Assembly: GCA_021772935.1 (NCBI GenBank)
Contig: JAJFLA010000046.1
Coordinates: 186,001-250,000, forward strand
Source of the DNA: Gammaproteobacteria bacterium
GTDB taxonomy: Bacteria; Pseudomonadota; Gammaproteobacteria; Xanthomonadales; SZUA-36
DNA: 64,000 bases
Direction of reading: 5' to 3'
Within the stretch, counting starts at the first letter, position 1, and the number at the start of each line of letters is the position of its first letter. Below, one piece after another: positions 1 to 64,000 of this stretch. Both the position numbers and the translations under genes were made by a program. Under the pieces are notes generated by a model, which was not told where the DNA came from, ran no database searches, and saw only the letters and a list, made by a program, of their open reading frames with translations.

Positions 1-1773
1 CAAATGCGTGAGGCCAGAATCACTCAGGGCCAATCCCAGCCACTAACTGCCCAATACCTCTATGACCAGGGCTTGGATGAACTCACTCCGGGGGTAGTGG
101 ACCGACAACGGGCACGATCCCGGTTCAGGCGGAGTTACAGTTTGGCGGTCACAACCGGGCAGGTTGATTTGCAAGACCTTTCGTTGTTGCAGATCTGTGC
201 GCTGGTCAGTCCTGGAGATAAGAGCCTTATTTTGTGTTCAAAGGTCAGTGTAAAGACTTCCTATGAACGACTGCTTGCCTGTGGAGTTCCAAGATTCTCC
301 ACCCAGGCGATGCTCTTGTGGACACAGATACTGGTCAATAATGGGCAGCAGTCAGAGGCCTTTGTTGTCATGGATCACCTGCTGGACGAGGTTCATCTCT
401 ACCGTCATTCACTACCGGGGGTGTTGGGTAATTGGTACCAGGAACATCATCAACACCTGTTCGATACTTATCTGGCGATGTCGCTAAACGATCCTGCAGC
501 GCAAGCTAAGGGTGACGGATTCGCATCACTACTGGCTTTAAGCAAAATCCGGACTATCCAAAAATATACCAGTTCTGTTTCGGCTTCAAATACGAGTTTT
601 AACGCGCCTGATCTGTTGCGAGCCCAGTTGGCACAACGTATGAATTTGGCGACCGGGCAAAGCCTGTTGACTATGAATAATGATATCAATCAGAGCCTAG
701 CCAAAATTCGGTCGGTGTTTAAGGAAAAAGTTGCCTATCTTTCCAGAGCAGGATTACAAAAGTACCTGCGCAGCCTTGCCAGTGACGAAGAAATACTGAC
801 ATTCCATATCAGTGCGACAAGCGCGCATGTATGGCTTGGGCACAAAGGCAAGGTTCAGCATCGAAGCATTGCAAATCCAGCCTATGTATATTCCGCCCTA
901 CAACAATCCCGGCAAGGGTTGGCAGACATCGGTAAATCTGCGTTTGAAAGGAAAATGGATGAACTGGGTCGCCGCTTGCTCGCCCCGGTTGCTGATTTGT
1001 TAACGAAAACGATCTATTGGATTCCAGCTGGCCCATTACTGGGGTTTCCTTTGGATGCGACCCGGTTGAATGGACGCTATCTGGTTGAAGGCCACAGCAT
1101 AGTGAATCTGACGTCTTTTCCAGTGAATACAAATCCAAAGGCCAGTTTACAAGTTGGAGCACTGCAACATGTGTTCCTGGCCGGTCACCCTCAGGACTAC
1201 ACCGGAGACTATGCAACCCGCCTCAACACATCAACTGAAATTCGTGCGATTGCTGACATTTTTGTTGGACCGAGACTACGCATTGTCCAGGGTGCAGCGC
1301 TGTTACTGGATGAGTTCGAGAGCGAGGATTTCAAACAGGCTGGTCTGGTGCACCTGTCAATGCCCGGTATCATCGACCTAAAACATCCCGAACAGTCTAG
1401 TTTCGAGCTTTCCGGAAGTGAAAGTGGAATAAAGCGACCAGCATTCAGACCGGAACACATCCAGTCACAACAGTTAGATACCAAGTTGGTTTTTCTGAGT
1501 GCAAGCACCATGCAAGATTCACCACTTTCAAGCTTTAACAATCATCTGGGTCTTGTTTCAGATTTTCTGGATGTGGGTGTACATTCTGTGATCACGTCGT
1601 TATGGGCAAAGGGTGTAGAGGTTGGCGAAACTTTTATGGCAGATTTCTACCGTAATCTTGAAGATTCAGGCAATACTGCAGCTGCGCTACGTGCTGCCAA
1701 GCTTGAGTTTTTGCACAAACATACTGATAAGGATCTTTATGATTGGGCCAGTTTTCAGCTTTATATAGAGTAA
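1..1773 (+). CDS. CHAT-domain protein, 5' end cut by window edge
   Basis: The frame is open from the first base, so the true start may lie upstream. The C-terminal ~220 residues have the layout of a CHAT (caspase-like) domain: a strand-loop ending LVHLSMPG, then KLVFLSAS, then VGVHSVITSLW and the closing AALRAAKLEFL helix. The N-terminal ~250 residues are helical and probably repeat-like. In active CHAT proteases the two catalytic positions are His in an H-x-A-T-H-G motif and Cys in LSAC; here they read Pro (about residue 454, numbering from the ATG at base 4) and Ser (about 501). The protein is therefore probably a non-proteolytic CHAT member. The gene ends on the plus strand, convergent with the ThDP enzyme gene. 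Confidence 0.75.
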   Translation, partial: QMREARITQGQSQPLTAQYLYDQGLDELTPGVVDRQRARSRFRRSYSLAVTTGQVDLQDLSLLQICALVSPGDKSLILCSKVSVKTSYERLLACGVPRFSTQAMLLWTQILVNNGQQSEAFVVMDHLLDEVHLYRHSLPGVLGNWYQEHHQHLFDTYLAMSLNDPAAQAKGDGFASLLALSKIRTIQKYTSSVSASNTSFNAPDLLRAQLAQRMNLATGQSLLTMNNDINQSLAKIRSVFKEKVAYLSRAGLQKYLRSLASDEEILTFHISATSAHVWLGHKGKVQHRSIANPAYVYSALQQSRQGLADIGKSAFERKMDELGRRLLAPVADLLTKTIYWIPAGPLLGFPLDATRLNGRYLVEGHSIVNLTSFPVNTNPKASLQVGALQHVFLAGHPQDYTGDYATRLNTSTEIRAIADIFVGPRLRIVQGAALLLDEFESEDFKQAGLVHLSMPGIIDLKHPEQSSFELSGSESGIKRPAFRPEHIQSQQLDTKLVFLSASTMQDSPLSSFNNHLGLVSDFLDVGVHSVITSLWAKGVEVGETFMADFYRNLEDSGNTAAALRAAKLEFLHKHTDKDLYDWASFQLYIE

Positions 1774-1781
1774 TCAGGATA

Positions 1782-3332
1782 TTACTGAATAACCATCGCC
1801 TCGATCAAACGTGGTCCATGTTCTTTCATCGCCAGGGCAAACTGCTGATGAAATTCTTCGGCCGTGGTCGCTTGTGTAGCGGGAACTCCCATTCCTTGAG
1901 CAATATCGACCCAGTTGATATCTGGTTTTGAAAGATCAAACATCGAAAGTGTTTTTGCGGTCGGCTGACCAGCACCGACACGCATCAGTTCGATATTGAG
2001 AATGGCATAGCTGCGGTTGTTCATTATGACCACAGTAACATCTGTATTTTCCCTGGCCATCGACCAGAGGGCCTGAACGGTGTACATCGCACTGCCGTCT
2101 GCCTGCAGCGCAACGACCTTGCGATCAGGACAAGCCATCGCCGCACCCAGGCTCAACGGCAGACCCTGGCCGATGGCACCACCGGTCAGGGTCAGCCAAT
2201 CATGTGCGGGCGCATTGGCGGTAGCAGGAAACATGGCCAGACCACAGGTTGCTGCCTCGTCTGAGACAATGGCATTTTCCGGCATTAACTGACTCACACT
2301 TTGGGCAATGGCCAGAGGTGAAAGAATACCTGAAGGTGGAGATTGTAAGGCTGTGGGTGGTACTACTATTGCTGGCTCTGTCACACCCAGTTCCGCTGCG
2401 ACTTGCAATAGTGCACTCAGCACATCCTGATCAACCTCGGCCAACGTCAGCAATTCGCAATTGTCAGGTGTTAATTGGCTTGGTTTACCGGGATAGGCAA
2501 AAAATGACACGGGTGCAGCCGCGCCGATCAGTACAATTTGTTCAAGATCACCCAGTTGCTCCATGGCCTGTTCAGCAAAATATGGCAGACGTTCTACAGC
2601 AACCCTGCCAACACCACGTTGAAGTCGGGCGGGGAATGTTTCACAAACGATACGTGCGCCAGTGGCCCTTGCGATAGCACCGGCTGCAGCAAGACTATCC
2701 TCGCGTAAGGCATGGCCACCCACAAACAGTGCTGTGTTTTTTTTATTGGTGAGTGCCCTGGCTGTCGCAGAGATGACGCTAACGGGTATCGCAGTGGGTT
2801 TTGCTAAGGGTAGGGCGGGTGACGCTAATGTGGCTTCTTCCCAGGCATGGTTGGCGGGTGCAACCAGGGTCGCGACCTTGCCCCAACCCTGCATCGACGC
2901 CTGTACTGCCATGGCGCCGGATGCCGCAAGGTCGTTAGCTGATTCTGAGACCCTGACCCAGTCCGAAGAAAGTTTTGCATGTGCTGGCACATCTGAGGTT
3001 AATGGTGAGTCGTATTGCAGGTGATAACTCGCATGGTCGCCAACGATATTGAGCAAAGGAACATGGGCTCGTTTTGCGTTGTGTTGATTCGCCATCGAGT
3101 TAGAAAACCCTGAACCGAGATGCAGCAGTGTGACAGCGGGTTTGTCACTCATCCGACCATAACCATCTGCCGCACCCGAAACCACACCCTCAAACAAACA
3201 CAGAACCGCATGCATCTTTTCATGCTTGCCAATCGCTGAGACAAGCTGCATCTCTGATGTGCCCGGGTTGGCAAAACACACTTCCACGCCAGCCTCGACG
3301 AGGGTTTCAAGCAGTGCTTCTGCACCGTTCAT
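1782..3332 (-). CDS. ThDP-dependent decarboxylase/synthase, benzoylformate decarboxylase-like
   Basis: 516 residues, shorter than typical acetolactate synthase and near the length of benzoylformate decarboxylase. N-terminal pyrimidine-binding domain has NPGTS (residues 22-26), the ThDP glutamate E48 in LCLFEG and a histidine H71 in TLLHLGSG, at the positions of Glu47 and His70 of benzoylformate decarboxylase. The C-terminal cofactor motif reads ADGSAMY followed by MNNRSY, with Ala replacing the first Gly of GDG. Start codon overlaps the stop of the FAD dehydrogenase gene (ATGA). Likely decarboxylates a 2-oxoacid made by that neighbour; an acetolactate-synthase-type carboligase is the alternative. 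Substrate is unknown. Confidence 0.8.
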   Translation of the reverse strand: MNGAEALLETLVEAGVEVCFANPGTSEMQLVSAIGKHEKMHAVLCLFEGVVSGAADGYGRMSDKPAVTLLHLGSGFSNSMANQHNAKRAHVPLLNIVGDHASYHLQYDSPLTSDVPAHAKLSSDWVRVSESANDLAASGAMAVQASMQGWGKVATLVAPANHAWEEATLASPALPLAKPTAIPVSVISATARALTNKKNTALFVGGHALREDSLAAAGAIARATGARIVCETFPARLQRGVGRVAVERLPYFAEQAMEQLGDLEQIVLIGAAAPVSFFAYPGKPSQLTPDNCELLTLAEVDQDVLSALLQVAAELGVTEPAIVVPPTALQSPPSGILSPLAIAQSVSQLMPENAIVSDEAATCGLAMFPATANAPAHDWLTLTGGAIGQGLPLSLGAAMACPDRKVVALQADGSAMYTVQALWSMARENTDVTVVIMNNRSYAILNIELMRVGAGQPTAKTLSMFDLSKPDINWVDIAQGMGVPATQATTAEEFHQQFALAMKEHGPRLIEAMVIQ

Positions 3333-4741
3333 TGTGACGTAGCCGTTTCTTCAAAAATCTTACCCGGGTTGAGAATACCTTTTGGATCCAGCGCCTGTTT
3401 CAGCGTTTTCATCAGTGCTATCTCATCCGGGCTACGTGAGTGCTTCAGGTATTGACGTTTATCAAGGCCAATACCGTGTTCAGCTGAAATTACACCATGG
3501 CGTCTACCAAGTGCTTCATAAACAATGCTTTGAACAGCGTCTACAGTAGCTGGATCAAAATTTCCAACGCCGATAACAACATGAATATTACCGTCACCCA
3601 GGTGGCCAAAAACAACCATCTGTGAATGCGGCCAGCGATCTGTCAACTGCTTACGGACCTCGTCAACGTATCCATCCATTTGCGAGATGGCCAGACTGAT
3701 ATCGAACAGAATCGGTGGAAAGAGCTTTTCTGTCAGCCCTTCAATGTCATCGCGAATGGCCCAGAGGTTTTCGCGTTGCTGTTTGCTCTGTGCGATGACC
3801 GCATCAACAATGGTTTCTGATTCAAATGCCTCTTCCAACGCAGTTTCAAAACGAGCCTTGTCGGATTCCTGATGCCCACCGGTTGATTCGAGCAAGACGT
3901 AAAACCGGTGTGAGGATGCCAGGGGTTGGCCATGTTTGCTGCCATCACCAACAATCAACTTATAGAAATCATTCCACATGACTTCGAATGCACTCAATGT
4001 ACCACCCAGTGCGGAATCCATATCACGCAGGAAATGCCCCAATTGTTCAAAGTTTTCAACCGCGACCAGGGCAGTGTTACCTGAACGTGGCAGAGGTCGC
4101 AGCCGCAGTACGGCACGGGTGACAATACCCAGCGTGCCTTCAGAACCAATAAACAGCTGCTTCAGGTCATAACCCGTATTGTTCTTGATGACGCTGTTGA
4201 GTGATGAAATGATGGTGCCATCAGCAAGCACAGCCTCAACACCCAGTAATTGCTCACGGGTCATGCCATAGCGAATAACACTGTTACCACCTGCATTGGT
4301 GGAAATATTACCACCTATGGTGCAACTCCCCCGCGCCCCCAAATCCAGTGGGAATAACAATTCAGCTTCCTCGGCAGTCTCCTGAACCTTTTGTAATGGC
4401 ACACCGGCCTCGACGGTGACAGTGCGGTTGATGGTATCAACCTTTTCGATGCGGTTCATGCGCTCCAGTGAGAGTACGATATCTTCTTTTCCTGCCCTGG
4501 CTCCACCGACCAAACCGGTAACACCACCATGGGTGACAACCCCCTGACCGACAGCGTGGCAGAGCTTTAGAACTTCCGATAATTCTGCAGTGCTGCGTGG
4601 ACGGATAATAGCCTTTGCCAGGCAACCACCCATGGGTGGCCAGGCGTCAGAACGAGCCTTGACATCATCACCGAGTAGTACACCACCAGGAGAAACAACC
4701 TTTTCGATGTTTTTTATGAGTTTATTTATTTGTATATTCAA
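3329..4741 (-). CDS. FAD-linked D-2-hydroxyacid dehydrogenase (GlcD/D-2HGDH/D-LDH family)
   Basis: 470 residues with an N-terminal FAD_binding_4 domain (THGGVTGLVGG, IGGNISTNAGG, the IGSEGTLGIVT motif) and a C-terminal FAD-oxidase domain with GHLGDGNIH and SAEHGIG, the metal/substrate histidine motifs of this family. It would oxidise a D-2-hydroxyacid to the 2-oxoacid and pass electrons to a carrier such as ETF, quinone or cytochrome. The stop overlaps the ThDP gene start by 4 bases and the aldehyde dehydrogenase gene ends 4 bases upstream, so the three are surely co-transcribed. Exact substrate cannot be read from the sequence. Confidence 0.88.
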   Translation of the reverse strand: MNIQINKLIKNIEKVVSPGGVLLGDDVKARSDAWPPMGGCLAKAIIRPRSTAELSEVLKLCHAVGQGVVTHGGVTGLVGGARAGKEDIVLSLERMNRIEKVDTINRTVTVEAGVPLQKVQETAEEAELLFPLDLGARGSCTIGGNISTNAGGNSVIRYGMTREQLLGVEAVLADGTIISSLNSVIKNNTGYDLKQLFIGSEGTLGIVTRAVLRLRPLPRSGNTALVAVENFEQLGHFLRDMDSALGGTLSAFEVMWNDFYKLIVGDGSKHGQPLASSHRFYVLLESTGGHQESDKARFETALEEAFESETIVDAVIAQSKQQRENLWAIRDDIEGLTEKLFPPILFDISLAISQMDGYVDEVRKQLTDRWPHSQMVVFGHLGDGNIHVVIGVGNFDPATVDAVQSIVYEALGRRHGVISAEHGIGLDKRQYLKHSRSPDEIALMKTLKQALDPKGILNPGKIFEETATSQ

Positions 4742-4745
4742 TGAG

Positions 4746-6200
4746 TTATAGCTTTCTTTTAAGAATCATATTCAACATCCTGTTTGCCAGTTTACCGTAG
4801 GGTGGAGCGAGAAATTTCAATGCACTGAAACCCGCCTGGTAAAACACGGGTCGCAATTTCGAGAAAGTGACAAAGCCTTCATAGCCATGATAGTGCCCCA
4901 TGCCACTTGGACCCACACCACCAAATGGCAGATCATGTTGACCAGGGTGGAGCAGGGCATCATTGACACAAACGCCTCCTGACATTACGTGATCAAGATA
5001 GAACGACTGCAAGCTTCGGTCGTTGGTGAAGGGATAAAATGCCAGTGGGCGATCACGCTTGTTAATATAATCAAGTACTGCTTGTTGCTCCTTGTAGGGG
5101 ATGACCGGCATGATCGGGCCAAAGATTTCTCTTTGCAGCAGGATCATGTCATCGGATGGGTTCAATACCAGGTGCGGTGGCATTTTTCTCAGACCGGCTG
5201 TTGAAACCTGGCCTTCTGCCAAATTGACAAGCGTTGCACCGTGTTGGCTTGCATCGGTGAGGGCTTCGTTGAGACGTTCAAAGGCTTTTTGGTCGATGAT
5301 CGAAGTATAGTCAGGGCTGTTGATATCCGGGCAATGTTTATTTACCCAGGCTTTCGCAATATCAACAAATTCATCGATACGGTCTTCTGGCACAAAAACG
5401 TAATCAACATTGACACAGATCTGGCCAGCATTGAATAGCTTGGCAAACATGATGCGTTCAACGGCTTTTTTTAACGGGTAATCGGGTGCGATAACTGCCG
5501 GTGACTTACCACCCAATTCCAAGGTAACCGGTGTCAGGGTTTTGGCGGCAGAGGCCATGACGGCTTTACCGGTTGCTCCTGAACCGGTAAACAACAGGTG
5601 GTCAAACGGCAATTGGGAAAATTGGATTCCAACACTGCCTGTTTCCTCAAAAAAACTCAGCTTTTCTGATGGGAAGTAGTCTGGCATAAGCTTGATCAAA
5701 AGACGGCTCAAATGACGCGAGTTTTCGGACATTTTAACCATGGCACAATTACCAGCGGCAAAGATGTAGGTCAGCGGTGTGAACGCAAGTTGGACAGGGA
5801 AATTCCATGGCACAATCACGCCAACAACACCGAGTGGTTGTGGTATCACTCGATTTTTCGCACCTGGGTATAGTGTAAATTCAATCTCACGTTTCTGGAT
5901 TTTCATCCACTTTTTCAAGTGTTTCATTGCAAAATTGAAACCATCCAAAACCATGATGACTTCAGCCAACATGGTCTCATGACGGGAGCGGTTGCCGTAA
6001 TCTTCACTAATCGCCGTAACGATTGCTTCACGGTTCTCACTCAACATATTTTTTAAGGTATGCAGGTCTTTTTTGCGTTGTTCCAGGTTCGGGTTTGGGT
6101 TCGCATGGTATGCCGCGCGTTGCTGTTCGAGGCAGGTGGTTAGCTCCGACCTTGTGGCGTCCTGATAATTATGCTGTGGGTCTTCCATTACGCTACTCAC
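4746..6200 (-). CDS. NAD(P)-dependent aldehyde dehydrogenase, coniferyl-aldehyde dehydrogenase type
   Basis: 484 residues of the ALDH superfamily. Visible motifs: PWNFP (131-135), FTGSGATGK (204-212), general base E228 in LELGGKSP and catalytic C262 in NAGQIC. The lack of a long N-terminal extension, the VCVND segment and the hydrophobic C-terminal tail (FLAPPYGK...LNMILKRKL) match the class III/coniferyl aldehyde dehydrogenase (CalB) branch, in which the tail associates with membrane. First gene of the three-gene operon; it would oxidise the aldehyde produced by the ThDP enzyme. The start is a GTG with AGAGAGG six bases upstream; an in-frame ATG at 6188 is an alternative. Confidence 0.88.
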   Translation of the reverse strand: MSSVMEDPQHNYQDATRSELTTCLEQQRAAYHANPNPNLEQRKKDLHTLKNMLSENREAIVTAISEDYGNRSRHETMLAEVIMVLDGFNFAMKHLKKWMKIQKREIEFTLYPGAKNRVIPQPLGVVGVIVPWNFPVQLAFTPLTYIFAAGNCAMVKMSENSRHLSRLLIKLMPDYFPSEKLSFFEETGSVGIQFSQLPFDHLLFTGSGATGKAVMASAAKTLTPVTLELGGKSPAVIAPDYPLKKAVERIMFAKLFNAGQICVNVDYVFVPEDRIDEFVDIAKAWVNKHCPDINSPDYTSIIDQKAFERLNEALTDASQHGATLVNLAEGQVSTAGLRKMPPHLVLNPSDDMILLQREIFGPIMPVIPYKEQQAVLDYINKRDRPLAFYPFTNDRSLQSFYLDHVMSGGVCVNDALLHPGQHDLPFGGVGPSGMGHYHGYEGFVTFSKLRPVFYQAGFSALKFLAPPYGKLANRMLNMILKRKL

Positions 6201-6274
6201 TATTCACCTCTCTCAAGATCGTTAATTCGATGGGTTCAAATTTTACTCGATTTGAGTGACTGAATGTCGGCCGT

Positions 6275-6805
6275 CTACAGTATCCCTCCCAGGAAAAACG
6301 CCGATAGCTCAGCGCGACCACTTAGCCCGGCCTTACGGTAGAGTACGTGGGCCTGCTGTTTGATCGATTGAAACGTTCCCCCTCTTAATTCGGCAATTTC
6401 CTTAAAACTCAGACCCTTCATAAGGTAAAACGCGATTTCCTTTTCCTTCGATGAAAAGTCCCATTGTGTGAGTTGTTTATCGATCGCAATTCTGAGCTCA
6501 TCAAGCAAGTTCTGTTCTTTGTCCTGCCAACGAGTGGTTTCTTCGCAGGCTTTTTCGAGATTTTTTTGCAAATCTTTTTCCAACCGTCGTGCAATTCGAA
6601 GCTGATCCCAAAAATAGACAGCACCTGCAACCGCAGCAAACATGATGATGAATTCGATAGTAACGTGAAAAACGGTGGCGCCAACAGCCAGATCATCGAC
6701 AATATCCCACACAATCAAAACGGCAACCAGAATAAAGAGGACCATGGGGACTACGAGTGCCGCAAGCCCGTGCTCAGTCGGTATTGTTCTAATTCTTCTA
6801 AGCAT
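6275..6805 (-). CDS. Membrane-anchored LuxR-type helix-turn-helix protein, copy 1
   Basis: 176 residues: two hydrophobic segments (about 15-35 and 45-65), a charged coiled-coil linker (RRLEKDLQKNLEKACEE) and a C-terminal LuxR/GerE-type HTH (SSKEKEIAFYLMKGLSFKEIA...SIKQQAHVLYRKAG). It is likely an inner-membrane one-component regulator whose DNA-binding domain faces the cytoplasm. RBS GGAGAGGG precedes the ATG. It lies directly downstream of the 12-haem cytochrome gene and is about 60% identical by eye to the protein at 16103-16633. What it senses and controls is unknown; the cytochrome cluster is the obvious candidate. Confidence 0.75.
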   Translation of the reverse strand: MLRRIRTIPTEHGLAALVVPMVLFILVAVLIVWDIVDDLAVGATVFHVTIEFIIMFAAVAGAVYFWDQLRIARRLEKDLQKNLEKACEETTRWQDKEQNLLDELRIAIDKQLTQWDFSSKEKEIAFYLMKGLSFKEIAELRGGTFQSIKQQAHVLYRKAGLSGRAELSAFFLGGIL

Positions 6806-6936
6806 ATGACCCTCTCCAAGGCATAAGGTGAATCGCTATTTATCCAATGTCAAAAATAATGTTTTTGCTTTTATTTATGATAGTCGTTGTTTCCCGATTA
6901 ATACAAATAAATTTGACCTTCGAAATACCGAGCGTC

Positions 6937-7033
6937 AACCTTAGGGAAGCTCTGATCTATTCATGAAATCGTATCTCGCCTAAGGGCGCCTTCTCTTGGT
7001 GCAACCAGGATAAATCAGAGGTTCCTTAGGGTT
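6937..7033. repeat. Imperfect inverted-repeat element overlapping the multihaem gene stop
   Basis: The two ends form about 26 bp of imperfect inverted repeat: left end reads AACCTTAGGGAAGCTCTGAT, right end on the minus strand AACCCTAAGGAACCTCTGAT. The TAA stop of the multihaem cytochrome gene lies inside the right arm. It could be a small MITE-like repeat or act as a transcription terminator hairpin. Right-arm-like half copies occur at 46644-46659 and 56932-56946. Confidence 0.5.
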
Positions 7034-8837
7034 TGTAGTCCTCTCCATCATGTTTTTCTCCATGGCAGTTCAGATAGCAAGTGCCGGCGTACTGTCCATT
7101 GTCTATCCAGGTTGGCTCAGTAAACCCACCTTCGCCAGTAATCTCGAACGTTTGACCAGCAAAGCTGGAAGTGAGCAGGAAATTGATCAGATGTGGGTAG
7201 ACGGCCGAGCCATGCGGGTCGTGGCAGTTGATACAGGAGGTGTTTTCTTCAAGAACGTGTTTTTTATGGGGAAAAGAATCGTCGTTGAACAAGCTACCGC
7301 TGTCATGGCATTTAAAACAGAGATTGTCTGCAGCGTTATTAAAGCTGGACTGGGGGTCAAATTCATATCTCAAAGCAAGCATGCCTTCTTTACTGGAACC
7401 GTGTGGCCCAGCAGGGCCTGTACCACCCGCGGCAGGCGAGCTGCTGCTGCTGTGGCAATCACCACAAAAAATATGGCTTGTAGCGCGATTCAGGGGAATA
7501 TCATTTCGAAGACTGGGAACCTCGCTGTCATTGCTCGGGTTGTTGCTGGTAATCGGGTGATAGGAGAGTAATGCAGAGTTACTGGGATCAAGTTTGTTAC
7601 GCAGGTTGTAGACACCATCACTACGCGACATATTATAGGTCCTGGCAGTTGAACAGCGGCGGTAGCCACAGGCATGGTCCCCCGGCACACCATGACACTT
7701 GAAACAGACTTCGTACTCGTACCGCACTTCGGCTTGGACCGCGCCACCAGCAGTGATACCACTTATACCTGCAAGACTGCCATTGATGGAAGGTGCGAGC
7801 ATATGCACTGAGCCCATGGGGTTGACAGGGTTAAAGGAAATCATGGGAGCGGCAGGGCGCCCGTTACTGGCGTGTGGGTTGTGGCAATCCTCGCACTCAA
7901 CGTGCAACGGCATGCTAAGAGGGTTTTCATTCCGTGCCGCATCGTGGGCTATGCTGGGTGTTTGCTCCACCGGGTGGCGATAAAAATTTTGCAGATCACG
8001 CTGAATATTCTGGCTAGCAACACTGCCATCATGGCAGCGGTAGCAGGTTATTTCTTCGAGATCTTTTACCAGTCTTGCTGGCGTTGCAGCATCGTGTGGA
8101 GCGTGACAATTCATACAAGCGTTTTCTCTTACGTTTTGACCTTTCCAGGCAGGCTTGCGTTCAGACCAGGGGTCGGTACCTGCGGGGGCTGCAGTCGATG
8201 TTGCGTGTGAACTGCTTGCCCAACTCCAACCCGCCCCCCTATAGTTGTGGCAGCTTGTGCAAAGTTCTCCGTTCAATGTTGATTTTTGAAGGAATGGTGG
8301 AATGGTGTTGTTGTGTGCATCGTGGCAGGAGATACATTGGACCTCACCGTTGTTGAGTGGCAAATTCACGCTGTTGGGATTAGCGAGTTCCGGATCAGAT
8401 ATCAACAGACCACTGTCATAGATAATTCCGATCGGGTGGTCATTGGACAGGTCAGGACCGAGATCAGACCTGCCAGTCATGAATGTGTTGCTCAGGTCGC
8501 TCGCGGCCGGGTTGTTGCCAAGCATATCACCAAGCGCAATAGTGCCATCATGACAAGACAAACAAAGTACGGAGGATCCACCCGCTTGACCCGCAACCGC
8601 ATCCGACGTACTGCTTTGGTAGTTGATATACCCAACTGCACGCCGGTTCCACAAAGGTGCGTCTGGGGCGGCGCTGTGTGGCGTATGGCAAAAAACACAA
8701 ATTCGGTCCTCAGCCTGACTCCTGAATGGTCCAGGCCCGCTAACTGACAAATTGTGTGGTGTGTCTGCTACGTTGCCAGCGGTGAGAGCACCTGAAGTCA
8801 GCAGAAGACATACAGCTAAAGTCAAGCTTGCGCGCAT
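7026..8837 (-). CDS. Secreted multihaem c-type cytochrome, 11 CXXCH plus one CX3CH
   Basis: 603 residues with a Sec signal peptide (LTLAVCLLLTSGALTAG) and no lipobox. Haem-binding motifs in order: CVFCH, CLSCH, CISCH, CTSCH, CMNCH, CYRCH, CEDCH, CFKCH, CGDCH, CFKCH, CINCH and near the C-terminus CYLNCH, which has three residues between the cysteines. Many further HxxH/HP histidines can give bis-His ligation. The first part (CVFCHTPH, CLSCHDGTIALGD, LGPDLSNDHPI, CISCHDAHN) repeats the layout of the two tetrahaem proteins in this cluster, so the gene probably grew from such a unit. Last gene of the operon, 2 bases after the NHL lipoprotein. Likely extracellular or outer-surface electron carrier; RBS GGGAG. 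Confidence 0.9.
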   Translation of the reverse strand: MRASLTLAVCLLLTSGALTAGNVADTPHNLSVSGPGPFRSQAEDRICVFCHTPHSAAPDAPLWNRRAVGYINYQSSTSDAVAGQAGGSSVLCLSCHDGTIALGDMLGNNPAASDLSNTFMTGRSDLGPDLSNDHPIGIIYDSGLLISDPELANPNSVNLPLNNGEVQCISCHDAHNNTIPPFLQKSTLNGELCTSCHNYRGAGWSWASSSHATSTAAPAGTDPWSERKPAWKGQNVRENACMNCHAPHDAATPARLVKDLEEITCYRCHDGSVASQNIQRDLQNFYRHPVEQTPSIAHDAARNENPLSMPLHVECEDCHNPHASNGRPAAPMISFNPVNPMGSVHMLAPSINGSLAGISGITAGGAVQAEVRYEYEVCFKCHGVPGDHACGYRRCSTARTYNMSRSDGVYNLRNKLDPSNSALLSYHPITSNNPSNDSEVPSLRNDIPLNRATSHIFCGDCHSSSSSPAAGGTGPAGPHGSSKEGMLALRYEFDPQSSFNNAADNLCFKCHDSGSLFNDDSFPHKKHVLEENTSCINCHDPHGSAVYPHLINFLLTSSFAGQTFEITGEGGFTEPTWIDNGQYAGTCYLNCHGEKHDGEDYKP

Positions 8838-8839
8838 TT

Positions 8840-9844
8840 TTAATGCTCCCGGGGCAGGTACCTGAAGACCTGCACTCGTTGGTTATAGGAATCGGCCACA
8901 TAGATCAAATCTTCCAGCACCGCGATGCCGGTAGGTATCTGGAAAGTGCCAAGTTGCGTGCCACTGCCACCAAATGCCAGTAGAAACACACCTTGTTTAC
9001 TAAAAATTTGCACCTGATTTTTCAGAGCATCGACAACATAGATGTGCCCGTCGGAGTCGACTGCTACGCCTTTTGGCTGGGCAAAATGGCCCGAACCGTC
9101 ACCGTGTTTTCCAAAAGTGCTCAGGTGGTTACCCTCAGAACTGAAACTCTGAATGCGGAAATTCATCGTATCAGTGACCAGCAAGTGATCGTCAGCGAAG
9201 GCCAGGTGACTTGGGAAATTGAATTGCCCATCATGCTTGCCGCGTTCACCAATTCTAAATAACGGCTCACCGTCCTGGTCGAACACGAGCACGGTGTGCG
9301 CCAATGTATCTGCTGCGTAAAGACGTTGCCCAATCGGGTCATAGGTGAGGCTGGTTGGTCGTTGAAAGCCCTCAATGGTACGCAATAGCTTAAATCGTCG
9401 ATCCAGCATAAAGACCTTATGCAAACCGGAATCTGCGATTGCCAGCTTATCCCCCACAAAGGCAAGCCCAATGGGTGAACGTAACTTGATTTTCCCTACC
9501 CGATCCAGCTTTCTGTAGGTTTTGTTTTTTGTGTTGTACAGGTGTACTTCGGCTGCACCTGGATCAGCAACGGCCACCATGGAGTGGCTCAAGGCAATTG
9601 CGTAGGGGCGCGACATATGGCGGTCATCGCCACCCGCAAGGACCTTTTTCAACTTGCGGGAAAATGATTCATGCAGACCAAGATCTTGAGGTGTTCTGAA
9701 GGAGTTAACGAACTCGATCCGTGAGGGCTCGGGTGCTGCGGGCCAGGCCAAATTTAATCCAGAAGCTTCTGGCGGTGCTTCGGGGTTGGTCGTTGCACAA
9801 GCGGTGAGACATAGGGTCAATAGCAAGATGAATTGTCTGTTCAT
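8840..9844 (-). CDS. NHL-repeat beta-propeller lipoprotein, copy 1
   Basis: 334 residues from the ATG at 9844, which follows a GGAGG RBS lying inside the end of the barrel gene; stop and start share one base (TGATG). N-terminal lipoprotein signal with lipobox LTAC. The rest is a six-bladed NHL propeller with repeated units such as GQFNFPSHLAFADDHLLVTD, FAQPKGVAVDSDGHIYVVD and FQIPTGIAVLEDLIYVAD. The conserved N-terminal SRIEFVNSFRTPQDLG precedes the propeller. NHL genes sit beside multihaem cytochromes in other electron-exporting bacteria, so a scaffold or assembly role at the outer membrane is likely. Paralogue of the protein at 14149-15213. Confidence 0.85.
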   Translation of the reverse strand: MNRQFILLLTLCLTACATTNPEAPPEASGLNLAWPAAPEPSRIEFVNSFRTPQDLGLHESFSRKLKKVLAGGDDRHMSRPYAIALSHSMVAVADPGAAEVHLYNTKNKTYRKLDRVGKIKLRSPIGLAFVGDKLAIADSGLHKVFMLDRRFKLLRTIEGFQRPTSLTYDPIGQRLYAADTLAHTVLVFDQDGEPLFRIGERGKHDGQFNFPSHLAFADDHLLVTDTMNFRIQSFSSEGNHLSTFGKHGDGSGHFAQPKGVAVDSDGHIYVVDALKNQVQIFSKQGVFLLAFGGSGTQLGTFQIPTGIAVLEDLIYVADSYNQRVQVFRYLPREH

Positions 9845-11796
9845 CAAAACCTCCGGCTCAGGTTGAACATTACCCTGTTCTCGTTGGTCTCACGAGTGTT
9901 GATGGTACGGCGATTATGGTGATAACTGAGGTCCATGGCAATTTTTCGGTAGAGGAAACGTAAGGTTACACCGGCCATGAGGAACTGGTCTTCACGGCTG
10001 GTGCCGTTGCCTGAAATATCTTCATCAAGGCTTTTCCATGCACCCAGTGTGGGTCGAATTGAGAGACCGGTCAATGGTTGCCAGTTAAGTGCCAGTTCGA
10101 GGTTATACAAATCCGTTTTCAGACGACTGGTTTCGTTGAAAGACTCAAACATATTTAAGCTGATCAGGGTGCGAGTGTTAATGGGCCAACTAAGGAATTG
10201 CCGGTAAGTGAAGGTCGTCGACTTAAAATCACCGATCGTGTTGAGGTGCCGCTCTGCGCTCAAGAGTGTATCGAGTCCACCCATTTCCCAATGAAGCTCA
10301 ATATTAGTTATGGTGTCACGGTTGTTATTAAGAAAACTCTCGCCGGCACCCGATAACAGTGTATCGTCTGATTTGTTATCTCGATGGGAGAAGCGTAGCC
10401 AGTGAAAATTGATACTGATGTTATACCTTAAATGGGTGGTGGAGAATTGCTGTGATGGCAACGCCTGGGCCTTGTAGCTCACCAACAAGGTATCCCCACT
10501 TTCAATTTGGCCGCCGGGGACCACCTGTAACTGAGTAAGATCGTCAGTGAGCCTGATGATTGAATAGTCAAAATTCTGTGTGTATACCAGGGTACCATTT
10601 GGGTTGGTGACAATGATGCTGCTGTCAATGATGAAACGGCCGTCGAGGATCACGCTACCGATCAGGGTCGCTTCATGACGCTCATCGATGACTTCCACCA
10701 AACCCAACTTCGAATCCCGATCAGTCTCCTGGTAAGAAAAGCCCAATCCGGCAGTGACAGAAGCACCGAATAGTCCGTGTTTCTGGTAGTTGCTGTCTAG
10801 CCCCGCTCGCCACTGAGTTTGGTCTAATCTGTCTGAACGACGTGAGCTGGCGAACAGATTGGCTGAGGTCGTCAGGTTATCGTACAGCTGGTGCTGTAGC
10901 CTGAAATCGCCACTTTCTTCGGTGGTCTTGTTATCCTGAGTTACCGCGAAGTGGCGCAGGGAGCCCTGACTGAACACGTTGTCGGTATGCTGAATACGTG
11001 CGTTTTCTTCGATACTAAGACGTTTATTGGCGTTGAAGCCTGTACGGTCATAAAATTCTAATCTGGAACTCAATCGACTGTCATTGCCCCACTCGAAGCG
11101 GTGGTTGAGGTTGGCGCGGCTCAAATTAAAATTCTGGTCTCGGTCGGGTACCCGATCATCCATTGACTGTTGTTCGATGAGCAGATCCAATTTACTGCTG
11201 CGTCCTGTCAGGGTCAGTGTTCTGAGACTTTCATCACGTCTCGACAAAATATTGGTCCCGCCCGTCAGAAAATCCTGTTTGAGAGCACGTTCAGCATAGA
11301 TTAGTTGCATTGGAAAGGCGGTGTTTTTCCATCTGGCTGTAGCGGAGTGAGTTTCTATTTCACTGTCATAACGGCTTCCCAGTGAGCCCTGGTTGAGGCT
11401 CGTATTTCGCATGGTCAACAGGTCAAAGCCCACCGGCCCCGGTGTCTCTTGAAACAGGTTGAATTGGAACAGGTAACTGAGGATCCTGTCATTTCGGTTT
11501 TCCTTGACGGTGCCAAAATCAAGATTACCCCAGCTGTAAGCAGATTCTACTTCCAGCAGGAAACGGGCGATACCCGGATCCAGGCTGTAGGCCTCCTGTC
11601 TGATACGCAAGCCAGCTCTGAACTCGGTATCTCCCAAGTCACTGACCTGGTCGCTCCGGTCGGTGCCATCGAAGCTCAGCAACGCCTCGATATCAAGCGG
11701 GAATAAGGTCAGCTTATCCCAGGCCTGTACCTGCTCGTGTGTACCCACGAGTAGAATCAATGCCACAAACAAACAAACAAGATGCGCTTGTTTCAT
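9844..11796 (-). CDS. Outer-membrane beta-barrel protein of the cytochrome operon (porin-like)
   Basis: 650 residues from the ATG at 11796 (MKQAHLVCLFVALILLVG... signal peptide, cleavage near VQA). The mature part is made of alternating amphipathic strands, with no TonB plug domain and no CXXC, and ends in NLSRRF, the aromatic C-terminus expected of BAM-inserted barrels. An internal FIIDSSIIVTNPNG...GDTLLVSYKA segment resembles a soluble insert. Its place between periplasmic trihaem cytochromes and the secreted 12-haem cytochrome suggests it is the barrel of a porin-cytochrome conduit, as MtrB or OmbB are in other systems. No sequence match to those families can be claimed by eye. Confidence 0.7.
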   Translation of the reverse strand: MKQAHLVCLFVALILLVGTHEQVQAWDKLTLFPLDIEALLSFDGTDRSDQVSDLGDTEFRAGLRIRQEAYSLDPGIARFLLEVESAYSWGNLDFGTVKENRNDRILSYLFQFNLFQETPGPVGFDLLTMRNTSLNQGSLGSRYDSEIETHSATARWKNTAFPMQLIYAERALKQDFLTGGTNILSRRDESLRTLTLTGRSSKLDLLIEQQSMDDRVPDRDQNFNLSRANLNHRFEWGNDSRLSSRLEFYDRTGFNANKRLSIEENARIQHTDNVFSQGSLRHFAVTQDNKTTEESGDFRLQHQLYDNLTTSANLFASSRRSDRLDQTQWRAGLDSNYQKHGLFGASVTAGLGFSYQETDRDSKLGLVEVIDERHEATLIGSVILDGRFIIDSSIIVTNPNGTLVYTQNFDYSIIRLTDDLTQLQVVPGGQIESGDTLLVSYKAQALPSQQFSTTHLRYNISINFHWLRFSHRDNKSDDTLLSGAGESFLNNNRDTITNIELHWEMGGLDTLLSAERHLNTIGDFKSTTFTYRQFLSWPINTRTLISLNMFESFNETSRLKTDLYNLELALNWQPLTGLSIRPTLGAWKSLDEDISGNGTSREDQFLMAGVTLRFLYRKIAMDLSYHHNRRTINTRETNENRVMFNLSRRF

Positions 11797-11841
11797 TGTG
11801 TTGCGACTTTTGTGTGCACTGCACGGTAGATGAAACACTAT

Positions 11842-12213
11842 TCATTCCACGGGGGAAACATGACAGCGGTTACAGTTCTGAAGTGTGGCGCCAAAAGCCA
11901 GTTCACCATTATGGCAGGTACCACAAACTTTCCCTTCTTTCATCAAGTCCATGGTGACGGGAGTGGAGCCTTGCTTCATTTCAAACAGACTGTCATGGCA
12001 TGCATCGCAACGGTATTGAATTCGATGGACCCAGTGTTGAAAAACTGAGGGTGGAAATGACTCCGTTTCAACATCACCTTCCCGTGAATAGCGGATATCC
12101 CCAGGAGCAGTCCCCGCTTGGGCAGCAGTGGCCTGAATTACAAACAACATTAATACACAGCCGAGAATAGATTGTGTTAATTGTGTTTCTTTTTTTTTCA
12201 TTGTTAGTTTCAT
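11842..12213 (-). CDS. Periplasmic trihaem cytochrome c7-type protein
   Basis: About 123 residues from the ATG at 12213, the start chosen because it gives a normal Sec signal peptide (MKLTMKKKETQL...ATAAQA). Three haem motifs, CDACH, CGTCH and CNRCH, with the c7/c3-like framework F..WVH...CDACHDSLFEMK......MKEGKVCGTCHNGELAF...CNRCH. The gene lies 45 bases from the barrel start and 29 bases after the trihaem lipoprotein, in the same operon. Likely carries electrons across the periplasm to the outer-membrane barrel. The longer frame to 12240 has no better start. Confidence 0.85.
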   Translation of the reverse strand: MKLTMKKKETQLTQSILGCVLMLFVIQATAAQAGTAPGDIRYSREGDVETESFPPSVFQHWVHRIQYRCDACHDSLFEMKQGSTPVTMDLMKEGKVCGTCHNGELAFGATLQNCNRCHVSPVE

Positions 12214-12241
12214 ATCGCAGGCAAGGGTGCTTGTGACCATA

Positions 12242-12865
12242 TTACCTGTTGAGGTGACAACGTTTACACTGTTTCAAGGAAAAAGCAACACCGCCATGAC
12301 AGGCTCCGCAAGAGGCCCCTTTTTTCATCTGTTTCATACTGCTTGGATTTCTCTTGTAACGATACAGGCTTGCGTGACAATTTTTACAACCCAGCCAAAC
12401 GGTGTGTGCTGAGTGTGGAAAGTAGGCTTCGTTTTTGGGTTTTTCAGCGGGTATGAAAAAATCGTATTTAAAAGCAGCAGCTTCATGCGCGCTGGCGTCC
12501 ACACCGGTGCGTGGTCGGATCAGACCTTGGTTCAGGGCGGCTGACCAGTCTGTTTTACGCTTATAGTCCTGTGGCAACATTGACTTCGCTTCTTCCCAGT
12601 CCAGAACCGCCTCAAGGGCTGGCCGGTCAGCGTTGGGGTCAGGCGTAAATGCCAGGGAAGGGGACTTGTTACCAGCTGTTAAAAGACCGCTTTCTGTCGT
12701 TGATAGTTGCTCGGTGGCTGTTGACTCTGGTTTACGTGGTGGCACATCGAACAGTAGGGACATTGCATTGTTGCTGCAGGCAGATAAAATCAAGCAAGCA
12801 AAAAGAATCAGGGCAACTTGAGTTGCCCTGATTCCTAAGCTTAGATCGTTTGTCCAAATCTGCAC
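12242..12865 (-). CDS. Trihaem cytochrome c7-type lipoprotein
   Basis: 207 residues; GTG start. A signal sequence ends in lipobox ILSAC, so the mature protein is lipid-anchored. A ~110-residue unfamiliar region (residues about 30-130, with LDWEEAKSMLPQDYKRK) precedes a C-terminal c7-like domain with CKNCH, CGACH and CKRCH. The C-terminal domain is clearly related to that of the next gene (HTVWLGCKNCHASLYRYK versus HRIQYRCDACHDSLFEMK), suggesting tandem duplication. It starts 19 bases after the tetrahaem gene. A role in a trans-envelope electron conduit is inferred from context. Confidence 0.85.
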   Translation of the reverse strand: MQIWTNDLSLGIRATQVALILFACLILSACSNNAMSLLFDVPPRKPESTATEQLSTTESGLLTAGNKSPSLAFTPDPNADRPALEAVLDWEEAKSMLPQDYKRKTDWSAALNQGLIRPRTGVDASAHEAAAFKYDFFIPAEKPKNEAYFPHSAHTVWLGCKNCHASLYRYKRNPSSMKQMKKGASCGACHGGVAFSLKQCKRCHLNR

Positions 12866-12884
12866 AGGACAATGTTGTACTAAG

Positions 12885-13490
12885 TCACTTGATATGACAA
12901 GTCAGGCACATAGCACTACCATTGTTGGACATACGCAGGAAGTCACCATTCGAGTCATCATGTACAGAGTGGCAAGTGGCACATTCAACATTATCATTCG
13001 TAAACAACGGCAGAGTACCGACCTTTTTGGGCGTACCCGCAGCAGCATTGAACGCCGTATCCGCTGTTATATCATAGCTGATGGAGATCGGATGATCGTC
13101 GCTCAGATCAGGCCCTATCTTTTTGTTGCCAGTTATAAAATCTGCAGCACCACCGGGTCCGCCATTGAACTGATCAGTGGCAATGGTGCCATCATGGCAG
13201 CTCAAACAAGCCAGTGATGTACCTTGCGGTCCAGTCGCATCTATGGTCATGTCAATTGTCGGGCTGCTATACATGGTAAAAGTGCTTTGAACAGGGAGAC
13301 TACGGTTCCATAGTGACACCGAATTCGCTGACGCATTATGTGGTGTATGGCAAAATATGCAAATTTTATTGGTCCCAGCGGGATCAGATAAATCATGTTT
13401 AGAATTTGTGATCGTTGTTTGTGAAAAAGCTGCACCAGACACCAATAAAAGGGCTGGTATGGAAAGTCTGAATAAGTTCTTGCTTTTCAT
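12885..13490 (-). CDS. Exported tetrahaem c-type cytochrome, copy 1
   Basis: 201 residues with signal peptide (MKSKNLFRLSIPALLLVSGAAFS) and four haem motifs CIFCH, CLSCH, CATCH and CLTCH. RBS AGGAGAAGGA precedes the ATG. First gene of the six-gene operon running to 7026. Motif blocks KHDLSD, CIFCHTPHNA, LWNRSLP, CLSCHDGTIA, IGPDLSDDHPISI, NVECATCHSVHDD and the terminal CLTCHIK are shared with the copy at 15459-16058 and with the start of the 12-haem protein. Probably a soluble periplasmic or extracellular electron carrier. Confidence 0.88.
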   Translation of the reverse strand: MKSKNLFRLSIPALLLVSGAAFSQTTITNSKHDLSDPAGTNKICIFCHTPHNASANSVSLWNRSLPVQSTFTMYSSPTIDMTIDATGPQGTSLACLSCHDGTIATDQFNGGPGGAADFITGNKKIGPDLSDDHPISISYDITADTAFNAAAGTPKKVGTLPLFTNDNVECATCHSVHDDSNGDFLRMSNNGSAMCLTCHIK

Positions 13491-13533
13491 CTTCGATTCC
13501 TTCTCCTAAGAGGTTGGTTCTTGTAGGTCCAAA

Positions 13534-13563
13534 TTAGGTCTAACACTATTAGGTCTAACACTA
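13534..13563. repeat. Perfect 15-bp tandem duplication
   Basis: TTAGGTCTAACACTA occurs twice head to tail between the cytochrome operon start and the FNR-like palindromes. It may be a regulatory direct repeat or simple slippage. Confidence 0.8.
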
Positions 13564-13758
13564 TCAATCGTGGTCAATCCAGATGCCAAATCCACTGGAT
13601 CAGCCCCGTATACTATAATTCTGTGTGCCCCTGTTACTTTTACCAGATGTTTCCAGAACTTCTGACAGGGATTATCTGAATCTTGTGAAGATGAATCAAC
13701 GGATAAACTACGAAATCTGGCTTGAACTGGTGGGTTTGTTGACTTGGATCAAGTGTTT

Positions 13759-13791
13759 TTGACCTAGGTCAATAAAATTGACCTAGGTCAA
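13759..13791. promoter_or_regulatory. Two tandem FNR/CRP-like palindromes
   Basis: TTGACCTAGGTCAA occurs at 13759-13772 and again at 13778-13791, centres 19 bp apart, so both lie nearly on the same helix face. Each is a perfect palindrome of the form TTGAC-N4-GTCAA, close to the FNR/DNR family consensus TTGAT-N4-ATCAA. The sites are about 270 bp upstream of the tetrahaem start (minus strand). An FNR/DNR-like regulator responding to oxygen or nitrogen oxides is the simplest reading. Confidence 0.55.
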
Positions 13792-14148
13792 TAGCGGTCG
13801 CATGTATTGTTCATCCCGAATTTAAATAGAAAGAGCCAATACTCCTACCAATTCAGCAAAAGTTTCCACTACCTCAAGAGCACGTAAATGTGTCTCACGT
13901 TATCCAGAAATCGAGCTTATGGATAGTTACATGGATGCCATCGCTTCTGCCACGACGCAAACAGCTGAAACCCGAAAACGTATGTCTGAATGGGTGTTTA
14001 TATATGTACAATCACGCGTTCAGCGCCCTGAAACAGAACTGGCTGTTTTCAGGATGGTTGGGGCTCAGCCTTTGAGGGCGCGATCAGGAACCTGAGCATT
14101 ACCAATGCGACAGCCAATGGTTGACTGCCAAGCGGGTTGTGTCCAGGC

Positions 14149-15213
14149 CTACTCAGTTACTGATTCGGGGAGGAATTCGAACATCTGTATACGTCGATTA
14201 TATTGGTCAGCGATAAATATCCGGTTATTATTATCCACATGGGCGCCAGCCGGTAGATAGAATCCACCAGGCCCAGTGCCGCTACTTCCAACAACCAATA
14301 ACAGTGTGCCTTGTGGGTCGTAAATCTGGAAGTTATTGAATGAGGCGTCAATTGTGTAGATGTGTCCCTCGTTATCCACGCCTATACCTTTCAAGCGGTT
14401 GAAATTACCCGGTCGGTCGCCTACCTCACCGAAGGCGTTCACCACAGCGCCATCCGGCTCCAGTACCTGGACACGGAAATTCAACGTATCTGCCACATAC
14501 AAACGGCCGCTGGCATCAATTGCGATGTTGGTTGGTGTATTGAAATTACCAGGCTCACCACCAAGCTCGCCAATGGTATTAACGACAGTTCCCTGCGGGT
14601 TGAATACTACAATCTGACTGCGCTTTGAATCCACCACGTAGAGCCGCTGGCTCGCATTGTTAAACACCATGCCGACGGGGGATGACAGAACTTCCGGTCC
14701 CCCGAATGCATTGCGGTAGTTGCCGTCAACATCATATACGACGACCCGGTGAGTTCCGACATCACTGACATACACGTTGCCCGCTGTGTCGCTGGTTACG
14801 CCAACCGGTTTGCTCAACGTCCCCAGTCCGTCGGTACCCCAAAACGATACATTCTTTTGCTTGAGGTCAAACACCACCAGTCCAGCGATGCCAGTATCGG
14901 CAACAAAAACGCGTCCCTTTGAATCGCTATGCACACCATAGGGTTTGACCAAACTAGGCTTATCTGTCTTTTCTTCGCCCATCAGTAAGTCACGGATGCT
15001 TTGTTGCTTATCACCCGCTACATCATCGAGTGATTGTAAGTCACCGAGGTAACGAATACGTGCCTGCTCTGGTGGCGGGGGCCATACCATCTCCTTTACT
15101 TCCGCCGGTGGGGCAGATGTCGGGGTGGCGCATCCTGTAAGCAAAGTAAATGTTGCAACAATTAGTAATGCAAGCAGAGGTATATTAAAAAGGCGGGTGA
15201 TTAATAAAGCCAT
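14149..15213 (-). CDS. NHL-repeat beta-propeller lipoprotein, copy 2
   Basis: 354 residues from the ATG at 15213. Signal sequence with lipobox LLTGC, a Pro-rich linker (TSAPPAEVKEMVWPPPPEQ), then RIRYLGDLQSLDDV and six NHL blades, e.g. LSKPVGVTSDTAGNVYVSD, FNTPTNIAIDASGRLYVAD, FNRLKGIGVDNEGHIYTID and FYLPAGAHVDNNNRIFIAD. It shares this plan with the protein at 8840-9844. It is divergent from the tetrahaem gene at 15459 and stands apart from the main operon. Likely located on the periplasmic face of the outer or inner membrane; partner unknown. Confidence 0.85.
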   Translation of the reverse strand: MALLITRLFNIPLLALLIVATFTLLTGCATPTSAPPAEVKEMVWPPPPEQARIRYLGDLQSLDDVAGDKQQSIRDLLMGEEKTDKPSLVKPYGVHSDSKGRVFVADTGIAGLVVFDLKQKNVSFWGTDGLGTLSKPVGVTSDTAGNVYVSDVGTHRVVVYDVDGNYRNAFGGPEVLSSPVGMVFNNASQRLYVVDSKRSQIVVFNPQGTVVNTIGELGGEPGNFNTPTNIAIDASGRLYVADTLNFRVQVLEPDGAVVNAFGEVGDRPGNFNRLKGIGVDNEGHIYTIDASFNNFQIYDPQGTLLLVVGSSGTGPGGFYLPAGAHVDNNNRIFIADQYNRRIQMFEFLPESVTE

Positions 15214-15458
15214 ATTCTTGGTCACTGTCAGTTTGAAAATAGGAAAAATGAATTATGACATGATCAAATGAAAAATCCCTTGTTTAAAATCCTGATCAAT
15301 CCAAAAAATGATCTGGATCACTTATCCTGTTATTTTTTCAGTCAATTACTGGCATTCCTTTCTCTATCTATATCGTTCTTCTGGCTTTAAGATTTAATCC
15401 TCGCAGAAGGACTATTCAGCTTCAAAAGTTTTTTTTCAGGCCAGGGAGGGACTGTAGA

Positions 15459-16058
15459 ATGAAGAACTTGAATCGATTGATACTCGCAGTTACCGTGCTG
15501 ATGTCTGCTGCTGCCGATGCAAGGCAAATTGACAATACCAAACATGACCTCTCTGGCGTCAACTCCAATGATGGCGGCAATGTCTGTATCTACTGTCATG
15601 CACCCCATAACGCCAACAAGGTCAATGTGCCGCCCTGGAACCGTGCGTCGCCAACGGGTCCTTTCACCATGTACGCCAGTCCGACAATTGATATGACTAT
15701 AGCTGGCTCCCCACAAGGCAATTCCTTAGCCTGCTTGAGCTGCCATGATGGCACCATAGCCGTTGATCAGCTATTTGGAGACCCCTGGGGTAGTGATGGC
15801 AGCAAAACCCTCAGTGGCAGCATGCTGATTGGTACTGATCTGAGTGACGATCACCCGATTTCTATTCGGTATGATCCAACTGCAGATAGCGCTTTTGCAG
15901 TGGCAGTAGGTTCACCAGCAAGGGTTAATGGTTTGCCATTGTTTGAGAATAATGTCGAATGTGCTTCATGTCATTCTGTACACGACAACTCGATTTCACC
16001 CTTCTTGCGGAAATCCAACGCGGACGACAGTCTTTGCCTGAGTTGCCATATCAAGTAA
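15459..16058 (+). CDS. Exported tetrahaem c-type cytochrome, copy 2
   Basis: 199 residues; RBS GGGAGG. Signal peptide MKNLNRLILAVTVLMSAAADA, then CIYCH, CLSCH, CASCH and CLSCH. It is a clear paralogue of the protein at 12885-13490 (NTKHDLSG, PHNANKVNVPPWNR, FTMYASPTIDMTI, CLSCHDGTIAVDQ, LSDDHPISI, terminal CLSCHIK). It is the only cytochrome gene here on the plus strand and is read alone, convergent with the second LuxR-type gene. Probably an electron carrier interchangeable with copy 1 but separately regulated. Confidence 0.88.
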   Translation: MKNLNRLILAVTVLMSAAADARQIDNTKHDLSGVNSNDGGNVCIYCHAPHNANKVNVPPWNRASPTGPFTMYASPTIDMTIAGSPQGNSLACLSCHDGTIAVDQLFGDPWGSDGSKTLSGSMLIGTDLSDDHPISIRYDPTADSAFAVAVGSPARVNGLPLFENNVECASCHSVHDNSISPFLRKSNADDSLCLSCHIK

Positions 16059-16102
16059 TTTGCTCGACTACAGTTTTTTTGTTGCAGTTCAGATTTTCCT
16101 GC

Positions 16103-16633
16103 TTACACAATCCTATCCAGGAAAAATGCCGATAGCTCAGTACGACCACCAAGCCCGGCCTTACGATAGAGCAAGTGGGCCTGCTGTTTGACCGATATAT
16201 AGGTTCCACCTTTTAATTCGGCGATTTCCTTCAAACTCAAGCCCTTCAAAAGGTAAAACGCCATCTCCTTTTCCTTCGCCGAATAATTCCATTCTGTGAG
16301 TTGCTTATCGATTACAACTCTGAACTCATCGAGTACGCTCTGTTCATTTCCCTTCCAATTGCTAGTCTCTTCGCTGGCTTTTTCAGGATTTTGTTGTAAA
16401 TCTTTTTCCAACCGCCGTGCAGTTCGAAACTGACCCAAAGACCAGAAAGCACCTGTTATTGCAGCCAGCATGATGATGAATTCGATCGCAAGATGAGTAG
16501 CCGTGGTACCTGCAACCAGATCAATGGCAATATCCCATACAACTAAAACGGTAACCAAAACAAATAGAATGGTGGGAAACAGGCGTTCTGTAAATTTTGG
16601 ATCAGCTGGTTTTATCTCAATATTTTCAGTCAT
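16103..16633 (-). CDS. Membrane-anchored LuxR-type helix-turn-helix protein, copy 2
   Basis: 176 residues from the ATG at 16633 (MTENIEIKPAD...), the start that aligns with copy 1. Same plan: two hydrophobic helices, the linker TARRLEKDLQQNPEKASEE and a C-terminal HTH with YSAKEKEMAFYLLKGLSLKEIAEL and QQAHLLYRKAGLGGRTELSAFF. The relic of a multihaem cytochrome gene lies directly upstream, the same order as copy 1 and the intact gene. Function inferred as transcriptional regulation; target unknown. Confidence 0.75.
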   Translation of the reverse strand: MTENIEIKPADPKFTERLFPTILFVLVTVLVVWDIAIDLVAGTTATHLAIEFIIMLAAITGAFWSLGQFRTARRLEKDLQQNPEKASEETSNWKGNEQSVLDEFRVVIDKQLTEWNYSAKEKEMAFYLLKGLSLKEIAELKGGTYISVKQQAHLLYRKAGLGGRTELSAFFLDRIV

Positions 16634-16734
16634 ATAGTACTGTCTCCGTAGTGCAAGGCTCACCACTATTCATCCATTTTTATGAATGACCTCAATGATA
16701 TTGTCATCATAGTCCTTGTTTCCCGGCAAACGCA

Positions 16735-16826
16735 AAACAAATATAGCTTGTGGCGCTTCAGGAACACATCACTTCGAAGATCAGGCAAACCATGACACTT
16801 GAAACAAACTTCGTGCAAGTTATTTG
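16735..16826 (-). pseudogene. Relic of a multihaem cytochrome gene
   Basis: In one minus-strand frame this reads LHEVCFKCHGLPD, then LRSDVFLKRHKLYLFC. These match two separate parts of the intact 12-haem protein, YEVCFKCHGVPGD and SLRNDIPLNRATSHIFC, with the segment between them deleted. DNA similarity to 7466-7520 and 7680-7715 is visible. It sits upstream of LuxR copy 2 just as the intact gene sits upstream of LuxR copy 1. It has no start codon or signal peptide. Confidence 0.75.
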
Positions 16827-16895
16827 GGTAAACCCAATTTTATTGGAGGGTCGTAAAAGACTTGACGAAATATATCCTGCTTTACCGGCCACGAA

Positions 16896-18071
16896 CTATT
16901 CAATCGTTAGAAGTGCAGCTTTTAAAGAGTCCTTTCCTTCTGTGTAGGCAGTGAGCTTGTATTTACCCGGTGCGAGCAAAAGGGCGACATCTTCCCCTGG
17001 CCACAGCATTACTCTGTCAACCGGAATCGCCAGCAAAGGCTCTCCAATCATCCGGGCTTCGATGATGAAGCGGTCGCTGTCTGAACGTAAAGATTCTGGG
17101 ATATCTACAAGTCGTTGACCTAAATCGACACGCCATTGTGGGCGGTTTCGATTAAACGATAAATCAGGGTGACCTACCACCAAGTCAAATTGTCCGGGTT
17201 CGATTCGTTGCTTATTGCCGAAAAACCCGAAACTATCGCTTGAAGACTGGCAAATTGTTTGATCAATCGTAAGCGGATCAATGCCCGTCTTTTGTTTAAC
17301 ACGTGCGGCCATCCACGAAATAGTGCCACCGAAACTTGGAATAGGAACCTCTGAAGCATGAGAGTAACCTGCATGAACAAAAATCTTTGTATCATCTTCA
17401 AACCTGGATAATTGCTCAATCAGATTGTTAGCTTGCTCTTCTTCTCGGCGTGCCACCTTCTCAGACTGGGTCATGCTTTCGTCAGACCAATCGAATGTGC
17501 TTTCATACGCAACCAACTTATAGCCCAAGCTCCTAGTACGTCTGATCAGTTCACCAAAGACCGGCTCATTCGAATAGTAGCCATCTGTGATTAATCCATA
17601 TGCATGGTTCTCTGTATTTGAAATTATGCTCGAGAATGTCTCAGCTGCGTACACCGAGAAACCGATTTCACTCAATGTTTCCGCCACTTGGCTAATGAAA
17701 TATCTGTGGCGCGGTTGGTCGTGAGCTTCATTGATAATGACGATACGAGTAGATTTAGCAAGATCAGCAATCGTTGCCAATATGTCGGATTGCGTGTTGC
17801 TTGAGGGCTGACAGGGCCCAGCTACTCTTCGATACCCAGATACTTTTACCTGGAGGTCTTCTCGACCAACTGCCGGCAACATCTGCATATAAACTTGACC
17901 CTCCATACTTTGAAAGTCTTTAGGTTCTTCAGCAGGGATTTTTGTAAAGAACTTACTGGGGTGTAAGCCTCTCTTTGTTACAGCATCGTTTTCATGAACG
18001 AGGGCCTCGTAATTTGCCGTACTGCAGCCCAGCATTCCGACCAATAGGGCGAAAATATAAATTTTTTTCAT
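16896..18071 (-). CDS. Lipoprotein with ChaN/TraB-type haem-binding fold
   Basis: About 391 residues from 18071; this start gives a standard lipoprotein signal (MKKIYIFALLVGMLGC). The middle carries STRIVIINEAHDQPRHRYF, VYAAETFSS, YKLVAYEST and IFVHAGYSHA, the pattern of the ChaN/TraB/erythromycin-esterase-like superfamily (Glu-x-His near the first strand, HxGxxH later). The C-terminal ~90 residues form a separate beta-rich domain. ChaN binds haem cooperatively in related bacteria; a link to the nearby cytochromes is possible but unproven. An in-frame ATG at 18095 adds 8 residues. Confidence 0.6.
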   Translation of the reverse strand: MKKIYIFALLVGMLGCSTANYEALVHENDAVTKRGLHPSKFFTKIPAEEPKDFQSMEGQVYMQMLPAVGREDLQVKVSGYRRVAGPCQPSSNTQSDILATIADLAKSTRIVIINEAHDQPRHRYFISQVAETLSEIGFSVYAAETFSSIISNTENHAYGLITDGYYSNEPVFGELIRRTRSLGYKLVAYESTFDWSDESMTQSEKVARREEEQANNLIEQLSRFEDDTKIFVHAGYSHASEVPIPSFGGTISWMAARVKQKTGIDPLTIDQTICQSSSDSFGFFGNKQRIEPGQFDLVVGHPDLSFNRNRPQWRVDLGQRLVDIPESLRSDSDRFIIEARMIGEPLLAIPVDRVMLWPGEDVALLLAPGKYKLTAYTEGKDSLKAALLTIE

Positions 18072-18114
18072 GTTAAAAAACAGTAGTTGTTTCATTGAGC
18101 CACTCGAAAGCGGT

Positions 18115-18483
18115 TCAAGGAGAACGAGTAATCAAAAGTGGCCGGCCTTGACGATTAGAGTTACTTGTTCGATAGGCCCACAAACGGCCAGCAATCGGTG
18201 CGCTCGAACTGTCCAACAACTGTACAAACAATAGATAATTATGCCGCTTCCGGACATGTGTCCAATCAGCAATGCGGATCCCACGCGAATAGTCCTCCGT
18301 TGAAGATGCCGAGTGCAGTTCGAGCCATGATTTACGTGCATCGTCGCGATCTATTAACTCGACACGCACTGTATTAAAGTCTGTGGCTGGGAGATAATTT
18401 GTGCGTAGATCAAGAATAAGTTCGGCCGCCACCACTGGTAATGCAAATAACGCCAACACAACAGCGATAAGTAAGCGTTCCAT
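18115..18483 (-). CDS. Exported protein of unknown function
   Basis: 122 residues with a signal peptide (MERLLIAVVLALFALPVVAA) and RBS GGAGAA. The mature part is beta-rich (FNTVRVELIDRDDARKSWLEL, YLLFVQLLDSSSAPIAGRLW) and has no cysteines. The ChaN-like lipoprotein gene starts 44 bases downstream, so the two may be co-transcribed. I do not recognise the family. Confidence 0.65.
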   Translation of the reverse strand: MERLLIAVVLALFALPVVAAELILDLRTNYLPATDFNTVRVELIDRDDARKSWLELHSASSTEDYSRGIRIADWTHVRKRHNYLLFVQLLDSSSAPIAGRLWAYRTSNSNRQGRPLLITRSP

Positions 18484-18666
18484 ATCAGTTCTCCGTGTTT
18501 AAAAAAATAAATGCCATGTTAGCACCAAGATATTACCGTCCAAGCGAGTTTTAATCGTTGATAACGCCGATGTTGCTACAATACTCTCCGAACTAAATTA
18601 CAAGGTTTCTTATGCTCGCCGCTGTGGTTCTTGCCTTTGGTTGCGGCCTCTGCGGTGCGAGTTACT

Positions 18667-19083
18667 TCAACCCCATCCCAATTGCTGCATGCTGATAGAG
18701 TCATTCCAAATTTTTGTCATGTGCTTTATGCGCTCACCGTCAAAAACCATATGGTAAACATAATCTGCAGCAATCTTATTTTCCGTCGGTGGTACCAGCC
18801 CGCCTGGCCCTGTTTGCGTGCCATGAAAGATAGCAAACGCGGCCACAGATCTGTCGTTCTCATCGGCGGCAAAGAACTTCAACTCATAGTGTCCATCTGG
18901 AATTGGCGTAAAAAGGTTCTTCATCCACTCACAGTAATCCTCAAGCGTGGAAATCTCAGATAGGGCAGCTGTTTGCGAGGAAAATGTCGCATGGTGACTA
19001 CAAAATGACTTACAGGCATCCCATCCTTGTCCGGTTTCACATGCCTCAAAAAACTGTTTTGCTGGTCCGAGAATTGTGCTCAT
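18667..19083 (-). CDS. SnoaL/NTF2-like small protein
   Basis: 138 residues; RBS GGAGAG. The pattern of an N-terminal helix (AKQFFEACETGQGWDACKSF), HATF, LEDYCEWMKNLF, then beta strands HYELKFFAADENDRSVAAFAIFHG and YVYHMVFDGERIKHMTKIWND is typical of the SnoaL-like polyketide cyclase/NTF2 fold, often of unknown substrate. Cytoplasmic, monocistronic. Confidence 0.7.
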   Translation of the reverse strand: MSTILGPAKQFFEACETGQGWDACKSFCSHHATFSSQTAALSEISTLEDYCEWMKNLFTPIPDGHYELKFFAADENDRSVAAFAIFHGTQTGPGGLVPPTENKIAADYVYHMVFDGERIKHMTKIWNDSISMQQLGWG

Positions 19084-19133
19084 AAAAGACTCTCCTATTG
19101 GCTGATCTTGTGAATGTCTGCTTTGGATTTAAA

Positions 19134-19173
19134 ATTGGACCGATATCAGAGTACCATTGGACCGATATCAGAG
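19134..19173. repeat. 18-bp direct repeat, two copies
   Basis: ATTGGACCGATATCAGAG occurs at 19134-19151 and 19156-19173, period 22 bp, between two divergent genes. Two turns of helix apart, so it could be a tandem operator. Confidence 0.7.
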
Positions 19174-19352
19174 CAGCGTTTCTAATTTGCAACGGATTTT
19201 GGGGATTATACTAATTTAGGACGGAAAATCCCTACTACGCCGCTTTGGAGGACAAAAGGTTTGCGATAATAAACAGTTGCGTACTCCACAAAGGGGGCAG
19301 TTTCCAGTTGCTGTTGACAAAAGAACTGGCTATGAAACTGGGAGGAATTCAA

Positions 19353-20168
19353 ATGCTCGCTCGGAAATGGATTGGTTGGTCCTTAGTCCTTTGTCTTGTA
19401 AGCTTTTCATCGATGGCACAGGTCAGGGTGTGCGATACCACTCGAGAATGCCCAGCTTCGCTTTCTTGTACCTCAGATCATATCTGTGAGAATGACTGTG
19501 GTGGCAAGCTTCGTTTGAAGCTCAGGAACAAAGTGGTACGCCTAGGCTCAGTGTGCGGGGATTGCAACGACGGGGAGGTCGCTTGTGCTGGTCCTAACGC
19601 TACCAGGTGCGCTGGAGATACTTCTGTCAACGTATGTGGCGGATGCAAAGTGCTCACCAAAAAAATAGGTCAAAGTTGCTTCACCGACTCCCAGAAACCC
19701 GGAAGACGCGATTGCGACGGGGTTGTACTCAGGTGCAATGAAATCAACGCTTGTGGTGGTACAGAGCCACTAATTTGGCATGGCTCCCGAAGTTCTTTGC
19801 CTGTAAGAATCGGATTCGTCTGTGAAGATCAGGGTGGACTCGGGGTGATAGCGTGTCGCAATGAGACGGAAGCTATATGTATCAATGGTAATCGGAATGC
19901 CTGTGGCGGATCCGGAGACCTGACGCTTTATGGTTATGCTATCTCACCTGGCAGTGCTTGTGGCGCCTGTAGTCGAGGGCGTGCGGTCTGCGACGCCAAT
20001 GCTCTTGGTGGGCTATCTTGTGACATCGAATCGGTGCCTACTAACTCTTGTGGCGGTTGCAATATGTACCTCCAAGGGGCTCCCGGCGCACCGTGCGGAT
20101 GCAGTGGTACCTGGGAATGCGATGGTGCCGACTTGGTGCGTTGTAATGAAGACCCATGTGGACGCTAA
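19353..20168 (+). CDS. Secreted cysteine-rich repeat protein
   Basis: 271 residues from the ATG at 19353, chosen for its GGAGG RBS seven bases upstream and the following signal peptide (MLARKWIGWSLVLCLVSFSSMAQ). The mature protein has about 30 cysteines in five loose repeats of the form N-x-CGG...G..C..C..G...C....C, e.g. NVCGGCKVL, NACGGTEPL, NACGGSGDL, NSCGGCNMY. Such disulphide-rich repeats are seen in secreted or surface proteins of delta-proteobacteria. No enzyme motif. A longer in-frame start at 19245 lacks an RBS. Confidence 0.65.
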   Translation: MLARKWIGWSLVLCLVSFSSMAQVRVCDTTRECPASLSCTSDHICENDCGGKLRLKLRNKVVRLGSVCGDCNDGEVACAGPNATRCAGDTSVNVCGGCKVLTKKIGQSCFTDSQKPGRRDCDGVVLRCNEINACGGTEPLIWHGSRSSLPVRIGFVCEDQGGLGVIACRNETEAICINGNRNACGGSGDLTLYGYAISPGSACGACSRGRAVCDANALGGLSCDIESVPTNSCGGCNMYLQGAPGAPCGCSGTWECDGADLVRCNEDPCGR

Positions 20169-20381
20169 CAAATTGAGTGCGTAGCAAAATGTATCCAGCT
20201 CCTTAATCTCAGCGATATGGCCTTTATGTTACCTATACTCCGAATTGATCCATGTCATGTAAGTCCTCTGTTTTGGCAGTGGGGCGGGTATGCCGATGGA
20301 ATTCACACGCGCATTCTGCTTAACTTAGAAGTAGTACTGGTTCTTTCGTAACATCCTTGTTAGAAGAAGGAGCAGTCAGCG

Positions 20382-21797
20382 ATGAGCATCCCGGCTCGTG
20401 GTTCGATGATGAAAAATGCCTGGATTTATTTCCTGTTGGCGGCATTTGTGTCTGGAATCGCCACCGCGTTAGAAGATCCGCAACCAACACCCCAATCCGA
20501 AATCATTGAAGAACCCCCAGTCGGGCGGGCCGTCCTGGTGGATTTGCAAGGTCCAATCGGGCCCGCCACGATGGACTTCCTGATCGACTCACTGGAGGAG
20601 GCCGCAGCCCGCAATGCGGAATTGTTTATTATCCGTATGGACACACCGGGTGGTCTCGACACCTCTACCCGGGGAATCATCAAGGCGATCTTGAATTCAC
20701 CGGTGCCAGTAGCTACATTTGTCGCACCCGAGGGAGGGCGGGCGGCCAGTGCCGGCACGTATATCCTCTACGCCAGCCACATCGCAGCCATGAGTCCCGC
20801 GACCAATGTCGGGGCAGCTACACCAGTTTCCATAATCGGTGGAAAGACGCCTGCACCAGAGAAAGAACCTGGCGGTGATGATATGAATTCCGAGCCAGCA
20901 ACTGATCCTGGGGATGCAATGAGCCACAAGGTCGTCAACGACGCCGTGGCCTATATACGCGGGCTGGCCGGCAAACATGGTCGTAACGCAGACTGGGCTG
21001 AGCTGGCAGTGCGTGAGGCAGCCAGCATTACCGCCGAAAAAGCGCTGGAAATCGGGGTGATCGACCTGATTGCAAAGGATGTGGGTGATCTGCTGAAACA
21101 AATACACGGCAGGACCGTAGAAGTACAGGGTCGGGAAAAGGTAATGAATACCACCTCACTGCTGATTGAGCAGTTGGAACCGGACTGGAAAAGCGAGTTC
21201 CTCGGTGCAATCACCAGCCCCACGATCGCATATTTATTATTATTGATCGGTATTTACGGGCTGATCCTTGAGGGCTACAACCCCGGCGCGATTTTACCCG
21301 GTGTCGTTGGTGCCATTTGTCTGCTCATCGCGCTGTACGCGCTGCAGATGCTGCCCGTCAACTACGCGGGTCTCGCCCTGATTCTGCTTGGGATTATCCT
21401 GATGATCGCTGAAGTGATAGCGCCAAGTTTTGGTGCGCTGGGCATCGGTGGTGTCATTTCCATGGTGATTGGCTCGATTATTCTGATTGATACCGATGTG
21501 CCGGGTTTCATGGTATCGCGTACCCTTATTGGCGCCATTGCACTGGTCAGTTCCCTGGGATTGATGGCCATTATCGGTGTTGCGGTAAAAGCCAGGAAAA
21601 GACCTGTGGTTGCGGGGCGCGAGCAACTCGTGGGTAGCACGGGCACCGCGTTGTCAGATTTTGATCAACACGGAAGCGTATTCGTACACAGCGAACGCTG
21701 GAACGCGATCACGCGGTCACCATTGCGCAAAGGGCAGGCCATCATCGTCACCGCTATCGACGGACTGATACTGGAAGTACGCCCGAATGATGACTGA
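20382..21797 (+). CDS. NfeD-family membrane serine protease, long form
   Basis: 471 residues; RBS AGAAGGAG. N-terminal signal/TM, a ClpP-class protease domain with FIIRMDTPGG and the nucleophile Ser in GGRAASAGTYIL, four to five membrane helices (about 270-390) and a C-terminal OB-fold (NfeD) ending LILEVRPND. Long-form NfeD proteases are encoded beside a stomatin/slipin partner and cleave its C-terminal hydrophobic region in the archaeal example PH1510/PH1511. The slipin gene follows 52 bases downstream, so they form the standard pair. Confidence 0.88.
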   Translation: MSIPARGSMMKNAWIYFLLAAFVSGIATALEDPQPTPQSEIIEEPPVGRAVLVDLQGPIGPATMDFLIDSLEEAAARNAELFIIRMDTPGGLDTSTRGIIKAILNSPVPVATFVAPEGGRAASAGTYILYASHIAAMSPATNVGAATPVSIIGGKTPAPEKEPGGDDMNSEPATDPGDAMSHKVVNDAVAYIRGLAGKHGRNADWAELAVREAASITAEKALEIGVIDLIAKDVGDLLKQIHGRTVEVQGREKVMNTTSLLIEQLEPDWKSEFLGAITSPTIAYLLLLIGIYGLILEGYNPGAILPGVVGAICLLIALYALQMLPVNYAGLALILLGIILMIAEVIAPSFGALGIGGVISMVIGSIILIDTDVPGFMVSRTLIGAIALVSSLGLMAIIGVAVKARKRPVVAGREQLVGSTGTALSDFDQHGSVFVHSERWNAITRSPLRKGQAIIVTAIDGLILEVRPNDD

Positions 21798-21849
21798 GTC
21801 TCCGGTGCGTGTCTGTCCCGGTGTTATACATATATGAAGGAGTAGGGTC

Positions 21850-22593
21850 ATGTTTGAATATTTCATTGGCATTCTGGTATTTGTTTTGCTGGCCGTTATC
21901 TTCAATGCCATCAAGATTCTGCGTGAATACGAACGCGGAGTCATTTTTCAGCTCGGCCGGTACTGGAAAGTAAAGGGACCGGGGCTGATCATCGTTATCC
22001 CCGTGGTCCAGCAGATGGTCCGGGTGGATCTGCGCGTCATTGTCATGGACGTACCCACGCAGGATGTCATATCGCGTGACAACGTGTCGGTAAAGGTCAA
22101 CGCGGTTGTCTATTTCCGCGTAATCGAACCAGAGAAAGCGATTATCCAGGTGGAGAAATACCTGGAAGCTGTTAGCCAGTTGGCGCAAACCACGCTGCGT
22201 TCAGTGCTCGGCCAGCACGAACTGGACGATATGCTGGCAGAGCGTGATAAGTTGAACAAGGATATCCAGGCCATATTGGATCGCCAGACCGACGCCTGGG
22301 GCATCAAGGTAGCTAACGTCGAGATCAAGCACGTGGACCTGGACGAAAGTATGATCCGGGCTATCGCCGCGCAGGCCGAGGCCGAGCGCCAGCGGCGCGC
22401 CAAAGTTATCCATGCCACGGGTGAAAGACAGGCCGCGACTGAACTGGTGGAAGCCGCGAAGACACTCAGTGCCGAGCCCAATGCGATCCAGTTACGTTAC
22501 CTGCAAACCCTGACAGAAATCGCCGGTGATAAGAGCTCGACCATCATCTTCCCGCTGGATATGGTAGAAAAGATCAGGAAAGCGATCAGCTAG
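21850..22593 (+). CDS. Slipin (stomatin/SPFH-domain membrane protein)
   Basis: 247 residues; RBS GAAGGAG. One N-terminal membrane helix, then the SPFH/Band 7 domain ([40 protein letters not shown]) and a coiled-coil rich in Ala/Glu ([17 protein letters not shown]), ending in [12 protein letters not shown]. Partner of the NfeD protease upstream. Forms membrane microdomain oligomers in related bacteria. Confidence 0.92.
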
Positions 22594-22651
22594 CTGTCAC
22601 ACATACACTACACGGACTCTGGCTGGCAGCCCTGGAAAGGAGCATCAACTT

Positions 22652-23098
22652 ATGAATACGACTTGGATACTTGTGGCAAACCAGGTTGAGGCGCGGATTT
22701 ACTCAAGCAAGCGGCTTCCTGGAAATCTCATTTTGTTAGATACATTAACCCATGAAGAGGGAGCAGTTCACACGCGTGACCTTATTTCTGATGCGCCGGG
22801 CAGGGCGTATGACAGCATTGGTTCGGGTCGGCACAGCATGGAACCGGCCACCGGTGTGAAAGAAGAAGGTCGCCGTAGGTTTGTGAAAGAGATGGTTGAC
22901 CTGCTTGAATCCGCTCATCAAAAGGGTCGTTTTGATCAACTGGTTTTCCTGGCAGCCCCCGCTGTTTTAGGTGTTATTCGTAAAACTTTAACCGGCGCAC
23001 TGGCACGCATGGTTGTCAAAGAGATTCCCAAAGATGTGGTTGGCCAGGGAATGGACAAAATACAGGAGCAACTGCAGCGTGCCTTTGAACTAAAATAA
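22652..23098 (+). CDS. Host-attachment-protein family (Hat-like) small protein
   Basis: 148 residues; RBS GAAAGGAG. It has the layout of the host-attachment family: TTWILVANQVEARIYSS at the N-terminus, a middle block with GRAYDSIGSGRHSMEP, then FVKEMVDLLESAHQKGRFDQLVFLAAPAVLGVIR and the end KEIPKDVVGQGMDKIQEQL. The name comes from an Agrobacterium locus; the fold is RNase-H/eRF1-like and the biochemical role is not established. It probably shares a transcript with nfeD-slipin (58-base gap). Confidence 0.75.
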   Translation: MNTTWILVANQVEARIYSSKRLPGNLILLDTLTHEEGAVHTRDLISDAPGRAYDSIGSGRHSMEPATGVKEEGRRRFVKEMVDLLESAHQKGRFDQLVFLAAPAVLGVIRKTLTGALARMVVKEIPKDVVGQGMDKIQEQLQRAFELK

Positions 23099-23669
23099 AA
23101 ATTACTCGCCCAGGAAATTAGCAGTCATGAGACCCTGGAAACCCAGTTTTTACGATTACCAACGTTTGGACCCTGGTTTGTTGTATCGAATTGGTTTGAA
23201 AGCGCCATTAAACGCCGTTTTTTGAACTTTTTTAACTTACTTCGGTAGGGTAGGGCAGGGCCCCGAGACCATCCTTGGTCTCTGCGGCATGGGTACTTCC
23301 GGCACCTCAGTCGCCAAAAACAACTTCCTTGTTGACGACGGCAGTAACACTTCCTTGTATCTTCGCCGCTCTTACGAGCCCGTTTGACATGAATATATAA
23401 ACATGTATTTCATTGGGATACAAGCTATATTTAATCTTAAATATAGAAATATACTGTTACGAATTGATATATATAGTAATAATATATCCTTAGACACGAA
23501 AGAAGTAGGTCTGTGGATGATTGACATACCAGAAATAGCCGTGGTCGCCCATCTATTACGTGGTAACACCATTGTTGTTGTTGGCCCATGCCTTCCACAG
23601 GGATGTGGAGTGGGTGGGGTGGGGTGGGCCCAGGCGTGGCTTTGTCGGTAAGTTAGTATTTGATTTAAA
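23099..23669. other. 571-base intergenic region before tRNA-Leu
   Basis: No supported gene. A hairpin GAGACCA-TCCT-TGGTCTC lies at 23265-23282; it lacks a clear T-run, so terminator function is uncertain. Bases 23385-23500 are very AT-rich with runs of ATATA. Short frames here show no RBS or family match. Confidence 0.6.
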
Positions 23670-23756
23670 TGGTGCCCGGGGCCGGAATCGAACCGGCACG
23701 GTATTTCTACCGAGGGATTTTAAGTCCCTTGCGTCTACCAATTTCGCCACCCGGGC
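23670..23756 (-). tRNA. tRNA-Leu (anticodon TAA)
   Basis: 87 nt including an encoded CCA end. Acceptor arms GCCCGGG/CCCGGGC pair perfectly; the anticodon stem GGGA/TCCC holds the loop CTTAAAA, giving anticodon TAA; a long variable arm (CGGTAGAAATACCG) and the T-arm GCCGGTTCGATTCCGGC are present. Confidence 0.96.
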
Positions 23757-23786
23757 GCAGGGCGGATTATACGTGCATTATCGTAG

Positions 23787-24710
23787 TTAGAGAATGCTTT
23801 TTCCTAATGCACTTGTTATCAGGTGCAAGGTACGTTCGGCGCTTACATTACCCTGATCAATGAAGGGGTTCAATTCCACCACTTCCATCGATGTCAGTTG
23901 ACCGGAATCGGCACAATACTCCAGTAGTAAATGCGCCTCACGAAAGCGTACGCCGCCCGGTACCAGTGTTCCTGAACCTGGTATCACCGAGGGGTCACAG
24001 CCATCAACATCAAAGCTCACGTGAAAGCCGGCGGTGCCATTGGTGACAATTTTCATCGCCTTACGGGCCACTTCCGCCATTCCGTGCTCATCAATATCAC
24101 GCATTGTGAAAATGTGGATGCCAGATTCGCGAATAATCTGTCGTTCACCCGCGTCAATATCCCGAATACCGATCAACACTACTTTTTCCGGGTTTAATTT
24201 TGGACAATAACCCAGGATGTTGACCAGATCGGGATCACCACGACCTAATAGGTGTGCCAGTGGCATCCCGTGAATATTTCCGCTGGGTGATACACCAGGG
24301 ATATTCATATCGCCGTGAGCATCGAACCAGATCAAGCCCATTTCCTCACCGCGCTCATGAAAATGGGCTGCTGCACCTGATACCGTACCCATTGCGATTG
24401 AATGATCGCCACCAATAACCAGCGGGAACTCAGCTGCGTCCATCAGTTCTTTTACACGCTCAGCCAACTCGGTACAAACACTTAGTATTTCGGGTTTGAA
24501 ACGTGCTTCGTTGTCCTCAAATGGTCGTGTTTCCATCGCCGGGACCACGATATCTTCTTCACGAGCAAGTTTATATCCCATATGGCGTATGGCTGCGCCA
24601 AGGCCAGCAATTCGTAGCGCCGAAGGGCCCATGTCGGTACCACGGCGACTGGCGCCCAAGTCCATCGGAACACCAATGATTCTTACGGTTTTTTTTGGTT
24701 TGATATTCAT
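23787..24710 (-). CDS. rocF: Arginase
   Basis: 307 residues of the ureohydrolase family with the manganese-ligand motifs [18 protein letters not shown] and [10 protein letters not shown] and the N-terminal [21 protein letters not shown] typical of true arginases rather than agmatinases. Hydrolyses arginine to ornithine and urea in the cytoplasm. Single gene between tRNA-Leu and the S9 peptidase gene. Length and motifs complete. Confidence 0.93.
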
Positions 24711-24806
24711 AGGATAGCGCCACTCATGCCAGACTTGATGCCTGCGTGGATTTTAAACCATCTAGTCGCATGTTACGTATTTGAATAGAAACAGTTTGCG
24801 TTTTCT

Positions 24807-27041
24807 CTAATTGTTCGAGCCTTTTAAATGCCGGTCGAAGAAGTCTAAGCGTAGCTGATCACGGTGAATCTTCTCGTCCAGGCCGGTTATCCGATGGCTT
24901 TTGCCCGGATAGGTCATCAATTCAAATGATTTGCGGGCTTTTTGTAATGCACCGATCAGGGCGACCGAATTGTCAAAAAACACATTGTCGTCGGCCATGC
25001 CATGAATCAGTAACAAGGGGTCGGCAAGCTTGTCCACATAAGTCATTGGTGAAGAAATTTTATAGGCATTACCAAAATAATTAGGCATGCCCATATATTG
25101 CTCAGTGTAATGTGTGTCATAAAGCCGCCAGTCGGTGACCGGTGCTCCTGCGATACCCGCGGCAAAAAAACCAGGATGCTTCAACATACTCATTAGTGTC
25201 ATGTAGCCGCCATAGGACCAGCCATAGATACCAACGCGTTCTGGATCGACATAGGCGAGGTTCTTAAGCATCTGAGCGCCCGTAACTTGATCACGAACCT
25301 CGTAATCAGCCATATTTCGATAGAGAACGTCTTCAAAAGCTTTACCACGATTGGAACTGCCGCGATTATCCATGGTAAATATCACATAACCATTTTGTGC
25401 GAGCACCTGATTGAATGTAACGGCCCAGGTATGACGCACCAATTGTGCCCCTGGACCACCATAAAGGAAAACAATAGCGGGATATTTTTGCTCGGGGTCA
25501 AAATGAGCTGGTTTAGTTATCTGATAATGGAGTCTGGTTCCATCCTCAACGACAAATTCTCCGAATTCTGACTTCAAATGATTAGCAAGATAGGGGAAGT
25601 AGGGATGCTTTTCATCTAAAGCATTCTCTGTCACATAACTCAGTAGTTGCCCGTCCATCGAGCGAATAGCTGTATATCTGGGGCGTATGGGGCTATCGCC
25701 GGAATCAACAAAAAAACTACCATCCGATGAAACCTGTGTTGTGTGCCAGCCGCCGGATTCGGTCAGCCTTTCAACACCCCCACCGTTTAAAGGCACTCTG
25801 TACAGGTTGCGCTCAGTTGGTGTTTCAACCGAGGCTTCAAAATAGACAAAACCATGGGTTTCATCCACCGAGCGTAACCCACCACCCCTGCGCGAAGTAG
25901 CGGCTACCTGCCAGTCACCGCTGGTTAACTGGCGGCGCAGGCTACCGTTCTTTTTATAAAGATAGAGGTGCCGAAAGCCCGATCGTTCTGAGCTCCAGAC
26001 AAACTGCTTGCCTTCTTCAATGAAGCGGAGGTCACTATGAATATTGGTGAAATTCTGCTGACGCTCTTTAAGAATGACTTTACCTTTACCCGTTGCAGGG
26101 TCAAAAAAGATCAGCTCGATCAGCTTTTGGTCACGACTTTGCCGTTGTACCGCAAGCGTACCATCAGGTGACCAATCTATTCTTGGCAGGTAATGGTCTT
26201 TATTTTTCCCGAGGTTCATCCAGGTGAGTTTTGAGGAAGCCAAGTCAATTACCGCCAGATCAACAATGGCATTGGGTGTTCCAGCGAAAGGATAGCGCTG
26301 CGCAATGGTAGTGACCCCACCGTTTACACCTATTTCATAGCGGTTTTTAAGTACGACCCCTGACTCGTCGGTCCGCGTAAAAGCGATCTTACGGTCATCT
26401 TTGGACCACCAGTAACCACTGATGCGATACATTTCTTCTTGCGCTGCAAAATCGGCCATGGCATATGAAATGGCACCTGCGCCATCCGTAGTAATGGCGC
26501 GTTCAATACCGGTACTTAGTGCCAGCACATAAAGGTTTTGCTCCCTGACATAGGAAACAAAATTTCCCTGGGGGGATATTTTTGCGTCGGTTTCTGTTGC
26601 TGGTGTATTGGTGAGACGCTTGACATCGCCACCGATTGGCAGGTAGTAGAGGTCACCACCAAGCGGAAATAACAGCGCGGTGCCATCCGTTGAAAACATG
26701 TATTCAACAATACCACTGGCATAGATGCGCTGGCGTTCGCGTCGTGCGAGTTCCACTTCGTCCAGCGATTCATCAGAAACCAGCACAAGGGAGTCCACCA
26801 ACATGCCCGTTTTGCCAGATTCAAGCTTGTATTCCCACAGGTCCTGTTGATTTTTGTCACTGTCTTTACCACGCAGGAAAGTAACACGTGCGCCATCGGG
26901 TGAGATTTGCACAGCTCTCGCAAGCGAACCATTGATCGCCGGACTTGCATGCAAGCGCTCGATGGTTAATGGCTCTGCGTTGACAGGCGATACAGTTGTG
27001 CCCACTAAGAAAGTTAAGACAAAAATAAAGTTACGTTGCAT
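24807..27041 (-). CDS. S9 family peptidase, dipeptidyl-peptidase IV type
   Basis: 744 residues from the ATG at 27041, chosen because it follows GGAG and starts a signal peptide (MQRNFIFVLTFLVGTTVSPVNA). N-terminal eight-bladed DPP-IV propeller with the Glu pair in YMADFAAQEEMYRISGYWW, then the alpha/beta-hydrolase domain with nucleophile motif GWSYGGY, Asp in MADDNVFFDNS and His in GKSHRITG. Would remove X-Pro/X-Ala dipeptides from peptides in the periplasm. It lies next to, and reads in the same direction as, the TonB receptor gene. Confidence 0.92.
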   Translation of the reverse strand: MQRNFIFVLTFLVGTTVSPVNAEPLTIERLHASPAINGSLARAVQISPDGARVTFLRGKDSDKNQQDLWEYKLESGKTGMLVDSLVLVSDESLDEVELARRERQRIYASGIVEYMFSTDGTALLFPLGGDLYYLPIGGDVKRLTNTPATETDAKISPQGNFVSYVREQNLYVLALSTGIERAITTDGAGAISYAMADFAAQEEMYRISGYWWSKDDRKIAFTRTDESGVVLKNRYEIGVNGGVTTIAQRYPFAGTPNAIVDLAVIDLASSKLTWMNLGKNKDHYLPRIDWSPDGTLAVQRQSRDQKLIELIFFDPATGKGKVILKERQQNFTNIHSDLRFIEEGKQFVWSSERSGFRHLYLYKKNGSLRRQLTSGDWQVAATSRRGGGLRSVDETHGFVYFEASVETPTERNLYRVPLNGGGVERLTESGGWHTTQVSSDGSFFVDSGDSPIRPRYTAIRSMDGQLLSYVTENALDEKHPYFPYLANHLKSEFGEFVVEDGTRLHYQITKPAHFDPEQKYPAIVFLYGGPGAQLVRHTWAVTFNQVLAQNGYVIFTMDNRGSSNRGKAFEDVLYRNMADYEVRDQVTGAQMLKNLAYVDPERVGIYGWSYGGYMTLMSMLKHPGFFAAGIAGAPVTDWRLYDTHYTEQYMGMPNYFGNAYKISSPMTYVDKLADPLLLIHGMADDNVFFDNSVALIGALQKARKSFELMTYPGKSHRITGLDEKIHRDQLRLDFFDRHLKGSNN

Positions 27042-27138
27042 TATATCTCCTGATATCTTTTTTGTTATTGCATCCAGGATGCCTATCGGACTTAACATGC
27101 TAATGTAGTTGTTGGCGGGGCAGGGGGGGCTTATGCAG

Positions 27139-29229
27139 CTAACGCCGATACTGCCACTCCACACTAAGCCGACGGCCTGCACCTGGAAAATACCGGTAAT
27201 TTCCAAAGGCAAAGTCAGCACGTTCGGCGTAGCGCTTATTCAGCACATTATTTAGCCTGAGGGAAACGCTGTGATGACTGTCTGGAATCATCACCCAGCC
27301 ACGTAAATTAAACAAACTGTGACCGGGATAACGATGGGCGTTGGCCGCATCCAGAAAAAAGCCGCCCTGGTATACCCATTCCAGTTCGAGTGCGTGGTTT
27401 GCATCATGTTGCCAGTTGATGCGAAAACCACCCAGCCATGCTGGTGCCGTGTCTATTTCATTTCCTTTGAGAATAATCTCACCACGTCCCAGGTCACGGT
27501 TGAAGTCGTATTCGTGTTGAGCCCATGAAAGGTTGGCGTTGATGCCGAAACGATCTGTAATCTGCCAGCGGAGCAGGGACTCCAGACCCAAATGACGGGT
27601 CTTGCCATCACTGATATTGAAACCGTCGGCGTCACGAAAAATAAAGTTTTTCTTGCGCATGGCATAGGCTGTTAGCTCGTAATTAAACTTTTCCACAAAA
27701 CCCTTAATACCCATTTCCAGTGAATCCAGGGTTTCCGAATCCAGATCTGCCACGGTCTGGCCTTTTTGTAGGCGGTAAAGCTCCGTCGCCTGTGGTGCGC
27801 GGTAACCCCGGGCCGCACGCAGATACAACATTTGCTGATTGCTCAGATCAAAACTCAGACCTAATTCCGGTGAAAGATTGGTAAAACCATCACTGCGGTC
27901 TGCTGGCCGTGTATACAGACAACCGCCAAAACCACATTCAGAGCCATCATCACGTGTATTTCCATCCAACATGCGATTGTCGTAATCATAACCAAGGTGC
28001 TCAGCCCTAAGGCCAGAGGTCAGTTCAAGACCGGGCCGCAGCTCATATTGCCATTGTATCCAAGCCGCCAGGGTTGATGCTTTTACCTTGTAGTTATAAT
28101 GAAAGCCTTGCGGACGAGTTTCTTTTAAGAAATCCGAACCTGAATCAAGTGAATTATCCTGAAATTCCAAAAGCGTACCTTCTGCCCATTCCAGATCAAT
28201 ACCACCAGATAAAGCCTTGCCACTTGACCAGCTAAAAAGAATACCGGCTGAATCCTGTCCATTTTGCTCCAGTGGTGTGCCGGGCAAAAAATGCTGCAAA
28301 AAGTCCATACGACTGCTGCGGATATAGGGAGTTAATTCAAACTCATTACCCGTATTTGTCAGCCAGCCCCAACGACTGGATGCTCGAGCCGCCCAAGCTT
28401 GTCGAAATGCGTCAGGATTCAGATTTTTTGTACGTAATATATTGTTTTTATAAGAATTTCTGCCTAATATAAAGCCGGCTGTATCCTGATCCAGGTCGGC
28501 ATAAGCAAAAGAGGTTTGACCCGTTAATTTGCCAATCGAGTGCTCAATCTGAAGGTTAACAAGACCATGCTGGAAACGCTCATCGTCTCTAAAGCTTCCA
28601 GAGTCAGTGAAATTTGCCTGTAAAGCCGTGTGGGCGCCTGATAGTGCAAAAGCAGCGCGATAATAATCGTTGCTGCCAGCCTCGATAGCAAACTCAGAAC
28701 CTGACCCAGACGGACCCGCTGTGAGGATATCGATGGCACCGTGCAACGCATTTGAACCGTAAGTCACCGTACCCGGACCCCGCAACACAAGTACCGCAGA
28801 GGCCTGGGCAAGATTGACTTCAAATAATTGATTGACGTTGCAAAACCCGGAAGGACGGGTAGGGATGCCATCTTCCAAAACCATAAACGCACCACAGGCA
28901 CCAGCGCCCGTCAAAACGGGTGAACGTATCGCGGTCAGGTGTTCCTGGCCGGAGCCAGTGGAAACCCACGCGCCCGGAACGCGATCAAATAGTTCATTCG
29001 GGTGCTTGGCAGCTTCAATCTGCAGATCAGAATCACTCAACACGCTCAGACTGCTGCTGACTGAGTAGCTGATCTTGTTTCGTTGTGAGCGAACCACAAT
29101 CGTGGGCAGTGACTCAAATTCTTGCGAAGACAGCGAACTATCTTCTTTTTCTTCAGCTAACGCCGCAGTTTCTAAACCGGTTAAAACACTGGTTTGCAAA
29201 AGTACGGGTAAAAGTAGCGACGTAATCAT
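27139..29229 (-). CDS. TonB-dependent outer-membrane receptor
   Basis: 696 residues from 29229 with signal peptide (MITSLLLPVLLQTSVLTG...ALA). Plug domain with LPTIVVRSQRNKISYSV (TonB box region), IRSPVLTGAGACGAFMVLEDG, and VLRGPGTVTYGSNALHGAIDI; barrel ending in AGRRLSVEWQYRR. Two plug cysteines (in GACGAF and GFCNV) are close together. Substrate unknown; the S9 peptidase downstream hints at peptide or peptide-siderophore uptake but iron, copper or cobalamin cannot be excluded. Confidence 0.92.
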   Translation of the reverse strand: MITSLLLPVLLQTSVLTGLETAALAEEKEDSSLSSQEFESLPTIVVRSQRNKISYSVSSSLSVLSDSDLQIEAAKHPNELFDRVPGAWVSTGSGQEHLTAIRSPVLTGAGACGAFMVLEDGIPTRPSGFCNVNQLFEVNLAQASAVLVLRGPGTVTYGSNALHGAIDILTAGPSGSGSEFAIEAGSNDYYRAAFALSGAHTALQANFTDSGSFRDDERFQHGLVNLQIEHSIGKLTGQTSFAYADLDQDTAGFILGRNSYKNNILRTKNLNPDAFRQAWAARASSRWGWLTNTGNEFELTPYIRSSRMDFLQHFLPGTPLEQNGQDSAGILFSWSSGKALSGGIDLEWAEGTLLEFQDNSLDSGSDFLKETRPQGFHYNYKVKASTLAAWIQWQYELRPGLELTSGLRAEHLGYDYDNRMLDGNTRDDGSECGFGGCLYTRPADRSDGFTNLSPELGLSFDLSNQQMLYLRAARGYRAPQATELYRLQKGQTVADLDSETLDSLEMGIKGFVEKFNYELTAYAMRKKNFIFRDADGFNISDGKTRHLGLESLLRWQITDRFGINANLSWAQHEYDFNRDLGRGEIILKGNEIDTAPAWLGGFRINWQHDANHALELEWVYQGGFFLDAANAHRYPGHSLFNLRGWVMIPDSHHSVSLRLNNVLNKRYAERADFAFGNYRYFPGAGRRLSVEWQYRR

Positions 29230-29325
29230 CGGCACATGGTAACTGAGGTATCAGTTTATGCAACATATACGAATTTATTTACTAATTGTGTAGATATAAA
29301 GCTTGAGTAATAAATCTAAATATAC

Positions 29326-29343
29326 TATCTAAATTGTTAGATA
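29326..29343. promoter_or_regulatory. 18-bp dyad upstream of the TonB receptor
   Basis: TATCTAA-ATTG-TTAGATA is a perfect 7-4-7 dyad about 95 bases upstream of the receptor start, with a related half ATCTAAATATA just before it. Candidate repressor operator; it does not match the Fur consensus. Confidence 0.45.
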
Positions 29344-29463
29344 TATGCTGTATCAGCATGAATATTCGATTAATTATATGAGGCGCTTGGTATTGAAAAA
29401 AACTATAGTAAAACTTTATAAAGACGTTTAGTTGAAACAACGCAATCCCTGGGAGACAGCCAC

Positions 29464-29509
29464 TGGCGTTTGGTTTTTGTCTTTCGAAGTAAACCGCTTT
29501 TGTCGATAT
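29464..29509 (-). pseudogene. Fragment of the small phage-like gene family (third copy)
   Basis: Reads STKAVYFRKTKTKRQ on the minus strand, matching SIKAVYFARQKPN of the gene at 33661-33846; DNA identity over 36 bp is about 31/36. Only this piece remains. Confidence 0.6.
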
Positions 29510-29563
29510 GCTTAAAAATATTGGGGATACTGGTTCATATCACTCTAAAATCAAAAAAGATGT

Positions 29564-29600
29564 CGTTAACTGCATCTTTTCTTCATAATTGTAGTTAAAT
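29564..29600 (+). repeat. Short attC-like palindrome, copy A
   Basis: Boxes CGTTAAC (29564-29570) and GTTAAAT (29594-29600) match the R''/R' consensus (YYYAAC / GTTRRRY) but are only 23 bases apart. Inner arms TAACTGCA and TGTAGTTA pair. The 60 bases before it are nearly identical to those before copy C. It lies 50 bases upstream of brnT, same orientation. Confidence 0.6.
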
Positions 29601-29632
29601 GCCTTAGAAACTTCCGTGTGAAGCATAATAAA

Positions 29633-29649
29633 GGTATAATAACTATACC
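29633..29649 (+). promoter_or_regulatory. brnT operator/promoter dyad
   Basis: GGTATA-ATAAC-TATACC is a perfect dyad ending one base before the brnT ATG and containing a -10-like TATAAT. BrnA antitoxins repress their own operons, so this is the likely BrnA/BrnTA operator. With a TATAAT here the transcript would be nearly leaderless. Confidence 0.6.
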
Positions 29650-29907
29650 ATGTTCGAGTTTGATGATTCAAAGAGTAAGTCCAACCTTCAAAAGCACGGT
29701 ATAGATTTCATTGCCGCCCAAGCTCTTTGGGATGATTCGAATTTGCTGGAAATTCCTGCGAAAACTTTGGATGAGCCACGGTTTCTCGTAATCGGCATTA
29801 TTGACCAGAAACACTGGTCGGCTGTAATCACTTACAGATATGGGATAATCCGATTAATCTCTGTTCGGCGGTCACGAGACGAAGAGGTGACATTGTATGA
29901 AAGCTAA
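29650..29907 (+). CDS. brnT: BrnT ribonuclease toxin
   Basis: 85 residues of the BrnT family: FEFDDSKSKSNLQKHGIDF at the N-terminus, DEPRFLVIGIID, and the C-terminal RLISVRRSRDEE, which carries the Arg/Glu residues of this RelE-like ribonuclease fold. Full length. The stop overlaps brnA by 11 bases. First gene of the first integron cassette of the forward sub-array; toxin-antitoxin pairs are common cassette cargo and stabilise arrays. Confidence 0.9.
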   Translation: MFEFDDSKSKSNLQKHGIDFIAAQALWDDSNLLEIPAKTLDEPRFLVIGIIDQKHWSAVITYRYGIIRLISVRRSRDEEVTLYES

Positions 29908-30166
29908 AACTTTTGAACGAAAATTCGATGAAGGTAAAGACATCACAGGTTCTTTAGATCTGACTAAGGCACGGCGGCCCCTACAAGAACAAAAAAGGGT
30001 CAACGTTGATTTTCCTGCCTGGATGGTTGAACGACTGGATAGGGAAGCCAAACGTGTTGGTGTAACCCGACAGTCCATCATAAAGGTCTGGTTGGCTGAA
30101 AGGTTGGAGCACACGGCACTTAACAAATCATTAAACGCGGACGCCAGCGATACTGGCACCGGTTAA
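29897..30166 (+). CDS. brnA: BrnA antitoxin
   Basis: 89 residues: variable N-terminus (FERKFDEGKDITGSLDLTKARRP), then a ribbon-helix-helix DNA-binding domain (KRVNVDFPAWMVERLDREAKRVGVTRQSIIKVWLAERL). The last ~16 residues (LNKSLNADASDTGTG) are encoded by the attC site itself, and the stop TAA lies inside its L' arm, so the tail was acquired with the recombination site. Neutralises BrnT and represses the operon. Confidence 0.9.
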   Translation: MKAKTFERKFDEGKDITGSLDLTKARRPLQEQKRVNVDFPAWMVERLDREAKRVGVTRQSIIKVWLAERLEHTALNKSLNADASDTGTG

Positions 30167-30180
30167 TTCAGGCGTTATGT
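30118..30180 (+). repeat. attC site 1 (63 bp), after brnTA
   Basis: R'' ACTTAAC at 30118-30124, R' GTTATGT at 30174-30180. Between them, AAATCATTAAACGCGGACG pairs with CCGGTTAATTCAGGCG around a GCCAGCGATACTGGC hairpin, the standard attC fold closely resembling resistance-integron 59-base elements. Confidence 0.93.
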
Positions 30181-30198
30181 TGACTAAGGGAACCGTAA

Positions 30199-30522
30199 AT
30201 GATTTTTGATCCTAAAATGACAAATTTCAAGATGCTGAAGATGCTGGCTTATGTGGTAACTTTTTTGGGCTTGTTACTAATTATGGGCGTGGTGTTTGTA
30301 TATGTATTTCTACTCGTTGCAGGAGAGAACGTGGGACTTTCCCATTTCCCCAGTTACCTTATCTATGGAATACCATTGCTTGTTTCAGGTCAGCTTCTTT
30401 ATTGGTTTGTAGCGATGTGGGAAACAACCGTAGAAACAAACAAAATGTTGAAGGAAATAGCCAGGCAGTCGCAACATAGCAAATCACTAAACACGGACAC
30501 CGGCGATGCCGGTGTCGGTTAA
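30199..30522 (+). CDS. Cassette-encoded two-helix membrane protein
   Basis: 107 residues; two membrane segments (about 15-42 and 48-72: LAYVVTFLGLLLIMGVVFVYVF and YLIYGIPLLVSGQLLYWFVAMW) followed by a short basic tail. The final residues SKSLNTDTGDAGVG are encoded by attC site 2 and mirror the BrnA tail. RBS AAGGGAACC. Lies alone in its cassette. Function unknown; 2-TM cassette proteins of this size are often of unassigned role. Confidence 0.75.
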   Translation: MIFDPKMTNFKMLKMLAYVVTFLGLLLIMGVVFVYVFLLVAGENVGLSHFPSYLIYGIPLLVSGQLLYWFVAMWETTVETNKMLKEIARQSQHSKSLNTDTGDAGVG

Positions 30523-30536
30523 TTCAGACATTATGT
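30474..30536 (+). repeat. attC site 2 (63 bp)
   Basis: Same length and sequence type as site 1: R''-like ACATAGC, arms AAATCACTAAACACGGAC and GGTGTCGGTTAATTCAG, R'-like ATTATGT. Both outer boxes deviate by a base from consensus, so activity may be reduced. Confidence 0.88.
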
Positions 30537-30552
30537 GCATGTAGGAAGGGGG

Positions 30553-30894
30553 ATGTTTCGCCTACTAACACTTTTATTGCTATCGAGCTCTATTGAAGCT
30601 TTGGAAATCAAGATACCCGAGCAATTCCACGGCCATTGGGACGTCAGAAACTGTGAACGCGTGACCGATTCAATTTTATATCTTGCTGAATCTTCAATGG
30701 AAGCATACGAAGGCAAACATGAAATATTGAGTGTAACGATCGTTTCGATGAATAGTATATCCATCGAATACCGTTACTTTGGTACAGATGCCGCCACTTG
30801 GACAGACAAAATGGATCTTCATCTTATTGATGGGAATATTGTGACTTACCACCCCCAAACTGGGGAGCCTTGGATTAGGAACAAGTGTGACTAA
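30553..30894 (+). CDS. Cassette-encoded secreted small protein
   Basis: 113 residues from the ATG at 30553 (RBS GGAAGGGGG), giving the signal peptide MFRLLTLLLLSSSIEA. The mature part has two cysteines (RNCERV and the terminal NKCD) that could form one disulphide, and alternating strands (HEILSVTIVSMNSISIEYRYFG). Similar in plan to small periplasmic/lipocalin-like proteins; no family recognised. Single gene of the third cassette. Confidence 0.75.
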   Translation: MFRLLTLLLLSSSIEALEIKIPEQFHGHWDVRNCERVTDSILYLAESSMEAYEGKHEILSVTIVSMNSISIEYRYFGTDAATWTDKMDLHLIDGNIVTYHPQTGEPWIRNKCD

Positions 30895-30900
30895 GCACAT

Positions 30901-30952
30901 ATAAAACGTTCAAGTACGTTCTTTCCACTTTAGAACGGATTTAACGTTAGTT
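30901..30952 (+). repeat. attC site 3 (52 bp)
   Basis: R''-like ATAAAAC (30901-30907), R' GTTAGTT (30946-30952). L arms GTTCAAGTACGTTCT and AGAACGGATTTAAC pair with a short loop. Same type as attC site 4. Confidence 0.85.
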
Positions 30953-31049
30953 TCTGTATTTTGGTATGCTCAATCATACGTTTTTTTATTGATATACTTA
31001 AAAGATATTGAGGAAATTTGTTCAGATCATTCTAAAATTAAAAAAAAGT

Positions 31050-31087
31050 CGTTAACTACATGGTTTTCCAGATAATTGTAGTTAGCA
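31050..31087 (+). repeat. Short attC-like palindrome, copy B
   Basis: CGTTAAC at 31050-31056 and GTTAGCA at 31081-31087; arms TAACTACA and TGTAGTTA pair perfectly. About 70 bases upstream are homologous to those before copy A (with a 1-base indel). The RBS AAGGA of the next cassette gene begins on the last base of the right box. Confidence 0.55.
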
Positions 31088-31100
31088 AGGACTGCAAATC

Positions 31101-31514
31101 ATGATCGAAGTTAAACCAGAAAACCTAACATCAGATGACAATGTTGAGATTGCGTTTGATATTGTTTGTCCCTTTTTTGTAAATACCAAAACAATTGTTG
31201 GTTCACAATTCATCATCGATGCCGATTGGCCTGTACCGGGACAACCTTGCGGTAGTCCTCCCGTCCCACCATTTCCAGATACCTGGTCTGTTGGGAGGTT
31301 ACAAACTGGAGAGTATCAAGTCATTGCTAAATCCCCCTTTGGGGTGCAAGAAACACTGGCATTTTCCGTTTCTCAGGGTGAGTTGCCATTCCCTACACCA
31401 CCTATACCATCACTTGGGTTTGCTGGCGTAATTCTTCTTGCAACCGCTTTGGTATGGATTGCTAACAAGGCGTTTAAGCCGACGCCTAAAGGCTCCACTC
31501 AACTAAAAGGTTAG
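31101..31514 (+). CDS. Cassette protein with C-terminal membrane anchor, IPTL-like tail
   Basis: 137 residues; RBS AAGGA. A beta-sandwich-like N-terminal region (VEIAFDIVCPFFVNTKTIVGSQFIID) with cysteines C23 and C50, a Pro-rich linker (ELPFPTPPIPSLGF), then one membrane helix (GVILLATALVWIANKAF) and a basic end KPTPKG. The Pro-rich IPSLGFAG start of the helix resembles IPTL/PEP-CTERM sorting tails. No signal peptide is visible, so either export is unusual or the N-terminus was lost. Followed 10 bases later by another gene in the same cassette. Confidence 0.65.
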   Translation: MIEVKPENLTSDDNVEIAFDIVCPFFVNTKTIVGSQFIIDADWPVPGQPCGSPPVPPFPDTWSVGRLQTGEYQVIAKSPFGVQETLAFSVSQGELPFPTPPIPSLGFAGVILLATALVWIANKAFKPTPKGSTQLKG

Positions 31515-31524
31515 TTTTTTTACC

Positions 31525-31905
31525 ATGACCAATAAGAAACTTCTCTGGATAATAATTCCGCTTTCGATTCTGATAGTCAGTTTCATAGCCATAAAGTTGG
31601 TGACTCCAAGCGTTATCGAAATAATCAATGATTATCATGGACATTCAAAAATTCAGAATGCGAAATATACAACAGACAAGTTAAAAGAGCTCCGACATCA
31701 CCTGGATAACGGTGAAATTGAGAAGGCTCAAACCCTTATTGATCTATTGTTTGAAGTAGAAAGAACTCATCTTGAGTCAACGCTGGATTCGAAAAGTGCT
31801 TCTGAATCAGTAAGTCGACATGCCAAAAGAGTCCTTGCTAAAATTGAGTCAGGCTCTGATCAGCCTACCCCAAGGAAAGAGCTCCAAGGTGAGAAATCAA
31901 ACTAA
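31525..31905 (+). CDS. Cassette protein with N-terminal membrane helix
   Basis: 126 residues: one membrane helix (KLLWIIIPLSILIVSFIAIKLV) followed by a helical periplasmic domain with LKELRHHLDNGEIEKAQTLIDLLFEVERTHLESTL. Second gene of a two-gene cassette; the stop TAA borders the R'' box of attC site 4. Family not recognised. Confidence 0.65.
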   Translation: MTNKKLLWIIIPLSILIVSFIAIKLVTPSVIEIINDYHGHSKIQNAKYTTDKLKELRHHLDNGEIEKAQTLIDLLFEVERTHLESTLDSKSASESVSRHAKRVLAKIESGSDQPTPRKELQGEKSN

Positions 31906-31963
31906 TAAAACGTTCAAGTTCGTTCCGTAGTTCCTACGCTTTAGAACGGATTTAACGTTAGTT
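31905..31963 (+). repeat. attC site 4 (59 bp)
   Basis: R''-like ATAAAAC (31905-31911), R' GTTAGTT (31957-31963). Arms CGTTCAAGTTCGTTC and AGAACGGATTTAACG flank the hairpin CGTAG-TTC-CTACG. Last full attC of the forward sub-array. Confidence 0.9.
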
Positions 31964-32029
31964 GGGAGAAAAAGTGTGTTTTAGGGAGCCAGCTTCCTGG
32001 ACGAAGATACCAGACCGCTCGGAAATTTA

Positions 32030-32524
32030 ATGAAAACTGCCCAGGCGGCAACGCCCGGGCTTGAAGGTGAAGTTTCTAACATTATAGATGAGGGTGAACG
32101 GGCAGGGCCGGTTACAACTCTCGAGCTTCGAGAGGAAGCTTTCTGGGATGAGCAGTTACCGGTAAATCAGGATATGCCCTGGACTTCAAAATTTTATGAT
32201 GAGGTTTATGAAGCTGCCAGTTTTCCAAAACCGCGTTGTATTATCTTCGAGTCTGATACCGCAAACCCGAAATGCAAATGTCATTCACAACAGGGTACGA
32301 CTCTGCATTTAAGTTATGAATCCTGCTCGTATATTGCAGTGCATGGTTGGTTCGATCCTTCAATCGATGAAAATAAGTTTGATCGTGATCAAGCCAGATC
32401 GCGACCTAATAGGATCGTTGATAGGGTCCGGTTGCAACCTCGGCCAGCAAACATCAGACGGCCAACGTCAACCAAGTCAAATCAACCTCTATTTACCAAT
32501 TGGAATAAGCAAGATAGCAGGTAG
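32030..32524 (+). pseudogene. C-terminal fragment of a filamentous-phage Zot protein
   Basis: 164 residues. The pattern WTSKFYDEVYEAASFPKPRCIIF...CKCHSQQGTTL....ESCSYIAVHGWFDP matches the periplasmic C-terminus of zonula-occludens-toxin-like phage assembly proteins (YDe...P.P.C, C.C..QQGT, C..i...GWFdP). The Walker-A ATPase half and transmembrane helix are absent. The frame is open back to 31985 but stops at 31982, so the gene was cut just after the attC 4 junction. Unlikely to be functional. Confidence 0.65.
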
Positions 32525-32829
32525 TCGACAGCGGCGAAAAGCGAGACTATCCGCTTCGCCGGTCGACGTGCGTTAATCCTCTTCGTATTTATCTAACTTT
32601 CTTGAAATGCAATCACTTTTGATGAGCTGGCTCCGGGATTCTTCCTGGGTCCAGATTTAAATGCAATCAAAATCCTCGCTCGAGTTTTTATCTGGTTTTT
32701 GAATTGCAATCAGGACCTTCAACAGACGGCACAACTTGGATGATGATGTACAATCATTTCGGTTAGTTTCAGATAAAAGTGATGGGAATTGTGTTATGAA
32801 TGTAAGTAACTGTAAATGGGAGGAAAAAC
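32525..32829. other. 305-base region with hairpin and repeated TGCAATCA
   Basis: A strong GC-rich hairpin (arms GTCGACAGCGGCGAA and TTCGCCGGTCGAC region, 32524-32570) follows the Zot fragment and could be a phage terminator or origin hairpin. Three copies of a 14-bp motif ending in TGCAATCA start at 32602, 32656 and 32699. No gene. Confidence 0.6.
32602..32676 (+). repeat. 75-bp repeat, copy 1 (inverted partner at 35555-35628)
   Basis: Starts and ends with AAATGCAATCA 54 bp apart and shares CCTGGGT and other blocks with the minus-strand copy at 35555-35628 (about 65% identity by eye). Confidence 0.55.
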
Positions 32830-33612
32830 ATGCTTTCTGAATTAAGAAAATCAATTGGTTCAATATTATATGAAAGGTCTTCAAGTCCTTTTTATGGGAC
32901 TTTAATGATTTCATGGTTACTATGGAATTGGAAAATCCCTTATGTAACGTTTTTTGTAGATGAGGGTTTACTTGATGTTAATAAGCTTGAATGGGTTGTA
33001 CTAAATTCAGTATCTTTTTGGCAATTAATTATATTTCCATTAATTTCTACAGCGGTAATAATTACAGTTGTTCCATTTTTGTCCAATGGTGCCTATTGGT
33101 TAAATCTAAATTTCAGGCAGTGGAGAATTGATAAACGAAACTCAATTGAAAGAAATGTATTACTAACAATCGACCAGTCTATATCCCTTAGAGAACAATT
33201 AGCTGCATCTGGTGAAAAAGTGGAAATTCTTTTAAATGAGAAAAATAGCGAAATTAAAAGATTGTCTCTTCAAGTTACACATTTAGAGGACCTGATTCAA
33301 GAGCATAAAGATTCATCACAGAAAAAAGTAGATTTTCCGTATGAGTTGCTTGGGCCTCAAGAAAGCGTGAATGTAAAGTCAATAGCGAGCAAAATAATCG
33401 ACAATAAAGAATTATCAGATACCTTTACAACAGCCGTTAGGTATATCCAAGCTGGTAGTCATGGGTTAGTTTCAAGTGATGATGTTGATTCAGGTGCACT
33501 AGCATATTTAGAGGCCAATGAAGTTTTAGTAAGTGGTGGTGATGGTATGTTCAAATTTACTGAGATTGGCAGAAAAGTGATGCGTGAATATTTTGATATG
33601 GTGTTGCCGTAG
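32830..33612 (+). CDS. Unknown membrane protein with coiled coil and C-terminal winged-helix-like domain
   Basis: 260 residues; RBS GGGAGG. Two hydrophobic segments (about 20-42: FYGTLMISWLLWNWKIPYVTFFV; 60-85: SFWQLIIFPLISTAVIITVVPF), a coiled coil (about 125-172: EQLAASGEKVEILLNEKNSE...HLEDLIQEHK) and a C-terminal domain (NKELSDTFTTAV...GALAYLEANEVLVSGGDGMFKFTEIGRKVMREYF) that reads like a winged helix. Base composition is AT-richer than the core genes, so likely acquired. Family not recognised; the layout of 2TM plus coiled coil plus sensor/effector domain is seen in some phage-defence proteins, which is only an analogy. Confidence 0.75.
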   Translation: MLSELRKSIGSILYERSSSPFYGTLMISWLLWNWKIPYVTFFVDEGLLDVNKLEWVVLNSVSFWQLIIFPLISTAVIITVVPFLSNGAYWLNLNFRQWRIDKRNSIERNVLLTIDQSISLREQLAASGEKVEILLNEKNSEIKRLSLQVTHLEDLIQEHKDSSQKKVDFPYELLGPQESVNVKSIASKIIDNKELSDTFTTAVRYIQAGSHGLVSSDDVDSGALAYLEANEVLVSGGDGMFKFTEIGRKVMREYFDMVLP

Positions 33613-33660
33613 CTAATAATTAATTGGTCTGTCAGTATTTAATAATAATTATGAATCAGT

Positions 33661-33846
33661 TTAGTGAGCATGTGGGCAACCTTTACAACCAGGGTGTTGT
33701 AGTAGGCTACTGACGTTCGGTTTTTGTCTTGCGAAGTAAACTGCTTTAATGGATTGTCTGGTGTATTTATTGCCGTTTTCATCGATCAGTCTGTGACCGT
33801 CAAATGACCAGCCACGCCAGATTTCTTCCTGGTTTTGATGTTTCAT
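33661..33846 (-). CDS. Small phage-like protein (W..W / NG..Y family), copy 1
   Basis: 61 residues from the ATG at 33846, chosen because AAGGGG lies 7 bases upstream. Sequence pattern EEIWRGWSFDGHRLIDENGNKY...IKAVYFARQ......LLQHPGC, ending in CKGCPHAH. It shares W-x2-W-x-F, NG, Y and HP positions with the protein at 34186-34383, and the same RBS context. Such short proteins occur near regulators of filamentous phages (DUF3653-like), but I give that family only as a guess. The gene is divergent from its relative. Confidence 0.55.
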   Translation of the reverse strand: MKHQNQEEIWRGWSFDGHRLIDENGNKYTRQSIKAVYFARQKPNVSSLLQHPGCKGCPHAH

Positions 33847-34185
33847 GACGAACCCCTTCTTCATGATTTGCAAATTAGAGGTGATCGGCTTGGTTGAGTT
33901 TGTATTTCAGGCTGGTTTTTAGCTGAAAGATCGATATTCTTAATAAATACTTTAGGAATGAGTTGTAAACCATTGAATAGTAGTCATATGAATGTCTTTC
34001 GATATCGTAGCTCGAGTTTGTCTTTGTAGTTTAATAACACGCTCTATTTTACATAATAAAGATTATACGCAATAGAATTAAAACGACTTGTCCAGAAATA
34101 CCTACAACTATTTATGAAATTAACCACTACCCCACAACAAATTGCCACTGTCTAATCACTCAACAATAAAAAAGGGGTTAAGAAA
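33847..34185. promoter_or_regulatory. 339-base divergent intergenic region
   Basis: AT-rich spacer between the two divergent small phage-like genes. Both genes have an AAGGGGTT RBS. No clear dyad operator or gene is visible. Confidence 0.45.
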
Positions 34186-34383
34186 ATGGAATTTTCAAAG
34201 AATTGGAACAGATGGTTTTTTGAAGAATGCTTTTTCTGCTCACCGAACGGTGACAGATTCCAACCCAATGACCTGATTGCCACCTACTGCTACAGACAAT
34301 ATGATGGAATCCGAAAAATGGTTAATCATCCAGAATTCGTCAGATACTTACAAACCCAAGCATTTTTGTCACAAACCAAATAA
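34186..34383 (+). CDS. Small phage-like protein (W..W / NG family), copy 2
   Basis: 65 residues; RBS AAGGGG. Pattern KNWNRWFFEECFFCSPNGDRFQPNDLIATYCYRQYDGIRKMVNHPEF aligns with copy 1 at W, W, F, NG, the aliphatic/aromatic helix (LIATYCYRQ versus IKAVYFARQ) and HP. Likely a cytoplasmic phage or plasmid accessory protein. Function unknown. Confidence 0.55.
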   Translation: MEFSKNWNRWFFEECFFCSPNGDRFQPNDLIATYCYRQYDGIRKMVNHPEFVRYLQTQAFLSQTK

Positions 34384-34484
34384 ATCGGTCTCGTAGAGTC
34401 CACCACAGCAACATATCTCAACATGATCCGAACCCACCCATTTCCATAATTGACCGCATTTCACTTAACCTCGCCAAAGACAAC

Positions 34485-34514
34485 ACCTAACGTTTTAGTT
34501 AAGCAACGTTTCTA
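34485..34514 (-). repeat. Degenerate attC (site 8), central part deleted
   Basis: On the minus strand TAGAAACGTT is joined directly to GCTTAACTAAAACGTTAGGT: the left arm and the L'/R' arm of the attC type seen at 36812-36889, without the hairpin. R' GTTAGGT fits the consensus. It follows the methyltransferase stop. Confidence 0.65.
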
Positions 34515-35438
34515 TTTGACCAAGCCAGTCCTCGCAAATAAATTGTACCAGTACTGTAGGCTGTTTATCTTATGCCGAATACCTTTGTTCGCAACAAACA
34601 CCAAATTGCCAAAGCCCAGATACCCTTTCTCGGTTGACCAATAATTTACCGCTTGAACCTTTGAAAAACCGATGTGGCGCAATTCATCTAGCAATTGCCA
34701 ACCAAATTCGCAGAAACAAAGTACACCATCACCGCTCATCGGGTCGCCGTGATACTCAGGTGACTTCAGATGTCTAATTTCGCCCGATTCCGTGACTTGT
34801 GCACGAACAACAGTTTCTTGGTCATTAAAACGAAATGGTAATGTAAACACTAGGCTTCCATTAGGTGCCAGGCAACGATAGCATTCGGCCAGTGCAGACA
34901 GATAATCGGGCACATGCTCCAGTACATCCAAACATAAAATATAGTCAAAATTTTCATTGCCAAATGTCAGTTCAGTTAGGTCTTCGTGGCGTATTAGCCC
35001 TGCTGGAGTCTCAGTTACAATTCCTTTGCAATGCTGGACGCTCAGAAATTCGCTGCCGATAATACTCGGAAACTCAATCTGAAGAAATTGAAACATGGGT
35101 GTCACTTGTTCAGTCGTATAAATACGACTTGATTTTTGAGCCCCCAATTGACGCAATACCTCTATGGTCGCCCGTGCACGCGAATTCAATCCACAGTTTT
35201 TGCAGTTCAAGGATTCACGCCAATTAACACTGCCATCATCCATAACGTGGTAAGAAAATTCTGTTAAATCTTTACAGGCGACGCAATATCCCGAAAAAAG
35301 GTGGCTTCTTGATTCTGTTACAACACAGTTCTCATATTCAGTCTGCGTTATAAACTCTTGATCATATTTAAAGGTATGTGCTTTACGGTCATCAAAGCTA
35401 GAGAGATGACGCCAAACCTCAGGGGGTGTATCTAACAT
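34512..35438 (-). CDS. Cassette-encoded SAM-dependent methyltransferase with N-terminal zinc ribbon
   Basis: 308 residues; RBS AGAAGG. An N-terminal four-cysteine site (YCVACKDL ... LNCKNCG) followed by SRARATIEVL, then a class I methyltransferase core: weak glycine motif around FPSIIGSEFL, acidic strand end, and YILCLDVLEHVPDYLSALAECYRCLAPNGSLVFTLPF. This plan is common in methyltransferases of surface-polysaccharide clusters. At 927 bases it is the largest gene in a cassette here. Preceded by short site E and followed by degenerate attC 8, all in the minus orientation. Confidence 0.8.
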   Translation of the reverse strand: MLDTPPEVWRHLSSFDDRKAHTFKYDQEFITQTEYENCVVTESRSHLFSGYCVACKDLTEFSYHVMDDGSVNWRESLNCKNCGLNSRARATIEVLRQLGAQKSSRIYTTEQVTPMFQFLQIEFPSIIGSEFLSVQHCKGIVTETPAGLIRHEDLTELTFGNENFDYILCLDVLEHVPDYLSALAECYRCLAPNGSLVFTLPFRFNDQETVVRAQVTESGEIRHLKSPEYHGDPMSGDGVLCFCEFGWQLLDELRHIGFSKVQAVNYWSTEKGYLGFGNLVFVANKGIRHKINSLQYWYNLFARTGLVK

Positions 35439-35472
35439 GAATAGAACCTTCTTCTAGATTTGGGTCCATGAC

Positions 35473-35505
35473 ATATAACTACAATTATGTGGAAAAAGGT
35501 AATAT
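35473..35505 (-). repeat. Short attC-like palindrome, copy E
   Basis: On the minus strand ATATTAC ... CACATAATTGTA-GTTATAT. Right box 35473-35479 fits GTTRRRY loosely; left box is the most diverged of the five copies. It lies 34 bases upstream of the methyltransferase ATG. Confidence 0.5.
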
Positions 35506-35554
35506 AACACGCCAAATAAGTTTATATGCCTGACTAGGTTAAACGCCCTCACCT

Positions 35555-35628
35555 TCTTTATGATTGCATTTCAAAAAACACCCAGGCACGATCCGCAACA
35601 TCGATCTTGAAAACTGATTGCATTTTAC
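35555..35628 (-). repeat. 75-bp repeat, copy 2 (inverted relative to 32602-32676)
   Basis: AAATGCAATCA at both ends, 54 bp apart as in copy 1. Lies in the 3' half of the 48-residue frame. Confidence 0.55.
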
Positions 35629-35704
35629 CAACTAGGTCGCGCCGGCATTTCTCCCAAATGACAGCGTTCACTGCTACGAGAAAAACTCTTGGTGTAAATT
35701 TCAT
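35558..35704 (-). CDS. Possible 48-residue cassette protein
   Basis: Open frame in the cassette between attC 7 and short site E: starts MKFTPRVFLVAVNAVIWEK, continues with RRDLVGK and ends VADRAWVFFEMQS. No strong RBS. Amino-acid composition is protein-like. Its 3' half is homologous to the repeat at 32602-32676, where the frame is interrupted by TAA. May be a remnant of a longer gene; family unknown. Confidence 0.35.
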   Translation of the reverse strand: MKFTPRVFLVAVNAVIWEKCRRDLVGKMQSVFKIDVADRAWVFFEMQS

Positions 35705-35824
35705 ATCCAGCAAAGAAAAAATATCTCAAGCAGCAATTTCAACAGAAATTCTGAAATGTTGTTGATACCCCCACATAAAAAGATCTATCAGTTACCAGAC
35801 ATGGGTTTATTCATTATCTTTCAT

Positions 35825-35905
35825 GTATAACGTTTTGGTTAGGTGGCCGCGTAAAGCGCGGTCCGGTGGAGGGCCGCATGCCCGGAACGAACTTTAACCT
35901 TTTAT
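35825..35905 (-). repeat. attC site 7 (81 bp), reverse sub-array
   Basis: Minus strand: R''-like ATAAAAG, arm GTTCGTTCCGGGC, hairpin GCGGCCCTCCACCGG..., ACCTAACCAAAAC, R' GTTATAC (35825-35831). Shares about 30 bp with attC site 5. The stop of the zinc-ribbon gene lies in R''. Confidence 0.88.
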
Positions 35906-36267
35906 GTGCCACCATACTTTCCTGAAAAATAGAAACCGACAACTGTACCAATTATGGCACTTGAAAAAGCAAGCAACTCAGAAAAATAGGGGGATTTTGT
36001 TACAGCTGCCCAAGAAACAAGAACTAACAAACTTATGACAAGAAAAATAGCAATTAAAGGGGCTGCTCTCTTGTTTAATCGCTCAGTAAGTGGCTCAGCT
36101 TTGCCAATACCACCACAGGAACCACACAGCAAACCGACAAAATCTTTTCCTTTCAACTCATTACGCTTTATGCAGGCGGCACAAGAAGCACCATCTTTCC
36201 CAGTCCGACAAGTTCCCTCCCCTTTGCAGTGAAAACACTCATATAAGTTTGACTTAATGTTTTGCAT
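35902..36267 (-). CDS. Cassette-encoded zinc-ribbon membrane protein
   Basis: 121 residues; RBS AAGGGAG. N-terminal DnaJ-like zinc-finger with CFHCKGEGTC, CAAC and CGSCGGIG (CxxCxGxG pattern), then two membrane helices (APLIAIFLVISLLVLVSWAAV and LLAFSSAIIGTVVGFYFSG). Zinc-ribbon plus 2TM proteins are widespread and mostly uncharacterised. Complete gene occupying one cassette. Confidence 0.75.
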   Translation of the reverse strand: MQNIKSNLYECFHCKGEGTCRTGKDGASCAACIKRNELKGKDFVGLLCGSCGGIGKAEPLTERLNKRAAPLIAIFLVISLLVLVSWAAVTKSPYFSELLAFSSAIIGTVVGFYFSGKYGGT

Positions 36268-36279
36268 GATCTCCCTTGC

Positions 36280-36351
36280 ACATAACGTCTGAGTTAAGCG
36301 TCACGGCTGAGCCAGCTTGCTGGCGGAACGTGCTTGAACGATTTGTTATGT
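36280..36351 (-). repeat. attC site 6 (72 bp), reverse sub-array
   Basis: Minus strand: R'' ACATAAC (36345-36351), arm AAATCGTTCAAGCACGTTCCG, hairpin CCAGCAAGCTGG, then GACGCTTAACTCAGAC and R' GTTATGT (36280-36286). The outer boxes pair perfectly; probably functional. Confidence 0.92.
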
Positions 36352-36756
36352 CGTCTCATTTTCATTGGCCTTAAAAAAATTCACAAACCGCACCTTTGCC
36401 GGTCTTCTTCGACTATTTTCTGTGGTGGGGGAATAGATACGAGCCTTCATATTGCGGTTTGTTGCAGCATCAAATACACCAGGTGGTTCTGATGTCTCGA
36501 TATCTACCTTTGTAACCCTACCGTTAGAGTCGATCCAGATTGTGCCTGTTGTTTTTCCTCCAACGGCCAGTACTGCCGCGACCTCATCTGCTTTTGCTCG
36601 AAAACTGATGATGTCGCGATCAGCGACCCAGTAGGTTGAGAGGTTTGCGATATCAGTTTCAATGAAATTGCCCGAATAAATAGGCTTGTAAGCGCAAGCA
36701 TAGAGGCCAAATAATGTTGAAAAAAGAACCAGTGTTATTTTATGAGTATTTTTCAT
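36346..36756 (-). CDS. Cassette-encoded lipoprotein with TonB-C-like domain
   Basis: 136 residues; RBS GGAAGATC. Signal sequence with lipobox LYAC (FGLYACAY). The rest reads as a TonB C-terminal-like fold: GGKTTGTIWIDSNGRVTKVDIETSEPPGVFDAATNRNMKARIYSP...RPAKVRFVNFF, i.e. G-x-V-x-I...G.v..v.i..S.p...FD.a. No TonB membrane anchor, so not an energy transducer. Stop overlaps the R'' box of attC 6. Confidence 0.7.
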   Translation of the reverse strand: MKNTHKITLVLFSTLFGLYACAYKPIYSGNFIETDIANLSTYWVADRDIISFRAKADEVAAVLAVGGKTTGTIWIDSNGRVTKVDIETSEPPGVFDAATNRNMKARIYSPTTENSRRRPAKVRFVNFFKANENETT

Positions 36757-36811
36757 ATTGATCTTCCTTGTTTATTACTTGGAAAATTTCAAGATTACGG
36801 ACCTGACACCT

Positions 36812-36889
36812 AACTAACGTTTTAGTTAAGCGGCGCCGTTAGGCGTCCGGTGGAGGGCCGCAGGCCCGGAACGAACTTGAACGTTTTGT
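36812..36889 (-). repeat. attC site 5 (78 bp), reverse sub-array
   Basis: Minus strand: R''-like ACAAAAC (36883-36889), GTTCAAGTTCGTTCCGGGC, hairpin GCCTGCGGCCCTCC..., CGCTTAACTAAAAC, R' GTTAGTT (36812-36818). The left arm is the same type as attC sites 3 and 4 of the forward sub-array. Confidence 0.92.
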
Positions 36890-36904
36890 ATGAAACCATG
36901 CTCA

Positions 36905-37204
36905 TTAGATGAATGGATTTATCATACTGAAATACGCATATATTGCAAAAACACCCATTAGTGCAACCCATAACAATGGCATTGCCCAGTCTGGATTAGC
37001 ATCTCTGGCATTGTCCTGAATCCACGGCACGCAAACCAATACTACGGTTCCAAGTAGTAGCTCACCAATACCCACAGGGGCACCCTTGCTCAAGTGAATT
37101 ACGCCCTTACCCACCATCACCACCATGAGCATGTTGATAACAATGTAGAACGCCAAACGTCTAAGTTTGGACTTTCTTTGAATGTGCCTATCTGGATTAT
37201 TCAT
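36905..37204 (-). CDS. Cassette-encoded three-helix membrane protein
   Basis: 99 residues from the ATG at 37204, which lies inside the right box of short site C (ATTATATG), so no RBS is possible upstream within the cassette. Basic N-terminus (RHIQRKSKLRR), three hydrophobic segments (FYIVINMLMVVMVGKGVI, IGELLLGTVVLVCVPWI, AMPLLWVALMGVFAIYAYFSM). Family not recognised. The longer frame to 37243 is translation of the repeat and is rejected. Confidence 0.65.
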   Translation of the reverse strand: MNNPDRHIQRKSKLRRLAFYIVINMLMVVMVGKGVIHLSKGAPVGIGELLLGTVVLVCVPWIQDNARDANPDWAMPLLWVALMGVFAIYAYFSMINPFI

Positions 37205-37239
37205 ATAATTACAATTAGGTGGAAAAGATGCAGTTAACG
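37203..37239 (-). repeat. Short attC-like palindrome, copy C
   Basis: Minus strand CGTTAAC (37233-37239) ... ATTATAT (37203-37209). The 60 bases before it are nearly identical to those before copy A. The start codon of the next cassette gene overlaps its right box. Confidence 0.6.
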
Positions 37240-37550
37240 ACATCTTTTTTGATTTTTGAGTGATATGAACAAGCAGCCCCTCTATTTTCGTTATTTCCCA
37301 TCACCGCCATAGCTGTTGAGAACAAAATGGAGACGAGCCGCTGAAAACGGTTTGTGACTGGTGGTGCGTGCAACGAGCTTGAGAATACAAACGGACGTGA
37401 TACTGCAACTGGGAGAATTACGGTAGTAGAGGAATAAGAAAGAACCAAATTCGCAGAATCAAAAAGCATCACAAGTCCTCTATTCAAGCCGGTGTCTAAG
37501 GCACGCCAGAACATCCACCGTTTACCAACGGTCCATCTTAAAAAACTCAT
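37215..37550 (-). CDS. Doubtful 111-residue frame upstream of short site C
   Basis: Starts MSFLRWTVGKRWMFWR and ends SYHSKIKKDVVNCIFST. The last ~22 residues are also encoded, with mostly silent changes, before copy A (SYHSKIKKDVVNCIFSS), which is mild support that it is or was a real gene. Composition is odd (low charge, many Ser/Val) and no family is recognised. If real, it would be the cassette whose recombination site is copy C. Confidence 0.3.
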   Translation of the reverse strand: MSFLRWTVGKRWMFWRALDTGLNRGLVMLFDSANLVLSYSSTTVILPVAVSRPFVFSSSLHAPPVTNRFQRLVSILFSTAMAVMGNNENRGAACSYHSKIKKDVVNCIFST

Positions 37551-37762
37551 TTCCCTTCTGCTTAACAGAAGTGCGACACCATTTAAACACTGACTATTTT
37601 TTTGAGCGTTCTGGAAACGCCTGTAATTTTGGAACTACTATTATCCCAGTTACTTTTATTTGTCAACGACCTAAACTCATGAATATATTAATAAACTACG
37701 AATGATAAGCACTATAGTGGCGCACGTAATCATTGAAGTTCTATCTTTTGAAAGGAGTTTTC

Positions 37763-37888
37763 TTGGAATCTGGTTTAGGTGGAAAGACTATTTACTTGAA
37801 CCTACACAGTAAAATTGAAATTTGCATAATTAGGATGATTAAACCACCAATCACTATAGTGCTGAACATTGGTGCCGAAAATTTGTGA
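37763..37888 (+). pseudogene. Possible CsrA-like remnant
   Basis: 41 codons with TTG start after AAAGGAG. Reads GGKTIYL, KIEICIIRM and ITIVLNIGAENL, which resemble the CsrA strands GETIxI, DIxIxVL and VRLGIxAPxxV. No ATG, and it stops before the C-terminal helix. Weak call. Confidence 0.2.
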
Positions 37889-37912
37889 GTTTATTTTGGC
37901 TTTTCATTGGCA

Positions 37913-37948
37913 GCTACCAGCAATTATGTGAAAAAGATGCAGTTAATA
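37913..37948 (-). repeat. Short attC-like palindrome, copy D
   Basis: Minus strand TATTAAC-TGCATCTTTTTCACATAATTG matches the other copies; the right box (GGTAGCT) has decayed. No cassette gene follows. Confidence 0.45.
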
Positions 37949-38035
37949 GCTTCATACTAATTTCAATATTCAGGTGATCGCAGAGTGCCCTGCCCCGCTT
38001 AAGAGCGCACTTATTTGGCTGCGAAGTTTCATTCT

Positions 38036-38272
38036 TTAAAGTTTTGCGAGCGCATCCCCAATCACGTTATCCAGATATTCTATTAAGGTTGCTTCTTCTC
38101 TCAGTTCTTCGGTATCAAACACCAATGGCTCCAACAAACGGTTTTCTCCACTTGCGTCGAATACAGACACACGCAATTTATAGCCACCATCCTCAAGATG
38201 TGCTGTACATTTAAAATCAGGTCCAACATATTTAACAATAATATCAATAACTTCAGAGTTTAATAACATCAA
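38036..38272 (-). CDS. Hypothetical small cytoplasmic protein
   Basis: 78 residues starting MMLLNSEVIDIIVKYVGPDF, with strands YKLRVSVFDASG and a helical acidic end (TEELREEATLIEYLDNVIGDALAKL). No membrane segment or signal. It lies between short site D and the core gene block, so it may be the outermost cassette gene or the flanking chromosomal gene. Family not recognised. Confidence 0.5.
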   Translation of the reverse strand: MMLLNSEVIDIIVKYVGPDFKCTAHLEDGGYKLRVSVFDASGENRLLEPLVFDTEELREEATLIEYLDNVIGDALAKL

Positions 38273-38359
38273 ACTATCCTATTTGGTTCTTGAAGCCAAA
38301 ACAGTCATTAATTGCACTCATATTTCAGCTGTTTTTTATCAATATTTTGATACAGATTA

Positions 38360-39286
38360 TCACTTAACTTGAATATATTTTCGATTCAGACTCATGGCGA
38401 AGGTGCTGAGACCAATGAGCAGAAAACCCATGATGATCAGCCCGAATGCATTGGCCAGGCTGTCGCGGAAAAAATAACCGGTAAAGCCCATAAGGGCAAT
38501 AACGCTGGAGAATAAAAGCGTACGACTGCGAACGACAGTACCGAGGTACATAAACGCCGCAGCGACGCCAAAATAAAGAATTTCCATCACTGAACTTTCC
38601 AGCACATCAAACGCGCCGTATAAGAAGAAAACAGAACCGGCGAAATACCAGAACGGTGTAATCGTCTTATGCGCAGATTTGTCTATAACATAGGAAAAGC
38701 CCGTCAAACCAATACCAAGAGCCAGTGCTGTGATCTCGAAATCGACATCAAGTATTTCAGCAAGTGTACCGAAGCCGGCGGCGCCAAAAAATAGTGAAGT
38801 AAACAGCAACACCGTGCGCTTTTTCGACAGGAATGTGAAAAACTGTTGCACGAACATGAATACACACATAAAAAGTAGCCCGTGTTCCGGTTTACCGCCT
38901 TGTGCGTATTCATTGAGCATGACGACGATACCTGTTGGTTGTAACACGGCCGCAAGCAGCAACATCGGCGTGGTGACCCTGGCGAATCGGGGGTCCGTCA
39001 TGGTGATCAGGCCAAACAGGTAGATGATAAAACCAACACCAAGCGTGACCAGCACACGCAGTACGGAATTGAACTGTTCCCATTGCATACCGATAAATAT
39101 TGCAATACCGGCCAAGATGAATACACCACCCAGGTAGGCCAATATTTTTGCCAGAATTCCGCTTGAACGCTCTGCCTGATTCGGTGCCGGTGACTTGCTT
39201 AACTCACGGATAATTTCGTCGCTTTGGAGCTGGTGGCGGGCGGCGATTTCAGCAATCTTTTGCAGTGCTTCGGCGCGGTTGGTCAT
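38360..39286 (-). CDS. DUF2157-type polytopic membrane protein
   Basis: 308 residues. Short cytoplasmic N-terminus (LQSDEIIRELSKSPAPNQ) then about eight to nine membrane helices starting ILAYLGGVFILAGIAIFIGMQW, the hallmark of the DUF2157 family. The ATG overlaps the stop of the upstream gene by 4 bases (ATGA), so they form an operon. Function of the family is not established. Confidence 0.8.
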   Translation of the reverse strand: MTNRAEALQKIAEIAARHQLQSDEIIRELSKSPAPNQAERSSGILAKILAYLGGVFILAGIAIFIGMQWEQFNSVLRVLVTLGVGFIIYLFGLITMTDPRFARVTTPMLLLAAVLQPTGIVVMLNEYAQGGKPEHGLLFMCVFMFVQQFFTFLSKKRTVLLFTSLFFGAAGFGTLAEILDVDFEITALALGIGLTGFSYVIDKSAHKTITPFWYFAGSVFFLYGAFDVLESSVMEILYFGVAAAFMYLGTVVRSRTLLFSSVIALMGFTGYFFRDSLANAFGLIIMGFLLIGLSTFAMSLNRKYIQVK

Positions 39287-39903
39287 GGAGCACTACCTTC
39301 TTCGATCACCCAGCCCATAAAATGCAGGTCATGTTGATAGTAATACGGGTTGGCACCTGGTTTGGGCAAGTTAACGTAAGCGCCGTTGTTATTTAGCACA
39401 TAGTTACTTTGATAGCGGTGACCCATACCAAATATTTCACCCAGCAGTCCTCCGCGCCCGCTGTAGCCGCGATACTCAAAGCTGTAACCATCTGGTGATT
39501 GCTTGCTTTTATCGAGTTTCAGGTCGTTGGTCTCATCTATCAAAAACGAAATGGACTCCTCAATAGCTTGCAGGCCATCAGGCAATTCATAAGGGATTTC
39601 ATCAAAGCTGTTGTCTTTGGCCTTGTAACGAAAGATGGCCGCGTATTGCCGATTGTAATTGGCATTACCCTGCCCTTTTGGGATAACGCTGCCATTCAGC
39701 TTGCCGTCCCGGACTTCGAATGAAAGGTGGAAATCACGCTGATTTTGGTTGTCGTAACGGTAGGCAACCAGTAAAAAGTCAAGCATTGGCGGCTCGGCCA
39801 GAAGTCTGGGTATATGACTCATTACAAAGAAACCACCGACCAGCAACACGGGTAACAAGATACCAATGAGCAATACCAGGTTTTGTTTGATCCATTTACC
39901 CAT
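39283..39903 (-). CDS. Membrane-anchored protein, GDYXXLXY-like partner of DUF2157
   Basis: 206 residues: one N-terminal membrane helix (LVLLIGILLPVLLVGGFFVM) and a ~170-residue periplasmic domain (MLDFLLVAYRYDNQN, FEVRDGKLNGSVIPKG, AIFRYKAKDNSFDEI). It is the upstream partner of the DUF2157 gene. A GDYXXLXY-family link is suggested only by gene order; the motif itself is not obvious. Confidence 0.6.
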   Translation of the reverse strand: MGKWIKQNLVLLIGILLPVLLVGGFFVMSHIPRLLAEPPMLDFLLVAYRYDNQNQRDFHLSFEVRDGKLNGSVIPKGQGNANYNRQYAAIFRYKAKDNSFDEIPYELPDGLQAIEESISFLIDETNDLKLDKSKQSPDGYSFEYRGYSGRGGLLGEIFGMGHRYQSNYVLNNNGAYVNLPKPGANPYYYQHDLHFMGWVIEEGSAP

Positions 39904-39974
39904 TACAGCGTCCCCAGGTTCGGTAAAACCACCCGTTTCTTCATAAAATTATGCCGCAAGACTGCAAGTATAAT

Positions 39975-40141
39975 CCAGGAGCCTGTCGGATTTAACATGA
40001 TCTACTGCGGAAAAGCCGAGTTTGGCCAGATTTCCCGCTCTTTTGCGTTGAATAGCGGTGCTATTCGCCTTAAAAGACCGAAAAACCTGACTCAAATCTG
40101 CTTTCCCTCGCTACGATCGGTCAAACCCGACAGGCTCCTGG
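39975..40141. mobile_element. MITE-like 167-bp palindromic element
   Basis: Perfect 15-bp terminal inverted repeats CCAGGAGCCTGTCGG / CCGACAGGCTCCTGG, extending imperfectly to about 30 bp, with inner pairs (CAGATTT/AAATCTG and GAATAGC-GGT-GCTATTC at the centre). No ORF. Lies between the end of the M14 peptidase gene and the membrane-protein operon. Confidence 0.75.
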
Positions 40142-40147
40142 CCTTCT

Positions 40148-42910
40148 TTAATCAGATAGTGCGTCCCAGTTAATGATCGTATTCCAGACCAGACGGAAAT
40201 CACCTCGGTTCATGTCGCGATGGATGCCATTGAAATTGTAGCTCACGATATGTCCCTGCCCCGTCGGTGTGTCAATGATGGCGGGATGACCGGTCAACTC
40301 ATTCTCTCCACGGATACCACCACTGACAACCATGTCTCCCTCACCGCCCCAGCTCAGGACGACGTGACGTTGGTCAAGCGGACCGCTCAGGCAAGAAGTG
40401 CAATAGGCCATTGTCAACCAGCGTCGCGGTGTGTCATAGACGGGTAAGTTGGTGCGGAACACGGCTGTTTCTTTACCATAACCATAAGCGATGGGGTGAT
40501 TGATTTGTTTGAAGGTGGCGCGTAATTCTGCGCCCGGTGTGAAAACTGTTGATGCCTTGGCACGGGGTACGTTTCGAACCAGCCCACCCTCCAACGCAAG
40601 CGTAGTGCCCGTACCGAGGGTAATTAGCACACCGCCGCTCTCAACAAATTTCTGGATTTGAGCCAGCCCTTCATAGCCCGGCCCACCCGTGATGTCATCG
40701 GACATCACCGGTATGCCGAGGCTGGGGTATTCCGGCGAACTACGAAAAGGAACCGGACCATTGGTCGCCGCAATCCCGTGAATTTGCCCGGCAAGTTCAA
40801 GCCGTGAAAACGGTCCGTAAACAATGACGTCCAGCTTGTCTTTCAACGCCCCGGCACGCACATCCTCATCCCGCAAATAGGTGTAGGGGATGTGCTGTTG
40901 ATCAAAAACATAACGAATCCATCCCATCATATCGGTATCGGCCCATGGCACCCATAAACCGATTCGTGGCACAGACGCTGCATGGTAAGGCACAGCAGGT
41001 GACTGACGGATAGATTGAAAATCCAGCGCCAATTCATCACTTACCGCAGTGATCGCATCTCCAAGTTCACGTGAAGACCGCCCCTCGGGGGTCGAAACAA
41101 TCCATGACCCTGGTGGGTAAGTGACTTTGCCCTGGCTGAAAGCTTGCTCTGCGATATCCACCTTGAAGGCTTTTAGCCTGTAACGCGCAGCCAGCAGGGA
41201 CTGTTGACCCTGTTCCCGTAGCAGATATAACGGACCTTCGCCCTGCACTTTACCGGTCGGCGCAGCGTCAACGCCAAGTAACTCACTGGATACCGTCTTA
41301 ACCCGTTCATCTTCTATGCGCACGGCGGTTACGTCAAAACCCACCGGGTAAGCCCATGACACATCATCGTAAGGTAGTTGTTCGTATTCGTCTGGAAAGC
41401 TCTGCGGCTCGAGTACATCCAGGGCGTAGTTGCGGTAGGGCTGATCCAGTTTGACGAGATAATCACCCCGCTTGAAATCCCCCTCGGCCAGGGACAGTGC
41501 AGCGGATAACACCCCCACTTCGATCTGCTGACTTCGCAGGCGGTTGATCATTTGCGCCACCCGCAGCCGATCTGGTTGCTGGGCCGGAATCACATAGGCA
41601 TACGGTTTTTCTTCACTGCCTTTACGCCATGAGTTGTAGCTGGTGCGGTAGAAATCCCGCAGCATCTCTTTAGCATGTTTGGCCGACCAATCGAGTATCG
41701 CCAAAGCGCCTGTTTGTTGATAATTCACGTTGTCACGCATGGACCAGCTAAAAGTTGGGTCGGGCGGCCACGGCCGGTACCACTCACGGCTTAAACTATC
41801 GTCATCCGCATGGCGCAGCACTGTTTCCGCCGTCGCGTTACCAAAAGTCTCATAACCACGCCCGATGGCGTTGTGGTTGATGGCAACAGAGTCGAGATAA
41901 TGGTGGCCAAAGCCGTCACCAAAGTTCCAGGTCCAGACTCCCGGCATCCCCATGGCACTCATCGTGGTCATCTCATGGAAGCTCATCTCCAGCCAGCGTG
42001 AGGTCACAATGGGATCCATGTGGGGATTGTAGGGCCCCGTGCCATTCCAGCTGAGCATCAGGGAAATTGCTTCATGCAAATCGTGCACTACAACGGGGTG
42101 GTAATCGAAAAACATCTTATGCACCGCGCGAGTAGCGGCAAAAGCCTTCTGATGTGCATCACGATTGATATCAACAAATACGTAGCGTCCCCAGTAGGGC
42201 GGACTTTGACGCGGTAAACTATCAAAGTCAGTTTTGCCCTTCAGGTACTGATAAAACCAATCAGTTACTTTGTCGCGTCCATCGGGTTCTGAAACCGGGT
42301 TGATCAACACCAACAGGTTCTCACGTATGGCCTTGATCATTGGCTGCTCAGAAACGGCCAGTCGATACACCAATTCCATACACATCTCACCGCTGCCGGT
42401 CTCATCAGCGTGCAGATTACAGTTGAAGTAATAAGCTGGGCGGGCGTTGACTATAATCTCTTCTGCCATCGCAGGACTGGTCTGGCGTGGGTCTGCCAGT
42501 GCCGCATTTGCGGCCTTGAGTCGATCCAGATCACGGATGCCGTTCTCGTCAGCAATAACGGCCAGGACGATCTCCCTTCCCTCTTCTGATTCGCCAATAG
42601 TTTCAACATGGACACGTGAAGAACTCATCGCAACCTGACGCACGTAATCAACGATCTTCGCCGAGTGTGTCAATTCTCCCTGTGCACCAATAACATGACC
42701 CAGAACACTCGTGGGCGAGGCTACCGTGGCAGATTCTGGTACATACGCAACCCATGGGCTGAGAAAACGTGGCTCGGTAGTAAATTCAGCGATGGCCTTC
42801 ACAGAGCCGGGCTCGGCAACGTCCGGTGACGCATCAACACCTGGCTCCAGGGCGAACGCGGAGTTAAGCATAGGGCTAAGAATTAGGGCCAATAACGCTG
42901 TGCGATTCAT
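40148..42910 (-). CDS. M14-family zinc carboxypeptidase, secreted
   Basis: 920 residues with signal peptide (MNRTALLALILSPMLNSAFA). The M14 zinc site HxxE is in NCNLHADETGSGE, with downstream NPVSEPDGRDK and the third ligand region VVHDLHEAISL. The C-terminal half contains a class-I-amidotransferase-like segment (GLWVPWADTDMMGWIRYVFDQ...VIVYGPFSRLEL...GGVLITLGTGTTLALE), a layout shared with large M14 proteins of marine bacteria. Acts on extracellular or periplasmic peptides. Start overlaps the stop of the TauE/SafE gene. Confidence 0.88.
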   Translation of the reverse strand: MNRTALLALILSPMLNSAFALEPGVDASPDVAEPGSVKAIAEFTTEPRFLSPWVAYVPESATVASPTSVLGHVIGAQGELTHSAKIVDYVRQVAMSSSRVHVETIGESEEGREIVLAVIADENGIRDLDRLKAANAALADPRQTSPAMAEEIIVNARPAYYFNCNLHADETGSGEMCMELVYRLAVSEQPMIKAIRENLLVLINPVSEPDGRDKVTDWFYQYLKGKTDFDSLPRQSPPYWGRYVFVDINRDAHQKAFAATRAVHKMFFDYHPVVVHDLHEAISLMLSWNGTGPYNPHMDPIVTSRWLEMSFHEMTTMSAMGMPGVWTWNFGDGFGHHYLDSVAINHNAIGRGYETFGNATAETVLRHADDDSLSREWYRPWPPDPTFSWSMRDNVNYQQTGALAILDWSAKHAKEMLRDFYRTSYNSWRKGSEEKPYAYVIPAQQPDRLRVAQMINRLRSQQIEVGVLSAALSLAEGDFKRGDYLVKLDQPYRNYALDVLEPQSFPDEYEQLPYDDVSWAYPVGFDVTAVRIEDERVKTVSSELLGVDAAPTGKVQGEGPLYLLREQGQQSLLAARYRLKAFKVDIAEQAFSQGKVTYPPGSWIVSTPEGRSSRELGDAITAVSDELALDFQSIRQSPAVPYHAASVPRIGLWVPWADTDMMGWIRYVFDQQHIPYTYLRDEDVRAGALKDKLDVIVYGPFSRLELAGQIHGIAATNGPVPFRSSPEYPSLGIPVMSDDITGGPGYEGLAQIQKFVESGGVLITLGTGTTLALEGGLVRNVPRAKASTVFTPGAELRATFKQINHPIAYGYGKETAVFRTNLPVYDTPRRWLTMAYCTSCLSGPLDQRHVVLSWGGEGDMVVSGGIRGENELTGHPAIIDTPTGQGHIVSYNFNGIHRDMNRGDFRLVWNTIINWDALSD

Positions 42911-43704
42911 ACACTTTCCTTTTCAGTATCAACTCCATAGCTAATTTGGAAGTCGCCGATGGCTGAACTTACCGGCTCTACATAGGCATGGTGATGCTCG
43001 CCATGCCTGTTTGTTACCATCAGAAGAACACTTAGTACGGCCAGTAAGATCAGTGCAGTACCCATTAGCTTCCTGGTCCATCGGTCACTTAGCAACAGAC
43101 TAAGCGCGGGTGCAGCGAGACTCATGCCTAACATGGAAGGCAGGGTGCCAAAACCAAATGCCAGCATGACTATAGCACCTGTAAACGCTGAACCAGCCGC
43201 AGAGGCGGTCAGCAACACACTGTAGACCAAACCGCATGGCAACAAACCCCAACACAAACCCAGCAATAAGCGCCCTGCCCCACCAGGCAAACTGGATGCA
43301 CGAACCGCCAGCGGTAATACATGCCGCCAAATTTTTGTACCCATTCGTTCGATACCGCCGAGCAACTGCCAGTTAAACAAAAACTGCAAGCCGATAAGAA
43401 AGATCATCACGGCGGTTAGAAGACGCAATATCATGCTCCATTGCGGCAGGTTCAATGCCTGACCCACGCTTGCCAGTATCCAGGCCGAAACCAGACCCAA
43501 AATGGCGTAACTCAATAACCTACCCAAATTGAACAAGAGTGCTGAGCTGGCACGGTTTTTTTCACTCCCCTGTTGACCGCTGCTTACAGGCAAGCTACCC
43601 AACCCCACGGCGATACCACCACACATACCAAAACAATGCCCACTACCCAATAAACCCACAAAAAATGCGGTTAACACAGCGGACAGATCAAAAACCGGGT
43701 TCAT
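42907..43704 (-). CDS. Sulfite exporter TauE/SafE-family membrane protein of the cco cluster
   Basis: 265 residues, six to seven membrane helices, with the Cys-rich HCFGMCGG motif near the N-terminus typical of the SafE/UreH-like branch that accompanies ccoNOQP-GHIS in many proteobacteria. It may transport copper or support cytochrome oxidase assembly; the name TauE is by family only. It overlaps ccoS by 4 bases. Confidence 0.85.
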   Translation of the reverse strand: MNPVFDLSAVLTAFFVGLLGSGHCFGMCGGIAVGLGSLPVSSGQQGSEKNRASSALLFNLGRLLSYAILGLVSAWILASVGQALNLPQWSMILRLLTAVMIFLIGLQFLFNWQLLGGIERMGTKIWRHVLPLAVRASSLPGGAGRLLLGLCWGLLPCGLVYSVLLTASAAGSAFTGAIVMLAFGFGTLPSMLGMSLAAPALSLLLSDRWTRKLMGTALILLAVLSVLLMVTNRHGEHHHAYVEPVSSAIGDFQISYGVDTEKESV

Positions 43705-43898
43705 TTGTCTTCTTCCGCTATATCAGAGTTTTGATCATCATCCAGCGGCGGTGGTTTTTGGTCATCGTCAAGCACGACACTCCAACCCTGTGATTCGAGA
43801 TCGTCAAACTGACCGGATTTGATCGCCCACAATAATGCCCAGACAGCGACTGCAAGTAATAAAATCGCCAGCGGTATCAATACGTATAACATGCTCAT
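43701..43898 (-). CDS. ccoS: Cbb3 oxidase maturation protein CcoS
   Basis: 65 residues from the ATG at 43898, which overlaps the ccoI stop (ATGA). One membrane helix (LYVLIPLAILLLAVAVWALLWAI) followed by KSGQFDDLESQGWSVVLDDD, the diagnostic CcoS motif. Required for insertion of cofactors into cbb3 oxidase in model bacteria. Confidence 0.92.
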   Translation of the reverse strand: MSMLYVLIPLAILLLAVAVWALLWAIKSGQFDDLESQGWSVVLDDDQKPPPLDDDQNSDIAEEDK

Positions 43899-46336
43899 CG
43901 CATGACTGCCCTGCGGTGAATGCTGGTGGCTTGGTTTGTTGTTCGTTTTGCCAGACGACCAGAATTTAACACCACCAACAGAGAGCTCAAGGACATACCC
44001 AGTGCCGCCATCCACGGCACGATCATACCGGCGGCGGCAAACGGCACCGCCAGCAGGTTGTAAGCCAGCGCCCAAAGCAGGTTCTGCCGAATCACAGCTT
44101 GCGTTTTACGACCGGTTTCGAGCACGTTTTTCACATTAAGCAGAGAAAGGCCAGTCAGTATAAAATCAGCCGTGCTGTTAGCCAGCTCGCTTGCGCCACT
44201 TACGGTCATGGAAACATCAGCCACAGACAGCACCGGTGCATCATTGATACCGTCACCCACCATCAGAACGGTTTTACCTTGCGCTTGTAAAGATTCCAGG
44301 TATTCCATTTTCATTTGCGGGTTTTGTTCCGCATACCATGTTCTGATGCCCGTACGTTGCGCCACCGAAGCAACGGCCTGATGGTGGTCACCAGAGAGAA
44401 TAATCAACTCCAGTCCGCTCGCTTGCAACGCAGCAATGGTTTCAGCGGCTGCGTCCCTCAAGCCGTCATCCAGGTCAAAACGTGCGATCCATCCTGATTC
44501 ATCTGTGAGCCATACCCTGCCGAGAGTGGTCACCAAATCAATGACATTAACGTCGGTAAAAGTAGCGTTACCCAGGCGATAGCTGACATTATCCACCCTG
44601 CCCTCAACCCCATTTTCATAGTTTCTGACATCATTAATCGCGTCACGTCTGACCTGAACACCTGAAAAGGCCTTCGCAACCGGATGTGAAGAATCAAGTT
44701 CCAGCAGGGCTGCTATCCGTGAAACGGTTTCTTCGTTGAAGCCTTCACGTTCCGGGTTAATAACGGTGTTCACAATCGATGGCGACCCTGTCGTCAGGGT
44801 GCCTGTTTTATCAAACACTATCGTACCTACACCACTTAAAACCTCCAGTGCCGCACCGCGTGTTAATAACACGCCCTGCTCAAGCAGTGCCCGGCTGGAA
44901 GATGCGATAGCTGCAGGTGTGGCCAGCGACAAAGCACATGGACAACTGATGACCAGGACCGCAAGGGTCGCCGGGAATAACATAGAAAGATCAGTCAGCA
45001 ACCACCACGCTGCGGTAAGGCCGGCAACCGTCAGGACAACAGCCACAAACCAACCGGCGTAACGCTCTGAGAGTCGCGCGTAATGGCTTCGATGTGTCTG
45101 TGACTTCAACAACATCCGCCCCATCACTGAGACGGTAGAATCGCCCGGATCTTTGCTTACCTCCACTTCTACAGTCTGGGATTGGTTGATGCTACCCGCT
45201 ATCACCTTATCACCGACTCGTTTTGCGACGGGTCTTGATTCTCCAGTCAACAGGGCTTCGTTAGCTTCGGTTCCACCCTTGATAATCATGCCGTCGGCCG
45301 GAAACGTCTGCCCCGCCCTCACTCTGACTTGGTCTGTTCTACGCAAATCGGTGGCAGGGACTTGCTGCGTTTCTTCGTCCCTGATCAATTCCGCCCATTC
45401 GGGCAACAGACGGGCGAGTGCCAGGCCAGTCTGTAAATTGCGATGACGGATAACCAACTCTGCATACCTTCCCAGAGACAGAAAAAAAATAAACATAACG
45501 ACTGAGTCAAAATAAACATGACCGTTGCCGCTCAAAAAATTGATACAACTCATGATGAATGCAATGGAAATAGCCAGCGCCACCGGCACATCCATACCCA
45601 CCCTGCGATTGGACAAACTACGCCATGCACTGGTGTAAAAGACCTTGCCTGAATAGAACAAAACTGGCGTTGTTACCATCAAGCTGACCCACTGCAAAAA
45701 CCGCTCAGAACCTTCGGAAATCCCCATGGAATCACCAGCGTACAAGGCAACTGCATACATCATGACCTGCATCATACCCAGACCGGCGACACCGAGACGT
45801 TTAAGTGCGCTACGGCGTTCTTGTTGTCTGCCCATGGCTTCTGCGCCTTCCAGCGGCAGGTGTGGGCGGTAGCCGATGGCCGATAAAATGGCAGCGATTT
45901 TACTCAACCGCAGCTTCTCTGGCTGCCAGTTGATACGCACAAAACCCGTGGTTACATCCACCTGTACCTGATCAATACCCTGGCGTGCTTCCAACTGGCT
46001 CCTGATTAACCATGCACAGGCCGCACAACGTATGCCTTCCACCTGTAGCAACAACTCGTAGCGAGCATTTTTAAGCTGGCTACCCCAGAGTGAATGGCGT
46101 TCATCAAAGCGCTTCCATGATGCCTCAATCCCGGCATCTTCAACGGCGGGCTTGATAGCATTTTCGGTACGGAATTGATAATAGCGCGACTGGCTGGACC
46201 GCAATATCAGCGTGGCAACAGCTTCACAACCGCTACAGCAAACTGGCTGCGGTTGCCCTTCTGCTTCAACTGTAAGATTGCAATTGGATGGAACGGGTTC
46301 TCCGCAATGAAAACAGAACCGCGTGTTTTCAGTCAT
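43895..46336 (-). CDS. ccoI: Copper-translocating P1-type ATPase CcoI
   Basis: 813 residues from the ATG at 46336 (MTENTRFCFHCGEP), 14 bases past the ccoH stop. N-terminal cysteine motifs CFHCG and CCSGCE, heavy-metal-associated domain IRCAACAW, eight membrane helices with CPC in VISCPCALSL, phosphorylation motif DKTGTLT and hinge MVGDGINDAPVL. Supplies copper for the cbb3 oxidase active site. The frame extends to 46423 but overlaps ccoH. Confidence 0.94.
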   Translation of the reverse strand: MTENTRFCFHCGEPVPSNCNLTVEAEGQPQPVCCSGCEAVATLILRSSQSRYYQFRTENAIKPAVEDAGIEASWKRFDERHSLWGSQLKNARYELLLQVEGIRCAACAWLIRSQLEARQGIDQVQVDVTTGFVRINWQPEKLRLSKIAAILSAIGYRPHLPLEGAEAMGRQQERRSALKRLGVAGLGMMQVMMYAVALYAGDSMGISEGSERFLQWVSLMVTTPVLFYSGKVFYTSAWRSLSNRRVGMDVPVALAISIAFIMSCINFLSGNGHVYFDSVVMFIFFLSLGRYAELVIRHRNLQTGLALARLLPEWAELIRDEETQQVPATDLRRTDQVRVRAGQTFPADGMIIKGGTEANEALLTGESRPVAKRVGDKVIAGSINQSQTVEVEVSKDPGDSTVSVMGRMLLKSQTHRSHYARLSERYAGWFVAVVLTVAGLTAAWWLLTDLSMLFPATLAVLVISCPCALSLATPAAIASSSRALLEQGVLLTRGAALEVLSGVGTIVFDKTGTLTTGSPSIVNTVINPEREGFNEETVSRIAALLELDSSHPVAKAFSGVQVRRDAINDVRNYENGVEGRVDNVSYRLGNATFTDVNVIDLVTTLGRVWLTDESGWIARFDLDDGLRDAAAETIAALQASGLELIILSGDHHQAVASVAQRTGIRTWYAEQNPQMKMEYLESLQAQGKTVLMVGDGINDAPVLSVADVSMTVSGASELANSTADFILTGLSLLNVKNVLETGRKTQAVIRQNLLWALAYNLLAVPFAAAGMIVPWMAALGMSLSSLLVVLNSGRLAKRTTNQATSIHRRAVMR

Positions 46337-46349
46337 ACGCACAGGCTCT

Positions 46350-46631
46350 CTATTCCTGGATAGGCTCCTGGTTTGAATCTGGCTCAGACTTGCCCGTTTT
46401 GTCTTGTTCGCTTTTCTGCTCAACTTTCTGGGCTTTTAATTCACTTTTTAAATGCCGGTACTCGTTTTCATTTACCACCAGGTGATCCGGATGGCTGACC
46501 GCCAGCCAAAGTGTGATAAAACTAGCTATGACTGCTGATGCCGGTAACGCAATAATGAACCACGGCCAAAATTGTCGGTACCAGGGCACGCCCTGTCCAG
46601 GTAGTAGCTCGGTGTTTTGCTGCTTCAACAT
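46350..46631 (-). CDS. ccoH: CcoH/FixH-like oxidase assembly protein
   Basis: 93 residues: PWYRQFWPWFIIALPASAVIASFITLWLAV membrane segment followed by DHLVVNENEYR, the short FixH/CcoH signature, then a charged tail. Shorter than classical FixH (about 150). Lies between ccoG and ccoI, its usual place. Confidence 0.85.
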   Translation of the reverse strand: MLKQQNTELLPGQGVPWYRQFWPWFIIALPASAVIASFITLWLAVSHPDHLVVNENEYRHLKSELKAQKVEQKSEQDKTGKSEPDSNQEPIQE

Positions 46632-46643
46632 ACTTTATGCCCC

Positions 46644-46659
46644 TTCAGAGGCTCCCTAG
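46644..46659. repeat. Half-repeat TCAGAGGCTCCCTAG carrying the ccoG stop
   Basis: Matches the right arm of the 6937-7033 element and the copy at 56932-56946; the minus-strand stop codon TAG falls at the same place in each. Confidence 0.4.
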
Positions 46660-48032
46660 TCAAAAGGCATCAGAAAGCGTGTGCTAACCGAACGTTCAAT
46701 AATTGGCTCTTCCATCGTTGAAAACCGCACATCAAGCTTGACAGAACCACGACCGGCACTTGCAGGTGCTTGTATACGTAAAATGAAGTTACCAACTTCT
46801 TCCGGTTCAAGATCAGGTTCAGGTGAAATGAGCAGGACCATGTCATTATTATTTAAGATTTCAATTCGATATTGATGTGGCTTGAAGTCCATGTTGATCA
46901 GCTTAAGAGTGTAGACGTTTTCTATCCGGTTGTCCGGTAACTCGCGGTACAAAGCATTTCGGTCACGTAATAGATCGGCGCGTAACAATACACGATGGTT
47001 GATCGACCAAAATACCCCCACAGTCAGTGACAACAATAAAAAGGCATAGACAAAGGTGCGTGGCCGGAATACGTGGCTCTCCTTTGCACCTAGTTTGTGT
47101 TCAGTGGTGTAGCTGATCAGCCCCTTCTCGTAGCCCATTTTGTCCATGACCTGGTCACAGACATCAATGCACGCGGCACAGGCAATACATTCGATTTGTA
47201 AACCCTCGCGGATATCTATACCGGTGGGGCAAACCTGTACACAAAGTGTACAGCTAATACAGTCTCCCAGCCCTTTGTCTGTCGGAACAACACTTTTACT
47301 GCGCCCTCCACGGGGTTCGCCACGATTTTCGTCGTAAGCAATCACCAGAGTGTCCTTATCAAACATTGCACTTTGGAAACGAGCATAGGGACACATATAT
47401 TTGCACACCTGCTCACGCAGAATGCCAGCATTACCATAAGTGGCAAAGCTATAAAACAGCAGCCAGAAGGCCTCCCAGCTTCCCAATTGAAGGGTAAAAA
47501 TGGAATGACTCAAGTCCCGAACAGGGGTGAAAAAACCCACAAAAGTAAACCCGGTCCACAAAGCAAAACTGATCCATAAGATCTGCTTGGAGGTTTTGCG
47601 CAGAATTTTATTGCTGTTCCAGGCTGAGGCGTCCAACTTGATGCGTTTGCCGCGATCACCCTCAACCAGGCGCTCAATCCATAGAAACACTTCTGTCCAG
47701 ACCGTTTGCGGACAGGCATAACCACACCAGAGTCGCCCGGCAACTGCGGTTACAAAAAATAGTGAAAGACCAGCGATGATCAACATTAAGGTCAGGTAAA
47801 TAAAATCCTGTGGCCAAAATGTAGTGCCAAAAATGTAGAATTTTCTGGCTGGCAAATCAAACAGCACCGATTGGTGCCCACTCCAATTAATCCATGGCAA
47901 TACGTAATACAGACCCAGCAGTGCCACTACCGCGAACTTACGCAAGCTCGCAAAGGTGCCTTTTACATCACGGGGGTAAACCTTTGGGTCTTTTCGATAT
48001 AGTGAGTCGCCCGCATCCTGCTGCTGACTCAT
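46656..48032 (-). CDS. ccoG: Cytochrome oxidase accessory protein CcoG
   Basis: 458 residues. Five membrane helices, CGYACPQTVW and CKYMCPYARFQ motifs, then two 4Fe-4S ferredoxin-type clusters (CISCTLCVQVCP, CIACAACIDVCD) and a C-terminal immunoglobulin-like domain. A copper reductase for cbb3 assembly in Rhodobacter. Start overlaps the upstream 119-residue gene (ATGA). Confidence 0.95.
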   Translation of the reverse strand: MSQQQDAGDSLYRKDPKVYPRDVKGTFASLRKFAVVALLGLYYVLPWINWSGHQSVLFDLPARKFYIFGTTFWPQDFIYLTLMLIIAGLSLFFVTAVAGRLWCGYACPQTVWTEVFLWIERLVEGDRGKRIKLDASAWNSNKILRKTSKQILWISFALWTGFTFVGFFTPVRDLSHSIFTLQLGSWEAFWLLFYSFATYGNAGILREQVCKYMCPYARFQSAMFDKDTLVIAYDENRGEPRGGRSKSVVPTDKGLGDCISCTLCVQVCPTGIDIREGLQIECIACAACIDVCDQVMDKMGYEKGLISYTTEHKLGAKESHVFRPRTFVYAFLLLSLTVGVFWSINHRVLLRADLLRDRNALYRELPDNRIENVYTLKLINMDFKPHQYRIEILNNNDMVLLISPEPDLEPEEVGNFILRIQAPASAGRGSVKLDVRFSTMEEPIIERSVSTRFLMPFD

Positions 48033-48388
48033 TTCCAGTTCTCGCCGTCCAGATCCGGGTTGGATTGTGATGGGTCTTGTATATCCGGTATCGAATGCCC
48101 GCCCTCACCTTTAACATGCCCGCTTGACGGGCCGGTACGGATCATAAACATCGTTAACGAGGACGCCAGCAAGCAAATAAGATAAAGAAATGCAAAAGTT
48201 AAACCATAAGCCAGGCGTACACCGATGCTAAATTCATCTGCCCAGACGTTGACCACATCCAAAGGATTGACCAGACCAAAGAGAACAAAAGCGCCCGCTG
48301 ATGCAGCAAGAAAAGACATCCAGAATACGACAGCCCAATCGCGCTGTCGCATACTCCATCGCCGGTTAACCGGGTGCTCTGTAGTCAT
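48029..48388 (-). CDS. Small membrane protein between ccoP and ccoG
   Basis: 119 residues with two membrane helices (WAVVFWMSFLAASAGAFVLFGLV and AYGLTFAFLYLICLLASSLTMFMI) and a polar tail (GHVKGEGGHSIPDI). Conserved in position in gammaproteobacterial cco clusters; role unknown, presumably oxidase assembly. Confidence 0.75.
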   Translation of the reverse strand: MTTEHPVNRRWSMRQRDWAVVFWMSFLAASAGAFVLFGLVNPLDVVNVWADEFSIGVRLAYGLTFAFLYLICLLASSLTMFMIRTGPSSGHVKGEGGHSIPDIQDPSQSNPDLDGENWK

Positions 48389-48412
48389 CTGTACTGTATC
48401 TCTTTTAGACGT

Positions 48413-49309
48413 CTATTTTGACAAACTCAACACATATGCTGCGATCAAACGGCGCCGGTCTTCACTCAACAGGTCTTTATGCGCTGGCATATTGCCATTG
48501 CGACCTTCAGTAATGGTTTTTGTAATCGTCTCAGGTTCACCACCGTATAACCAAATATCGTCATTGAGTCTTGGCGCACCTAAGGCCTGGTTACCGCTAC
48601 CGTCGGCGCCATGACAGGCAACACATAATATGTCGAAGTTTTTCTTACCTTTGGCTGCCATGTCTGCATTGATTTGTGAACCGGACAAACTCTGGACATA
48701 AACAACCAACTCCGCGATGGCGCTGTCATCCAAGCCAGCAACCATCACGGGCATAACACCTGCCCGACCATTGCTGATAGTTTGCATAACAGTGTCAAAA
48801 CCATCACCGTACAACCAATCACTGTCAGTCAGGTTCGGGAAGCTCCGGGCGCCACGGGCATCAGAGCCGTGACACATTGCGCAACTGTTGGCAAACAGTC
48901 TTTGACCGGTCGCGTTGGCATCAGCATCGGTTATCAAGCTTTCGTTATCCATCTGCCTGTAACGTGCAAAAATGGCCTCCTGTGCTTCGCTGGCAGTTTT
49001 CATTTCCGTTTCATACTGGCCTTCCTGGGTCCAACCCAGCACACCACCGATATTGCCCAGCCCACCGAACAAGGCAAGATAGATGAAAGCGAATGCAATG
49101 GTGATATAAAACAGCTGTAGCCACCACCTTGGCAACGGGTTATTGAGTTCTACCAGGTCCTCGTCCCAAACATGACCAGTTGTGCCTGTTCCTCCACCTT
49201 CTTCGTCACGGTTGGAAACACCTTTGGTCCACCGTAACAGCCAGAAGCAGGCGAGGATGGTGGCGACGGTAATGATAATGACATACCAGTGCCAGAAACT
49301 AGTTAACAT
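48413..49309 (-). CDS. ccoP: Cbb3-type cytochrome oxidase subunit III (dihaem)
   Basis: 298 residues: N-terminal membrane helices (WYVIIITVATILACFWLLRW; WWLQLFYITIAFAFIYLALF) and two cytochrome c domains with CAMCHG and CVACHG, each followed by a Met-ligand region (GVMPVM, GNMPAH). Delivers electrons from c cytochromes to CcoN. Overlaps ccoQ by 11 bases. Confidence 0.95.
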   Translation of the reverse strand: MLTSFWHWYVIIITVATILACFWLLRWTKGVSNRDEEGGGTGTTGHVWDEDLVELNNPLPRWWLQLFYITIAFAFIYLALFGGLGNIGGVLGWTQEGQYETEMKTASEAQEAIFARYRQMDNESLITDADANATGQRLFANSCAMCHGSDARGARSFPNLTDSDWLYGDGFDTVMQTISNGRAGVMPVMVAGLDDSAIAELVVYVQSLSGSQINADMAAKGKKNFDILCVACHGADGSGNQALGAPRLNDDIWLYGGEPETITKTITEGRNGNMPAHKDLLSEDRRRLIAAYVLSLSK

Positions 49310-49511
49310 GGTTCACTCCCCGTTCCGTTACTCGGGCCTCGTCGGATTGGCCCTCGTTATCCAAAATTTGACCGTAGTCTTCCTCCAAAGGCAGCATGCT
49401 GGCTTCAAAGAAAGCAGGTTTACGTTTGCGACTCCACGCCCATGCCCACAAACCTATAAAAGAGAAGATCAGAACTAAAAGAATAGCGCCACGCAGTACA
49501 TTGATATCCAT
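49299..49511 (-). CDS. ccoQ: Cbb3-type oxidase subunit CcoQ
   Basis: 70 residues from the ATG at 49511, one base after the ccoO stop. One membrane helix (LRGAILLVLIFSFIGLWAWAW), then RKRKPAFFEASMLPLEED, typical of CcoQ. Stabilises the oxidase complex. Confidence 0.9.
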   Translation of the reverse strand: MDINVLRGAILLVLIFSFIGLWAWAWSRKRKPAFFEASMLPLEEDYGQILDNEGQSDEARVTERGVNHVN

Positions 49512-49512
49512 T

Positions 49513-50124
49513 TCAACGTCCACTCCTTGCATGGCCAAGGCTCTGTAAATAAGCAATGACAGCATCCAGTTCATTTTTACCCTCGACCACTGATGCTGCT
49601 GCAGCAATATCTTTGTCTGAGTACGGGTCGCCGAGTTTATTCAATGCCCGCATCTTTTTCTGTACGAGCTCACCGTTGACCGGTCTGTCCGCCAACCAGG
49701 CATAGGCTGGCATGTTGGATTCGGGTACCACGTCACGTGGGTTCTTCAAATGAATATAGTGCCATTCATCGCTGTAACGCCCACCTACCCTGGCCAGGTC
49801 AGGTCCGGTTCGTTTGGAACCCCACTGGAAGGGTCGGTCGTAAACAGACTCTCCGGCCACTGAATACGGCCCATAACGTTCAGTTTCACTACGGAATGGA
49901 CGGATCATCTGTGAATGGCAGTTGTAACAACCTTCATGCACATATACATCGCGGCCGGCCAATTCCAACGCTGGGTACGGCACCACTCCTTCAGCAGGTT
50001 CACGTACCTGATCCAGGAAAACCAACGGCAGGATTTCAACCAAACCACCAAGGCTTACAGCGATGACCATGAATATTGCCATCAGACCGATGTTGGTCTC
50101 TAATTTTTTGTGTCCGTTACTCAT
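49513..50124 (-). CDS. ccoO: Cbb3-type oxidase monohaem subunit II
   Basis: 203 residues from the ATG at 50124, which overlaps the ccoN stop (ATGA). One membrane anchor, haem motif CYNCHSQM in [16 protein letters not shown], and the [33 protein letters not shown] block. Complete. Confidence 0.95.
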
Positions 50125-51542
50125 GCGTGCTCTCCCCAATCTGCTGGTTCGGAGGCAGGAATCGGCGTCATTTCCTTGCTGCCAAGCGTTTTCCAGGTGT
50201 TCCAGGCCATGAAGAACATACCGCTGAGGAACAACAAGCCACCCAATAACCTGACTATATAATAAGGATTGGTAGCTACCAGACTTTCGATAAAGCTGTA
50301 TGTCAAAGTGCCGTCTTCATTGAACGCGCGCCACATCAGACCCTGCATAACACCAGCAACCCACATGGAGGTGATATACATCACTACGCCGATTGTTGAT
50401 GTCCAGAAGTGGATATCGATGGCCTTGATGCTGTACATCTTTTTCTCACCAATTAACCGTGGAATCAGACAGTACAAGGAGCCGATGGTCATCATTGCGA
50501 CCCAGCCTAATGCGCCAGAATGTACATGGCCGACGGTCCAGTCTGTGTAGTGGCTCAAGGCATTGACGGTCTTGATCGACATCATCGGGCCTTCGAACGT
50601 GGACATGCCGTAAAAACTCAAGGCGACAATCATGAACTTGAGAACCGGATCGGTACGTAATTTATGCCAGGCGCCTGATAAGGTCATGATGCCGTTAATC
50701 ATGCCGCCCCAGCTAGGTGCCAACAGGATCAGCGAGAACACCATACCAATAGACTGTAGCCAGTTCGGCAAAGCCGTATAGTGAAGATGATGAGGACCAG
50801 CCCACATGTAAATGGCAATCAAGGCCCAAAAATGAACGATGGAAAGCCGGTAGGAATATACTGGTCCTTCGGCCTGCTTGGGAACAAAGTAATACATCAT
50901 TCCAAGAAAGCCAGCTGTCAGGAAGAAGCCTACGGCGTTGTGTCCATACCACCATTGCACCATTGCATCGACTGCGCCTGAATAAATCGGGTAGGACTTA
51001 TCGATCGCTACCGGTAAAGACAGGTTATTGACGATGTGCAACAGGGCAATGGTCAGGATGAATGCACCATAAAACCAGTTGGCCACATAAATATGGCTGA
51101 CACGGCGTTTTACGATAGTGCCGAAAAACAACACCGCATATGCTACCCAGACCAGCGTGATCAGAATATCGATCGGCCATTCAAGCTCGGCGTATTCCTT
51201 GCCCTGGGTCCAGCCCATAGGAAGCGTAACAGCCGCGGCAACAATGACCGCCTGCCAGCCCCAGAATACTGAGCTTGCGAGCTTGTCCGATATCAGACGT
51301 ACATGGCAGGTTCTTTGTACTACATACAATGACGTGCCTATCAGGCCACTACCACCAAATGCAAAAATTACCGCGTTGGTATGTAACGGCCGCAAGCGGC
51401 CATAAGTCAACCAGGGTATGTCAAAATTCAACTGCGGCAGCCATAATTGTGCAGCAATCAGCACACCTACCAGCATTCCAACAATGCCCCAGATGACCGT
51501 CGCTATGACGAATTGCCGAACAACCTTATCGTTGTAAGTCAT
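50121..51542 (-). CDS. ccoN: Cbb3-type cytochrome oxidase catalytic subunit I
   Basis: 473 residues, twelve membrane helices. Haem and copper ligand motifs: [49 protein letters not shown]. Terminal oxidase with high oxygen affinity. First gene of ccoNOQP; no obvious TTGAT-N4-ATCAA site is seen just upstream. Confidence 0.96.
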
Positions 51543-51640
51543 GATTGAACTCTTCCCTCACTATTTAAAAACAAAGTAACAAACCTTAAAGTGCTGTTAC
51601 CGGTGAAGTTCCCCTGATGCACCAGGAAAACATCATTCCA

Positions 51641-51657
51641 AGCCCGACTGGCGGGCT
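51641..51657. terminator. Hairpin after ygfX
   Basis: AGCCCG-ACTGG-CGGGCT borders the ygfX stop. The loop is short and there is no strong T-run, so terminator function is tentative. Confidence 0.35.
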
Positions 51658-52088
51658 CATGTGTCGTTGCAAAAGCCCTGTCGAAGCCACACATTCAGCC
51701 TCCGGTATTCATCCGCATTTTGGTCTTTAGCGATAAAAACCAGATGCTGCCACTTACCTGCCGCAATGTATCGCAAAACGGCGAGACGGTGATTGCACCA
51801 TTGTCGTGTACACAGAGAACCCTCAATTTCGATCTTCCCGTCGCGTTCCAAGCGCACCTGCCCGTCCGGAAAAATGACAGCTTTCAATTTTACGTTATTT
51901 ACTTTAGATAAATCCAAGATAGATGCAAAGTACCCTACCCCAAACAAAATAAAGGCTAACAATGAAAGCAAAAGAGGTTGAGGGCTCAACGCCGCTGAGA
52001 TCATGACCAGAACAAAAAGAAAAAGAAACGGCATGGCAAAATCTCGTTGGTGCGCTACTGTGAGCGTCAAAGACCTGTTATCTGGCAT
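51657..52088 (-). CDS. YgfX-family membrane protein
   Basis: 143 residues: two membrane helices (MPFLFLFVLVMISAAL, LLLSLLAFILFGVGYF) then a cytoplasmic domain (VIFPDGQVRLERDGK, LVFIAKDQNADEYRRLNVWLR). Placed 3' of sdhE with an 11-base overlap, the position of ygfX (cptA) in Enterobacteria. There it was described as a cell-division toxin, a role that is debated. Confidence 0.8.
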   Translation of the reverse strand: MPDNRSLTLTVAHQRDFAMPFLFLFVLVMISAALSPQPLLLSLLAFILFGVGYFASILDLSKVNNVKLKAVIFPDGQVRLERDGKIEIEGSLCTRQWCNHRLAVLRYIAAGKWQHLVFIAKDQNADEYRRLNVWLRQGFCNDT

Positions 52089-52326
52089 GGCTTATCGTCT
52101 TTATCAACAACAGTACATCTGGGTCTGTTGGTAAATTTTTACCTAAAATCCAATCAAATAATACATCATCTTCCTGAGCCAACACGACCTCAAGCGCTGG
52201 CCAGGCACCGGCAAGCAGTGACTCGGTCTGTTGTAAAAAGAATGTTTCAAACAGCACATCCAATTCTTTCATTCCACGCCGGGCCTTCCAGCGCATCTTT
52301 TTTATCTTGTCCTGACCGCTCAACAT
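52078..52326 (-). CDS. sdhE: FAD assembly factor SdhE
   Basis: 82 residues with the conserved RGMKELD motif (RGxxE) used for covalent flavinylation of SdhA, plus FETFFLQQTESLLAGAW and the C-terminal LIKTI. Lies after sdhB. Confidence 0.92.
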   Translation of the reverse strand: MLSGQDKIKKMRWKARRGMKELDVLFETFFLQQTESLLAGAWPALEVVLAQEDDVLFDWILGKNLPTDPDVLLLIKTISHAR

Positions 52327-52341
52327 AAGCAGCAGACGCCC

Positions 52342-53127
52342 CTATGCCCCGTTCCTTTCCAACAACATTTTTTTAGTCTCGGCAATGGCTTTAGCCGGAT
52401 TCAGACCCTTAGGACAGGTTGAAGTACAGTTCATGATCGTGTGGCAGCGATAAAGTCGAAATGGATCATCCAGGGCATCAAGACGTTCACCGGTATCTTC
52501 ATCACGGCTATCGGCCAGCCAACGATAGGCCTGCAATAAAATAGCCGGACCCAGGTAACGATCACCATTCCACCAATAGCTTGGACATGAGGTGGAACAA
52601 CATGCACACAATATACATTCGTACAGCCCGTCCAGCTTTTCACGCTCATCCTGGGACTGTAACCTCTCCTGATCCGGTAACGGAACGCTTTGGGTTCGAA
52701 TCCATGGCTTGATGCTGGCGTATTGCGCATAAAAATGCGTCATATCAGGCACCAGATCCTTGACCACCTGCAAATGTGGCAATGGATTGATTTTGACCTC
52801 ACCTTTGATTTCTCTGATGGGCTTGGTACAGGCCAAGGTGTTGGTACCATCAATATTCATTGCACAGGAGCCACAAATGCCTTCTCGGCAGGAACGACGG
52901 AATGTCAGTGACGGGTCAATTTCATTTTTGATTTTGAGAATGGCGTCCAGCACCATTGGGCCGCAATCATCCAGGTCGATTTCATAGCTATCGATACGTG
53001 GATTCTCACCTTTATCCGGGTCCCATCTATAGACATGAAATATCCGGGTGTTGCTTGAACCCTCCGCTGCAGCGTATTTCTGGCCTTTAAGCGGACGGGA
53101 CTCAGGAGCTAATCTTAATTCGAGCAT
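52342..53127 (-). CDS. sdhB: Succinate dehydrogenase iron-sulfur subunit
   Basis: 261 residues. 2Fe-2S motif [22 protein letters not shown], then [12 protein letters not shown] and [17 protein letters not shown] for the 4Fe-4S and 3Fe-4S clusters. Slightly longer N-terminus than E. coli. Confidence 0.96.
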
Positions 53128-53151
53128 AAAATTTTCCTTTTATCCTACCGG

Positions 53152-54942
53152 TTAATAGACACGTGGCTTGGGTGGTACAACATCAACATCATCGGTCAGT
53201 GTATACAGATGCACAGGTCGGAAATCAATCGACACACGACCGGACTCATCCATACCAGCCAATGTGTGTTTCATCCAGTTTTCATCGTCCCGATCCGGAT
53301 AGTCTTCATGGGCGTGTGCACCACGGCTTTCCTTACGGTTTTCAGCACCAAACATGGCGACCATTGCACAACCTAACAGGTTACGTAACTCCAGGGTCTC
53401 TACCAGATCGGAATTCCATATCATTGAATGATCACTGACCTTGATATCTTTGAAGCTTGCATGCACGTCTGAGATCAGTTTGCAGCCTTCTTCCAAAACC
53501 TCACCCGTACGGAACACAGCAGCATTGTTTTGCATAACCTGTTGCATTTCGTCCCTGATGCCGGCAGCACTGTTGTTGCCATCTGCAAAACGCAATCGAT
53601 CAAAATCAGCCACCAGCGTATCAACAATCTTGGCGTCCAGATGATCATGCCGCTGATTGGGCTTGACGACTTCTGCGCAACGATGGGCCACGGCACGACC
53701 AAAAACGATGATATCAAGTAATGAATTTGAACCCAGTCGATTGGCGCCATGAACGGAAACACAAGCCGTCTCCCCAATCGCGAACAAACCGGATACCACT
53801 GCGTCAGGGTCATCACCTTTCAAACGCACCACCTCACCATGGTAATTGGTCGGAATACCACCCATGTTGTAGTGTGCCGTTGGAATAACCGGGATGGGTT
53901 CTTTGCTCACGTCCACACCAGCAAAAATCTGCGCACTCTCGGCAATACCGGGCAGACGTTTGTTGATAACATCCGTACCGAGGTGTTGCAGGTTCAGGTG
54001 GATATGATCCTTCTTTGGGCCAACCCCACGCCCCTCTCTGATTTCAATCGTCATGGCACGACTGACCACATCGCGTGAGGCCAGATCTTTGGCGTTGGGT
54101 GCGTAACGCTCCATAAAGCGTTCACCCTCTGAATTGGTCAGGAAACCGCCCTCACCACGAACACCCTCGGTAATTAAAACACCTGCGCCATAGACACCGG
54201 TTGGGTGGAACTGGATAAACTCCATATCTTGCAGAGGTAAACCAGCCCTCAGCACCATGCCATTGCCATCGCCGGTGCAAGTGTGTGCAGAGGTACATGA
54301 GAAGTAGGTACGGCCATAACCGCCAGTGGCCAGAATCACCGCATGTGCACGAAACAGGTGCAAGCTGCCTTCTGCAAGATCCCATGCCAGAACACCACGA
54401 CAGACACCATCGTCATCCATCACCAGATCAAGTGCAAAATACTCAATAAAGAAAGTTGCATCGTGTTTTAGCGATTGCTGGTACAGCGTGTGCAAAATGG
54501 CATGGCCGGTACGATCGGCCGCGGCAGCGGTGCGCTGAGCTGTGCCCTCACCGTAATGGGTGGTCATGCCACCAAACGGTCGTTGATATATTTTTCCGTC
54601 TTCGGTACGTGAAAATGGCACACCAAAGTGTTCGAGTTCAATCACGGCAGGTACAGCTTCCCGACACATGTATTCGATGGCATCCTGATCGCCGAGCCAA
54701 TCAGAACCTTTAATGGTGTCGTACATATGCCAACGCCAGTCGTCTTCACCCATATTGCCGAGTGCCGCTGACATGCCACCCTGTGCTGCGACGGTGTGAC
54801 TGCGGGTTGGGAATACTTTGGAGATACAGGCCGTTTTCAGACCGGTAGCAGCAAGACCCATGGTTGCGCGTAATCCGGCTCCACCGGCACCCACCACAAT
54901 GACATCATATTTATGTTCGGTTATTGAATAGTCGTTGCTCAT
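53152..54942 (-). CDS. sdhA: Succinate dehydrogenase flavoprotein subunit
   Basis: 596 residues. FAD-binding [13 protein letters not shown], covalent-flavin His in [16 protein letters not shown], substrate region [19 protein letters not shown] and [13 protein letters not shown]. Full length. Confidence 0.97.
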
Positions 54943-54945
54943 GGT

Positions 54946-55326
54946 TCAGGCTCCCAGTACCATTTTCAGAGCTGCAATGGCACTGATCAGAAATGCTACA
55001 AGACAGGCAAAACGCACCAATATTAATAATGCAAATTCCAGCGCAGCGATATGAACATAGTCTTCAATCACCACCTGTAAACCCAGTTGGGCGTGATAGA
55101 ACATACTAGCGGCCAAAAGTATGCTCATACCTGCATTGAATGGCGATGACATGGCAGTACTGGCGGTGACATAGTCCGCACCGGCGAGTGAAACACCCAG
55201 CCACAATAACCAGGCAGACAGCAACAACAGAATCAAGGCTGAATATCGCTGCGAGCGCCAATGTTGCGAACCGCCACCTGAACTACCCGCACCCAGGACC
55301 CGGGCCAATGGATTCTGCATACTCAT
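54946..55326 (-). CDS. sdhD: Succinate dehydrogenase membrane anchor subunit SdhD
   Basis: 126 residues from the ATG overlapping the sdhC stop. Three membrane helices, with HAQLGLQVVIEDYVH carrying the haem-ligand/quinone-site region. Follows sdhC in the standard order. Confidence 0.92.
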   Translation of the reverse strand: MSMQNPLARVLGAGSSGGGSQHWRSQRYSALILLLLSAWLLWLGVSLAGADYVTASTAMSSPFNAGMSILLAASMFYHAQLGLQVVIEDYVHIAALEFALLILVRFACLVAFLISAIAALKMVLGA

Positions 55327-55709
55327 AAGCCCAGCCCCAAAATAATTATCGACAACAACACCGAGCCAACAATGGCCAGCCAACCAGACAGACGAACCTG
55401 TGACATCTCCATCATCCAGCCCGCATCCCAGATCAAATGACGTATACCACCAAGCAGGTGAAAACTGAAACTGAATACACTGGCTGCGATAACGAGTTTA
55501 CCCAAACCACCACCCAGCCATGCGCTCAGGCCGACGAAGGCTTGTTCACCACTCGCCAATACGACCAGCCAGCAAAGTAACAATGGTGCGGACACCACCG
55601 CTATAAATACGCCAGTCAGACGATTCAGAATGGAAAGAACCGAGGTGATCTGAAATTTGTAGTACGGTCCCAGCATGTACGGCGACATTGGGCGTTTTGA
55701 AGTAGTCAT
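55323..55709 (-). CDS. sdhC: Succinate dehydrogenase cytochrome b556 subunit
   Basis: 128 residues: RPMSPYMLGPYYKFQITSVLSILNRLTGV N-terminus split by the first helix, and SFHLLGGIRHLIWD carrying the haem-ligand His and quinone-site residues. Three helices. Confidence 0.94.
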   Translation of the reverse strand: MTTSKRPMSPYMLGPYYKFQITSVLSILNRLTGVFIAVVSAPLLLCWLVVLASGEQAFVGLSAWLGGGLGKLVIAASVFSFSFHLLGGIRHLIWDAGWMMEMSQVRLSGWLAIVGSVLLSIIILGLGL

Positions 55710-55756
55710 TATTTGGTGGCCTTCATTCGCTATTGATTCGAATTAGATGATTTGAT

Positions 55757-55936
55757 TTAGAAATCGTTACAACGACCTGCTTTTTCCCAATCACCATAAC
55801 GAGTGGGTTCAGGACCTTTAGGGCCACCCACTTCTAATGGTTTATAAGCTTTTTTATTGATTTCAGCTTGTTTTGTCGAGGTATTTAAAGTGTGATTTGA
55901 TAATGCAGGTTTTTCTTTTGAATGGTGATTTTTCAT
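55757..55936 (-). CDS. DUF1674 protein, SDHAF4-like succinate dehydrogenase assembly factor
   Basis: 59 residues from the ATG at 55936. The C-terminal GGPKGPEPTRYGDWEKAGRCNDF is the full DUF1674 signature; the N-terminus is basic and disordered. The mitochondrial homologue SDHAF4 binds flavinated SDHA. Located just upstream of sdhC, which supports the role. Confidence 0.85.
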   Translation of the reverse strand: MKNHHSKEKPALSNHTLNTSTKQAEINKKAYKPLEVGGPKGPEPTRYGDWEKAGRCNDF

Positions 55937-56103
55937 TAACAACTATCCTGCTGAGAGATCTGTATAAATCCTGTGTTAGTGTAACGTGAAAAATGTTGTT
56001 GCGCGAGTACGTGTTTGGTCTTTTAAAGGCTCCAGACGGTTTATTTGGGTTAATATGGAAACCTGATTCAGCTCCCATCTTCCACAACAGGATATCAATT
56101 CAG

Positions 56104-56925
56104 ATGATAGTGCTAAGTTATCTGTCAGCCATACGTTTCAGCGGTGCCGATGCCGCCGAGTTTCTACATAATCAAGTCAGTGCAGATGTACAGGCTCTGG
56201 CAAACCATGAATCGACTTTTGCGTGTTACTGCGAGCCCAAAGGTCGGGTACTGGCTTTGATGCTGATTTATCGCGCTGATGAAAACTTTTACGTCATGCT
56301 CTCCAAATCGTTGCTGCAGACTATCACCGAGCGTCTAAAAATTTATGTCATGCGCTCAAAAGTGAACATTGAAGCACTGAATGAATGTACGGTAGAAGGT
56401 CTGCAGGTAAACGATCTGCCAGAACCAGCGTCAACTTCAATCGCAACGATACCGGTACCCAACAGTGATAGATGGCTTGTGCTAACGACCCACCAGACAA
56501 CGCCGTGTGCGGACGTTAACTTGCAAAATGCATGGAAGGTTTCAGAGTTGCAAGCAGGCATCAGTTGGCTGTGTGCCGAGACCAGCGGACAGTTTCTGCC
56601 ACAAATGCTTGGTTTTGACCAATTGGGTGCCGTGAATTTTCGTAAAGGCTGTTACCCGGGTCAGGAAATTGTTGCGCGGACGCATTATCTTGGAAAAGTA
56701 AAACGTCACCCGCGTTTATTGTGCACCAGTGCAGTTATTTGTCCCAACCCCTTGGAAAAAATCCAGATACTGAGTGGTGAACAAGCCTATGAGGCCCTGA
56801 TTACAGATTGTGGACATCGCGCAGATGGCGGTGGCTGCCTGTTTGTAGTCACCCGCATGGACCCGGCTATGTCTGCCGATAAAATTGAGTACCACGGTCA
56901 GATAGCACCTTTATTTGATAGTTAA
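56104..56925 (+). CDS. ygfZ: Folate-binding YgfZ-family Fe-S protein
   Basis: 273 residues from the ATG at 56104, where similarity to the family begins (LSYLSAIRFSGADAAEFLHNQVSADV). The signature KGCYPGQEIVARTHYLGKVKR includes the reactive cysteine. GcvT-like fold; assists Fe-S enzymes such as MiaB. Divergent from the sdh operon. The frame extends to 55993 without a good RBS. Confidence 0.9.
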   Translation: MIVLSYLSAIRFSGADAAEFLHNQVSADVQALANHESTFACYCEPKGRVLALMLIYRADENFYVMLSKSLLQTITERLKIYVMRSKVNIEALNECTVEGLQVNDLPEPASTSIATIPVPNSDRWLVLTTHQTTPCADVNLQNAWKVSELQAGISWLCAETSGQFLPQMLGFDQLGAVNFRKGCYPGQEIVARTHYLGKVKRHPRLLCTSAVICPNPLEKIQILSGEQAYEALITDCGHRADGGGCLFVVTRMDPAMSADKIEYHGQIAPLFDS

Positions 56926-56931
56926 ATTGAC

Positions 56932-56946
56932 CAGAGGCTCTCTAGG
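56932..56946. repeat. Half-repeat CAGAGGCTCTCTAGG carrying a stop codon
   Basis: Same short repeat as 46644-46659 and the right arm at 7015-7030; it supplies the stop of the methyltransferase gene. Confidence 0.4.
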
Positions 56947-57802
56947 CTTGCGCGACGATATAACACACCCAACCGGGATCGGCATCGCCAATTTCAGACG
57001 GCATGTAGATACCATTGCCTTCATTTTTTTTCTCATCCGTGCCTTCCCAATAAATATCCACTTTTGAGAAGCCTGCTTCATACAATATCTCGCGAATCTC
57101 AGGCAAGGTCCACAAGCGCCAGTAATAACTGAAGGCTTCTTGCATGCGCGACTTATCAGGAAACTCGAAATGGATATGACAGGTCATACAGGAATCGATC
57201 GGATTGAACTCGGCTTGTTCCCAGATATAAGTAAAGTCATTACCGTCTTCGTCTTTACACTCACGGGGTTCGGTCAATAACATCGGTGCCTCGTAACCAC
57301 CGTAAGCATCGAGGAACAGGATGCCATCAGAAACCAATCCATCCAGTGCGTTTGCAAAATACTCACGTAAATCATCGCGGGTCAAAAACAAAAAATAACT
57401 GAAATTCATGGCCAGGATAATGTCGGCCAACCCTGGACGTGTTTGAAGTACGTCCTCGTTCAGTAATTCAATCCGTTCAATCTGATCAGCTTCAAGTTCT
57501 GGTAGTTGGTTTTGGCGACTCCACTCCAGCACATATTGGTCCAGATCAATCCCAATCGCGTGATGTTCCGGGTCGCGAAGCACCCATTCGCAGGCGGTGT
57601 TGGCGGTACCGCAAAAATCCTCTCGTAACAACACGGCAGGTCGTTGCCTCAGCTCGGACCAGGTTTGTTCAACAAAATCGATCTCAGCTTGCACATCCTG
57701 AACCGCCTGCTGATATAGCAAATGACGATCTGCATGGGCTGATATGGGCTGTTCCGGTTCAGGCACTGAGGCTTGGGTATTTTTCTGAAACATATTTATC
57801 AA
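56942..57802 (-). CDS. Class I SAM-dependent methyltransferase
   Basis: 286 residues. [21 protein letters not shown] (motif I variant), [45 protein letters not shown]. Complete. Its first 44 bases overlap the 3' end of ispG, an unusually long overlap; a start at 57793 (MFQK) reduces it little. Substrate unknown. Confidence 0.8.
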
Positions 57803-58979
57803 TCAAAGCGAGGAAATCGGCGGTTAAATCATCACCTCTAAGTGTCGCAACCTTGGCACCATCGATAAACACCGGTGCGACCGGTGACTCACCCGTACCT
57901 GGAAGGCTGATACCGATATCAGCCTGTCGACTTTCACCGGGGCCATTAACGATACAGCCCATGACCGCAAGACTCAGGTTTTCCACACCGGCATAACGGA
58001 GCTTCCATACGGGCATCTGACTGCGCACATGGTTGGTGACATCAAGCGCCAGGGACTGGAAATAAGTGCTGGTAGTTCGGCCGCAACCAGGACAGGCGGT
58101 GATCATCGGGGTGAAGGCTCGCAAACCCATCGTTTGAAGCAATTCTTGAGCAACGACGACCTCGTCAGTCCTGGGTTGACCCGGTTGTGGTGTAAGTGAA
58201 ATTCGGATGGTATCGCCGATACCCTGTTGTAACAACACCGCCAGTGCGGCGCTTGAGGCAACGATACCTTTGCTGCCCATGCCGGCTTCGGTCAGCCCCA
58301 GGTGCAAGGGATAATCACAGCGCTTGCCCAACTCCCGGTAGACAAGAATCAAATCCTGGACAGCACTTACTTTACAGGAAAGTATGATTCGGTCATGTGC
58401 CAGACCCAGCGCCTCTGCCCGTTCGGCACTTTCAAGTGCAGAACGAACCAGGGCCTCACGCATGACGGCATCCGCCGCTTGCGGCAGGCGACTTTTTCCA
58501 TTGGAATCCATCAGCTTTGCCAGTAAGCGTTGGTCCAGGCTACCCCAATTTACACCGATACGGACAGGCTTATCATGCTCAATGGCGAGCTCAATAATGG
58601 TGGCAAACTGATCATCACGCTTCGAACCAAAACCAACATTACCCGGGTTGATGCGGTACTTGGCCAGCAAGCGTGCGCATTCAGGCTGTTGCTGCAGCAG
58701 ACGATGACCGTTGTAATGAAAATCACCGATCACGGGAACTTCGCAGGACATCATTTCAAGGCGTTCCATAATGCCGGTCACCGAAGCGGCGGCATTCTCG
58801 GTGTTGACAGTAATGCGAACAAGTTCTGAGCCCGCACGTGCCAGTTCGACAATCTGGTTCGCCGTTGAATGAATATCCTCGGTATCAGTATTGGTCATGG
58901 ATTGCACCACAACCGGATGCGTTGAACCGATCAGAACCCCACCGACATTAACTGTTGGTGTTACGCGCCGTGCGTGCAT
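57759..58979 (-). CDS. ispG: 4-hydroxy-3-methylbut-2-enyl diphosphate synthase
   Basis: 406 residues from the ATG at 58979 (RBS GGAAG six bases before). [38 protein letters not shown] and the 4Fe-4S cysteines in [12 protein letters not shown] and [10 protein letters not shown]. Penultimate step of the MEP isoprenoid pathway. An in-frame ATG at 58991 is possible. Confidence 0.95.
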
Positions 58980-59002
58980 GTCTGCTTCCATAGGTTTCTA
59001 AA

Positions 59003-59611
59003 TTATTCTGAAGATGGCTTGTCGTCGGACGTGTTACTGGATTCACGACTCATGACGGGCCACGCTGCGTGCAGGTACACCCACATGGACCACAAGGTCA
59101 ACGTGGCTGCCAGGTAGAGCAACATTTCACCAATGAGTGCCACCGGAATTCCTAAAAAATCAGATTCATACAACAGGCAAGAGATCGCAGTCATCTGAAA
59201 AATTGTTTTCAATTTACCAAGGGCCCCGACTTTAACAGTACCGCGCTCTCCCATTTCAGCCATCCACTCCCTGAGCCCGGAGATGGCAATTTCACGCCCG
59301 ATAATGATGGCTGCGGATACGGTAAAGAAAATCATCGGAAACACAATCGGTGGTGGTGTCTGCACCAGTAATACCAGTGCTGTGGCAACCATTAATTTGT
59401 CAGCCACAGGGTCCAGAAAGGCCCCAAAAGCAGACATCAGGCCCATTCGCCGTGCCAGGTACCCATCGAGCCAATCCGTTATTGCCGCCAGGATGAAAAT
59501 TGCTGCTGTAGCCAGACTGGCCCATGCATAGGGTAAATAGAAAAACAGGATTAATACTGGAATCAGAGCAATCCTCAACAGGGTCAAAATCATTGGAAAT
59601 GTCATTTTCAT
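59003..59611 (-). CDS. pgsA: CDP-diacylglycerol-glycerol-3-phosphate phosphatidyltransferase
   Basis: 202 residues, five to six membrane helices, with the CDP-alcohol phosphotransferase motif DWLDGYLARRMG...GAFLDPVADKL (DG-x2-AR-x8-G-x3-D-x3-D). Lies downstream of uvrC as in many gammaproteobacteria. The C-terminal tail is a little longer than usual. Confidence 0.94.
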   Translation of the reverse strand: MKMTFPMILTLLRIALIPVLILFFYLPYAWASLATAAIFILAAITDWLDGYLARRMGLMSAFGAFLDPVADKLMVATALVLLVQTPPPIVFPMIFFTVSAAIIIGREIAISGLREWMAEMGERGTVKVGALGKLKTIFQMTAISCLLYESDFLGIPVALIGEMLLYLAATLTLWSMWVYLHAAWPVMSRESSNTSDDKPSSE

Positions 59612-59654
59612 GGATTGTGCCCGCTCGAATTCATTGCAACATTATCGCAGATAT

Positions 59655-61490
59655 TTAATGCAGTGCTTTAAAAATCCTCGCGGCTAATTGCCGATTAATA
59701 CCCGGAATTCCCATCAATTCTTCAATACCCGCCTTGCGAACCCCCTGCAGCCCACCAAAATGAGTCAGCAACAGACGTCGTCTGCGTGCCCCCACGCCCG
59801 GGATATCCTCCAGTACCGAATGCACGGCGGCCTTTTGACGACGACCACGATGACCGCTAATCGCAAAACGGTGTGCCTCATCCCTGACCTGCTGGATCAA
59901 GTGGGAAGCAGAGGATTCAGGACCTGGCTGAAGCCTGTAGGGTGCTACCGGTAGCACCCATTCTTCGTAGCCAGCCCGTCGCGACGGACCCTTAGCGACG
60001 CCCATCAATGGGATATCACTGAGACCACATTCGGCCAGTACCTCCATCGCGATACCCAGTTGACCCTTGCCACCGTCAACCAGGATCAGGTCCGGCAAAT
60101 GCCCCTCTTCTTTTTGTAATCTCCGGTATCTGCGACTCAATACCTCCCGCATCGCAGCGTAATCATCTCCCGGCTCAAAGCCTTTGAGGTTATAACGCCG
60201 GTAACGGGATTTGACCGGCCCATCAAAACCAAATACCACACATGAGGCAACTGTCTTGTGACCTGCTGTATGCGAAACATCGAAACACTCGATAATTTGA
60301 GGAACATCTTCCAGCTGCAGCAGTTCAGCCAGCGCTTCGAACTGTTTGCTGATCCGGGATGATTCAAAGCCGCGCATATGCAAGGCATTCAATGCATTCC
60401 GGCCCGCCAGTTCCAGCCACTGCCTGCGGTGACTACGCGGATGAGACTGAATCTTCACTTTACGACCGCTACGTTCACTAAATACCGATTCAAACAGGTT
60501 TTGCTGCTCCAATGAATGTGAAAGTATCAATTCAGGTGGTGGTGTGCGCTCTCTAAAATACTGACCGAGAAAGGCATGCAAAACCTCGGCATCAGTATGA
60601 CCTTCTGACTGCGAAGGGAAAAAGTCACGCTGACCGAGACTACGCCCACCTCGTACCGAAATGACTTCAATTGCGCAACTGCGTGCCAACCTGGCGAGTG
60701 CGATGATATCCAGGTCGCCATTGCCTGCCGAGACAAATTGGCGAGCCTGCATTTGCTTCAGGTGATTGATCTGGTCACGATACTGGGCAGCCTGTTCATA
60801 GCGTTGCGAACCCGCCGCGTTTTCCATTCGGCCTATCAGGCGTGTAATCACTTTCTGGCTATGCCCACGCAGGAACAGCAAGGCATCCTCAACCTGCCCT
60901 GCGTATTCTGTCGTACTTATCTTATCCACACAGGGCGCAGTACAACGCCGGATCTGGTATTGCAGGCATGGTCGAGTACGATGACTAAAATAGCTGTCTT
61001 CACAGTTACGCAGCAAAAACAGTTTTTGGATCAGGTTGATACTTTCACGCACTGAGCTGGCAGATGGATAAGGTCCCAGATACTGTTTGCCTTTGTCCTT
61101 TCCACCCCGGTGAAAGGCAATACGTGGGAACTCATGATCCGTACCCAACATCACCCACGGGTAACTTTTATCATCGCGTAAAAGTACGTTGTAACGTGGT
61201 CTGAGTGATTTGATCCACTCATTCTCGAGCAGCAAGGCCTCGGCTTCGGAGCGTGTCAGGCTCACCTCTATGGACTGAATACGCGCCACCATGCGCATGA
61301 TCCGGTCTATCTTGGGTCTGGCATCGAAATAACTGGCAACCCGTTTGTGCAGATTGGCAGCTTTGCCAACATACAAGGCAGTGCCCTCGTTATCACGCAT
61401 CAGATAAACACCAGGCCCAGCGGATAAGCGCCGGGCAAACGTCTTACCGTCAAAGCTGGCCTTTGTTTCCTTCAGTTCAGGGTTTTCCAC
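59655..61490 (-). CDS. uvrC: Excinuclease ABC subunit C
   Basis: 611 residues from a GTG at 61490, two bases after the upstream stop; this gives the normal UvrC length. GIY-YIG domain (GPGVYLMRDNEGTALYVGKA), CX5-type CLQYQIRRCTAPC, UVR motif, RNase H-like domain (IIECFDVSHTAG, LILVDGGKGQL) and C-terminal helix-hairpin-helix pair (DIPGVGARRRRLLL, GIPGINRQLAARI). Confidence 0.95.
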   Translation of the reverse strand: MENPELKETKASFDGKTFARRLSAGPGVYLMRDNEGTALYVGKAANLHKRVASYFDARPKIDRIMRMVARIQSIEVSLTRSEAEALLLENEWIKSLRPRYNVLLRDDKSYPWVMLGTDHEFPRIAFHRGGKDKGKQYLGPYPSASSVRESINLIQKLFLLRNCEDSYFSHRTRPCLQYQIRRCTAPCVDKISTTEYAGQVEDALLFLRGHSQKVITRLIGRMENAAGSQRYEQAAQYRDQINHLKQMQARQFVSAGNGDLDIIALARLARSCAIEVISVRGGRSLGQRDFFPSQSEGHTDAEVLHAFLGQYFRERTPPPELILSHSLEQQNLFESVFSERSGRKVKIQSHPRSHRRQWLELAGRNALNALHMRGFESSRISKQFEALAELLQLEDVPQIIECFDVSHTAGHKTVASCVVFGFDGPVKSRYRRYNLKGFEPGDDYAAMREVLSRRYRRLQKEEGHLPDLILVDGGKGQLGIAMEVLAECGLSDIPLMGVAKGPSRRAGYEEWVLPVAPYRLQPGPESSASHLIQQVRDEAHRFAISGHRGRRQKAAVHSVLEDIPGVGARRRRLLLTHFGGLQGVRKAGIEELMGIPGINRQLAARIFKALH

Positions 61491-61492
61491 GA

Positions 61493-61966
61493 CTAGCCGA
61501 AACGCTGCTCTACATCCTTCAACAAACCAGCGGTTGCCAAATCCAATAACTCGCACATATACACAAAGTCTTCGCTGCCACCGTAGTACGGGTCGGGAAC
61601 CTCCTTTGGGTGACTGTTTGGATGGTAGTTCATCATCATTTCCAGACTTGCAGTTGACCCTGCTGGTTGTATATCTTGTAAATTGGTGAAATTGTTGCGG
61701 TCCATCGCAATGATCAGGTCGTAATCATGGAAGTCAGCGGTGCTTACCTTGCGGCCACGCAAATGCGCAATATCAACCCCAAACCTTGATGCGGTATCAA
61801 CCGCCCGTGGGTCGGGAGCATGACCAACGTGGTAACTGTGCGTAGCAGCAGAGTCAATTGCTATCCGGTCCCTGTAAACTGATTGCTCCAGCGCTTTGGC
61901 AAAAAAACCTTCTGCTGAAGGTGACCTGCAGATATTCCCCATACACACAAACAGTATATTAATCAT
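61493..61966 (-). CDS. Low-molecular-weight protein tyrosine phosphatase
   Basis: 157 residues with the P-loop FVCMGNICRSPSAEG and the acid-base aspartate in VPDPYYGG. Full length. Adjacent to uvrC and kdsB. Confidence 0.94.
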   Translation of the reverse strand: MINILFVCMGNICRSPSAEGFFAKALEQSVYRDRIAIDSAATHSYHVGHAPDPRAVDTASRFGVDIAHLRGRKVSTADFHDYDLIIAMDRNNFTNLQDIQPAGSTASLEMMMNYHPNSHPKEVPDPYYGGSEDFVYMCELLDLATAGLLKDVEQRFG

Positions 61967-61996
61967 AGTGATATAAATTATTTATCATGTTATACA

Positions 61997-62764
61997 TTAA
62001 ATTAAACCACGTATACGTTCCAGGTCATCCTGTGTATCAATACCTGTTGGTATGAATTCACAAGCGCGGGCCATGGCAATTCGACCACCCTGCTCCATGA
62101 TACGAAGTTGCTCGAGGCGTTCTGTCTGCTCCAAAGGTGTTGGCTCACTTGCGGTGTAATGGCGAAGTGCAGCCAAACGGTAAGCGTACAAGCCCAGATG
62201 CCGTTTCCATTCGATCCCGGCCAGCATTGCAGCATCAATATCCGGATAATCACGTGCAAATGGGATTACGGCACGACTGAAACACAAGGCACGGTTTTCA
62301 GTGTCAGTGATGACTTTCACGACGTTAGGATTCCGTACTTCAGTGGCATCCGTAATCGGCCAGTAGAGGCTTGCCACCTCGCAATCAGCCTGTGCGTGCA
62401 AAAGTGCGGCTACCTGGTCAAGACAGGCCGCGGGCATCAGTGGTTCGTCGCCTTGTAGATTGACCACCAACTGATCATCTGGCCAACCCAACTGTAGCGC
62501 ACACTCTGCAACCCGGTCGCTACCACTTTGATGCTCAGAGTTTGTCAGTACCGCTTGCGCACCAAATGACCTGGCCACGGCTACAATTCGTTCATCATCC
62601 GCAGCAATGACGACGGATTCCGCTGATGATTCGGTTGCACGCTGCCAAACGTGTTGCAACATAGGCCGACCGGCCAAATCCAGCAAGACCTTGCCTGGCA
62701 AGCGTTGAGACGCAAAACGCGCAGGAATTACAATGTGAAAGGCGATGGGACTATTCCTATTCAT
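61997..62764 (-). CDS. kdsB: 3-deoxy-manno-octulosonate cytidylyltransferase
   Basis: 255 residues. VIPARFASQRLPGKVLLDLAGRPML, SGSDRVAECA, NLQGDEPLM and the IPTGIDTQDDLERIR end. Activates Kdo for lipopolysaccharide inner core. Overlaps lpxK by 4 bases. Confidence 0.96.
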   Translation of the reverse strand: MNRNSPIAFHIVIPARFASQRLPGKVLLDLAGRPMLQHVWQRATESSAESVVIAADDERIVAVARSFGAQAVLTNSEHQSGSDRVAECALQLGWPDDQLVVNLQGDEPLMPAACLDQVAALLHAQADCEVASLYWPITDATEVRNPNVVKVITDTENRALCFSRAVIPFARDYPDIDAAMLAGIEWKRHLGLYAYRLAALRHYTASEPTPLEQTERLEQLRIMEQGGRIAMARACEFIPTGIDTQDDLERIRGLI

Positions 62765-63783
62765 TTTCTGTCTTTAATCAACTTCGTCAACTGCGCGGTA
62801 AATACCTGTTCCAATACATCAGGTAAATGTGTTTCAACCGGAATATACCAGGCATTCTCAAGCCCTAAGGAGCGGCACTTAACTGCATCTTTCTCGGTCA
62901 TGATAATGGTTGCGCCTGCTGTTATCGAATCAAAATCTTTGCGCGTAAATGCATGATGATCGGGAAACCCCTGTGATATCACCGTAAAACCCAAAAACTT
63001 GAGCATTTTAAAGAATCGATTTGGATGACCTATACCTGCTATCGCATGTATTATATTTCCGGTATATTTATGCCGGAACTCAACTAGCGGATAGACACAT
63101 GTATCATCAATTGAACGTACCTCGTTCGCCCGCAAGCGCATTACACTCACAGGCACATCATCCGGTTTGTCAGCCCACTCACCGTTGCTAACCACATGGT
63201 CAACCTGTCGAAGACGTGCTGCTGGTTCACGCAAAGGCCCTGCCGGTATCAGATGCCCATTGCCGAGACCCCGTTCGCCATCCACTACACAAAACTCAAG
63301 GTCACGATCCAGGTCAGCTTGCTGAAGACCATCATCAGAAAAAATCAAATCAAGGTTCATTCTGCCCAACCTTTTCACAGCATCAAGCCGCTTGGCCGCA
63401 ACCACGACTGGCACACCGGTTCGTAATGACATCAATACCGGCTCATCGCCACAAATACGCGTATCACCGTCAGCCTGAACAACGATAGTCTCCTCGCTCT
63501 GACGCCCATAACCGGTGCTGGCAATTCCGGGTTTGAAATTCATATCAAGGGCGAGCTGGCACAAGTGCATCACCAGTGGCGTCTTACCGCTGCCACCTGC
63601 CGTGATATTACCTACCACGACTAACGGTAATGCTGATCGGTGTTGACACGCTCCAACTCTTTTTTTGTTTTGGATACGTCGATACGCTGCAGCATATACC
63701 GGTTTCAGCACACGCAGATACCAGGGTGGCTGTTGGCTACCATACCAGTGTCGCAGGAGCCAGTTTTCAATACCTGCACGCAT
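62761..63783 (-). CDS. lpxK: Tetraacyldisaccharide 4'-kinase
   Basis: 340 residues with Walker A VVGNITAGGSGKTPLV, the SDDGLQ motif and GIGHPNRFF. Phosphorylates the lipid A precursor at the inner membrane. Follows msbA. Confidence 0.96.
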   Translation of the reverse strand: MRAGIENWLLRHWYGSQQPPWYLRVLKPVYAAAYRRIQNKKRVGACQHRSALPLVVVGNITAGGSGKTPLVMHLCQLALDMNFKPGIASTGYGRQSEETIVVQADGDTRICGDEPVLMSLRTGVPVVVAAKRLDAVKRLGRMNLDLIFSDDGLQQADLDRDLEFCVVDGERGLGNGHLIPAGPLREPAARLRQVDHVVSNGEWADKPDDVPVSVMRLRANEVRSIDDTCVYPLVEFRHKYTGNIIHAIAGIGHPNRFFKMLKFLGFTVISQGFPDHHAFTRKDFDSITAGATIIMTEKDAVKCRSLGLENAWYIPVETHLPDVLEQVFTAQLTKLIKDRK

Positions 63784-63896
63784 CGTATTTGACTAGTGCA
63801 CCTCTTGCCAAGGACTAAGGTCATTACCTGCGAGGTACGCCTCGCCATGAACACTGACAAACCAACTACATCCGTAATTATCACATTGAAGAAGCA

Positions 63897-64000
63897 CTAT
63901 TCCTCAGCCTCGAACTGGGTCTGATACAAACGTGCATAGGCCTTGCCCCTTGCCATCAGTTCTGTGTGCCTACCCTGCTCTATTACCTTGCCTCGATGCA
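63897..64000 (-). CDS. msbA: Lipid A export ABC transporter MsbA, C-terminal end only
   Basis: The last 34 codons are present: HRGKVIEQGRHTELMARGK then AYARLYQTQFEAEE. This is the H-loop-distal end of an ABC ATPase domain of the MsbA type; position before lpxK supports the call. The rest lies beyond the window. Confidence 0.85.
   Translation of the reverse strand, partial: HRGKVIEQGRHTELMARGKAYARLYQTQFEAEE

Follow-up and report, generated by a model that had tools for sequence, protein, structure and literature searches.

The window, a 64,000-nucleotide stretch of DNA, carries a six-gene operon (A to F) on the minus strand that is transcribed from position 13490 to position 7026. The first gene, A (12885..13490), encodes a 201-amino-acid tetraheme cytochrome with a signal peptide and is a candidate OmcE-like filament subunit. 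It is followed by two c7-type triheme proteins, namely B (12242..12865), a 207-amino-acid lipoprotein with the lipobox LSAC, and C (11842..12240), a 132-amino-acid protein with a plain signal peptide that is probably periplasmic. D (9844..11838; 664 codons) encodes an outer-membrane β-barrel with ~28 strands in an AlphaFold2 model, E (8840..9847) an NHL β-propeller lipoprotein (NHL1; lipobox LTAC; PF01436, 2.5e-28), and F (7026..8837) a 603-amino-acid, 12-heme cytochrome in which an OmcE-like head is joined to an MtrA-like wire. From A to D, successive genes lie 19, 1, and 3 bp apart; D and E overlap in a TGATG, and F follows E after 2 bp. This spacing makes co-transcription of all six genes very likely. 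The operon with overlaps or short gaps described in the original prediction is thus present with every gene. Pfam and NCBIfam matches on the operon were far above chance (Paired_CXXCH, 3.5e-30; Cytochrome_C7, 3.5e-17; nanowire_3heme, 1.6e-22; NHL, 2.5e-28) and identified A and F as doubled-CXXCH cytochromes, B and C as c7-type triheme proteins (TIGR04257), and E as an NHL propeller.

Two further genes belong to the same unit. G (14149..15225, minus strand) encodes a second NHL lipoprotein (NHL2; PF01436, 2.4e-29; lipobox LTGC); it lies 658 bp upstream of A and adjoins the tetraheme gene in most relatives. H (15459..16058, plus strand) is a divergently oriented gene for a second OmcE-like tetraheme cytochrome with 57% identity to A, and a homolog occupies the same place in L008, a locus of the same operon type from a genome of the same genus. 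Possible additional parts are two paralogous putative regulators at the cluster edges, both on the minus strand. One, a putative membrane-anchored helix-turn-helix (HTH) protein downstream of F (6275..6805), has a homolog beside the cluster in L008 and is 60% identical to the other (16103..16666), which matched the LIC13292 family NF047608 at 8.4e-17, under the family cut-off.

The small cytochromes have recognizable relatives. B matched TIGR04257 at 4.2e-18, GSU1996 (3ov0) at E 2.6e-33, and PpcA weakly, while C matched TIGR04257 at 1.6e-22 and GSU1996 at E 8.1e-47. Both are of the PpcA/GSU1996 kind; in Geobacter, PpcA and GSU1996 serve as periplasmic electron carriers. A phmmer search of the PDB with A retrieved 7tfs, the OmcE filament of Geobacter sulfurreducens (E 4.1e-31, residues 5-201), and 9yuq (16 chains; E 1.5e-25) over nearly the full chain. 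A contains four CXXCH motifs and exactly four other histidines, all invariant in 8/8 homologs. As far as ligation can be read from motifs, this is the set that a fully bis-His tetraheme protein needs. By sequence, then, A is homologous to the filament-forming nanowire cytochrome OmcE, and it may itself polymerize as a filament. The four heme motifs had been predicted correctly for A, although its nanowire homology had been missed. The OmcE nanowire has sequence homologs both in A and in the head of F, but the genetic setting differs: omcE in G. sulfurreducens is predicted to be monocistronic (PMC1829397), whereas the OmcE-like gene here shares an operon with a barrel conduit.

The heme motifs of F comprise 11 CXXCH sites and a twelfth of the form CX3CH (C587-YLN-C591H), which is kept in 50/50 aligned homologs and in 79/80 loci. 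F has a plain signal peptide and no lipobox. The earlier description of a secreted 12-heme cytochrome stands as to the number of motifs, with CX3CH as the twelfth, but it overlooked that F is a composite of an OmcE-like head and an MtrA-like wire. The head (about residues 7-199) overlaps the start of the ten-heme wire; it shares 36% identity with A (E 2e-32) and matched the A-family profile at E 3e-53 and 7tfs at E 6e-47. Residues 162-543 aligned colinearly by hhalign with the genome's own two true MtrA proteins (probability 98.8, E 1.5e-16), pairing hemes 3-11 of F with hemes 2-10 of MtrA. A model of F, folded without hemes (pLDDT 75), superposed on MtrA (6r2q_A) with a VIA Z score of 10.0 over 237/265 residues at an rmsd of 3.9, and the superposition of this heme-free model covers ten heme sites, hemes 2-11 of F. 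OmcE ranked second (Z 7.3), and two other multiheme proteins with many CXXCH motifs, serving as controls, reached Z 3.5 and 3.2. The MtrA/DmsE decaheme model TIGR03508 scored F at 61.5 bits, below its cut-off of 192.2 bits. Taken together, the alignments indicate that F is homologous to MtrA, yet outside the TIGR03508 subfamily.

D had been predicted to be an outer-membrane barrel without a visible CXXC. The 664-codon product was modeled by AlphaFold2 as a barrel of ~28 long strands (mean pLDDT 90.3, pTM 0.78; alignment of 48 sequences) with a small domain inserted near residues 395-458, and D contains no CXXCH and matches no Pfam or NCBIfam family. The outcome named in advance as refuting the original prediction, a non-barrel model of this product, thus did not arise. 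An ATG at 11796 is the more likely start. All 50 listed Foldseek matches of D were outer-membrane barrels, with a top TM score among them of 0.43/0.44 for MtrB (6r2q_B). Given that D had no match to the MtrB/PioB model TIGR03509 at E 0.01, where the MtrB of the same genome scored 4e-126, and that hhalign of the D profile against this MtrB gave a probability of 2.5, we take the TM score to reflect similar size rather than a shared family. The VIA matches listed for D were generic outer-membrane proteins (Z 12-16), MtrB being absent among the 50 listed, and they were left out of the family assignment.

Comparison with MtrCAB, drawn in the original prediction, is consequently sound by analogy but not by descent of the barrel, which fails the MtrB/PioB model that the true MtrB proteins of the genome pass. 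Like the window operon, MtrCAB and MtoAB combine a barrel with an MtrA-like multiheme wire, on which hemes 2-11 of F superpose. The window operon differs in that its barrel lies outside MtrB/PioB, MtrC is lacking, and F, the larger protein, has an OmcE-like head in addition. Membership of the operon in the MtrCAB family was rejected on the failure of D to match the MtrB/PioB model. OmcB is a 12-heme lipoprotein at the cell surface in the OmbB-OmaB-OmcB system; F likewise has 12 heme motifs but lacks a lipobox.

D alone, used as the query, gave no matches in genome contigs. With the alignment of the 12-heme protein as the query, a scan of 84,980 species genomes yielded at least 551 relatives, of which 80 loci were kept. 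These come from Pseudomonadota (including Thiodiazotropha and tubeworm symbionts), Thermodesulfobacteriota, Myxococcota, Acidobacteriota, Nitrospirota, Nitrospinota, Planctomycetota, Verrucomicrobiota, Bacteroidota, Ignavibacteriota, Chlorobiota, Calditrichota, and others. The core set of OmcE-like subunit, NHL protein, barrel, and 12-heme protein was found in at least ten phyla. Among the 60 loci with enough flanking sequence, a barrel gene is present in 52 and an OmcE-like gene in 50; in 47, these two occur along with an NHL gene. An NHL gene lies immediately upstream of the F homolog in 49/67 loci, and OmcE-like genes are paired in some. The gene preceding the barrel is more variable, encoding a 5-heme protein in 26 loci, a 3-heme protein in 8, and other products elsewhere; in 7 loci, the small-cytochrome slot holds an NHL or heme-free gene instead, with F and D kept. 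On the F tree, loci with the triheme form were clustered, and five changes were required.

The closest described system is Uet, the undecaheme electron transfer complex of 'Ca. Tenderia electrophaga' and Gallionella (PMC10734462, PMC5371394). Its genes encode the tetraheme UetA, the peptidyl-prolyl isomerase (PPIase) UetB, the barrel UetC, the triheme proteins UetDEG, the NHL proteins UetHI, and the 11-heme UetJ (PMC10734462). A tetratricopeptide repeat (TPR) gene, uetF, is apparently co-transcribed with the three triheme genes, and these were highly expressed on the cathode (PMC5371394). We compared Uet through these published gene lists and through two Uet-like clusters of our own, L144 and L146, the 80 loci containing no sequence named as Tenderia. 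Both clusters encode a PPIase, a barrel, four triheme proteins, two genes in the place of the TPR gene (no Pfam match where scanned), an NHL protein, and an 11-heme cytochrome of ~800 amino acids. L146 comes from the same genome as L008, so that one member of the genus carries both types. L146 has an OmcE-like tetraheme gene and an F homolog, and the barrels of both clusters are distantly related to D (hhalign probability 96.7).

Tetraheme, barrel, triheme, NHL, and large-cytochrome genes are thus common to Uet and the window operon. The differences lie in gene order, in the triheme complement (three or four in Uet, two here), and in the large cytochrome, which in L146 spans ~800 amino acids without a CX3CH site, whereas F has 603 and a twelfth, CX3CH heme. 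No rotamase was found among ORFs of at least 150 amino acids at 1-29 kb of the window, two small antisense ORFs excepted, while L144 and L146 encode one, and no TPR gene lies between A and F. The window operon is therefore a sister type of Uet that lacks the PPIase and TPR genes. Earlier, the NHL lipoprotein had been regarded as an extra and the combination as perhaps a new type. NHL proteins belong to the regular inventory of Uet as well as of the window-type operon, and because the operon is a sister of a published complex that shares them, "new type" is too strong a term.

Other reported loci resemble parts of this arrangement. A Geoalkalibacter ferrihydriticus locus (Ga0056053_02426-02431) encodes an MtoA homolog, an OmcE homolog, and two NHL proteins (PMC12016550), which by description alone fit F, A, E, and G; it also includes a putative quinol cytochrome, and a barrel is not described there (PMC12016550). 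Syntrophic sulfate reducers pair the OetABI conduit with OmcS/OmcX filaments (PMC10553843). Compared by description, that system also joins conduit genes to proposed nanowire genes, but its cytochromes are OmcX, OmcS, and Apc2a rather than OmcE, and OetB is a surface lipoprotein (PMC10553843). In our literature search, outside of which fell the founding Uet, OmcE structure, and OmcS assembly papers, an OmcE-like gene, a barrel, and a composite 12-heme protein were not found as one module, which weakly suggests that such a module is absent from the literature.

The part list, the barrel model, the conserved neighborhood, and the homologies that link A with OmcE and F with both OmcE and MtrA are computed results. 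A porin-cytochrome conduit, as originally proposed, is well supported by the modeled barrel, the small triheme proteins of periplasmic type, the large cytochrome, the probable transcription as one unit, and the two further MtrAB pairs of the host, and a soluble, non-respiratory pathway is rejected by the barrel, the lipoproteins, and the neighborhood. We think it fairly probable that the operon is a trans-outer-membrane electron conduit serving an OmcE-type cytochrome filament. B and C would exchange electrons with the periplasm, with flow in either direction, and may act as periplasmic donors. The barrel D would house the MtrA-like wire of F, insulating it across the membrane, while A (and H) would polymerize outside the cell as a nanowire. 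The NHL lipoproteins E and G may act as scaffolds or caps at the membrane. The OmcE-like head of F resembles a filament subunit in shape and may therefore form the joint between conduit and filament.

The orientation of F bears on this last step. MtrA usually sits in MtrB with heme 1 in the periplasm and heme 10 facing outward. Threaded into D in this same way, F would have its OmcE-like head on the side of the periplasm, away from the filament. F could be reversed; alternatively, its head could meet B and C while the filament meets the C-terminal heme, or F could lie outside the barrel. A tentative proposal, one that we hold at distinctly lower confidence than the conduit itself, is a pan-bacterial machine that would plug an OmcE-type nanowire directly into the outer membrane: F would pass through the barrel as an MtrA-like wire, and its head would start the filament as the initial subunit, or seed. 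The transfer of electrons from extracellular cytochrome filaments into cells is described as poorly understood (PMC10553843). The operon may reveal how the wiring between a cytochrome nanowire and a cell is made, and if the proposed machine exists, it would answer how such nanowires connect to cells. Because one conserved operon encodes a homolog of a filament subunit, a barrel, and a cytochrome with homology to OmcE as well as MtrA, the filament-to-cell link becomes directly testable. The operon can further serve as a marker of electron exchange linked to nanowires, both in phyla such as Planctomycetota, Bacteroidota, Verrucomicrobiota, and Nitrospirota and in animal symbionts such as Thiodiazotropha.

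The barrel might instead be filled by the lipoprotein B, together with C, leaving F wholly outside as a surface cytochrome or a terminal filament cap, a role that its OmcE-like head would suit. B is indeed a lipoprotein encoded beside C and D, and the slot before the barrel is usually occupied by a small cytochrome. However, that cytochrome varies by lineage and gives way in 7 loci to an NHL or heme-free gene, whereas F and D persist; three heme groups are few for crossing a membrane, and the MtrA homology sits in F. We regard this arrangement as rather unlikely. OmcE homology is no proof of filaments, and A could be a non-polymerizing surface cytochrome of an ordinary Uet-like conduit without a nanowire. 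The exact bis-His ligand set in 8/8 homologs and the deposition of the closest solved relative as a nanowire speak against this, and we consider it unlikely. Improbable, finally, is a barrel that acts as an export or assembly pore for the OmcE-like subunit, with the other cytochromes and NHL proteins aiding maturation and no conduit: an eight-gene block beside OmcS is reported as a nanowire secretion/maturation block (PMC12977616), and OmcE-like genes, sometimes paired, occur with β-propellers in most loci, but F is MtrA-like, the triheme partners resemble electron carriers, and the PPIases of Uet-like clusters were not found in the window operon.

A conduit serving a filament would operate in a host that looks equipped for extracellular electron exchange, given its two MtrAB pairs on other contigs and its oxidases. 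The genome encodes four haem-copper oxidase-type subunits, one of which is a cbb3 oxidase within the window. Neither RuBisCO nor a NapC/CymA-type quinol dehydrogenase was found when sought in the host genome, and autotrophic electron uptake via the Calvin cycle is unlikely because no RuBisCO was found. The host is probably a respiring heterotroph, and the window operon looks like its third conduit, beside the two MtrAB pairs. Possession of F is patchy among its relatives: F is present in 7/39 genomes of the same family, and 22/369 genomes in a sample of the class gave F-like matches with E values of 1e-60 or lower, a spread that acquisition by transfer would explain, as would repeated loss.

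The cytochrome cluster is bracketed by a pair of genes, at 6275-6805 and 16103-16666, whose products are paralogues (60% identity). Each of these putative regulators combines hydrophobic N-terminal segments with an HTH-like C-terminus, and one of the two is similar to LIC13292-family regulators. A homologue of these proteins likewise flanks the cluster in L008, the locus of this type from a same-genus genome.

Among relatives, the layout varies. In L013, from a same-genus genome, the module of OmcE-like, NHL, barrel and 12-haem genes is present without the trihaem genes, and the region 3' of the 12-haem gene holds one more NHL gene, the third of the locus, as well as genes for additional 8-haem proteins; L066 is laid out similarly. 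Immediately outside the L009 cluster, at 12316-15965 on the opposite strand, lie genes for a 13-haem homologue (762 aa) of the window's 12-haem cytochrome and an NHL protein (501 aa). L073 (4194-8938) encodes a 7-haem protein of 483 aa that matches the trihaem family TIGR04257 and a barrel of 934 aa, both larger than their counterparts in the window.

The genome carrying L008 also harbors a cluster resembling Uet, the porin-cytochrome complex of 'Ca. Tenderia electrophaga' (L146, 7110-18001). This cluster and the Uet-like L144 each comprise a PPIase, four trihaem cytochromes and two genes in the place of the Uet TPR gene, which gave no Pfam match where they were scanned.

Apart from its operon in the window, the genome under study encodes two complete MtrA-MtrB type conduits, both above NCBIfam cut-offs (L149, 13543-16646, contig C44; L150, 7412-10495, contig C39). 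In the copy of the PDB searched here, the sequence table misleadingly names the MtrA chain (6r2q, chain A) 'Cystathionine beta-synthase'. Elsewhere in the window, cbb3 oxidase and assembly genes (DsbD-like, copper ATPase, FixG, CcoP and CcoN) occupy 42907-51542.
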